Assembly: GCA_007127095.1 (NCBI GenBank)
Contig: SKZY01000021.1
Location: 1-38,544 of the forward strand
Length of the DNA stretch: 38,544 nucleotides
Reading direction: 5' to 3'
From: Planctomycetaceae bacterium
GTDB taxonomy: Bacteria; Planctomycetota; Planctomycetia; Pirellulales; Pirellulaceae
A program made the position numbers and the translations under genes. Positions 1 through 38,544 of this stretch are shown one piece after another. The first letter of the stretch is position 1; every line of letters starts with the position of its first letter. A model generated the notes under the pieces. It was not told the origin of the DNA and did not search any database. It saw only the letters and a list, made by a program, of their open reading frames with translations.

Positions 1-56
1 GGAGTCGGTTTTGGTTGACGCCGCGTGATGGTCTCCAACCCTCAGCTCGTCCCCAG

Positions 57-88
57 CCCTTCTCACCCGTCGAGCTGGTGAAGAAGGG
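57..88. repeat. Imperfect inverted repeat (hairpin)
   Basis: The arms cccttct-cacc and ggtg-a-agaaggg can pair around a loop of about ten bases. No gene is seen on either side within the window, and no T-run follows, so this is not a convincing intrinsic terminator. It could be the 3' end structure of a gene lying before the window or a dispersed palindrome. Confidence 0.35.
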
Positions 89-120
89 AGCCGGAGTAAG
101 CATCTTGCGGCAAAATAAGT

Positions 121-179
121 GTCGCCTTTCGCTCCGCGAAAGTAGCGTTCTGGCGTTCTTTCGTGGAGCGAAAGGCGAC
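121..179. repeat. Long palindromic repeat, 22-bp arms
   Basis: Bases 121-142 and 158-179 are reverse complements with a single mismatch, which becomes a G-U pair in RNA. They enclose a 15-base loop. The core of the arm is ctttcgctccgcgaaag, which is itself palindromic. From memory, very similar palindromes are scattered through Rhodopirellula-type genomes and create false reading frames containing RLSLRESS, as happens here. It is most likely a REP/MITE-like dispersed element. It has no open frame of its own. Confidence 0.7.
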
Positions 180-353
180 TATGAAAATCCGCATGATGCT
201 AATGTGTTCCGTGCTTCGGTTTTTGGCTCTCGGCTTTTGCTTTTCGGCCTCGGGGTGGTGGTTCGGGGGACGGCAGTCCCAGACGCGAATGCCAGGCTCA
301 GCGCCGCCATTGCAAAGATCGCGGAGGCTCGGTAGCCTGCTTTTCGTCGGTAA

Positions 354-380
354 AGCGGAGGTTGCTTTGCAAACCCCGCT
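354..380. repeat. Inverted repeat upstream of the isomerase gene
   Basis: Two 11-base arms beginning agcgg and ending ccgct pair with two mismatches around a ctttg loop, flanked by taaa and aaac. The repeat lies about 50 bases before the TTG start at 434, so it would fall in the leader or promoter region of that gene. Its role is unknown. Apart from this and the two repeats before it, bases 1-433 hold nothing I can support. Confidence 0.4.
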
Positions 381-433
381 AAACACAACTCCGGCCGGTT
401 CGGACCACCCGCTCGCTTGGAAGGATTGGCCGC

Positions 434-1267
434 TTGTCTGCCGCTTTGGATCGCTTGGCCGTTCATACGATCACGACGAAACCTTGGACGTTGGCCGAGG
501 CGGCGGATCGCTATGCCCGTCGCGGAATCGGCGGGATCAGCGTTTGGGTTGAAGCGATCGAGGGGATGACCGCCACAGCGGCGCGGCGGATCGTCGATGA
601 TGCCGGACTGCGGGTCCCGGCGCTGGTCCGCGGCGGTTTTTTTTGTGACCCGAGCGAAAGCGAACGTAACCGCCGAATCGATCGCAATCGTGAACTGATT
701 GCAACCGCGGCCGAACTCGGGGCGGAAATGTTGGTGTTGGTCGTCGGGGCGACGCCCGGAACGCCGTTGGACCGGCAACGGGGCTGGGTCAGCGACGGTA
801 TCGAGGCACTGCTCCCCGAGGCGCAAGCGGCCGGCGTCAAGCTGGCGATCGAGCCGCTGCACCCGATGTATGCGGCCGATAAAAGCTGCATCAATCGGAT
901 CGCCGAAGCCCGCCATATCTGCCAGCGACTCGATCACGCCAGCGTCGGTGTTGCGGTCGACGTCTACCACGTCTGGTGGGACCCCGATCTCGAACTCGAG
1001 ATCACCCGGCTCGGTGAGACCCGGACGTTGTTCGCTTTCCATCTGTGTGATTGGCGGGTCCCGACCCGAGACATGCTGAACGACCGAGCCTTGATGGGCG
1101 ATGGTTGTATCGACTTGGCCGGCATCACCGCCGCGGTTCGCCTCGCCGGTTTCGACGGCTGGGACGAAGTCGAAATCTTTTCCGAGGAGCATTGGCGCGA
1201 AGATCAGGACCAATTTCTGGACCGGATCGTCGAGCGTTACCGGCTACTCGAGAGTCGTCACGGCTAG
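434..1267 (+). CDS. Sugar-phosphate isomerase/epimerase-like TIM barrel protein
   Basis: This 277-residue protein has the pattern of the xylose isomerase-like TIM barrel family (AP endonuclease 2 fold). These are cytoplasmic enzymes acting on sugars, inositol or hydroxypyruvate with a divalent metal. Visible landmarks are IEPLHP (glutamate metal ligand, near 137), [10 protein letters not shown] (near 172, with Asp and His ligands), FHLCDWR (near 200) and a final EVEIFSE (near 245). No signal peptide or membrane segment is seen. The start is TTG: AAGGA at 421-425 lies 8 bases upstream, and the next in-frame ATG would remove the first barrel strand. Its stop overlaps the stop of the convergent gene by 4 bases. 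The exact substrate cannot be read from the sequence, because the family is functionally diverse. Confidence 0.85.
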
Positions 1268-1683
1268 CTCGGCGACCGCAAGCGACCGGCACTGGTCTGA
1301 AAGAACTTTTGACGCCGGGCGGCCTGTGACTGGTCGGCGGCGGCTCGTTGACCCTGTTGGACCGAGATCAAGTCCTGGCGATTGGCCGCGCAATAGCCGC
1401 AGCCGATGACTTCGATATGAAAGCGGATGTAGGCATCTGCCTCCGGTTCGAGCACGCCCAGCAACGATTGGCCGAGTTCATCACGGCTGGGGCACGACAG
1501 CCGGTTGCGTCTCCAAATCACTCCCAGGCTATGTAACCCCGCGTCTTGGCGGCCGATGATGGTCAGCAACCGGTCGCGCAAATCGGCATCTGACCGGAGA
1601 CGCCGCTCGATCTCCGCCAGTTGTTCCGCAGGCAACGCCTCGTCGAGATAGGCAGTCAACGCGGCGTCACTCGGGGCGTTCAT
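1264..1683 (-). CDS. Small anti-sigma-like protein with a CxxC motif, function unknown
   Basis: This 139-residue soluble protein starts at an ATG that overlaps the ccoP stop (ATGA), so translational coupling to the oxidase operon is likely. Residues 8-40 ([20 protein letters not shown] and the following acidic-Leu-Arg segment) resemble the N-terminal helix pattern of zinc-finger anti-sigma factors. A GCGYCAAN motif near residue 95 gives a single CxxC pair. There is no membrane segment and no complete H-x3-C-x2-C finger, so a true anti-sigma role is uncertain. The C-terminus is rich in Gln, Arg and Ala and probably flexible. Possible roles are a redox- or metal-sensing partner, or an assembly factor for the oxidase. 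I infer these from position only. Confidence 0.7.
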
Positions 1684-2348
1684 GGCTCCGACTCGGCCTC
1701 GTCAGCGGATGCCTCGTCGTTGGCTTCCTCTGCGTCAGGCGACTCTTCGGCGGCCGGTTCGGGCCAAGGCGGGATGATATTGCCTTCGGGCCCTTTCGGG
1801 TTTGCCGGGCTGGTACCGCGGAGTGAGGCGACGAAGCTGGAGACCAGGATCTGCTCATTCATGACGAGCCGATTCTTCCAGGCCGGCATCGCTCCGGCAG
1901 CGGCGCCGTTCTGTACCACCCTCAAAATGTCCGTGATTTCCCGAACATTCTTAAAGTGCTCGTCGGCCAGATTGGGGCCGACGATGCCGCCTCCATCGAT
2001 GCCGTGACAAGAAGCACAGTTGGTGCGATAGACCGATTCGCCTACTTTCACCCATCCCGGATCGTTCATCATCCTGACGAGGGTCGCTTCGTCGGGTTTC
2101 AACTCGCCGATCTCGGCGAATTGAAGTCGCATGTTTTCGCCGAGCGCGACGTCATACTTTTCGGCCACACTGCGACCGGGCGCGCCGAAATGGTAGTAGG
2201 GCAGATAGAGCAGGCTGTAGACGATCGAGCCGACAAACAGCCATTTCCACCAGCCCGGCAGCGGGTTGTCATATTCTTGGATGCCGTCAAACGCGTGGCC
2301 GACCAGCGGCACATCGTCGAGCGGGACGTCGTTTTGTCTATCAGCCAT
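1680..2348 (-). CDS. ccoP: cbb3 cytochrome c oxidase subunit III (CcoP/FixP), single haem c
   Basis: This is the membrane-anchored c-type cytochrome that feeds electrons to the cbb3 oxidase. The N-terminus (HAFDGIQEYDNPLPGWW, residues 18-34) is the FixP_N signature and is followed by one transmembrane helix (about 36-54). A single haem-binding motif CASCH lies at 111-115, with GAMPAW (near 153) supplying the methionine ligand. Classical CcoP has two CxxCH domains in about 300 residues. This one has 222 residues and one haem, and ends in a Glu/Ala-rich acidic tail. The ATG at 2348 is preferred because AGGA stands 8 bases before it. A GTG 24 bases upstream is also in frame. The start overlaps ccoQ by 8 bases. 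Confidence 0.9.
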   Translation of the reverse strand: MADRQNDVPLDDVPLVGHAFDGIQEYDNPLPGWWKWLFVGSIVYSLLYLPYYHFGAPGRSVAEKYDVALGENMRLQFAEIGELKPDEATLVRMMNDPGWVKVGESVYRTNCASCHGIDGGGIVGPNLADEHFKNVREITDILRVVQNGAAAGAMPAWKNRLVMNEQILVSSFVASLRGTSPANPKGPEGNIIPPWPEPAAEESPDAEEANDEASADEAESEP

Positions 2349-2520
2349 CTCGGGGGTCCTCAACACGATCACTCAAAGGGATCGAAGCATATCGATCGGT
2401 GGTGCGGCGGCTCAGCCGCATGGTCCCGTACACCAAACCAACGAAAGCGACCACGAACAAACCGAGGGCGATCTCCGCAGTCCGGCTGTAGTCGATCGAA
2501 GTGATGACGTCTCGTAACAT
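2341..2520 (-). CDS. ccoQ: cbb3 oxidase small subunit CcoQ/FixQ
   Basis: This 59-residue frame runs from an ATG at 2520 to a TGA at 2341-2343, exactly between ccoNO and ccoP. It begins MLRDVITSIDYSRTAEIALG, continues with one hydrophobic helix (about residues 17-33) and ends in a basic then polar tail. The order N/O-Q-P, the size and the single-helix layout match CcoQ, which stabilises the cbb3 complex. It starts 9 bases after the ccoNO stop and overlaps the ccoP ATG by 8 bases (ATGGCTGA), so all three genes are probably translated from one message. CcoQ proteins diverge strongly, so the call rests on context and topology rather than on motif identity. Confidence 0.85.
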   Translation of the reverse strand: MLRDVITSIDYSRTAEIALGLFVVAFVGLVYGTMRLSRRTTDRYASIPLSDRVEDPRDG

Positions 2521-2529
2521 TCATCCAAC

Positions 2530-4917
2530 TCAAAGTGGGGCCGAATCATCTTCATCGGGGGTATCTTCATCGGGGGCGGTCGCTCCGCCACCAACGTCTT
2601 CAACCGCTTCCTCCGTCGTGGCATCACCAGCCGCTTCGGAATCGGTCTCGGCCGGCCGTGTCAGGTCGACCCCCAGTCGCTGCAAGTAGGCGATCAGCGC
2701 GACCGCTTGTGTCTCGATCAGCAACACGTCGCCCCGTTTTACCGGGCCACCCTGCGAAACGATTTCGGCGGCGATGACTTCGGCCTGCTCGCGGGCCATC
2801 TGTGGAGCCTCGTCGAGTTCTCGGTCGTAGGGCGCCCCGAGCAGGTGGGCCGCGCGGACGCGATCGGTGATCTGCTTGAAATCGAGACGATTGACCAGCA
2901 GGTGTTCGTAGTTCGGCATCACCGAACCGGGCGAAACCTGTTCGGGGTCTTCGAAGTGCAGCCAATGCCAGAAACTGCTTCGCAAGCCGCCTTCGCGGGC
3001 CAAGTCGGGACCGATCCGCCGGCTACCCCACTGGAACGGTCGGTCGTAGATCGATTCGCCCGGCTTGCTGTATTCCCCATAGCGTTTGGTCTCGGCGACG
3101 ATCGGACGGATCATCTGCGAGTGGCAGTTGAAACAGCCTTCGGCGACGTAAATATCTCGTCCGGCCAGTTCGAGCGGCGTGTACGGTTTGACTGAGGCGA
3201 TCGTCGGAACGTTGCCGCGGATCAAGAACGTCGGGATGACCTCAAATAAGGTAGCGATCACCACAGCCAGCAGAGTCAACACGGTGAACTTGACAGGGAG
3301 TCGTTCCCAGGAACGGTGCCAATCCATCCGGGCCCAAGCCTCGACCCGTTTGCCGAGTTCGAGTACGGGCTTGTCTTCCAGCGAACTGGCAGCGACCCGT
3401 TCGACGTCTCGGTAAGGGCCCAAGCGGGCCGCCGTGTAGGTCGGTTCGTCATAGACAGCGGGACGGGCTCGCCAGGTCATCAAAAAGTTAAGCACCAGCA
3501 TCAACATCCCGCTGAGGAACAGCAGGCCGCCGAAAATCCGGATCGTCCAGTGCGGTACGATCGTCTGGACGGTTTCGATGAAGTCGGGATAGACCAACCG
3601 GCCGGTTTCGTCCATCTCTCGCCACATCAGGCCCTGAGTCAATCCGGCTGCATAAATCGGCACGATGTAAACCAGGATCCCGATCGTCGCGACCCAGAAG
3701 TGCCAGGTCGCCAGTTTGGAACTCCAGAGCGGCGTCTGGAAAAGTCGCGGGAGCAACCAGTAGAGCATTCCGAAGGTCATCATGCCGTTCCAGCCCAGCG
3801 CCCCGGAATGGACGTGGGCGATCGTCCAGTCGGTGTAGTGCGACAGCGAGTTGACGCTTTTGATGCTCAATAACGGCCCCTCGAACGTCGCCATGCCGTA
3901 GAAGGTGATCCCGACGACGAAAAACTTCAACACCGGATCGGTGGCGACTTTGTGCCAGGCCCCACGCAGCGTCAGCAGGCCGTTGATCATGCCACCCCAC
4001 GACGGCATCCACAGCATCAGGCTGAACAGCATCCCCATCGTGCTAGCCCACTCGGGCAGCGCGGTGTAATGCAGGTGGTGGGGGCCGGCCCAAATGTAAA
4101 TGAAGACCAGCGACCAGAAGTGGAGGATACTGAGTTTGTAGCTGAAGACCGGACGTTCGGCGGCTTTGGGCAGGAAATAGTACATCAACCCCAGGAACGG
4201 GGTCGTCAGGAAGAACGCCACGGCGTTGTGACCGTACCACCACTGCATGAACGCGTCTTGCACGCCGGCGTACAGTGAATAACTCTTGAACCAACCGACC
4301 GGCACGACCAGGTTGTTAAAAACATGCAACAGGGCGACGGTAACGACCGTGGCGATGTAGAACCAGAGTGCGACATACATATGCCGCTCGCGGCGTGTGA
4401 TCAGCGTCATCATGAAGTTGACGCCGAAAAAACCGACCCAGACGACGGCGATCGCGATATCGATCGGCCATTCGAGTTCCGCATACTCCTTGCTCTGAGT
4501 GATCCCCAACGGCAGCGTGATCGCCGCGGCGAGGATGATCAATTGCCAGCCCCAGAAATGGAGCAGTCCCAGCGTATCGCTCCACATCCGGCATTTGCAC
4601 AACCGCTGGGTGCTGTAATAGATCGCGGCAAAAATCGCATTTCCCGCGAAGGCGAAGATCGCGGCGTTGGTGTGCAGCGGCCGCAACCGACCGAATGTCA
4701 GGAATTCGCCGTAGGGCCCGAGTTCGAAAAACAGCTTGGGCATCACCATCAGTGAAGCGACGATCGTACCGACCAGCATCGCCACGGCCCCCCACAGGAC
4801 GGTCGCCGCGGCGAACATACGGGTGATCGAATCGTTGTACTGAAACGATTCCAGTTCGCCGCCGGGATGTTCACCGGACGATTGCGACTCGCTCACTGGG
4901 GTGACGGCGTTGGCCAT
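2530..4917 (-). CDS. ccoNO: Fused cbb3 cytochrome c oxidase subunits I and II (CcoN-CcoO)
   Basis: This 795-residue fusion carries the oxygen-reducing core and the haem-c subunit of a high-affinity terminal oxidase in the inner membrane. The first 500 residues or so are CcoN, with about 12 membrane helices. HTNAAIFAFAGN (His82) is a low-spin haem ligand. WWYGHNAVAFF and HHLHYT hold CuB ligands, and IAHVHSGALGWNG holds the haem ligands. The CcoO part has one anchor helix (about 552-570), CFNCH at 595-599 and a later PNYEHLL methionine-ligand region (M of VMPNY). The tail is very acidic. Fused CcoNO is known in Bacteroidetes and Planctomycetes. The start is set at the ATG with GGAG 10 bases upstream. 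A start 45 bases further upstream is in frame but adds no conserved sequence. Confidence 0.95.
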   Translation of the reverse strand: MANAVTPVSESQSSGEHPGGELESFQYNDSITRMFAAATVLWGAVAMLVGTIVASLMVMPKLFFELGPYGEFLTFGRLRPLHTNAAIFAFAGNAIFAAIYYSTQRLCKCRMWSDTLGLLHFWGWQLIILAAAITLPLGITQSKEYAELEWPIDIAIAVVWVGFFGVNFMMTLITRRERHMYVALWFYIATVVTVALLHVFNNLVVPVGWFKSYSLYAGVQDAFMQWWYGHNAVAFFLTTPFLGLMYYFLPKAAERPVFSYKLSILHFWSLVFIYIWAGPHHLHYTALPEWASTMGMLFSLMLWMPSWGGMINGLLTLRGAWHKVATDPVLKFFVVGITFYGMATFEGPLLSIKSVNSLSHYTDWTIAHVHSGALGWNGMMTFGMLYWLLPRLFQTPLWSSKLATWHFWVATIGILVYIVPIYAAGLTQGLMWREMDETGRLVYPDFIETVQTIVPHWTIRIFGGLLFLSGMLMLVLNFLMTWRARPAVYDEPTYTAARLGPYRDVERVAASSLEDKPVLELGKRVEAWARMDWHRSWERLPVKFTVLTLLAVVIATLFEVIPTFLIRGNVPTIASVKPYTPLELAGRDIYVAEGCFNCHSQMIRPIVAETKRYGEYSKPGESIYDRPFQWGSRRIGPDLAREGGLRSSFWHWLHFEDPEQVSPGSVMPNYEHLLVNRLDFKQITDRVRAAHLLGAPYDRELDEAPQMAREQAEVIAAEIVSQGGPVKRGDVLLIETQAVALIAYLQRLGVDLTRPAETDSEAAGDATTEEAVEDVGGGATAPDEDTPDEDDSAPL

Positions 4918-5135
4918 CTCGATGATTCTCCAAAAAAAACCGACCCGATGACTCATTCGCAACGGTTCGCCGACGACACCGCCACCCGCGGTAGACGTCC
5001 GAAGTGGGTGTTGTATTGACGCCGCGGGATCGGCTTTTGAGAACCGATCGTCACGCCGCCATCGCAGTTAGTCGCGACATGGTACCTGATCTTATCGTCG
5101 CTGTGATCGGTGATCGACAGCGGTATCTTGACGCA

Positions 5136-5158
5136 TCCCCGCCGCGGTGAGCCGGGGA
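5136..5158 (-). terminator. GC-rich hairpin just after the PKS-NRPS gene
   Basis: A perfect 6-bp stem (tccccg / cgggga) with an 11-base loop lies 7 bases beyond the stop of the minus-strand synthetase gene. No U-run follows on that strand, so at best it is a weak or Rho-assisted stop, or a 3'-end stabiliser. The rest of the gap to the oxidase start at 4917 shows no further gene. Confidence 0.3.
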
Positions 5159-5164
5159 CGACTC

Positions 5165-8100
5165 TCAGCGACGCAATTCGACGGCGAACCGGTCGGCAAG
5201 GTGTCGCCAATCTTCGATCGCCAGACGTTTGGGGTTGAAGGTCCAGCGGATCACGAGCCGGTCGCCACGCAGTTCCAGATCGAGTTCCAGCGGATGAGGC
5301 CGTGGCAATTGACCGGACCGGGAATTGCCACTGAGCTGACGATCGACCGTGACCGGAAGCGACCCTTCGTCAACGATCCGGCCTAAATAATTGAAACGCA
5401 AAATCGCCGGTCGCACCGTTGCGAGTCGGTGCCGGGTTTCGACGTCGCCGTAAGTCCGCAGCAGTTCGAAGCCGTGGCCGTCGTCATCGAGGCCGTGGAG
5501 GTCGTGTTCGATCCGTTGCGACAATTCGCCACCCGAACGGGTGGAGTCGGCATCGCCGCACTCGATATCATAGGGGAACATGCTGACCAACCAACCGACG
5601 GTCCGAGCGGGATAGACATCGGGCCAGACGACGTTTCGGCCACTGCGTTCGATATCGACGCGGAGCGAATCGAGGCCGCTCCAGCGACGATACGCCCTGC
5701 CGAGTGCGGCCAGCAACCGGGCCGTCGTCGACCAAGGCGATGCCGTCCCATCGTGGCTGTCGGGGTTACCGATCGCCAGCGCGGGGCCGGGTTCAACCTC
5801 CATGGTCTCATGGACCGCATCTCCCACCCAATCGCCGTCATCGCTCAGCAGCGTAGCCGGGCAGCGAGGGCTGGCTTCGGCCAGACGGAGCCAGCGTTCG
5901 CGTTGCGAGTCGAGTCGCCCGGCCTGCACGATGGATCGCATCCGGTTGGCCAAATTGCCACTGCCCGGCAGCGGTGTCGGTTCAAACGAGTTATCAAGCT
6001 GGTAGGCCAACAAGAGGTCTTCGGCCACGATCCGCAGCGACACCGGATCGATCGCCCAGTGGTGAGCGGTGATCGCCAAAGTGCCCTCCGACTGCTGCGA
6101 CGGGAACCATAAAAAACGAACCGGTGGCGTGTTGAGGATGTCGGTCTCGCGGCACGCTTGCCGGACTGCGGTGGCGATCATTTCGCTCGCATCGCCGCTC
6201 GCGGAATCGGTCGCGATGATCCGTAGCGTGTCGTCCGCAGCGGTTTTTGGGAACGTCTGCTGCCAATCGCCATCACACCGCGACGGCCGTGACCGCAAGG
6301 CATCGTGACGGTCGAGCACCCGCTCAACGGCACGCCGGAAGCGGTCGGGCTCGAGTGATTCGGTCAATCGCAACACCAGCCGCAGATGATCGTGGCTGGG
6401 CAGGTCCGGATGACGCCGCACCCATTCGGCTTGAGCGGGTAACAAGGCCGCTTCGGTGACCGGTTCGAACGCTGCGGGATTCGACTGAGTAGCGGCCAGC
6501 CCCGCGGCGAGTTCGCGAACGGTTTGCCACCGCAACAAGTCGGCCGGACGGCAGCGGTAGCCGAGATCACTCAGCGCGGCGACGAGCTGAATCGCCAGCA
6601 GCGAATCGCCGCCGAGCGAAAAGAAATTGTCATACGCACCGACACGTTCGATCCGCAACAGATCGGCCCAAACGGCGGCCAATTCGGATTCCAGTCCCTC
6701 GTCGGGCGTGACGAAACCCGAGGAGGCGATCGATTCGCGGCGATCGGGCGGCGGCAACGCTCGGCGGTCGACCTTGCCGTGGGGCGACAACGGGATCGCG
6801 TCGAGGATCACGACCGCCGAGGGAACCAATTGGGGCGGTAATTGGTCGCGGAGCCCGGCAAGGATCGTCTCGGTCGTGGCCGTCGCTGTGGCGGCGAGGG
6901 TGACGTAAGCGACCAACCGCGGTTGGCCCGGCGTGTCTTGACGAACGATCGCCACCGCCCGTTCGATCCCAGGCAATCGGCCCAACGCCGCTTCGACTTC
7001 ACCCAGTTCGATCCGATATCCGCGGATCTTGACCTGGTGATCGACCCGGCCGATGAACTCCAGCAGTCCGTCGCCGTTCCAGCGACAGAGATCGCCGGTG
7101 GCGTACATCGCCGTACCGTCACAGGCGATCGGATCGGCGACAAACTTGGCGACCGTGAGCTCGGCGTCGTTGATATAGCCGGCGCCGACACAGACGCCGC
7201 CGACGAACAACTGGCCGACGACTCCCGGCGGTACCGGGGAGCGGGATTCATCGAGCACATACAATCGACACCCCGACACCGGGCGGCCGATTGGGACGTC
7301 GGTCGATTCATCACCCCGCTCCGAACCGACCAGGTGGTAGGCGACGACATCACTGCACTCGGTCGGCCCGTAACTGTTCACCAGTTGGGCCCGACACCAC
7401 GGTCGTCCTCGCCAATCGGCCAAACGGTCCAAGTCGATCGGTTCGCCGCCGAGCACCACGGCGCGGAGCGAACCGAGACGTGACGGGTCGAGGTTGGCGG
7501 TGTGAGCGACGATCGGATAAAAGTTGCTGGGCGTGCAGTTGACGATACTGATCTCGCCTCGCCCGATCTCGGTACCGATCGTCTCCGGGTCGAACGGACC
7601 GCTGGGGGCGAGATGCAACTGACCACCGATCAACAGCGGTGCGAAGAGGTTCTTTTGGGTCAGATCGAACCCGTGCGAGGTGACGACCAGGACACGGTCG
7701 GCGGCCGACCAGCGAAACTCATGTAGGTACCACTGCAACAGGTTGGCAAAGCCGCGATGCTTCACCGCGGCCCCCTTCGGCTGTCCGGTCGAGCCTGAAG
7801 TGAAAATGATGTAGGCGATGTCGTCGAGGTCGACGGCGACGTCCGGGTTCGACGCGTCGAGGTGACTCAGCTCTTGCCGCCGTGGCGACAGGATCGGTAA
7901 TTCCTCGCCGAGCCCCGCCAGGTCGAGGCCATCGTCGCCGATCAGGGCGACCATCCCACTGGTCTCGATCATGTGACGCAAGCGGGCCGGTGGATAGTTC
8001 AGGTCGAGCGGCACGTAAGCGGCTCCGACCTTCCACACCGCCAACAGCGCCGCGATCAATTCGGGACACCGTGGCAGGGCGATCCCGACCGCTTGACCGG

Positions 8101-11100
8101 GACCGACCCGCTGGGCGATCAAGTCCGCAGCCAAGTCGTTGGCGTGATCGTTCAACTCACGATAGGTCCAGGCGACGTCCGCGACCTTGACCGGGCCGGC
8201 GTTGCCCCTCGGGACGGATGGTTCGCCCGGTTGCACGACCGCGACCGCATCGGGAGTTCGGGCGACTTGGGCCTCGAACCGTCGGATCACCGGCAGTAAC
8301 GGTTCAGGCGACTCGGGTGCTGCCGCCCACTTCCGCGTGACCTGCAGGCGTTCGTCATCGATCAGGCAATCGTGCCGGGCCAGCCGTCCGGTAGGGGTAC
8401 CGACCAGCGATCGAAGCAACCGTTCATAGCGCTGTAGCATCCGCTCCGCCGTGGCGGCATCGAACAGGTCGCGATTGAATTGCAAGCCGAGCGAAATGCC
8501 GTCATCGGCTTCAGAAGCGGCTAACGAAATGTCGAATTGGGCGGTCCAGTGGTCGAGTGTCTGTGAACGAAACGTCAGATCGCCGACCGCCAACTCCGCC
8601 CCCGAGCGACCCATCAGAAACGGCGTCATCCCTTCGTCGTGCATCACCTGAGCTTTTTGCATCACGAACAATGCCTGAAACAGCGTCGAGCGGCTCGGGT
8701 CGCGTGGCGGCTTCAAACGATCGACCAGCAGCGGCAGCGGGTAATCTTGATGCTCCAAGGCACCGAGCATCCCCTGTCGAGTCTGTTCCAAGAACTCGTC
8801 GGTGGTCATCGCGGGATCTAGCCGCGAGCGAGCGATCACCGGATTGACGAAATAGCCGACCACGTCGGCGAACTCGGCTCGACTGCGACCGCTGGTCGGC
8901 ATTCCGACCAACACGTCGTTTTGGCCGCTGAGTCGATGCAGCAGCAATTGATAAGCGGTCAACAGGACGACATTCAGCGTGACTTGTCGCTGTTGGGCGA
9001 ACCGCTTGATCGATTCGGTCAACTCGGGGTCGAGCCAGCGAAAGGCCAACCCGCCGACGAAAGTCTGTTCGGCCGGACGTGGTCGATCGGTCGGCAATTC
9101 CAACACGGGCAACTCACCGCCGAGCAGATCGAGCCAGTACTGCTGTTGGCGCTGGCCCTCGGGGGTGGCCAGCATCCGCGGTTGCCAGTCGACGAAGTCG
9201 CGGTACTGATGCGTCTGGGGCGGTAGGTCGCTGGTGCGCCCCGCGACCAGGTCGGCATAGATTTGACGGAACTGGTGGGTGCAATGCACCAGCGACCAGA
9301 AGTCGGCGATGATGTGATGGACGGCGAAGAACAACACATGATCGTGCTCGCCACGACGGAACACGATGACTCGCAACAACGGGCCCTGTTCGAGGTCGAA
9401 CGGGCGGTGGGTCTGTTCGGCGATCTGTTGGCGAAGCTTGGCTTCGGGCCAGGCGGTCGCGTCGACAAACGCCAACGGAGTCGCGATCGAGTCGGCGACC
9501 AAGGCGTAGGGTCGCCCGCCGTCGCTATGAAAGGTGGTCCGCAACGCGTCGTGGCGGCTGACGACCGTCGCGATCGCAGCTTCCAGTGCCGCATTCTGCA
9601 GCGAGCCTTCGATCCGAACCGCGTCACTGATGTTGTAAGCCGTCTCCTCGGGAGCCAATTGATGGATGAACCACAACGCCGACTGCCCCTGCGACAACGG
9701 CTGGCTTCGCGGGCCGTCGTGTTCGGTCGAGGCAGACTCGCGACGCTCGACCGTCGCCACGTCCTGGCCGTCGGTCAGCAACTCGGCGACCTGCAGGGCG
9801 AGATCCTGCAGGCTGGGGCCTTCCAGAAACCGAGCCATCGGCAACACGACGCCGATCCGGGCTTCGATCGTATTCTTCAGTTCGATCGCCATCAACGAAT
9901 CGAGACCCATCGCGCCCAGCGATTGATCGGGATCGAGTTGATCGGCGGCGAGTCCCATGATCATGCCGAGTTGCACCGCAAAGTAGTCTCGCAGCATCGT
10001 CACCCGCTGCTCGGCGGCGGATGTCAACAAGCGGTCTCGCAACCCGTGATCGACCTTGTCGACGACCTGCGGTCCGCCAGTCGCTGTTGCCACTTCGCGA
10101 AGCAAACTCGGCAACGGATCGACCGCGGCGAGTCCCGCGACCATCTTCGACCAATCGGCATCGAGCACCGCCCACTGAGCCGTGTCGCGACGCACCGCTG
10201 TGGTCAACAGGTCGAGCGCGTCGGAAGTCGGCAGCAGCGTCAAACCACGACTGTTTAACTGCTCGTCACGGCCCTCCTCGATCGCCATCCCGCCGCTGGC
10301 CCACGGTCCCCAATTGATCACGGTCGCCGGCATTCCGCGGCCACGACGATAGCGGGCGAACGAATCGAGTACCGCATTGGCAGCGGCATAATTCGCTTGT
10401 CCGGGCGAGCCGAGCAGACTGGCGATCGACGAAAACAGCACGAACCGTTCGATCGGCAGATCGGCGGTCAACCGGTGCAGGTTCCAGGTCCCCTGAAGCT
10501 TGGGTGCCAAGGGGCGGGTGAACCGCTGCTCGGTCATCCGGACCAGCAATTGGTCATCCAGAACGCCCGCGGCATGCCAGACGCCACCGATCGTCGGAAA
10601 CGCTTCGGGGAGAGTAGCCAAGGCGGCGGCTAACGATTCTTCGTCACTGACGTCGCCGGCCAGGATCGCGACCGCGACACCCCGGCGACGCAGCGCTGCG
10701 ATCCGAGAGGCGACTTCGGTCGTCGGTTCGCGCCGCGCCAACAGAGCCAGATGCGTCTCACCGTCGTCGGTCAAACGCTCGGCCAGTTGCAAACCGATCG
10801 CCCCCAGACCGCCGGTGATCAACTGCGTCGCTCGACTCACGTCACCGTCGCCGTGGGCACTGCCGCTCTCCGTCGCCGCGGCGGAGGATACCGAGGCCAA
10901 ACCTGTGGCCGAACCTGCGTTCAATGCCGAAGCCGAGCGGCGGAGGTCGACCACGACCTTACCGATGTTTTTTCGCTGCGCCATGTAACGAAACGCGTCA
11001 CGGACGTCGGCGATATCGAACTCGGTCTTCGGCAGCGGCCGGTAGGCCCCCGACTCCAAACCCGCCAGCACGCCATCGAACAACTTGGTGACCAACGCGG

Positions 11101-14100
11101 GACGCTGCCGCAAAACGCGGTCGAGGTCGATCGCGAAGTAGCTGAGGTTGTCTTGAAACGGCAGCAACCCGATCCGGTGGTTTTGGTAGATGTCGACCTT
11201 GCCGATCTCCAAAAACCGTCCGTAGGCAGCCAAAAGCGAGAGACTGCGGTCGATCGCTTCACCGGGCAGACTGTTCAGCACCACATCGACGCCCTGCCCG
11301 TCGGTTTGCGCCAAGATTTGGTCGGCGAACTCGAGCGTCCGGCTGTTGTAGATGTGGCGGATACCGAGCGATCGCAGGTAGTCGCGTTTTTCGTCACTCC
11401 CCGCGGTGGCGAACACCTCGGCACCGATCGATTGGGCGATCTGGATCGCTGCCAGCCCGACACCCCCGGCCGCCGCATGAATCAACACCCGCTCACCCGG
11501 TTGCAGATCGGCCAACTGGACCATTCCGTACCAGGCGGTCAACAGCGTGATCGGGACCGTCGCCGCCTCGGCCGCGGTCAGCGTCGTCGGCATCGCCGCG
11601 AGCGTATGTTCGGGCGCGATCGTGTGCGACGCGAAGCTCAGCGGCGCGACACCGAAAACCCGATCGCCGACGGCCAGCCGGGTCACACTCGGCCCGACCC
11701 GAGTCACCACGCCGGCGCATTCGATCCCCAGCGGTACGATCGTATCGGTGATTCCCGGGTAGAGCCCCATCGCCTTCAACACGTCGCTGAAGTTCAGCCC
11801 GGCTGCTTCGACCGCGATCTCGACGTGCCCGGCCGGCGGTGCGGGCGAGGTGAAGCGTTCCAGCCACAACCCGCTGATCTGATTCGAATCGTCCAGTCGT
11901 AGGCGAAAGGAACCCGAGCCGGGGACCGACAATTCGCCGGAATCGCTCGATTCGGTCTGCTCGTCCACGGCACTTGGGCAGTCTCGCAGTCGCACTGACC
12001 ACCAACGGCCATCCCGCAACGCCAACTGATCCTCGTCGCCCGTTGCAGCGTCAGCGCCTCGCAACAGGGCCGCCAGCCGGTCGTCTGCCATCCGATCGAT
12101 ATCGATCAAGCGGGTTCGTAATTCGGGATGTTCGAGCTGTACGACGCGTCCGAGTCCCCAGATCGCCCCGGCGAGCGGGTTGTCGAGCGGGTCCGATTCG
12201 TCGACCGCTTGGGCTTGCCGGGTCACCAGGGTCAACCGCGGTGGCTGGCCGCCGGCCAGCACCCAGGCTTGGATCGCTTCGACCAGCGTCCACAACCCGG
12301 CGGTCGCGGCGTCGATCAGCGACGTTACATCCGATTCGCTGGTTTTCCGTCCCCGTCCGCCGCGGTCGTCGGTCAAGCCGCGGTCATCTGCGAACCAGAC
12401 GATCTCCGCACCGGCCCAGCGGTCTGCCTCGGTCGGCAACCCGATGCTGACCTGGTCGCCGGAATCGCGCAGGCCGGTCGCGATCGCCTCGAGACGGCCA
12501 GCGATATCGGCGTTGCCGCTGACCGGAGTCACCAGGCACCAGCGCCGCGATTCGATCGCGTTGTCGTCGGAATCCGTCGGCGTTTCTAGCGGTTGCCAAT
12601 CCAATTCGTAAACCCAATCCGACGGGTCGCGTCCCGCTTCACCAGCGGAGCCGGATGTCGTCGCTCGGCGAACCCGGACGTCGATCAGACGGGCCATCAA
12701 CCGGTCGTCGGCGTCGAAGACGTCGAGATTTCCGCTGACGGTGTCGGCGGGACCAACCAACACCTCGGCCGGATCGGGAGTCACACGCATGGCGTGGATC
12801 GTCCGCGGGATACCGGAGTGGAACACGACCAGTTCGCCGACTCCGACCGGCAGATAGGTCTGTCGGGTCGACGTCCCGTCGGCTTCCAACGGCGTGATGG
12901 CGGCCATCGTCTGCATGCATGCATCGAGAAAAACCGGGTGCATCCGATAGCCGGTCGACTCGGCGATCGCGTCTGGTACCCGGCACTCCGCCCAAGCCTC
13001 GGCGGCGGAACGGACGACCTGGTCGAGTGGCCGGAAGGCGGGACCGTAGTCCAATCGCCGGGCGGCGAGCTCGTCGTAAAGAGCGGTGTGGTCCCAGCGA
13101 CAGGCTACTTCTCGCTCGATCCGTCGCCGCGCCCGCTCGGGCCCTGTCACGGCTTCGGAGGAAGTTTCTTTGTGGTCCGAGGTCGCGTCGGCAGCGGCAG
13201 TATCTGTCGCTGCGGCATCACCCGACGTTTTGCCATCGCCCGTTGCTGCGGAAGGGCTCGATTCGTGGCTGCCGGCGTCGGGCTCGGCGACCAGCGTCGC
13301 GCGGGCATGGAGAACCCAGCGTCGTTCAGCGTCGCCGTCGGGGAGGCTGTAGATTTCAACGACGGCTCGGCCGCGGTGCGATGGCGAGACCGTCGTTTGA
13401 ACCGGAATCGGAAGGTCGGCGAGAAACAGCGGTCGTTCGATGGTGAAATCGGTGACGCGATGTATCCCCGCTGCGAAAGTCTGTTCGGCGGCGGAGAGGG
13501 CGGTTTCCAGGAAGGCTGCCGCCGGGACGACGACCGAGCCTTGGACGACGTGATCGGCTAAGTAGGCCGGGCTGGCGGTGCCCCAGTCGCTTTCGAAAAC
13601 CCGTTGGTCGAGCGCCACCGCAACCGGCCAACCGAGCAGCGGATGCAGCGAATCCGATTGGCGACCGCCGCGCTGCGACGTCTCGGGTTGGTCCTCTTGT
13701 TCCTCGAACCAGTGCCGCTGTCGTTGAAACGGATAAGTCGGCAACCGCAAGCGGTGTCCCTGGTCGATGCCGGGTAGTCGTTGCCAATCGAGCGGTGTCC
13801 CGACACAGTGAACCGCCGCGACGGCGGACAAGAAGGTCTCGGTATCGTCGCTGCCGGGCCGCAGTGACGGTTGAGGCGGCGATTCGGGAGCCCCCTGCCC
13901 CGCGTCGATCGCCACGCGGCGGACCATCCCACTGAGGTGAGGCGTCGGTCCGACTTCGATGATCGCTGTCGGCTCGGCCCGCAGGATTTGGGCGGCGCAG
14001 TCGGTGAACTTCACTTCCTCGCGAAGATGGCGTGTCCAATATTCGGCATCGGGCGGTTCGGAAAGCAAGCGACCGGTCAGGTTCGAGACCAATTTTCGCT

Positions 14101-16589
14101 TCGGCTTGGCGAACGAACAGGTCGCGGCAAACCGTCTGAACCGGTCGAGGATCGGATCCATCTGGTGCGAATGAAACGCGTGCGACACCGTCAACCGTTT
14201 GGCCACCACGTCCGAGTCGGCGATCCGGCCGAGCAGTTCCTCCATCGCGTCGGCATCACCCGAGACGACGGTGTTCTCCGGCCCGTTGCAAGCGGCGACC
14301 GTCAATCGACCGTGCCAAGGCGCGATCGCTTCGGCGGCCCGCTGGCGGTCGACCAACAATGCCGCCATCGCGCCGGGCGTGACGACCTGCTGCATCAGCC
14401 GGCCGCGCTCGGCGATCAGACGCATCGTCGTTTCGAGATCCATCACGCCGGCGAGGTGGGCTGCCGCGTATTCGCCGACGCTATGACCGCCGCAGATCGC
14501 GGGCGAGACACCGACGTGTCGCCACAACGCGGCGACTGCGATTTCGATCGCCACCAAGGCGGGTTGTGTGTACTCGGTACGATTCAATAGCTCCGCGGCC
14601 GATTCGCAGTTACCGAAGATCACATCCAGTAGGTCGTGTTCGAGCTGATCGGCGACCGCCGTGGCACATCGCCGGAGCGTTTCGTCGACGATCGGAAAAC
14701 GGGCTGCGAGTTGGCGGCCCATGCCGACGTACTGGGCACCCTGGCCGGTAAACAACATCGCCACGGCCGGACGTTGACCCAGCTTCGCTTGACCACGCAC
14801 CAGCCCGGAGACGGCATTACCGCGTGCTAAGGCGTCGAGTTGTCGCGTCAATTCGTCGGTCGAATGGGCGATCAAGGCGGCCCGGTGAGTGAAATGGTTG
14901 CGTCCCATCGCCGCGGTCCGGGCGATGTCGGGAAGCGCCAAATCGGGATGTTCGGTCAAGTGCTTTGCCCACCGCGCCGCCAGCTCGGCTAACGGCTCCT
15001 TGCCACGGCCGGAGACGGGGACGATCAGCGGAGCGACGGTTGGCGCCGCGGCTTCGCCCGAGGCCGATCGCTCGATCGTTGGCGGTGGGGCGGACGATCG
15101 CCGCGGCGAGCGATACTCCTCGACGACCACGTGGGCGTTGGTGCCGCCGAACCCGAACGAGCTGACCCCGGCTCGCAATGGCCGCTCGGGCCCGTCGGCG
15201 GCTCGCCAGGTCGCCGACTCGGTCGGGATCCGCAGTCGCGAACCGTCCAGCTTGATTGCCGGATTGAGTTTCTTCAGGTGGACCTGGCCGGGGACGATGC
15301 GATGCCGCAACATCAACAAGACTTTGAGCAGTCCGGCCATCCCCGAAACGGTCTCGGTATGGCCGATATTCGCCTTGACGCTGGTCACCGTCACGGGGGA
15401 ATCGTCATCGCCGGTGCGGGCGAAGAGCTGGCAGAGCGCCTGCAGTTCGATCGGGTCACCGAGCGGCGTCGCCGTACCGTGCGCCTCGATGTGATCGATC
15501 TGATCGGTGGTCAAGCCCGCCCGCTGCAGCGCGGTTCGGATGCAAGCGACTTGCGAGCCGCTGTTGGGCGCCGTGATCCCGCTGGTACGACCGTCCTGGT
15601 TGACCGCCGAACCGCGGAGCACGCCATGGATCGGATCACCGGCGGCGATGGCATCGCCGAGCCGTTTGAGCATCACCATCGCGCAGCCTTCGCCGCGGAC
15701 ATAGCCGTTGGCAGCGGCGTCGAAGGGTCGGCAGACACCGTCGGGGCTCAGCATCCGAGCCTTGGCGAAGGCGATCGTGACGTCGGGGACGAGGATCAGA
15801 TTGACACCTCCGGCGAGAGCCGCGTCACAATGTCCCTGACGCAGCGCTTCGATCGCGTTGTTGACCGCTACCAACCCCGAGGAGCAGGCGGTGTCGACGA
15901 TGTAGCTAGGTCCCTGCAGGTCGAGAATGTAGGAGATCCGTCCGGCGGCGATGCTCAATGCGTTACCGGTGCCGACGTGGGCGTCGATGAACGCGTAGTA
16001 ATCGGCGAACCGTTGGGGGATCTTGGCATAATCGGAGCCGCCGATACCGACGAACACGCCGGTGTTCGATCCGGTCAGCGTCGCCGGGGCGATCCCCGCG
16101 TTCTCGATCGCCTCCCAGACGACTTCCAACAACAGCCGCTGCTGGGGGTCGATCCGGCTCGCCTCACGCGGTGTGATCCCGAAGAAGGCGGGGTCGAACT
16201 GATCGACATCGCTGAGGAATCCGCCCCGTCGGACCGACATTTTGCCGGGCTCGGTCCCGGTCGGGTCGTAGAACCGTTCGACGTCCCAACGGCTCGGCGG
16301 GATCTCCGCGGTGGCGTCTCGGCCCTGGCGGATCAGATCCCAAAAGGCATCGACATCGGCCGCCCCGGGAAACCGGCAACTCATCCCGACCACCGCGATC
16401 GGCTCGTCGTGTCGGGGCGCCGGTGAGGCCGCCGCTGCGGTGGTTTGCGAAACGGCCGCTCCGCTCACCGGTGGCCGCCGTTTTTGCAACTTTCGCTCCA
16501 ACAACGCCCGCTGCGCCGGCGTCAGCCGAGCTAGCCGCTGGGCCAATGCGGGGTCGACGTTATCGACCGACATCGCGGGGGAGGCATGA

Positions 16590-16618
<29 letters not shown>
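5165..16618 (-). CDS. Hybrid PKS-NRPS megasynthase: KS-AT-DH-ER-KR-ACP-C-A-PCP-E
   Basis: This 3817-residue cytoplasmic synthase follows the FAAL-ACP gene and overlaps it by 29 bases. Domains in order: an N-terminal docking-like helix (about 22-47); KS (73-500; DTACSS with Cys245, HGTAT, NIGHTE); AT (585-880; GHSVGEY Ser713; HAFHSH, the malonyl-CoA type); DH (980-1260; His1023 in a HxxxGxxxxP motif, Asp1232); a structural pseudo-KR linker; ER (about 1580-1890; nucleotide site HAAAGGVG at 1714); KR (1920-2120; TGGLGAIG, catalytic Tyr2077, LDD-type); ACP (Ser2241); C (2325-2760; HHIIADFWS, His2435); A (2790-3290; [10 protein letters not shown] at 2940); PCP (Ser3339); and an epimerization-type domain (3395-3817; HHWAIDPVS His3520, [15 protein letters not shown] near 3742). 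All catalytic residues inspected are present, so it should add one fully reduced C2 unit and one amino acid. There is no thioesterase or reductase. A start at 16573 is an alternative. Confidence 0.95.
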
Positions 16619-18800
<2,182 letters not shown>

Positions 18801-18898
18801 CGCGTTTCCTTATCGGCAGCAACGATCTCGCCCCTGCATCGAATCGAATCAAAGTACAAACCGACCGTCTCCAAAAATAAGCGACGTGCGGAAAAGCA

Positions 18899-19000
18899 AT
18901 GTCAGGCACCTTTTGCGAGGAACTTGCCCTACGGGTGCGACGCACACGGTTCCAGACGCAAAAAACGTTCCCGACACTTACTCTTCTTTCCGCTCGATCC
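18899..19000. repeat. REP-like palindromic element, copy A
   Basis: The left end gtcaggcacctt with gcgagga, and the right ends ggttccagac (18948-18957) and cgttcccgacactta, form an imperfect palindrome. The element ends with cgctcgatcc. It resembles copy B at 25395-25474 over almost its whole length, but has about 20 extra bases carrying a second right-end copy. The GTCAGGCACC / GGTTCCTGAC type of end is, from memory, common in planctomycete dispersed repeats of the kind mobilised by REP-associated transposases. It lies in the probable untranslated leader of the FAAL gene. No other gene is seen in 18801-19260. Confidence 0.65.
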
Positions 19001-19067
19001 TAAAACTGACCCATCCGGTCACGTCTCTGGCCGACCAAACTGCCGCTGGGTAACTCACGAACCCCGC

Positions 19068-19095
19068 ATTGTAGTTTGACGATGGTAGCCATCAA
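19068..19095 (-). promoter_or_regulatory. Putative sigma70-type promoter for the FAAL-PKS-NRPS operon
   Basis: On the minus strand TTGATG (19095-19090) and TACAAT (19073-19068) stand 16 bases apart, close to the consensus -35 and -10 boxes. A small perfect inverted repeat, gatgg-tag-ccatc (19081-19093), overlaps the -35 box and spacer where a repressor could bind. Transcription would start near 19060 and give a leader of about 260 bases containing REP-like copy A. This is read by eye only. Confidence 0.45.
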
Positions 19096-19104
19096 AACCT
19101 TTTT

Positions 19105-19121
19105 ATGGCGGGTTCCGCCAT
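19105..19121. promoter_or_regulatory. Perfect inverted repeat between divergent promoters
   Basis: atggcgg-gtt-ccgccat is a 7-bp perfect inverted repeat with a 3-base centre. It lies just upstream of the putative minus-strand -35 box and about 55 bases before the plus-strand TACAAT box. That is a typical place for a regulator controlling the synthetase and exporter together. No regulator gene is nearby. Confidence 0.35.
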
Positions 19122-19174
19122 GCCCAAGAGCCAACCGCTCGACGAGTGCCGCGGTACCTGATCGACCGTCGAGT

Positions 19175-19180
19175 TACAAT
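19175..19180 (+). promoter_or_regulatory. Putative -10 box for the MMPL exporter gene
   Basis: TACAAT stands about 80 bases before the ATG at 19261, in the context gagttacaatgctc. No good -35 hexamer is visible at 16-18 bases upstream, so the promoter would be weak or need an activator. The same TACAAT box occurs in the opposite direction at 19068-19073 and again at 36745-36750. Confidence 0.35.
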
Positions 19181-19260
19181 GCTCTGCCAGCGGCGGATTG
19201 CGCCGCCGATCAACCGTCGTCCGGCAACCGTCCGGTCAACCCCGCGCGGCCGGCAACAGC

Positions 19261-21675
19261 ATGCATTCCGATTCGGATCATCACCGAACTGTCGATCAAT
19301 CGCTCGGCGACGGTCGCGACGATCGCCGCTGGGGATTGCTGTCACTGGTGGTGGCGCTTGCCATGGCGCTGTCCGCTCCGCTGCTGGTGTCGGGATCGAT
19401 CACCGCGATCGGTTCGATGCGAAACGCGCCGATGCTCTGGATCGCCGATGATTTCCCGGCGCTGCGTGATTTCGAGCGGTTCGTCGATCGGTTCGGTGTC
19501 CATGAAACGATCCTGATCAGTTGGCCCGGATGCACCATCGACGACCGGCGTCTGCCGGAATTCGCCGAGCGACTTCGGCAGGAGTCGGCGCGTCGCGTCG
19601 CTGCCGGCGAAGATCGCCGGATACTCGCGGTACCCAATGGCTACGACACTTCGCAGCTGTTGGTTGAGACCACGGGACTGTCGCGGTCCGCGGCGATCAA
19701 TCGGTTGACCGGCTTGTTGGTCGGCCCCGACGGCCAGACATCGTGTGCCGCGGTGGAACTGACCCGCCGTGGCGCGATCGATCGGGTCGAATCGCTGGAA
19801 ATGATTCTCACCGTCGCGGAGCAGGCGGTCGGGTTGGATCGCGACCAATTCCGACTCGCCGGTCCACCGATCGATGGGATCGCGATCGACCGTCAAAGTA
19901 TCCGATCGATCGAAGCCTTTTCGTTGCCGTCGACGATTCTTTCCACGCTGCTCTGCTGGTTTTGCCTGCGATCACTCTGGTTCACCGCGGCCGTCGTGCT
20001 GGTCGCCAGTGTCGGCCAGGGCGTCTCGCTGGCGGCGATCCACTACTGCGGCATCGAGATGAACGCGGTCTTGATCGTGTTGCCACCGCTGGTCTTCGTC
20101 TTGACGATCTCCGCCGGGATTCACTTGGTGCGATATTACCTGGAAGAGATTTGGGCCGACAATCGCGGCATGGCGGTCCGTGAAGCGCTCGCTAAGAGTT
20201 GGCGACCGTCGGTGTTGGCCGCACTGACAACCGCGATCGGACTGGCGTCACTGTGGGTCAGTCGGATCGAACCGATTCGCCAATTCGGACTGCTCGGCGC
20301 GATCATCGTCCCCTCGATGACTCTGTTGCTGTTCCTGCTGTTGCCCGGCGTGATGGCTTATTGGCCGCCGCGGCGGAAACCGGTGGCCGCCGGACGTACT
20401 GACCCGGCCGCCAGGCACCCACATCAGGATGCCAATCCGTCGCTGCCGATTACGCGGCTACCCGAGTCGATCGTTCGGCCCCAATCGCCGTTGTCGTCCG
20501 AATCGGGGCTCTGGCCGCCGCTGGCCCGAGCGATCGAGCGGCAGCATCGGCTGATCATCGTTGCCGCGATCGTGCTCCTGACGTGCGGTTTCTGGGGGCT
20601 CACCCGGCTCTCCTCTTCCCTGAACGTCGTCTCCTTACTGGCTGACGAAACGCGAACGATCCAAGATTATCGCTGGTTCCGCGATCAGATCGGCCCGCTG
20701 GTCACGGTCGAAGCGGTGCTGCGGTTCGATCCCAGTTGTCCTCTGAGCCCGCTGGAACGGTTGGCACTGGTGACCGAAGTCCATGCCGAAATGTTGCGCG
20801 ATGACCAGATCGATGTGGCGATCTCCCCGGCCACCTTCTTGCCGCCACCGCCTCGTGGCCGGGGAATCCGCGATATCGCTCGCCGCAAAGTATTCCAAAA
20901 ACGGCTCGCAGACAGCCACGACCTGCTGGAATCGGGAGGTTATTTCCGGTCGACCGAGCAAGGGCAATTGTGGCGGATCAGCGGCCGGGTCGCCGGTCAG
21001 GTGAATACCGACTACGGGGTGTTGCTCGCCGGTTTAAGCGATCGACTCGACCGGGTCGCCCGCGAGTCGTCGGCGAACGATTCGATCGAACTCCGCTACA
21101 CCGGCCTGACACCGCTGATCTTTGAAATCCAGCGGGCGCTGCTGAGTGACTTGTTTAACAGCTTTTTGACGGCCATCGTCCTGGTCGGCGGTGTGATGAT
21201 CGTCACCACGCGAGGCATCGCTCGTGGTCTGATGACGATGATTCCAAATATCTTCCCAACCGTCGTCCTGTTCGGCGCCATGGGCTGGCTGCAACGTCCC
21301 GTCGACATCGGCTCCGTGATGACCGCTTGCGTCGCCTTGGGAATCGCCGTCGACGGGACCTTCCACTTTCTCGCTTCCTACCTTCGCAAGCGACGTGCGG
21401 GGCTACTCGAAACCGATGCCGTCGGGCGCACGCTGCAGAATTGTGGGCTGGCTCTGTTACAAACGACACTGATCTGTTCGGCCGGCATGCTGGTCTTCCT
21501 GACCAGCGGTTTTCTGCCGGCCCGACATTTCGCTTGGATGTTGATCATCCTGCTGGTCGTCGCTGCCGTTGGCGATCTGATCGTGCTGCCCGCATTGCTG
21601 CTGAGCCGTATGGGCAGGCGACGGTTTCAGACCCCGATCGGTCCGTCGGACGACGCGGCACTGCTCGAAACCTAG
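19261..21675 (+). CDS. MMPL/RND-family lipid exporter
   Basis: This 804-residue inner-membrane protein has two repeats of the RND layout. In each, one helix (about 28-48, then about 438-458) is followed by a large periplasmic loop and a cluster of five helices (about 215-360 and 625-790). The second cluster has VALGIAVDGTFHFLASY, the Asp/His pattern expected for the proton relay of MMPL-type transporters. It is divergent from the FAAL-PKS-NRPS operon, much as mycobacterial mmpL genes sit beside fadD-pks lipid loci, so export of that operon's product is likely but inferred. A hopanoid-type transporter is the main alternative. The ATG is chosen over a TTG 63 bases upstream because the extra residues are Arg-rich and unlike a membrane protein start. 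It ends 3 bases before the convergent RNase HII-like gene. Confidence 0.88.
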   Translation: MHSDSDHHRTVDQSLGDGRDDRRWGLLSLVVALAMALSAPLLVSGSITAIGSMRNAPMLWIADDFPALRDFERFVDRFGVHETILISWPGCTIDDRRLPEFAERLRQESARRVAAGEDRRILAVPNGYDTSQLLVETTGLSRSAAINRLTGLLVGPDGQTSCAAVELTRRGAIDRVESLEMILTVAEQAVGLDRDQFRLAGPPIDGIAIDRQSIRSIEAFSLPSTILSTLLCWFCLRSLWFTAAVVLVASVGQGVSLAAIHYCGIEMNAVLIVLPPLVFVLTISAGIHLVRYYLEEIWADNRGMAVREALAKSWRPSVLAALTTAIGLASLWVSRIEPIRQFGLLGAIIVPSMTLLLFLLLPGVMAYWPPRRKPVAAGRTDPAARHPHQDANPSLPITRLPESIVRPQSPLSSESGLWPPLARAIERQHRLIIVAAIVLLTCGFWGLTRLSSSLNVVSLLADETRTIQDYRWFRDQIGPLVTVEAVLRFDPSCPLSPLERLALVTEVHAEMLRDDQIDVAISPATFLPPPPRGRGIRDIARRKVFQKRLADSHDLLESGGYFRSTEQGQLWRISGRVAGQVNTDYGVLLAGLSDRLDRVARESSANDSIELRYTGLTPLIFEIQRALLSDLFNSFLTAIVLVGGVMIVTTRGIARGLMTMIPNIFPTVVLFGAMGWLQRPVDIGSVMTACVALGIAVDGTFHFLASYLRKRRAGLLETDAVGRTLQNCGLALLQTTLICSAGMLVFLTSGFLPARHFAWMLIILLVVAAVGDLIVLPALLLSRMGRRRFQTPIGPSDDAALLET

Positions 21676-21678
21676 CGT

Positions 21679-22731
21679 TTACTTGCTGCGGATCAGCAAT
21701 CGGTCGTCGATCCCGGCCAGCCGACGGATCGATGCGGTGTCGTTCAGGAACCGCGTGGCATCGCCCGCATAGCCGGCGGTCGGACGCAGCGTTGGCGATT
21801 GCCGACCGAGGCGAGTATCGAACCTGGCTGTGAGCCGCCGGAAGTAGGCGTTGAACATCGACATCAGCCGTTCTCGGGTCGCTTTCGCGATGATCGATGA
21901 CATCGCCACCGGAGCGTAGCTGTCACCGCCAACGGTAAATGACCAATCAATCGAATCGTCACCGCTGGCCGCTACCGGCGTCAGCTGATAACGACTCAGA
22001 CGGCTGGTTTCGGACACTACGGCGAGCACGTGATCGGGGCAATGGTGCTGCAGAAGCCCGCCGTAATGAGCCCGTCCCCCATGTCGATCGCTGCAGATGC
22101 GAATGGTCCCACCGGAGACCTCCCGGTGACACTCTGCCAGCCTGAGTGCTAATTCACAGGTCGTACCGCTCAACAAGTCGGCCTTGTTGCCATCGCAGCG
22201 AAGCCGTTCATTGAAACGGGCGGCATCGATCACCCGGGCCGCGATCCCGACCAGTACGACTTCACCACCGGACCAATGCTGTACCAAAGTATCCAAATCG
22301 GCCGTCGACCAGGGCAGTTCGTGAGATTCCACCGAGCCGTCGCCGCGGGCCTTTCGCTGCCGATCGCTCTGGTCGCCCGACAGCAGCGCGAACCAGGGCT
22401 GGCGGGGCAGTTCGGCCAGATCATCGGGAGCGATTCGGCCGAGCCATTGCCGATAAGCCGTCATCGGCGACGGGTAATCGACCCACCGCGCGGCGGCGGC
22501 GGTGATCAAGTCGAGCGGCCCCCAGATCGCATCGCCCTGAGCATGCGGCCGCGGTTGGCGAAACAGACGCTTCGAGTCGTCGACCCGGATCGGGCCTCTG
22601 CCGGGAATCTCGATCGACTCTCCCAACCGATCGCTGCCGGAATCGTCGATCCGCCAGGCGGTCGCGACGACCACCAACGGCCCCAGCCGCGGCCCATAAC
22701 CGGCTTCATCGGTCGCGATCAGCAGCGTCAT
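21679..22731 (-). CDS. Divergent RNase HII-like nuclease
   Basis: This 350-residue protein keeps the RNase HII order of motifs: DEAGYGPRLGPLVV (Asp8, Glu9), DDSK (51-54), CSDRHGGR (third acidic residue) and SSIIAKATRER near the end. RNase HII cuts at ribonucleotides embedded in DNA or in RNA-DNA hybrids, using two metal ions. Two oddities stand out. The usual Gly-Arg-Gly motif that reads the ribose 2'-OH is Gly-Tyr-Gly here, and the protein is about 150 residues longer than typical bacterial RNase HII, with insertions between the DSK and central acidic motifs. Similar proteins occur in other planctomycetes as far as I recall. Its ATG overlaps the stop of the upstream small gene (ATGA), so the two are probably coupled. 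Confidence 0.75.
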   Translation of the reverse strand: MTLLIATDEAGYGPRLGPLVVVATAWRIDDSGSDRLGESIEIPGRGPIRVDDSKRLFRQPRPHAQGDAIWGPLDLITAAAARWVDYPSPMTAYRQWLGRIAPDDLAELPRQPWFALLSGDQSDRQRKARGDGSVESHELPWSTADLDTLVQHWSGGEVVLVGIAARVIDAARFNERLRCDGNKADLLSGTTCELALRLAECHREVSGGTIRICSDRHGGRAHYGGLLQHHCPDHVLAVVSETSRLSRYQLTPVAASGDDSIDWSFTVGGDSYAPVAMSSIIAKATRERLMSMFNAYFRRLTARFDTRLGRQSPTLRPTAGYAGDATRFLNDTASIRRLAGIDDRLLIRSK

Positions 22732-22943
22732 TCGCTCATTTCCGAGTTGTCGCCCGGTCGGCCTTCCGAGGACGGTGACGATTTTTCGAGGGCGTGAAGC
22801 GTCATATCGGCACCGCGGTAAAGCTGATTGAACGATTCGATGAATCGCTCACGGTCCTTCTCGGGCAACCGGATCGGCCCGGTGATCGCGCCGTGGCGGA
22901 GCAGCACCGCTTCACAGCGACTCGGCTTGGTCGGACTACTCAA
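22728..22943 (-). CDS. Small conserved-type protein, function unknown
   Basis: This 71-residue frame begins with TTG, with GGGGAA about 7 bases upstream acting as ribosome site, and overlaps the RNase HII-like start by 4 bases. It has no membrane segment, signal or recognisable motif. The first 50 residues look globular (for example EAVLLRHGAITGPIRLPEKD) and the end is charged and Ser-rich. The tight coupling to the RNase HII-like gene and the short gap to the dehydrogenase upstream support a real gene in a three-gene operon. No function can be assigned. Confidence 0.6.
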   Translation of the reverse strand: MSSPTKPSRCEAVLLRHGAITGPIRLPEKDRERFIESFNQLYRGADMTLHALEKSSPSSEGRPGDNSEMSE

Positions 22944-22977
22944 CGCAGTTCCCCGGTTGGCGACAAAATGAGAAATA

Positions 22978-23967
22978 TCATCGAGTTGTCGGTTTCCAGA
23001 CGACCGACGGATGGGGGAAGCCGAGTCGTTTGTCGACGACGTTCCAAGGTGTCAAACCACGTTGGAAGCGGGACAGGTTTTCGCAAACCAGGTCGGTGGT
23101 GTCGGTGACGCGGCGAGCCGATTGAGCGCCGACATGCGGGGTAATCAAAACGTTGATACGGTCCCAAAGCGAACTATCGGGCGACAACGGTTCGACCTCG
23201 GTGACATCCAGCCCGGCACCGGCGAGGTGCCCGCTGTCCAACGCGGCGACCAGTGCCCGTTCGACCACGACCGCGCCGCGGGCGACGTTGATCAAGTAGC
23301 TGCTCGGTTTCATCCTCGCGATCATCGCCTCATCGAATAATCCCAGAGTGGCCGCGTTCAGCGGCAACGTCAGGATCACGATATCGCACTCCGGCAACAA
23401 CTCCGCCAGTCCGTCGGGCGGCAACAGTCGTTCGACTTCATCGGGACAGGTTTCCGGGAAATGGTCGGTGGCTACCATCCGGACGTCCCAGGGGGCCAAC
23501 ATCCGTGCGATGAATCGGCCGTTCCCGCCCAGGCCCACGATCCCGACCGTCTTGCCACGCAGGTCGTCGGTCGGCTGGCGGGTGAAGTCGCGATCGCCTG
23601 TCGCGTGAACGAATCGTCGGATCCGCCGCAGCAAACCGAACAGGAGTGCGAATGTCTGCTCGGCGACCTGCGGCGCGAACAAGCCCGAAGCGCTGCTGAC
23701 CACGATCTCCGAATCGATCACGCCGGGGACCAAGCAGTGATCCAGCCCGGCGGCCGAAGACTGAATCCAGCGCAATCGTCCGGCGGCCAGCACGCGGTCC
23801 CAATCGACCGGAACCTTGGCATGACCGATGAAAATGTCCGCGGTTGGCAAATACTCGTCGATTCGTTCCTGACCCGCGTTGATAACTTCATAATCGCCCG
23901 CGGCCGCGGCGATTCGAGCGACGCAAGCGTCGGTGACGGGATAGCAGAGAACGACTCGGGATGACAT
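22978..23967 (-). CDS. D-isomer-specific 2-hydroxyacid dehydrogenase
   Basis: This 329-residue NAD(P)-dependent oxidoreductase interconverts 2-hydroxy and 2-keto acids in the cytoplasm. The N-terminal part is the substrate half, with SSAAGLDHC near 70-78. The Rossmann motif GLGGNG is at 145-150, followed by Asp168 (ATDHFP), which favours NAD. The catalytic triad is clear: Arg230 in NVARG, Glu259 in EVEPL and His278 in TPHVG. Length and motif order match the glyoxylate/hydroxypyruvate reductase and phosphoglycerate dehydrogenase-like group, and no ACT domain is present. The ATG at 23967 begins the first beta strand (SRVVLCYP). An in-frame start 51 bases upstream adds a non-conserved segment. 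No ribosome site is obvious at either start. It leads the operon with the small gene and the RNase HII-like gene. Confidence 0.9.
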   Translation of the reverse strand: MSSRVVLCYPVTDACVARIAAAAGDYEVINAGQERIDEYLPTADIFIGHAKVPVDWDRVLAAGRLRWIQSSAAGLDHCLVPGVIDSEIVVSSASGLFAPQVAEQTFALLFGLLRRIRRFVHATGDRDFTRQPTDDLRGKTVGIVGLGGNGRFIARMLAPWDVRMVATDHFPETCPDEVERLLPPDGLAELLPECDIVILTLPLNAATLGLFDEAMIARMKPSSYLINVARGAVVVERALVAALDSGHLAGAGLDVTEVEPLSPDSSLWDRINVLITPHVGAQSARRVTDTTDLVCENLSRFQRGLTPWNVVDKRLGFPHPSVVWKPTTR

Positions 23968-24034
23968 GACGCGGCGGGTGCGAAACGGGGTTGGGATCGA
24001 GCGGCAGAAAGGGGCCACCCGGGCTTAGCGGCGA

Positions 24035-24068
24035 TTCGGCAAAATTCTCGGTTTTGAAGAATGCCGAA
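24035..24068. repeat. Inverted repeat between dehydrogenase and YihY genes
   Basis: ttcggca (24035-24041) and tgccgaa (24062-24068) pair perfectly, with partial pairing inside (attc with gaa). It lies upstream of the dehydrogenase, in the gap after the YihY gene. It may be a dispersed palindrome or a leader hairpin. I see nothing else in 23968-24211. Confidence 0.35.
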
Positions 24069-24211
24069 CCAAGACACAGAACTTTACCAGCAGATCCGCG
24101 GGCTGTCGTTGCCCCGACCGCACCGACGCTGAGCGTCACGATCTGGGGCTACCAGGCACGTCGAACCAAGGAGAGCAGTCCGTATCGGTGACTGGGTCGA
24201 TTGTCGGGCGA

Positions 24212-25150
24212 TCACCCGGGAGGCGGAGCGTCCGGGTCTCGCTCTTGGCGGACGATGTGATAGGCGCGAACCGCTCCATCCGACGGTTGGATTCGCTGGC
24301 CATAGCGACGAGCCCAAACATGAGTGAACTCGGCGCCCACCAGCATGATCAAAGACGAATAGTAAACCCAGATCAAGACCAACGCCAAAGACCCGGCGGC
24401 GCCGTAGGGCCCACCGACCTCCACCTTGCCAAAGTAGAGACTCAGTACGACCTGGCCGAATAAAAACAGCAAAGCTGTCACCGCCGCACCGATCGCGACA
24501 TCCTTCCAGGTGATATCGGCATCGGGCAAAACTTTATAGATAGATCCGAACAGCAGCGTGAAAATTAGCCAACTGACTACAAAGTTGGTCCCCCAGAGTA
24601 CCGGGCGTTGGGAGCCTGCGGGCAGGAACTTGGTGACCTCGTCGCCGAGGACCGAAATCACACTGGCCAATACCACCGACAGCAATAACAGGAACGCGAC
24701 GACCAGTATCAAGATCAGTGAGAATGCTCGTTTGGAAAGGAACGTCTGCACCCCACCGCGCCGGGGATCGGGCTGGACTTCCCAAACACGGTTCAATGCC
24801 GTTTGCAATTGAGCCACCACACCCGTAGCGGTGAACAGCAACACCGCCAAACCGATCATGCTGGCGGCCAGCCCTGTGCCACCCTCCTGTGTCCGCGAGG
24901 CGATGCTGTCGATCTGTTCCCTGTCCATCACTCCTTGCATCTGCGATTCGAGCGCTCGCTCGATTTGTTGACGCTCAAAGACGGAGCTGCCGATCGCGAT
25001 CAAGATCACTAACAAAGGAGGTAACGCGAAAATGGTGTAAAACGCCAGGGCTGCGCCCATTGTTAAACAGTCATCTTCAAAGAACTGCGTCACCGTTTTC
25101 TTAAACAAATGGAGCACGCCGTGCTTGCCGCTTTGATCGTCTGAAGCCAT
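24212..25150 (-). CDS. YihY/RNase BN-family inner membrane protein
   Basis: This 312-residue integral membrane protein has about six helices. It shows the family features DDCLTMGAALAFYTIFALPPLL (amphipathic start and first helix, about 22-48), a conserved TALNRVWEV segment near 120, and GGPYGAAGSLALVLIWVYYSS in the fifth and sixth helices. The family was once called RNase BN, but it has no known nuclease activity and its function is unclear. The C-terminus is a short charged cytoplasmic tail. The ATG at 25150 has GGAG 8 bases upstream. An in-frame start 96 bases upstream adds residues without family features. It appears to be a single-gene unit. Confidence 0.88.
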   Translation of the reverse strand: MASDDQSGKHGVLHLFKKTVTQFFEDDCLTMGAALAFYTIFALPPLLVILIAIGSSVFERQQIERALESQMQGVMDREQIDSIASRTQEGGTGLAASMIGLAVLLFTATGVVAQLQTALNRVWEVQPDPRRGGVQTFLSKRAFSLILILVVAFLLLLSVVLASVISVLGDEVTKFLPAGSQRPVLWGTNFVVSWLIFTLLFGSIYKVLPDADITWKDVAIGAAVTALLFLFGQVVLSLYFGKVEVGGPYGAAGSLALVLIWVYYSSLIMLVGAEFTHVWARRYGQRIQPSDGAVRAYHIVRQERDPDAPPPG

Positions 25151-25394
25151 CAGCTTCGCTCCACAGGCAGTCGAATGAGAAACTCGGTTCGGGAAACGCA
25201 GGGCAGTCCAAGTTTTAAGCTTACGCTCATTTCTCGGCTTGTCCATCGTTTCGTCGCCGTCGACAACAGTGCGAGGACAAATGCTGCCGGGTGCGACTCT
25301 TCGAGGGAACGACTAACGGTGGATCGCCCTCAAGCACGATGCGTACGGTGAATTGCTCAATCGACACCGCTGCTAAATATTTTGTGGAAACAAC

Positions 25395-25474
25395 GTGTCA
25401 GCCACCTGTTGCGAGGATTCGCCCTTGGGGTGCTGTGCACAAAAGGTTCCAGAGACTTATTTTTCGCTCGATCC
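25395..25474. repeat. REP-like palindromic element, copy B
   Basis: The element runs from gtgtcagccacctgttgcga through ggttccagagact (25445-25457) to cgctcgatcc (25465-25474), and matches copy A at 18899-19000. Its right end abuts the stop codon of the 1384-residue gene, so it would lie at the 3' end of that transcript and could act as a stabilising or terminating structure. The adjoining 25151-25394 stretch, upstream of the YihY gene, shows no gene or convincing promoter. Confidence 0.65.
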
Positions 25475-28400
25475 TTAACCCATGTAGGGCAACCGACGGC
25501 CTTGGCGTCGGGCGGCGTTGAGTTGGGCTCGCAACTCGTCGCGGTCGAGTGGCCGGATCGGCATCGTGACTAGCGACATCACATCGATCTCGTTCCCACC
25601 TTCGCGTTTCGCGACCATCTCGATCTCTTCTTCGAGCGCCGCCAACCAGGCCGGCATATCGAGTCCGACACCGGTCGGGTGTTGGGTCAACAGATCGGCT
25701 TCGCGTTCCAATAGATCGAAAGCGACACTGGCGCGATTCGCCTCGGCGTCGCGGGCGGCCGGTTCGACCAAGGCTCGCATCCGATCGATCGTCATCGGTT
25801 GGACGAAACGTTCGAGAATCCGATCGGCGACCGTCGGCATCCGCATCGCGTACTCGCGTTGCAGCCCACGCAGCTTGGTGACGTAGATGTCGGCCTTCGA
25901 CCCGATCCGTTCGGAGAGACTTCTTCGCCAGATCATCGCGGCGTTGTCGAAACGGCTACGGACCAAGATTTCATGGGCCCAGAAGACCGGTTTGAGGTTC
26001 CATGCGACACGGTCGTAGCGGACTCGGAGTCGCAAGAAGTCGTGGAACATGTAGATCAGGTCGCCGCGATCGCTTTGCGTTGTCGTGCTGTTGTAATCGA
26101 GGAACTCGGCGTGGTGTTCGAGGATCGATTCGAAGACCAGAGCGAGCCAGCGTTCGGCTTCGCGGCGGTTCACATCGCCGCTCTCGAGGTCTTCGAACAG
26201 TGCGGTCCGCTTGATCTCTTCGTTGGAAGCCAGCACCGTGTCGATCCAAGTCCCCACGCCCTGGTGCAGGATCGCTCGAATGTTGGAAAGTTTGAGAAAT
26301 GCCTGGGTGAACAGCGGGTCGCCGTATTGTCGGACGAAGGCGACCAATTGTTCCCAATTCCCCTCATCGGCGACGGCTTCGAGTGATGACAGCCGGAGAG
26401 TCTGGCTGTGGGCGAGCCAGCTCGAAAGCATCGTTTCGGTGACCGATTCGAGCAGCGAGATCAGGTCTTGGGTGCGGTTGTCGTCAGTCGTGGCGGACCA
26501 GGATCGGACGGACGCGACCAACGAGGTAACCAATGAGCGAAAGCCGATCCGGAACAGCCCGTCGAACTCGGTCACCGCACCGGAGCCGATCGGGTGATTC
26601 TGTTCCATCAGCCGCGCCGATTCGACCAACCGACAGGCTTCGACGTAGAGACCGCGACGCGGCATCCGGTGCAGCAGGTGGTGCAGCATCCGCTGCCGTA
26701 GCCGGGCGGCAAAAATCTTGACCGGGTCGCCGCCACGGGACAGCGGGATGTAGAGCAGATTGGCGTACTTTAGCGGCCCGAGCAGGGCGGGGAATTGACG
26801 GCGGGCCTCGTCGTGATCGTCGCCGACCAACGCGGCGAACATCCGTACCGCGACGGCGTCATCGGTACCCATCGCCAGCAGCGATTCGTCGACTTGGCCG
26901 GTCAGCGTGGGGTGTCGTTGTTGGTGGGCGATCAGGACCCCGGTGATCACGCGCCTGGCATCGGAAACGTCGACGGTCGTCCCGATCAATCGTTCCAGCA
27001 ATGAATCGCGGACCATCCTGCGACGGTCGTAGCTCCGCATCGAATCGTTGTCCGAGCCTTGGGGGACGACGCGGTAGCGACGGACGGCGTCGAGTAATTC
27101 GAGCAGTCCTTGTCGGTTTTCCGCTGCTCGGGCGGCCCAGCCGCTGAAGGCCGACAATCGTTCGCCGAGCTGTTCAGGCGGCAGCGATTGATCCGGCGAC
27201 GCTTCGTTTCCTGCCTTCTCAATCGCCCCGGTGGCGAACCCGATGTCGGCCGCGATGACCCACATTTTCGCCAATGCACTGAGAAAGGCGAGATGTTCGA
27301 CGAGCCGTTTCGATTCGGCTTCGAGGTCGTCTTGGTCTTCCTCGGCACGAGAGCCTTGGCCCCCGAAAACCGCACCTTCATTCCCGTCGTCGGTGGAGTC
27401 TTGGTAGGTGACGTCTTCGTAGGCGGCGTCATAGAGCCGTTGTTCCGGATCGTCGCCTTCGCCCACATTCTCGACGAGATCGGCGTCGGACGATTCGTCC
27501 AGGCCACCATCGAGCAGCGCATCCCAGTCACGCGGTTTGGACTTCGTTTTACCGAGCGCGAACGTCGGAGCCGACCAGTACGATTCGGCATTCGCTTCGA
27601 GAAAATCGAGAAATTTTCGTGCCAGTGACCAAGCATCTCGCTCGGTTGGGACAGCGTTGGCGAGCGTTTCGTCAGCCTGCTGAAAGGCATCGAAGTCGTC
27701 CGATTTGATCCCGGCGGCCATCCGCAGCCGGACCAGCCAGCGGACGGCGAGCAGCGGCAACGAACTGCCACCGAGTCGCAGTCCGATCCGGGGGGCGTTC
27801 TCCAACCAGTGAATCAACAGCGCCATCGAAGCGATGAAGTCGCGACGATCGAGCAGCGCGCCGATCACCAACGCGTAGGCCCGTGGCGAATCGAACAGGT
27901 CGGCGTGGGGTGCCCAAAAGCCGATGTCACCGGCAGCCGCACCGCCACGATGCCAAAGCCGCAACGCCCTGGCGACCAGCTTCGCCGATTCGTACGACTC
28001 GGCGGGGTCGACCGCTTCGACCGCATCGACCGTATGGGCGGCGAAGCGGCCCCACCACTTAGCCGCCCGGTCGAATTGGTGGTCGATTCGTGAGTAGATC
28101 ACTTCATCGTCGCGGGCCGCGGCTTCGCTCCAGACCCGCGCCATGTAGCCGAAATGTTGTTCGACCAATTGCACCAGGTCGTCCACGCGGTGGTCGTGGA
28201 TGCCGTGTTCGGGGCCGGGAAACAGGTTGAAGTTGCCGCCGAAGTAGAGGATGCACCAAGGGTCGATGCAGGCGCCGCAATCGATCGCGCGGAGCAACAG
28301 ATTGAAGACCTGTTCGGGGACGACCGAAGCCGCTTCGAGGTCGCCGGCACGGAGGCTCCGCAGTCCACCCGACATCAGGCAATCGATCCGACACATCAGC

Positions 28401-29629
28401 CGTGCGGAGGTGACCGGGACCGAATCGGCTTGCTTTTGTGCCGAATCGGGGTAGCCCATGCGGGCGTAGATCCGGGCTAACTGAACGTGTTGCAGCTGTT
28501 TGGCGCGCAGCTGGGCAAGTTTGGTGTTGAGGTACTGCCGGGCGGCGCCGAACGGTTGACGCCGCAAACGCATTTCTTCGCGAAGCCGCTGGCGATGCCG
28601 CGGTGGCAGCCGCTCGATCCGGTCGTGATAGAACTCGTCGCGGTAAGTTGCGATCGGGTCCATCAACGACTTCAGCGTCACGTCGCTCGAATAGGCCGAC
28701 GGCCCCCAACCGCTGATCCCACTGCCCATCAGGATCGTGCCGGCGAGCACGGCAGCCGCTTCCTCACGAAGCTCTTCAGCGACCGTCTCGGGACCCGCTT
28801 CCTCGCTGACCCGTTTGAGCAGTGAATCGAGCGTTACCTGGCGGATCACGAAGCGATCGTAGTAGCCATCGGCATCGATGTGATCGGGATCCCACTGGCC
28901 GAAGATGTAGTTGGCGCGGCGGTGGACCGGGTGATCGAAATCGTAGGCTCTTGGGTCGAAGGCCAACTCCTTGAGCCGATCGGGATCGAAGGCAGCAGCC
29001 CTCAGGATCGCCGGATCGGTGCTGCGGAGCGCCTCGATCGCCCGGCTGAGGATGTCGTGGTACGGTCCATCGGTGACCCCCGCTCCGACAATGTATAGCG
29101 GCACAGGACGAACGTACTCGCCCGGGTAGGGAGTACCGGGAGCTTTATCGAGCAGTGGGATCGGGCGATAGCCGACATAATCGTCGAGCCGTCCCAAGGC
29201 ATCATCGATCAAGCTCCGATCGGATTCCGGTTGGTCGACCAATACCTCCAAAACCCGTTCGGCGACGCGGCCGATGAAGAAACCGGTAAAGATTTCTTCC
29301 GGGTTTTGGTGAAACAGCAGGTCCTTGTGGCGATCGAGGTAGGCCGGCAAGGCGTCACTGAAGATCAACCGGATCAATCGGAAAGCCTGATCGAAATGGC
29401 CGGGTCGGTCGGATGATTCAGCCAACTCGGCGACGGTCTCCTCCAGCCACTGACGGATGATCAGCCAAGCCGGGGGACCGGCGAGCGGTTTACCCTCGGA
29501 CGCGACGGCGAACAACCGATCCCAAGCGGCGAGCGTCGCGGGGTTCGACGTACCGCTGGAGAAATTCAGATAACTGACGACCTGATGCAGTGCGTCGCGA
29601 AGCGATGACGATGGCGACGAGGCAGACAT
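25475..29629 (-). CDS. Very large protein of unknown family (1384 residues)
   Basis: I do not recognise this protein. It appears soluble: there is no signal peptide or clear membrane segment. The sequence looks almost entirely alpha-helical, with many amphipathic Leu/Ala/Arg stretches, as in helical-repeat scaffolds. A strongly acidic segment lies near residues 700-775 (DESSDADLVENVGEGDD and further D/E runs), separating two helical halves. A Cys cluster occurs near 435 (DCGACIDPWCILYFGGNFN). The Gly-rich opening of the first conserved part (VPLYIVGAGVTDGPYHDIL) and the PHVHRR-like and FDPRAYDFDHP segments look conserved in style. The start is the ATG at 29629; a TTG directly before it is also in frame. 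The first-position neighbour is the histone-like gene, 53 bases upstream on the same strand. It could be a large planctomycete-specific structural or scaffolding protein. Confidence 0.8.
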   Translation of the reverse strand: MSASSPSSSLRDALHQVVSYLNFSSGTSNPATLAAWDRLFAVASEGKPLAGPPAWLIIRQWLEETVAELAESSDRPGHFDQAFRLIRLIFSDALPAYLDRHKDLLFHQNPEEIFTGFFIGRVAERVLEVLVDQPESDRSLIDDALGRLDDYVGYRPIPLLDKAPGTPYPGEYVRPVPLYIVGAGVTDGPYHDILSRAIEALRSTDPAILRAAAFDPDRLKELAFDPRAYDFDHPVHRRANYIFGQWDPDHIDADGYYDRFVIRQVTLDSLLKRVSEEAGPETVAEELREEAAAVLAGTILMGSGISGWGPSAYSSDVTLKSLMDPIATYRDEFYHDRIERLPPRHRQRLREEMRLRRQPFGAARQYLNTKLAQLRAKQLQHVQLARIYARMGYPDSAQKQADSVPVTSARLMCRIDCLMSGGLRSLRAGDLEAASVVPEQVFNLLLRAIDCGACIDPWCILYFGGNFNLFPGPEHGIHDHRVDDLVQLVEQHFGYMARVWSEAAARDDEVIYSRIDHQFDRAAKWWGRFAAHTVDAVEAVDPAESYESAKLVARALRLWHRGGAAAGDIGFWAPHADLFDSPRAYALVIGALLDRRDFIASMALLIHWLENAPRIGLRLGGSSLPLLAVRWLVRLRMAAGIKSDDFDAFQQADETLANAVPTERDAWSLARKFLDFLEANAESYWSAPTFALGKTKSKPRDWDALLDGGLDESSDADLVENVGEGDDPEQRLYDAAYEDVTYQDSTDDGNEGAVFGGQGSRAEEDQDDLEAESKRLVEHLAFLSALAKMWVIAADIGFATGAIEKAGNEASPDQSLPPEQLGERLSAFSGWAARAAENRQGLLELLDAVRRYRVVPQGSDNDSMRSYDRRRMVRDSLLERLIGTTVDVSDARRVITGVLIAHQQRHPTLTGQVDESLLAMGTDDAVAVRMFAALVGDDHDEARRQFPALLGPLKYANLLYIPLSRGGDPVKIFAARLRQRMLHHLLHRMPRRGLYVEACRLVESARLMEQNHPIGSGAVTEFDGLFRIGFRSLVTSLVASVRSWSATTDDNRTQDLISLLESVTETMLSSWLAHSQTLRLSSLEAVADEGNWEQLVAFVRQYGDPLFTQAFLKLSNIRAILHQGVGTWIDTVLASNEEIKRTALFEDLESGDVNRREAERWLALVFESILEHHAEFLDYNSTTTQSDRGDLIYMFHDFLRLRVRYDRVAWNLKPVFWAHEILVRSRFDNAAMIWRRSLSERIGSKADIYVTKLRGLQREYAMRMPTVADRILERFVQPMTIDRMRALVEPAARDAEANRASVAFDLLEREADLLTQHPTGVGLDMPAWLAALEEEIEMVAKREGGNEIDVMSLVTMPIRPLDRDELRAQLNAARRQGRRLPYMG

Positions 29630-29681
29630 CAAAGGCGATCGAAAGGGGGAGAGCGCAGGCCGGACGGTCGACGCGGGCGGA

Positions 29682-30068
29682 CTATTTCTTGGCCTTTTTC
29701 TTCGCGGCTTTCTTTGCCGGCGCGGCCGACTTCGAGGCCGTCTTGGCTTTGCCCTTCACCGCAGCCGGGGCTGGCGTTTTCTTAGCAGCCTTTTTGGTCA
29801 CCGGTTTGGCGGCAGCCGACTTCGCCGACACCTTCGTCGCCGACTTGACGGATGTTTTGGCGGCAGCCTTCTTGACGGACGTCTTCTTGGTCGCGGCTTT
29901 CGTTGCGGTCTGGCCCGACTTCGCACCCTTAGCCGATTTGCTACCCTTAGCCGATTTGGTGCCCTTCGCGGGTGTCGATTTGGTCGCTTTAGAGGCTTGA
30001 TCACCGCCGAACACGGCGGACCAGCCATCGGAATACGCTGCGTTGGGGCCAACTCTGAGAATCGTCAT
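29682..30068 (-). CDS. Lysine/alanine-rich histone H1-like protein
   Basis: This 128-residue protein has a short non-basic head (MTILRVGPNAAYSDGWSAVF, residues 1-20) and a tail of about 104 residues in which roughly a third are Lys and the rest mainly Ala, Ser and Thr. The tail holds repeats such as KSAKG and KKAAAKT and ends in AKKAAKKKAKK. It resembles bacterial histone H1-like proteins (Hc1, AlgP, and the lysine-rich tails of mycobacterial HU), so binding to DNA or RNA through the tail is likely. The head looks like a short conserved motif seen, from memory, in small planctomycete proteins, and it sets this apart from simple low-complexity sequence. A run of six C lies 23 bases before the ATG. 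No Shine-Dalgarno sequence is visible. Confidence 0.8.
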   Translation of the reverse strand: MTILRVGPNAAYSDGWSAVFGGDQASKATKSTPAKGTKSAKGSKSAKGAKSGQTATKAATKKTSVKKAAAKTSVKSATKVSAKSAAAKPVTKKAAKKTPAPAAVKGKAKTASKSAAPAKKAAKKKAKK

Positions 30069-30223
30069 ATCAATTCAATCGATCGAAAAAAGGGGGGAGA
30101 AAGCTTTACTCGGCAGCGGCGATCATCGCCACAAAAACCGAGACGGTCGACATATCAGCCGACCGATTCCGCGAAAGGGGTTCAGCGACATGACCAGCGG
30201 ATGGTCGTAGGACCTCGCCGCGA

Positions 30224-31912
30224 TCAGGTCGCGTGAATGCTCTTGTATCGTCGTTTGGCACCTTCCTCAATATCCTCACCGAACCGCTGCCGTCGGCTCT
30301 GCTCATAGACCTCGAAGTTGCCTTCGCACCAATAGAGTTTGCCATCGCCTTCGAACGCCAAGATATGAGTCGCCAGGCGGTCGAGGAACCAACGGTCGTG
30401 CGACGTCACGACGACGCAGCCGGCGAAGTTCATGATCGCTTCTTCGAGAGAGCGGAGTGTATCGACGTCGAGGTCATTGGTCGGTTCGTCGAGCAGCAAG
30501 ACGTTGCAGCCTTGCCGCAACAGTTTCGCCAGGTGAACCCGATTGCGTTCACCGCCGGAGAGAATGCCGACTTTCTTCTCTTGGTCGGGGCCCTTGAAGT
30601 TGAACTTGGAGACGTAGCTACGGGCGTGCATCGTCTTGCCGCCGCTGCCGCCCATCTCGAGGATATCGTGTCCACCGCTGATCTCTTGGTAGACGGTCTT
30701 GTCGTCAGACAAGCTGTCGCGACTTTGATCGACGTAACCGAGTTCGACGGTCTCACCGACCCGAAACTCGCCGCTGTCGGGCGCTTCCTGGCCGGTTAGC
30801 ATGCGGAACAGGGTCGTCTTGCCGGTACCGTTGGGGCCGATGACACCGACGATCCCGCCGGGAGGCAAGCGGAAGGACAGGTCGTCGATCAGGACCTTTT
30901 CGCCGTAGGCCTTGTGGATATGGATCCCTTCGATCACCAACGAGCCGAGATGCTTACCCGGCGGAATTTGGATTTCGAGTTCGTCGGGTTGTTCGGTAAA
31001 CGTCTCCTGAGACATCTGCTCGTAGGCTTTGATCCGGGCCTTGCTTTTGGCCTGTCTCGCCTTGGGGCTCATCCGGATCCACTCGAGTTCCCGCGACAGC
31101 ATTCGGTCGCGGGCTTTTTGTTGCCGCTGCTCCAACGCCGCCCGCTTGTTCTTCGCCTCCAACCACGCCGAGTAGTTCCCTTCGAACGGGATGCCGCGTC
31201 CTCGATCGACTTCCAAAATCCACTTGGCGACGTTGTCCAAGAAGTAGCGGTCGTGGGTGACCGCGACGACGGTTCCGGGATAGTTGTCGAGATGTTTTTC
31301 GAGCCAAGCGACGCTTTCGGCATCGAGGTGGTTGGTCGGTTCGTCGAGCAGCAGCAGGTCGGGTTGGCGGATCAACAATTGGCACAAGGCGATCCGACGT
31401 TTCTCGCCGCCGGACAGATTCGTCACCGCCCAATCACCCGGGGGCAGGTTCATCACCGCCATCGCGATTTCGACCTGCCGGTCCAATTCCCAGAGGTTGG
31501 CGGCGTCGATCGTGTCCTGCAACTCGGCCATTTCGTCGCACAATCGAGTCATCTCGTCGTCATCGGTGACTTCACCGAGCAACCCGGAGATCTCGTTGTA
31601 GCGATCGACGATCGCGCGGCGTTCGGCCACAGCCGACATCACGTTCTGTTCGACCGTCAACGCGGGGTCCAACGCAGGTTCCTGTGACAGGTATCCGACG
31701 GAGAACTTTTTGCCGAGCGTGGCGGTCCCTTCGTATTCGGTATCCTGACCCGCCATGATCTTCAGCAGCGTCGACTTGCCGGCGCCGTTGGGTCCGAGCA
31801 CGCCGATTTTGGCGCCCGGGTAGAAGGCCAAGCTGACATCTTGCAGGACCACTTTGGTGCCGTGCTTTTTGGTCAGGTGTTCGATCTGATAGATGTAATG
31901 TTTGGTCGACAT
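30224..31912 (-). CDS. ettA: Energy-dependent translational throttle protein EttA (ABC-F ATPase)
   Basis: This 562-residue soluble ABC-F protein binds the ribosomal E site and gates early elongation according to the ATP/ADP ratio. The first ABC domain has [17 protein letters not shown] and [12 protein letters not shown]. The linker that crosses the tRNA site follows ([20 protein letters not shown], then a basic [13 protein letters not shown]). The second domain has [17 protein letters not shown] and [12 protein letters not shown]. No transmembrane domain is present. The arm insertion, linker and length are those of EttA rather than Uup or YheS. The ATG at 31912 gives the expected MSTKHYIYQ start. 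A frame start 192 bases upstream reads through Arg-rich sequence without homology style. Instead of a Shine-Dalgarno sequence, six C bases lie 8 bases before the ATG. It follows guaA by about 120 bases. Confidence 0.95.
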
Positions 31913-32030
31913 GGCAAATTGGGGGGAGCGTCGAGGGCGTGTGCCGTGAGGCGGGATCGTCCCGGCGGCTGCGACCCGGTCGGTCAGACGACGAAGGAAT
32001 TTAACGAACCGATTCCGTTTTGGCGATCGG

Positions 32031-33626
32031 TCATTCCCACTCAATCGTCGCCGGCGGCTTACTGCTGACGTCGTAGCAGACGCGATTGACCCCGGCGACT
32101 TCATTGATGATCCGCGTACTGATGCGGGCCAACAGGTCGTAAGGCAGGCGACTCCAATCGGCGGTCATGAAATCGTCGGTGTTGACGCTGCGGATCGCAA
32201 CCGTCTCCTCGTAGGTCCGGGCGTCGCCCATCACGCCGACACTTTGCACCGGCAACAGCACGGCGAACGATTGACTCGTCTGGCGATAGAGCCCGGCCGC
32301 CTTGATCTCGTTGACGACGATCGAGTCGGCTTCACGCAGCTTGATCAACCGTGCGGCGGTGACCTCGCCGAGGCAACGGACGGCCAATCCGGGGCCGGGG
32401 AACGGATGCCGCCAGACGAGCGTTTCGGGCAACCCGAGTTCACTACCGAGTCGCCGGACCTCGTCCTTGAACAGGTCACGGAGCGGTTCGATCAGTTCGA
32501 AACCGAGCTCCTCGGGGAGCCCGCCGACGTTGTGGTGCAGCTTGATGGTCGCGGCGGGGCCGTCGATCGCGGCGCCACTTTCGATCACATCCGGGTAGAG
32601 CGTGCCTTGGGCGAGGAAGTGGGCATCTTCGATCTTCGCCGCCTCGGCCTTGAAGCATTCGATGAATGCGTGGCCGATGCGACGGCGTTTTTCCTGGGGA
32701 TCGGTGACCCCGGCCAGTTCACGAAGGAACATCGACTCGGCGTCGACCACGTGCAGGTCGGCCTTGAAGTGGGTCGTGAACTCGGCGATCACCGCGGCCT
32801 GTTCGTCTTTCCGCAGCAGACCGTTGTTCACCAAAATGCACGACAGTTGCGGCCCGATCGCTTTATACAGCAGCGCCGCGACGACCGCCGAATCGACTCC
32901 ACCGGAAAGCCCACAGATCACCCGTCGATCACCGACCCGTTGCCGCAAATCGGCGATTGCGGCATCAGCGAAATCGCCCAGGTGCCAGGTTTCGGCACAG
33001 CCACAGACGCCGATCACGAAGTTGTGCAGGACTTGACCGCCGAGCGGGGTGTGAGTCACCTCGGGGTGAAACTGCATCCCGAACACGGGCAATTCGCGAT
33101 GCCGGATCGCCGCGTAGGGGCAGCTGGATGTTTCCGCCAACACTCGAAAATCGTCGCCGATTCCCGATACTTGGTCACCGTGGCTCATCCAGACATCGGT
33201 CGATTCGGGCAGGCCGGCGAAAAGTTCACCGGCTTCGATGACCTGGCAACTCGCCCGGCCGTATTCACGGCTGGGGGTGTGTTCGACGCGACCGCCGAGT
33301 GCCTCACAGGCGAGCTGCATGCCGTAACAAATGCCCAGCACCGGGATGCCGATGCGAAACAGATCGGGGTCGCAACGCGGCGCGCCCGGCTCGTAGACAC
33401 TCGATGGGCCGCCCGAAAGGATGATCCCCTGCGGTGAGATTTCTCGCAATCGCGCCGCCGAGACGTCATGACGCAGGATTTCGCAGTAGACGTTTTGTTC
33501 ACGCACCCGGCGGGCGATCAACTGGGCGTATTGCGATCCGAAATCGAGCACGACGATCCGTTGATCGGTCAGTGCGGGAACCGGGCCGCTGGCGGCGGGC
33601 GATGGGTCGGGCGGAGCTTGCGACAT
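32031..33626 (-). CDS. guaA: GMP synthase (glutamine-hydrolysing)
   Basis: This 531-residue enzyme turns XMP, ATP and glutamine into GMP in purine synthesis. The N-terminal class I glutamine amidotransferase domain shows [15 protein letters not shown], the nucleophile Cys100 in GICYGMQ, and HPEVTHT with the catalytic His-x-Glu. The ATP pyrophosphatase domain has the PP-loop [15 protein letters not shown], and the C-terminal dimerisation domain contains [16 protein letters not shown] and ends in the usual PPATIEWE. Length and motifs are complete. The ATG at 33626 is chosen because the sequence before it in the same frame is unlike the family. Upstream is a 184-base leader region with strong inverted repeats, so regulation at the RNA level is possible. 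A short inverted repeat (32008-32031) overlaps its stop. Confidence 0.97.
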
Positions 33627-33640
33627 GGACGTGATCGACT

Positions 33641-33720
33641 GACGGGGGATTGGCGACACGAAAGCCCCGGATTTTAGGGTCGCCGGGACGATCCCCCAAG
33701 GGGTTTGCGTCACCGGGGCT
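33641..33720 (-). promoter_or_regulatory. Possible structured RNA leader before guaA
   Basis: agccccgg (33663-33670) and ccggggct (33713-33720) form a perfect 8-bp stem enclosing 42 bases, in which gggacgatccc can form a small inner hairpin. In addition atccccc (33691-33697), inside the loop, is complementary over 7 bases to gggggat (33644-33650), 17-24 bases from the guaA ATG. That would allow a pseudoknot or a switch masking the start region. It matches no riboswitch class that I recognise. In GC-rich DNA such pairings may also arise by chance. Confidence 0.4.
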
Positions 33721-33755
33721 CGGTCGCCGATCGGTCAGCCCGTTGACGGCTACCA

Positions 33756-33780
33756 CGGTCGCCGGACCATTCGGCGACCG
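33756..33780 (-). terminator. Strong 9-bp hairpin after the desaturase gene
   Basis: cggtcgccg (33756-33764) and cggcgaccg (33772-33780) pair perfectly around a 7-base loop, about 30 bases beyond the desaturase stop. A further direct copy of cggtcgccg lies at 33721-33729 and offers an alternative pairing. No U-run follows on the minus strand, so it may be a terminator-like 3' end or the first stem of the guaA leader. Confidence 0.4.
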
Positions 33781-33810
33781 ATCGAGTCGAACCGCCGAAC
33801 GGCTCTCACC

Positions 33811-34845
33811 TCAGGCTTGGGCGGCTGACGACTTCGATGCCTTCTCGGCAGCGTTGCGGTAGTCGACCACATCCCATACCAAACCGAGTTTCTTCAGCGT
33901 CAGGATCGCCATCCAAGTGATGTCGAACTCCCACCACTTGTGCCCGTGCTTCGCCATCCGCGGATAGGCATGGTGATTGTTGTGCCAACCTTCGCCGTAA
34001 GCGACGATCGCGACGAGCCAATTGTTGCGGCTGTCGTCGGTCGTCTCATAGTTGCGGTAGCCGAAGATATGGCTGGCCGAATTGACCATCCAAGTAGCGT
34101 GCAGCACACCGACGAGTCGGACGAACATTCCCCAAACCAACATCGAAACCGCCATCTCCGTGCCACCGATCGCATAACCGATGCCGAACAAGACAATGCC
34201 GGTCAGGATGTGCAGCGGCAGGAACAGATAGTCGAACATCCGCATCCCCCGCAACTTGTAAAGGTCGGGCACCCAGCGATTCAGATGCGCCGCGCGGTCA
34301 CCGTTGTGGGTATGAAATGCGAGCCAAAACATGTGCGACCACCAAGGCCCTTCGTGAGGCGAGTGGGGGTCGCCGACCTGGTCGCTGTGCTTGTGGTGCT
34401 TGCGGTGGTCGGCCACCCAGTCGAGCGGACTGCCTTCGCCGGCGAGTGTGCCGATGGTGGTGAACAGGTAGCGAACCCAGGGATAGGTCTTCATCCCGTC
34501 ATGCGTCAACAGGCGGTGGTAGCCGAGACAGATCCCGAGGCTGCCGGTCAACCAGTGCAAGCCCAAGGCGACGAACAGTGCCGTCCAGGTGAATGTGAAC
34601 GGCGCCGCCAGTACCACGATGTGGGCCATCGTCAACCAACCGACCGCCCACCAGCTGATGTTGCTGAACCTTCGTTCGACGGTCAACCCATCGGTACTCG
34701 CCTCAATTTCGGATTTCCGCGCCGCGCGGATCGCCTTTCTCGTGCCCGTCAGACGCGTCTTGACCGGCGACGGAGCGGAACGCTGCGAAGCTTCGCGTGG
34801 CTGGGACGTGTTCGGACGTGGGGGGGCGGGAAGCATCGTTGACAT
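33811..34845 (-). CDS. Acyl-CoA/acyl-lipid desaturase (delta-9 type)
   Basis: This 344-residue membrane di-iron enzyme introduces a double bond in fatty acyl chains. The three histidine boxes are clear: HRLLTH (near 113), HRKHH (near 150) and HNNHH (near 290). The extra NSASHIFG His of the stearoyl-CoA desaturase family is also present. Two pairs of membrane helices surround the boxes, at about 68-110 and 215-265. The first 55 residues are Pro/Ser/Arg-rich and not conserved in style. The start is ambiguous: an ATG at 34845 and a GTG two codons upstream share the AAGG ribosome site, at 11 and 5 bases. It is divergent from the AAA+ gene. A role in membrane fluidity is inferred. A link to the fatty acid used by the FAAL 15 kb away is possible but unsupported. 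Confidence 0.92.
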   Translation of the reverse strand: MSTMLPAPPRPNTSQPREASQRSAPSPVKTRLTGTRKAIRAARKSEIEASTDGLTVERRFSNISWWAVGWLTMAHIVVLAAPFTFTWTALFVALGLHWLTGSLGICLGYHRLLTHDGMKTYPWVRYLFTTIGTLAGEGSPLDWVADHRKHHKHSDQVGDPHSPHEGPWWSHMFWLAFHTHNGDRAAHLNRWVPDLYKLRGMRMFDYLFLPLHILTGIVLFGIGYAIGGTEMAVSMLVWGMFVRLVGVLHATWMVNSASHIFGYRNYETTDDSRNNWLVAIVAYGEGWHNNHHAYPRMAKHGHKWWEFDITWMAILTLKKLGLVWDVVDYRNAAEKASKSSAAQA

Positions 34846-34993
34846 TGACACGTTAACCTTGCTGGAGTGGAAAAGGCTGCCGCTAGTCCTGCGGCCCAGC
34901 CAACCGGTAATATATGTGGCGTTCGTTTTAGATCTGTCTCCGGCAATGCCTCGTTTTGTAACCGAACTGTAAAACCTTCAGGCGACGCCCCGA

Positions 34994-36703
34994 ATGGCTA
35001 AGTCCGTCAGCCCCCAGACGATTGAGCCGCAGTTACGGCGTGTGATGCGTGATTGCCGCAAACTCTATGCGGGCTGTGCCGACCTGATGATCCGCCAGCA
35101 CCCCACCGAGCTCGACTCGGCGGCCGACGACTTTTCGGTGCTGATGGAGGATTTGCACCGAGGCTTGTTGATCAAGGTCTACACCGAAACGGTTCGTAGC
35201 GACGGTCGCTGGACCCGGATGGAAAAGCGGGTCGGTGCGTTGATGATCGAGCACATTTGGGACGAACACCTGCGAGGCGATCGACTGCGGCAGGCCGCCG
35301 AGGGGCTGCTCGCCCGGTCTGATCAACTTAGCTGGGAATCGCTGTTGGCCCCGTTCGTCCGCTATCGGCCACTCCGCGATCAAGTCGCTCAGGTCGAAAC
35401 GGTTGTCGCTCGGCTGGCGAACCTGATCGCCAAATGCGACGGATTGACGACTCCCGAGGAGACATTGACGCTGCACGCGATCCAAGATCGGGTCGGTGCG
35501 GTGTTCCGATCGGTCCGCTCGACACCGGCAGGGCGAACGGATGCCACAGACCGGTTGGACGGCCGTGATTCATTCGCGACGGGCGAAATATCGGCTCGAG
35601 AACCGACCGAGGGCGAGACCCGTTATCTCCGCTCGCCAGGCGAAGACGACGCTTCGCGTACAGCCAAGCGTTCGCCAGCCGCCAGCGGCTCACGGCGAGA
35701 ACCGCCCGACGACCCGATCGTCTGCCTCGCCGCGGCGATGAAAGAGCTCGATTCACTGGTCGGACTCGAACCGGTTAAGGACCGCATCCGTTCGTTGTCG
35801 AACTTTTTGCAATTGCAGCGAAAACGGCAGCAGGCCGGGCTGGCGACGATGCCGATCAGCCTGCACATGGCATTTGTCGGGAATCCTGGCACCGGCAAGA
35901 CGACCGTGGCGCGGATCGTCGGCCAAATCCTTGGCGCGATGGGCATTCTCGACGGTGGACACCTGGTCGAAACCGACCGTAGCGGTCTGGTGGCCCAGTA
36001 CGCGGGACAGACCGCGACCAAGACGAACCGGCTCTGCGACTCGGCGATCGGCGGCGTCCTGTTCATCGACGAAGCCTACAGTCTGATCGGCTCGACCAGC
36101 GACGACGCTTACGGTCGCGAAGCGATCCAGACACTGCTGAAGCGGATGGAGGATGATCGCGACCGGTTGGTGGTGATCCTCGCCGGATATCCCGACGAGA
36201 TGGACCAGATGATCCGCACCAACCCAGGACTGTCGTCTCGAATCAACACTCGCATCGCCTTTGACGATTACTCCCCGGCCGAGCTGGGAAGGATCTTTGA
36301 ATCGCTCTGCCGGATCAACATGTACCGTCTGCCGCCGGAGAGCCGGCATCGGCTGTTGGTCGGGTTTCACGAATGCTACCGCGAGCGTGACCGACATTTC
36401 GGTAACGGCCGCTTGGCTCGCAATGCTTTCGAAGATTGCGTCCGCCGCTTGGCCGACCGGATCGCCGGCATCGTCCCGTTGACCGATGAGCTGATGACCC
36501 AGTTGACACCCGCGGACATCGTGATTCCGGGATTAAAGGCATCGCGGATCGACGAATTGTTAGCCGCCGAACCGACGCTGCGGACGACCTGCCCACATTG
36601 CCAAAAACGCCTCCGACTGCGAGGAGCCGCGTTGGGAAAATCGGTCAAATGCCCCGATTGTCGCGGCGTCCACACCGCCGCCTGGGCCGACGTGGAACCC
36701 TGA
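34994..36703 (+). CDS. TerB-like / CbbX-type AAA+ ATPase / zinc ribbon protein
   Basis: This 569-residue soluble protein combines three parts. Residues about 45-170 are helical with two TerB-style acidic motifs, VRSDGRWTRMEK (near 67-78) and AKCDGLTTPEE (near 146-156). A disordered, charged linker follows (175-245). Residues 255-510 are an AAA+ domain of the CbbX/SpoVK clade, with GNPGTGKTT (296-304, Lys302), VLFIDEAYS (Asp359, Glu360) and an arginine-bearing NPGLSSRI. The C-terminus is a zinc ribbon with CPHC (533-536) and CPDC (near 557-560). CbbX-type ATPases remodel protein complexes (for example rubisco), and TerB domains often act in membrane-linked stress modules. No partner gene is adjacent, since both neighbours are on the opposite strand, so the target is unknown. 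The start is the first ATG; only a weak AGG precedes it. Confidence 0.88.
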   Translation: MAKSVSPQTIEPQLRRVMRDCRKLYAGCADLMIRQHPTELDSAADDFSVLMEDLHRGLLIKVYTETVRSDGRWTRMEKRVGALMIEHIWDEHLRGDRLRQAAEGLLARSDQLSWESLLAPFVRYRPLRDQVAQVETVVARLANLIAKCDGLTTPEETLTLHAIQDRVGAVFRSVRSTPAGRTDATDRLDGRDSFATGEISAREPTEGETRYLRSPGEDDASRTAKRSPAASGSRREPPDDPIVCLAAAMKELDSLVGLEPVKDRIRSLSNFLQLQRKRQQAGLATMPISLHMAFVGNPGTGKTTVARIVGQILGAMGILDGGHLVETDRSGLVAQYAGQTATKTNRLCDSAIGGVLFIDEAYSLIGSTSDDAYGREAIQTLLKRMEDDRDRLVVILAGYPDEMDQMIRTNPGLSSRINTRIAFDDYSPAELGRIFESLCRINMYRLPPESRHRLLVGFHECYRERDRHFGNGRLARNAFEDCVRRLADRIAGIVPLTDELMTQLTPADIVIPGLKASRIDELLAAEPTLRTTCPHCQKRLRLRGAALGKSVKCPDCRGVHTAAWADVEP

Positions 36704-36744
36704 TGCCGGCCAAAGCTTGGGGAGTCTACACAAGTCGTGTCGGT

Positions 36745-36778
36745 TACAATAGCACTAGTTCGCCATCACGCGGGAGGG
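36745..36778 (+). promoter_or_regulatory. TACAAT box and strong ribosome binding site before a small ORF
   Basis: TACAAT (36745-36750) in the context cggttacaatagc is followed by GGGAGGG (36772-36778), which stands 6 bases before an ATG at 36785. This is one of the best Shine-Dalgarno sequences in the window, where many genes lack one. A TTGGGG lies about 18 bases before the TACAAT box as a poor -35 candidate. Confidence 0.4.
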
Positions 36779-36784
36779 CATGGC

Positions 36785-36886
36785 ATGAGCGATTGGGGTG
36801 GGTCGCCGGCATCTCCTCAAACTCAACCACCGCCCGGCACCCGCCAGGCCGCATGGCTTGCGCCATTGCGTTGGAATGCTAGCTAG
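36785..36886 (+). CDS. Possible small protein of 33 residues
   Basis: This short frame begins MSDWGGSPASPQTQPPPGTR and ends WLAPLRWNAS. It is Pro/Gln-rich in the middle and has three Trp residues. Support comes from a strong ribosome site 6 bases upstream, a TACAAT box about 35 bases upstream, and a stop that overlaps the porin stop by 3-4 bases, as is usual for tightly packed convergent genes here. It has no membrane segment or known motif. It could instead be the truncated head of a former larger gene. Confidence 0.4.
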   Translation: MSDWGGSPASPQTQPPPGTRQAAWLAPLRWNAS

Positions 36887-38502
36887 AAGTTGAATTGAAA
36901 CTGAAACCTCAGTACGTCGCCGACGAACGCTTCGTAGGAGCGACCGGTCGGACTGGCCCGCAGATTGGTGCGGTCGGTGATCAGGTATTCGCAGGCCAAC
37001 TCCATCTCCGGTCGCATCTGCCATTCGACGCCAAAGTTCCACTCGTCGATCCGGCTGGCCGGCGCGTTGCGAGCATTTTTGTAACCACCGTCGTAGGTCT
37101 GCCAGCGGACGAATGGCCAAAACTCGCCCAGCCCTGCCGAACGGTGACGGTAATTGATCATCGCGTAGCCGCCATGCAGCGAATCGACTTCCACGGCGGT
37201 CTGGGCGGCGTTCAACTGCGGTCCGCGGCCGATCGTGTACTCGACCTGAAACCCGAGCGGTTGAGCGTAATGGATCAGCGACCAACCGAGCCGCTGATCG
37301 GTCAGCCCGTCATCACCGAAACGACCAAACGTACCGGTCGGGGTGATCGCCGGGCCGACGCCCAACGGTGCGATCGGGGACCCTAAGGCGACATAACGGC
37401 CGACATAACCCTGAATCCCACACTCGATGATCTGGCCGTTTTCAAAGACATGCGGCAGCGTCAGCCGCGAGATCCAGTGGACTTCGTCGTTGAACTCGCG
37501 GAGCGAACCGCCTTGGCCGTTGTAGGCGCCGAAGCCGAAAATACCGTAATTTCCCGACCCTTTAAGATTGTTGTCGGCGATGTATTTAAAGGTTTCCTGA
37601 GCGGCCGGCGGTGTCCAATAGTAAAAAATGCCGAGATCGCGTTCGTTTTTAGTGGCGCTGTTGAACGCGTCGTTGCGGTCCAAGTAGATCCGATTTTGGC
37701 TCGATTGCATGTTTTCGAAGCCGTAAGGGACCTTCGATTGGCCGATCCGGAGTCGATGCACGCGCCCCTTGTCGAGATAGACGTCGCCGTACCAGTCACG
37801 GATCTGGGTAAATTGGTTGGAATCGACGGCGCCGTTGGGAGTGCTGGCGAAGTCGGGCTGAAAATAGATCGACAGGTGATCGCTGATATCACCAAAAAAC
37901 ACCAACCGAGCTCGGCGAATCAGGAATTCCTGGTCGGGACCAATCGAGGCGTCTCCGGCATGTTGGGCGACCGCCGACCCGGGGGCCACGTGAGTCACGG
38001 TGTTGTGCCGGACTTGGACATAGCCGCGCAGGTTGATCGTTTCGAACCACTTCCGCTTCACCGCTGGCGGGGTAGTGGCCACCGCAGACGCAGTCGATTC
38101 AATCGCGTGGTCATCGAGTCGAGCGTCGAGTCGGGACCGTAACTCGCGGTTTTCCCGTTGGACCGCCTCGATCGCTATTTCGGTTTGTCGTAACCGCTCA
38201 GCCCATTCCTCGGGAACGGTTGACGGAGAGTTGACCGCTGGAACGTTCAAATCGTATTCCGTTGTCACACCGGAGATCGGCACAGAGCCTGCCTCGGCGG
38301 TTGGTTCCGGGGCCGGTTCGGATGCGAGCGGAGCCGATCGGAGTTCGACCGGGGGGGCTTCGCCGCGGACCGAACCCACCAACGCGAGCACGAACAGTAA
38401 CGCCAGCCCCTCGCCCCGAAATGGCTGGAACCGTGGCGGCGTCGGACCGCTCGGAGACGCGACCGATCTTTGCGCGATGGGTTTCAATGCGGAAGAAAGC
38501 AA
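36883..38502 (-). CDS. OprO/P-type (phosphate-selective-like) outer membrane porin
   Basis: This 539-residue secreted protein has a signal sequence (basic start, then LALLFVLALVGSVRGEA at about 33-49). A Pro/Glu-rich linker and a short coiled coil follow (about 97-130; WAERLRQTEIAIEAVQREN). Residues 150-539 form a beta-barrel domain with the OprO/P pattern: GYVQVRHN, RRARLVFFGDISDHLSIYFQPDF, and WYGDVYLDKGRVHRLRIGQSKVPYGFEN. It ends in FQFQFNF, a terminal-Phe outer-membrane signature. The coiled coil before the barrel may anchor to the cell wall or form a trimer. The start is uncertain: no ATG or GTG is available before the signal peptide, and TTG at 38502 is the only common start codon after the stop at 38524. 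Substrate specificity is not readable. Anion or phosphate uptake is the family norm. Confidence 0.85.
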   Translation of the reverse strand: MLSSALKPIAQRSVASPSGPTPPRFQPFRGEGLALLFVLALVGSVRGEAPPVELRSAPLASEPAPEPTAEAGSVPISGVTTEYDLNVPAVNSPSTVPEEWAERLRQTEIAIEAVQRENRELRSRLDARLDDHAIESTASAVATTPPAVKRKWFETINLRGYVQVRHNTVTHVAPGSAVAQHAGDASIGPDQEFLIRRARLVFFGDISDHLSIYFQPDFASTPNGAVDSNQFTQIRDWYGDVYLDKGRVHRLRIGQSKVPYGFENMQSSQNRIYLDRNDAFNSATKNERDLGIFYYWTPPAAQETFKYIADNNLKGSGNYGIFGFGAYNGQGGSLREFNDEVHWISRLTLPHVFENGQIIECGIQGYVGRYVALGSPIAPLGVGPAITPTGTFGRFGDDGLTDQRLGWSLIHYAQPLGFQVEYTIGRGPQLNAAQTAVEVDSLHGGYAMINYRHRSAGLGEFWPFVRWQTYDGGYKNARNAPASRIDEWNFGVEWQMRPEMELACEYLITDRTNLRASPTGRSYEAFVGDVLRFQFQFNF

Positions 38503-38544
38503 AACAGACGAGCTAACCGGGGTCTACCGAAAGGACCTGGCGAA

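What the first reader, a model, noticed from the sequence alone, without database searches (positions are those of the whole stretch)
5165..21675. Compact FAAL-ACP / PKS-NRPS / MMPL locus likely making and exporting a lipo-amino acid
Three genes appear to hold a nearly complete route: fatty acid activation and loading, one fully reducing malonyl extension, one amino acid condensation and probable epimerization, and a divergent lipid exporter. With only one PKS and one NRPS module the predicted product is an N-acyl (probably D-) amino acid with a chain two carbons longer than the starter. I know no described planctomycete product of this form. All catalytic residues I inspected are intact, so the line is probably active.
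Basis: partly seen in the sequence, partly recalled or inferred. Interest (0 to 1): 0.8.

Follow-up and report, generated by a model that had tools for sequence, protein, structure and literature searches.

The report
Assembly line predicted to make acyl-homoserine
Three neighbouring bacterial genes look like a small factory that lengthens a fatty acid, joins it to one amino acid (most likely homoserine) and exports it, which may be an unfamiliar route to the lactone signals many bacteria use to communicate.

Summary
The three genes are as described: FAAL-ACP; KS-AT-DH-ER-KR-ACP-C-A-PCP-E; a divergent MMPL transporter; motifs intact. New here: the A-domain code reads DLKNVGSDVK, printed for homoserine/homoserine-lactone domains. 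The closest relative (G036:C74, same domain order, 47% A-domain identity) and the best-ranked plasmid hit (Eleftheria terrae) carry the same code; of 510 A-domain pairs at 38-50% identity only these three pairs agree at nine positions. Of eight related lines whose C-termini I examined, only the two with this code end in an epimerase-type domain without a fused release domain. Homoserine can leave a thioester by closing its own lactone, so the favoured product is a saturated N-acyl-(probably D-)homoserine or its lactone, exported by the MMPL. Against: a discrete thioesterase gene beside G036:C74; a Hse-like third line ends in thioesterase; the window's E domain is diverged; no LuxR-type receptor domain in four genomes; codes are predictions. 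MMPL relatives sit by FAAL/PKS domains in 6 of 9 neighbourhoods read, but no MMPL was found at G036:C74. New variant of a known kind; no chemistry shown.

The parts
16590..18800 (-). FAAL-ACP: fatty acyl-AMP ligase with a C-terminal acyl carrier domain (carrier about 16743-16940)
   Evidence: Pfam AMP-binding and PP-binding; FAAL structures best by phmmer; FAAL models in NCBIfam, below their cut-offs
5165..16618 (-). hybrid PKS-NRPS synthetase, 3817 aa, start 29 bases inside the FAAL gene end
15275..16405 (-). KS domain
   Evidence: Pfam; DTACSS, EAHGT, NIGH motifs
13799..14755 (-). AT domain, malonyl-type by HAFH motif (rule recalled)
   Evidence: Pfam; motif
12659..13645 (-). DH domain
   Evidence: Pfam PKS_DH_N and PS-DH; [10 protein letters not shown] and DACMQ
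10949..11833 (-). ER domain
   Evidence: Pfam ADH_N and ADH_zinc_N; HAAAGGVG
10298..10831 (-). KR domain, with VLDD motif
   Evidence: Pfam KR; motifs
9797..9961 (-). PKS acyl carrier domain
   Evidence: Pfam PP-binding; GLDSL
8348..9703 (-). C (condensation) domain, HHIIADF
   Evidence: Pfam Condensation; motif
6773..8278 (-). A (adenylation) domain, code DLKNVGSDVK
   Evidence: Pfam; code by alignment; code listed for Hse/Hsl
6524..6721 (-). PCP domain (limits approximate)
   Evidence: GGDSL at residue 3336; two PP-binding stretches counted in the protein
5180..6451 (-). terminal epimerization-type domain, no thioesterase after it
   Evidence: Condensation superfamily 96 bits; E-domain-bearing entries rank first; TIGR01720 below cut-off; HH..D, Glu and FNYLG positions kept
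19261..21675 (+). MMPL / RND-superfamily transporter, transcribed divergently
   Evidence: Pfam MMPL; HAE3 family TIGR00921 below cut-off
18801..19260 (.). divergent intergenic region; one sigma-70-like site on the - strand at 19095-19068, consensus match only

Best explanation
The locus is a one-PKS, one-NRPS assembly line for an N-acyl homoserine. FAAL adenylates a fatty acid and loads it on its own carrier; KS-AT-DH-ER-KR-ACP adds one malonyl unit and fully reduces it; C joins the acyl chain to homoserine that the A domain has loaded on the PCP; the E-type domain probably epimerizes it to D. With no fused thioesterase, the homoserine side-chain hydroxyl attacks the thioester and the product leaves as N-acyl-(D-)homoserine lactone, an acyl-homoserine-lactone-type molecule with a saturated chain, which the MMPL protein carries out of the inner membrane. 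Shown by sequence: domain order, motifs, code, absence of a fused release domain. Inferred: homoserine (about 0.7), lactone release (about 0.55 given homoserine), D form (about 0.55), export by this MMPL (about 0.65).
For: Domain order and motifs. Code DLKNVGSDVK, printed for Hse/Hsl domains (PMC12283262, passages); DLKNFGSDVK, 9 of 10, was read as Hse by antiSMASH 4.1.0 in a laxaphycin-type cluster (PMC7524897, passage). Same ten letters in G036:C74 (47% A-domain identity) and in the best-ranked of 496 plasmid records, Eleftheria terrae. In 510 A-domain pairs at 38-50% identity only these three pairs share the first nine positions. The three Hse-like codes then known group 100/100 among 18 A domains. 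Of eight lines whose C-termini were examined, the two with the exact code, and only they, end in an E-type domain without a fused release domain. Elsewhere in the genome C domains were found only on C409, a second FAAL-NRPS. MMPL relatives sit by FAAL or PKS domains in 6 of 9 neighbourhoods read, in G224 with the same order and orientation.
Against: G036:C74 has a discrete thioesterase gene (L054:6631-7374) divergent from its FAAL, which could release the chain there. G461 has a Hse-like code (DLKNFGTDIK) and a fused thioesterase. PMC12283262 says the code is frequently accompanied by Ser/Dha; antiSMASH 5.1 gave no prediction for the laxaphycin domain and its A domains had no published biochemistry; PARAS counts homoserine among the hard-to-predict substrates. 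In laxaphycins Hse lies inside the chain, so a PCP-bound Hse need not self-release. The window's E domain is below the TIGR01720 cut-off and has SL where the two E-type domains aligned with it have SW. No LuxR autoinducer-binding domain in the genome nor in G036, G461, G240 (0 of 3). No MMPL hit beside G036:C74. The genome is a draft (95.6% complete), so a partner or thioesterase could be missing.
Confidence: 0.4

Rival explanations
1. Same line and same amino acid, but the chain is released by hydrolysis (a thioesterase or hydrolase acting in trans) as open N-acyl-(D-)homoserine, or transferred to another acceptor.
For: Discrete thioesterase beside the closest relative; fused thioesterase in G461; the own genome has two weak thioesterase-family places outside the C409 synthetase.
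Against: No thioesterase domain among the 17 window ORFs scanned; the two genomic candidates score only 34.5 and 26 bits.
Confidence: 0.25
2. The A domain activates another amino acid (serine, threonine or an unlisted one); the product is an ordinary N-acyl amino acid and the lactone idea falls.
For: Codes are predictions; the survey notes co-occurrence with Ser/Dha; homoserine is poorly predicted.
Against: Exact ten-letter match to a printed Hse code, nine-letter match to another; full conservation at 46-49% identity in two related lines and one otherwise different synthetase; serine-type codes in the same plasmid search read DVWHISLVDK or DVWHVSLVDK, close to the Ser strings of the survey.
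Confidence: 0.25
3. The MMPL gene is a chance neighbour and the product is not exported by it (for example it stays as a membrane aminolipid).
For: No MMPL hit beside G036:C74 or G036:C31; 3 of 9 neighbourhoods of MMPL relatives show no FAAL or PKS domain.
Against: 6 of 9 such neighbourhoods do, including the four best full-length matches; MMPL-family genes also lie at G240 and G461.
Confidence: 0.25

Closest known systems
FAAL-PKS-NRPS lipopeptide starters (laxaphycin / scytocyclamide type)
   Same: Homoserine-type A-domain code (DLKNFGSDVK); FAAL and PKS starter logic in that family is recalled.
   Different: Those lines build 11-12 residue cyclic peptides; here one amino acid only, with a terminal E-type domain.
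LuxI / LuxM acyl-homoserine-lactone synthases
   Same: Predicted product class (N-acyl homoserine lactone).
   Different: Single small enzymes using SAM and an acyl donor (recalled); here a multidomain template with free homoserine. The LuxI family was not searched.
Stieleriacine biosynthesis (NasY) in planctomycetes
   Same: N-acyl amino acid from planctomycetes.
   Different: N-acyl amino acid synthase and a dehydrotyrosine core (abstract); passages searched show no FAAL or polyketide term.
Mycobacterial FadD / PKS / MmpL lipid loci
   Same: FAAL plus reducing PKS plus MMPL transporter in one locus (recalled); Pks2 and Pks13 models match the PKS half below their cut-offs.
   Different: No NRPS module in those named (recalled); KS-AT here is closer to CurL than to MAS.
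G036:C74 locus of another genome in the same family
   Same: Same gene pair, same domain order, same A code.
   Different: No MMPL hit beside it; discrete thioesterase and phosphopantetheinyl transferase beside it.

Membership tests
FAAL-PKS-NRPS hybrid line | FAAL with carrier feeding a PKS module followed by C-A-PCP | tested here: met
   domain content and order; the transfer itself is not shown
Homoserine-activating A domain | Ten-residue specificity code printed for Hse | tested here: met
   9 of 10
Homoserine-activating A domain | Measured preference for homoserine | not testable with these tools
   needs an enzyme assay
NRPS epimerization domain | Closest to E domains rather than C domains among solved structures | tested here: met
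   PvdL, bacitracin synthase 3, tyrocidine synthase 2, GrsA and TycA entries rank first; which stretches of these are E domains is partly recalled
NRPS epimerization domain | TIGR01720 above its curated cut-off | tested here: not met
   40.4 against 74.2; the G036:C74 domain meets it with 87.0
NRPS epimerization domain | Catalytic HH...D, Glu and Asn positions kept (positions recalled) | tested here: met
   alignment
Line with thioesterase release | Fused or neighbouring thioesterase | tested here: not met
   17 window ORFs; genome-wide only C409 (inside another synthetase) and two weak places
AHL quorum-sensing system | LuxR-type receptor with autoinducer-binding domain | tested here: not met
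   PF03472: 0 of 1 own genome, 0 of 3 relatives
AHL quorum-sensing system | LuxI-type synthase | not tested
   no search made
MMPL lipid transporter | MMPL domain above Pfam cut-off | tested here: met
   52.9 against 20.5 bits; TIGR00921 and TIGR00833 below their cut-offs

The most novel reading that the evidence does not exclude
A modular assembly line, not a LuxI/LuxM-type enzyme, makes a saturated N-acyl-D-homoserine lactone that self-releases from the carrier because homoserine closes its own ring, and a dedicated MMPL pump exports it; the absence of LuxR-type receptor domains would then point to an unknown receptor or a non-signal role.
Probability: 0.3. Interest if true: 0.85.

Novelty: new variant of a known kind. 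Interest (0 to 1): 0.6.

Why it matters
If homoserine is the substrate, acyl-homoserine-lactone-type molecules could have a second kind of biosynthesis, in a group of bacteria where LuxR-type receptor domains were not found in the four genomes tested, and two genes would suffice for a direct test. Even if the product is open N-acyl homoserine, it would be a lipo-amino acid made by a route different from the one described for planctomycete N-acyl tyrosines. The related lines examined, ending in E, TE, TE plus cyclopropane synthase, reductase or KAS III, are a natural series for studying how release follows the amino acid loaded.

Tried and rejected
Mycobacterial-type iterative PKS: considered because Pks2 and Pks13 models match; KS-AT is closer to CurL, so a single extension is preferred, but iteration is not excluded. 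Terminal domain as a second condensation domain: judged unlikely because E-domain-bearing entries rank first and TIGR01720 is hit by the terminal domains of the window and G036:C74 but not by two C domains; a third E-like piece, from G626, was not hit either, but it was cut short at 331 residues. A hand-over to another synthetase: the only other C domains found in the genome are on C409, which carries its own FAAL and thioesterase. LuxR receptor: none found in the genome. A strict rule 'homoserine code means no thioesterase': rejected, since G461 breaks it and G036:C74 has a discrete thioesterase. A search of the class for more such A domains gave matches in 17 of 397 genomes, own genome included; of the 14 loci read besides the own one, one (G054, DLKNFGTDVK) had a Hse-like code, and a condensation-type domain follows it. 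The genome-contig scan gave five distant relatives, none with this domain order in the stretches held. Literature: ten searches; no listed title or abstract start showed an NRPS- or PKS-made acyl-homoserine lactone, but several listings were capped below the number of papers found, most papers were seen as listings only, and subscription journals are mostly absent.

Full report
What is there. Three genes, as reported, at the stated coordinates. The synthetase (5165-16618, minus strand) holds KS-AT-DH-ER-KR-ACP-C-A-PCP and a second condensation-superfamily domain. The FAAL-ACP gene (16590-18800, minus) overlaps it by 29 bases and matches solved fatty acyl-AMP ligases. The MMPL gene (19198 or more likely 19261 to 21675, plus) is divergent. 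Downstream of the synthetase lie cbb3 oxidase genes. The other window ORFs scanned show no thioesterase and no enzyme or regulator that obviously belongs; a fatty acid desaturase gene lies some 12 kb beyond the MMPL at 33811-34851, and its relation is unknown.

Motifs. KS, AT, DH, ER, KR and both synthetase carrier motifs are intact; the FAAL carrier reads FGLDSL. AT carries HAFH, which by recalled rules means malonyl. Two phosphopantetheinyl transferase-family places exist in the genome. The KS-AT region is closest to CurL among solved structures, with mycocerosic acid synthase further down, so one extension is the simpler reading.

Terminal domain. Among solved structures PvdL, bacitracin synthase 3, tyrocidine and gramicidin synthetase entries rank first. 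The model TIGR01720, which I recall as associated with E domains, is hit at 40.4 bits, below its cut-off of 74.2; the corresponding domain of G036:C74 scores 87.0; two C domains and a shortened E-like piece of G626 are not hit. HH..D, the Glu and the FNYLG Asn are kept; SL replaces the SW of the two E-type domains aligned with it. I read it as a diverged epimerase; its activity is uncertain.

The amino acid. Aligned to a recalled GrsA ruler, the ten positions read DLKNVGSDVK. A survey of 2051 A domains lists exactly this string within homoserine/homoserine-lactone-activating domains, frequently accompanied by Ser/Dha (PMC12283262, abstract start and passages). DLKNFGSDVK was recognised as homoserine by antiSMASH 4.1.0, not by 5.1, in a laxaphycin-type cluster (PMC7524897, one passage); laxaphycins contain homoserine (PMC8471579, passages). 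The closest relative, G036:C74, has the same ten letters at 47% A-domain identity. The best-ranked of 496 plasmid records, Eleftheria terrae, has them too at 46%; I fetched 5 of those 496 and one carried the code. Over the A domains collected, 510 pairs fall at 38-50% identity and only three pairs share the first nine positions: the window, G036:C74 and E. terrae with each other (domains with a gap in the code were dropped, and E. terrae had been picked as the closest plasmid hit). In a tree of 18 A domains the three with Hse-like codes then known (window, G036:C74, G461) form one group, 100/100.

Relatives and release. The C domain was sought in 396 genomes of the order (12 with E <= 1e-90), in the 241 held of the family (5) and in 392 of the phylum (3); each count includes the own genome. 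In the family every matching place was read, and only the window and G036:C74 show the full architecture ending in E. In the order five matching genomes (G074, G077, G086, G108, G114) were not read. I examined the C-termini of eight lines: window and G036:C74 end in an E-type domain; G036:C31 in thioesterase; G240 in thioesterase plus a cyclopropane-synthase domain; G461 in thioesterase; G048 in a reductase; G038 and G466 in KAS III. G466 has no PKS part, and no FAAL was hit in the G461 stretch. Codes: DAEDVGTVVK (G036:C31), DHEDVGNVVK (G240), DILQ-type (G048, G038, G466) and DLKNFGTDIK (G461). So the exact code goes with absence of a fused release domain in 2 of 2, but the Hse-like G461 has a thioesterase, and G036:C74 has a discrete thioesterase gene and a phosphopantetheinyl transferase beside its FAAL. 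G382 and G626 were left out because the stretches are cut or multimodular; G111 was seen by BLAST only.

Mechanism. Homoserine bound as a thioester can close to its five-membered lactone (chemistry recalled). That would explain a line with no fused release domain and no downstream partner: the only other condensation domains found in the genome lie on C409, a separate FAAL-NRPS with its own thioesterase. The counter-example is that laxaphycins carry homoserine inside the chain, so self-release is not inevitable. In the window's genome the thioesterase-family places outside C409 are two weak matches, so release in trans cannot be excluded, nor can a gene missing from the draft.

Export. The window MMPL's relatives were sought in 396 genomes of the order; 236, own included, have a match at E <= 1e-60. 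I fetched nine neighbourhoods, not strictly the top nine: G219, G224, G360, G405, G078, G088 and G048:C13 from the best rows, passing over G140 and others, G335 for its high identity in two pieces, and G003 because a FAAL hit on its contig was already known. Six hold FAAL or PKS domains of this type: G219, G224, G360, G405, G335, G003; three do not: G078, G088, G048:C13. The four best full-length matches (G219, G224, G360, G405) are among the six. G224 has the same order and orientation, MMPL divergent from FAAL and KS, before its contig ends. In the other five no NRPS domain was hit in the stretch read and a GH3-family amido synthetase lies beside the PKS (5 of 5). At G036:C74 and G036:C31 no MMPL was hit in the stretches read; at G240 an MMPL gene and an outer-membrane efflux protein follow the synthetase, and an MMPL-family gene lies near the G461 line. 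So linkage is mainly to the FAAL/PKS half and is frequent, not universal.

Signal? No LuxR autoinducer-binding domain (PF03472) is found in the genome or in G036, G461, G240 (0 of 3). If the lactone is made, a classical LuxR circuit in the producer is unlikely.

Known ground. Stieleriacines are N-acyl tyrosine-type products of planctomycetes made with NasY (PMC12479983, abstract and passages); for one of them, direct interference with the LuxR system of a competitor was tested and not supported (PMC7293339, passages). The listings of ten literature searches showed no NRPS-made acyl-homoserine lactone, within an open-licence library and with several listings capped. PARAS counts homoserine among hard substrates (PMC13126170, one passage).

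Verdict. Nothing chemical is shown.

Noticed in passing
L107, L101, L103, L104, L109 (G003, G219, G360, G405, G335): A recurring cluster without a detected NRPS domain: reducing PKS of the same type, GH3-family amido synthetase (5 of 5), enolase-superfamily enzyme (4 of 4 checked), alpha/beta hydrolase (2 of 2 checked) and MMPL. Possibly another way to attach an amine head group.
   Followed up: partly
L095:8344-12360 (G240): Synthetase ends in thioesterase fused to a mycolic-acid cyclopropane synthase domain, followed by MMPL; an outer-membrane efflux protein gene lies next to that.
   Followed up: no
L117:14177-16327 and L115:12958-15129 (G038, G466): Lines with a DILQ-type code that end in a KAS III-like domain after the PCP.
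   Followed up: no
L097:4510-7056 (G048): Related line ending in a thioester-reductase-type domain (NAD_binding_4).
   Followed up: no
G000:C409: Second FAAL-NRPS of the same genome, open frame 3649 aa, with two A domains and a thioesterase.
   Followed up: no
L139:5001-6536 (Eleftheria terrae plasmid NZ_CP106952.1): A stretch with no gene in PLSDB's incomplete table, between two listed NRPS genes, encodes an A domain with the identical ten-letter code.
   Followed up: partly
window 2530-4962: CcoN-like (COX1) and CcoO-like (FixO) parts of a cbb3 oxidase lie in one 810-aa frame.
   Followed up: no
window 25475-29632: 1385-aa ORF without any Pfam match at E 0.05.
   Followed up: no
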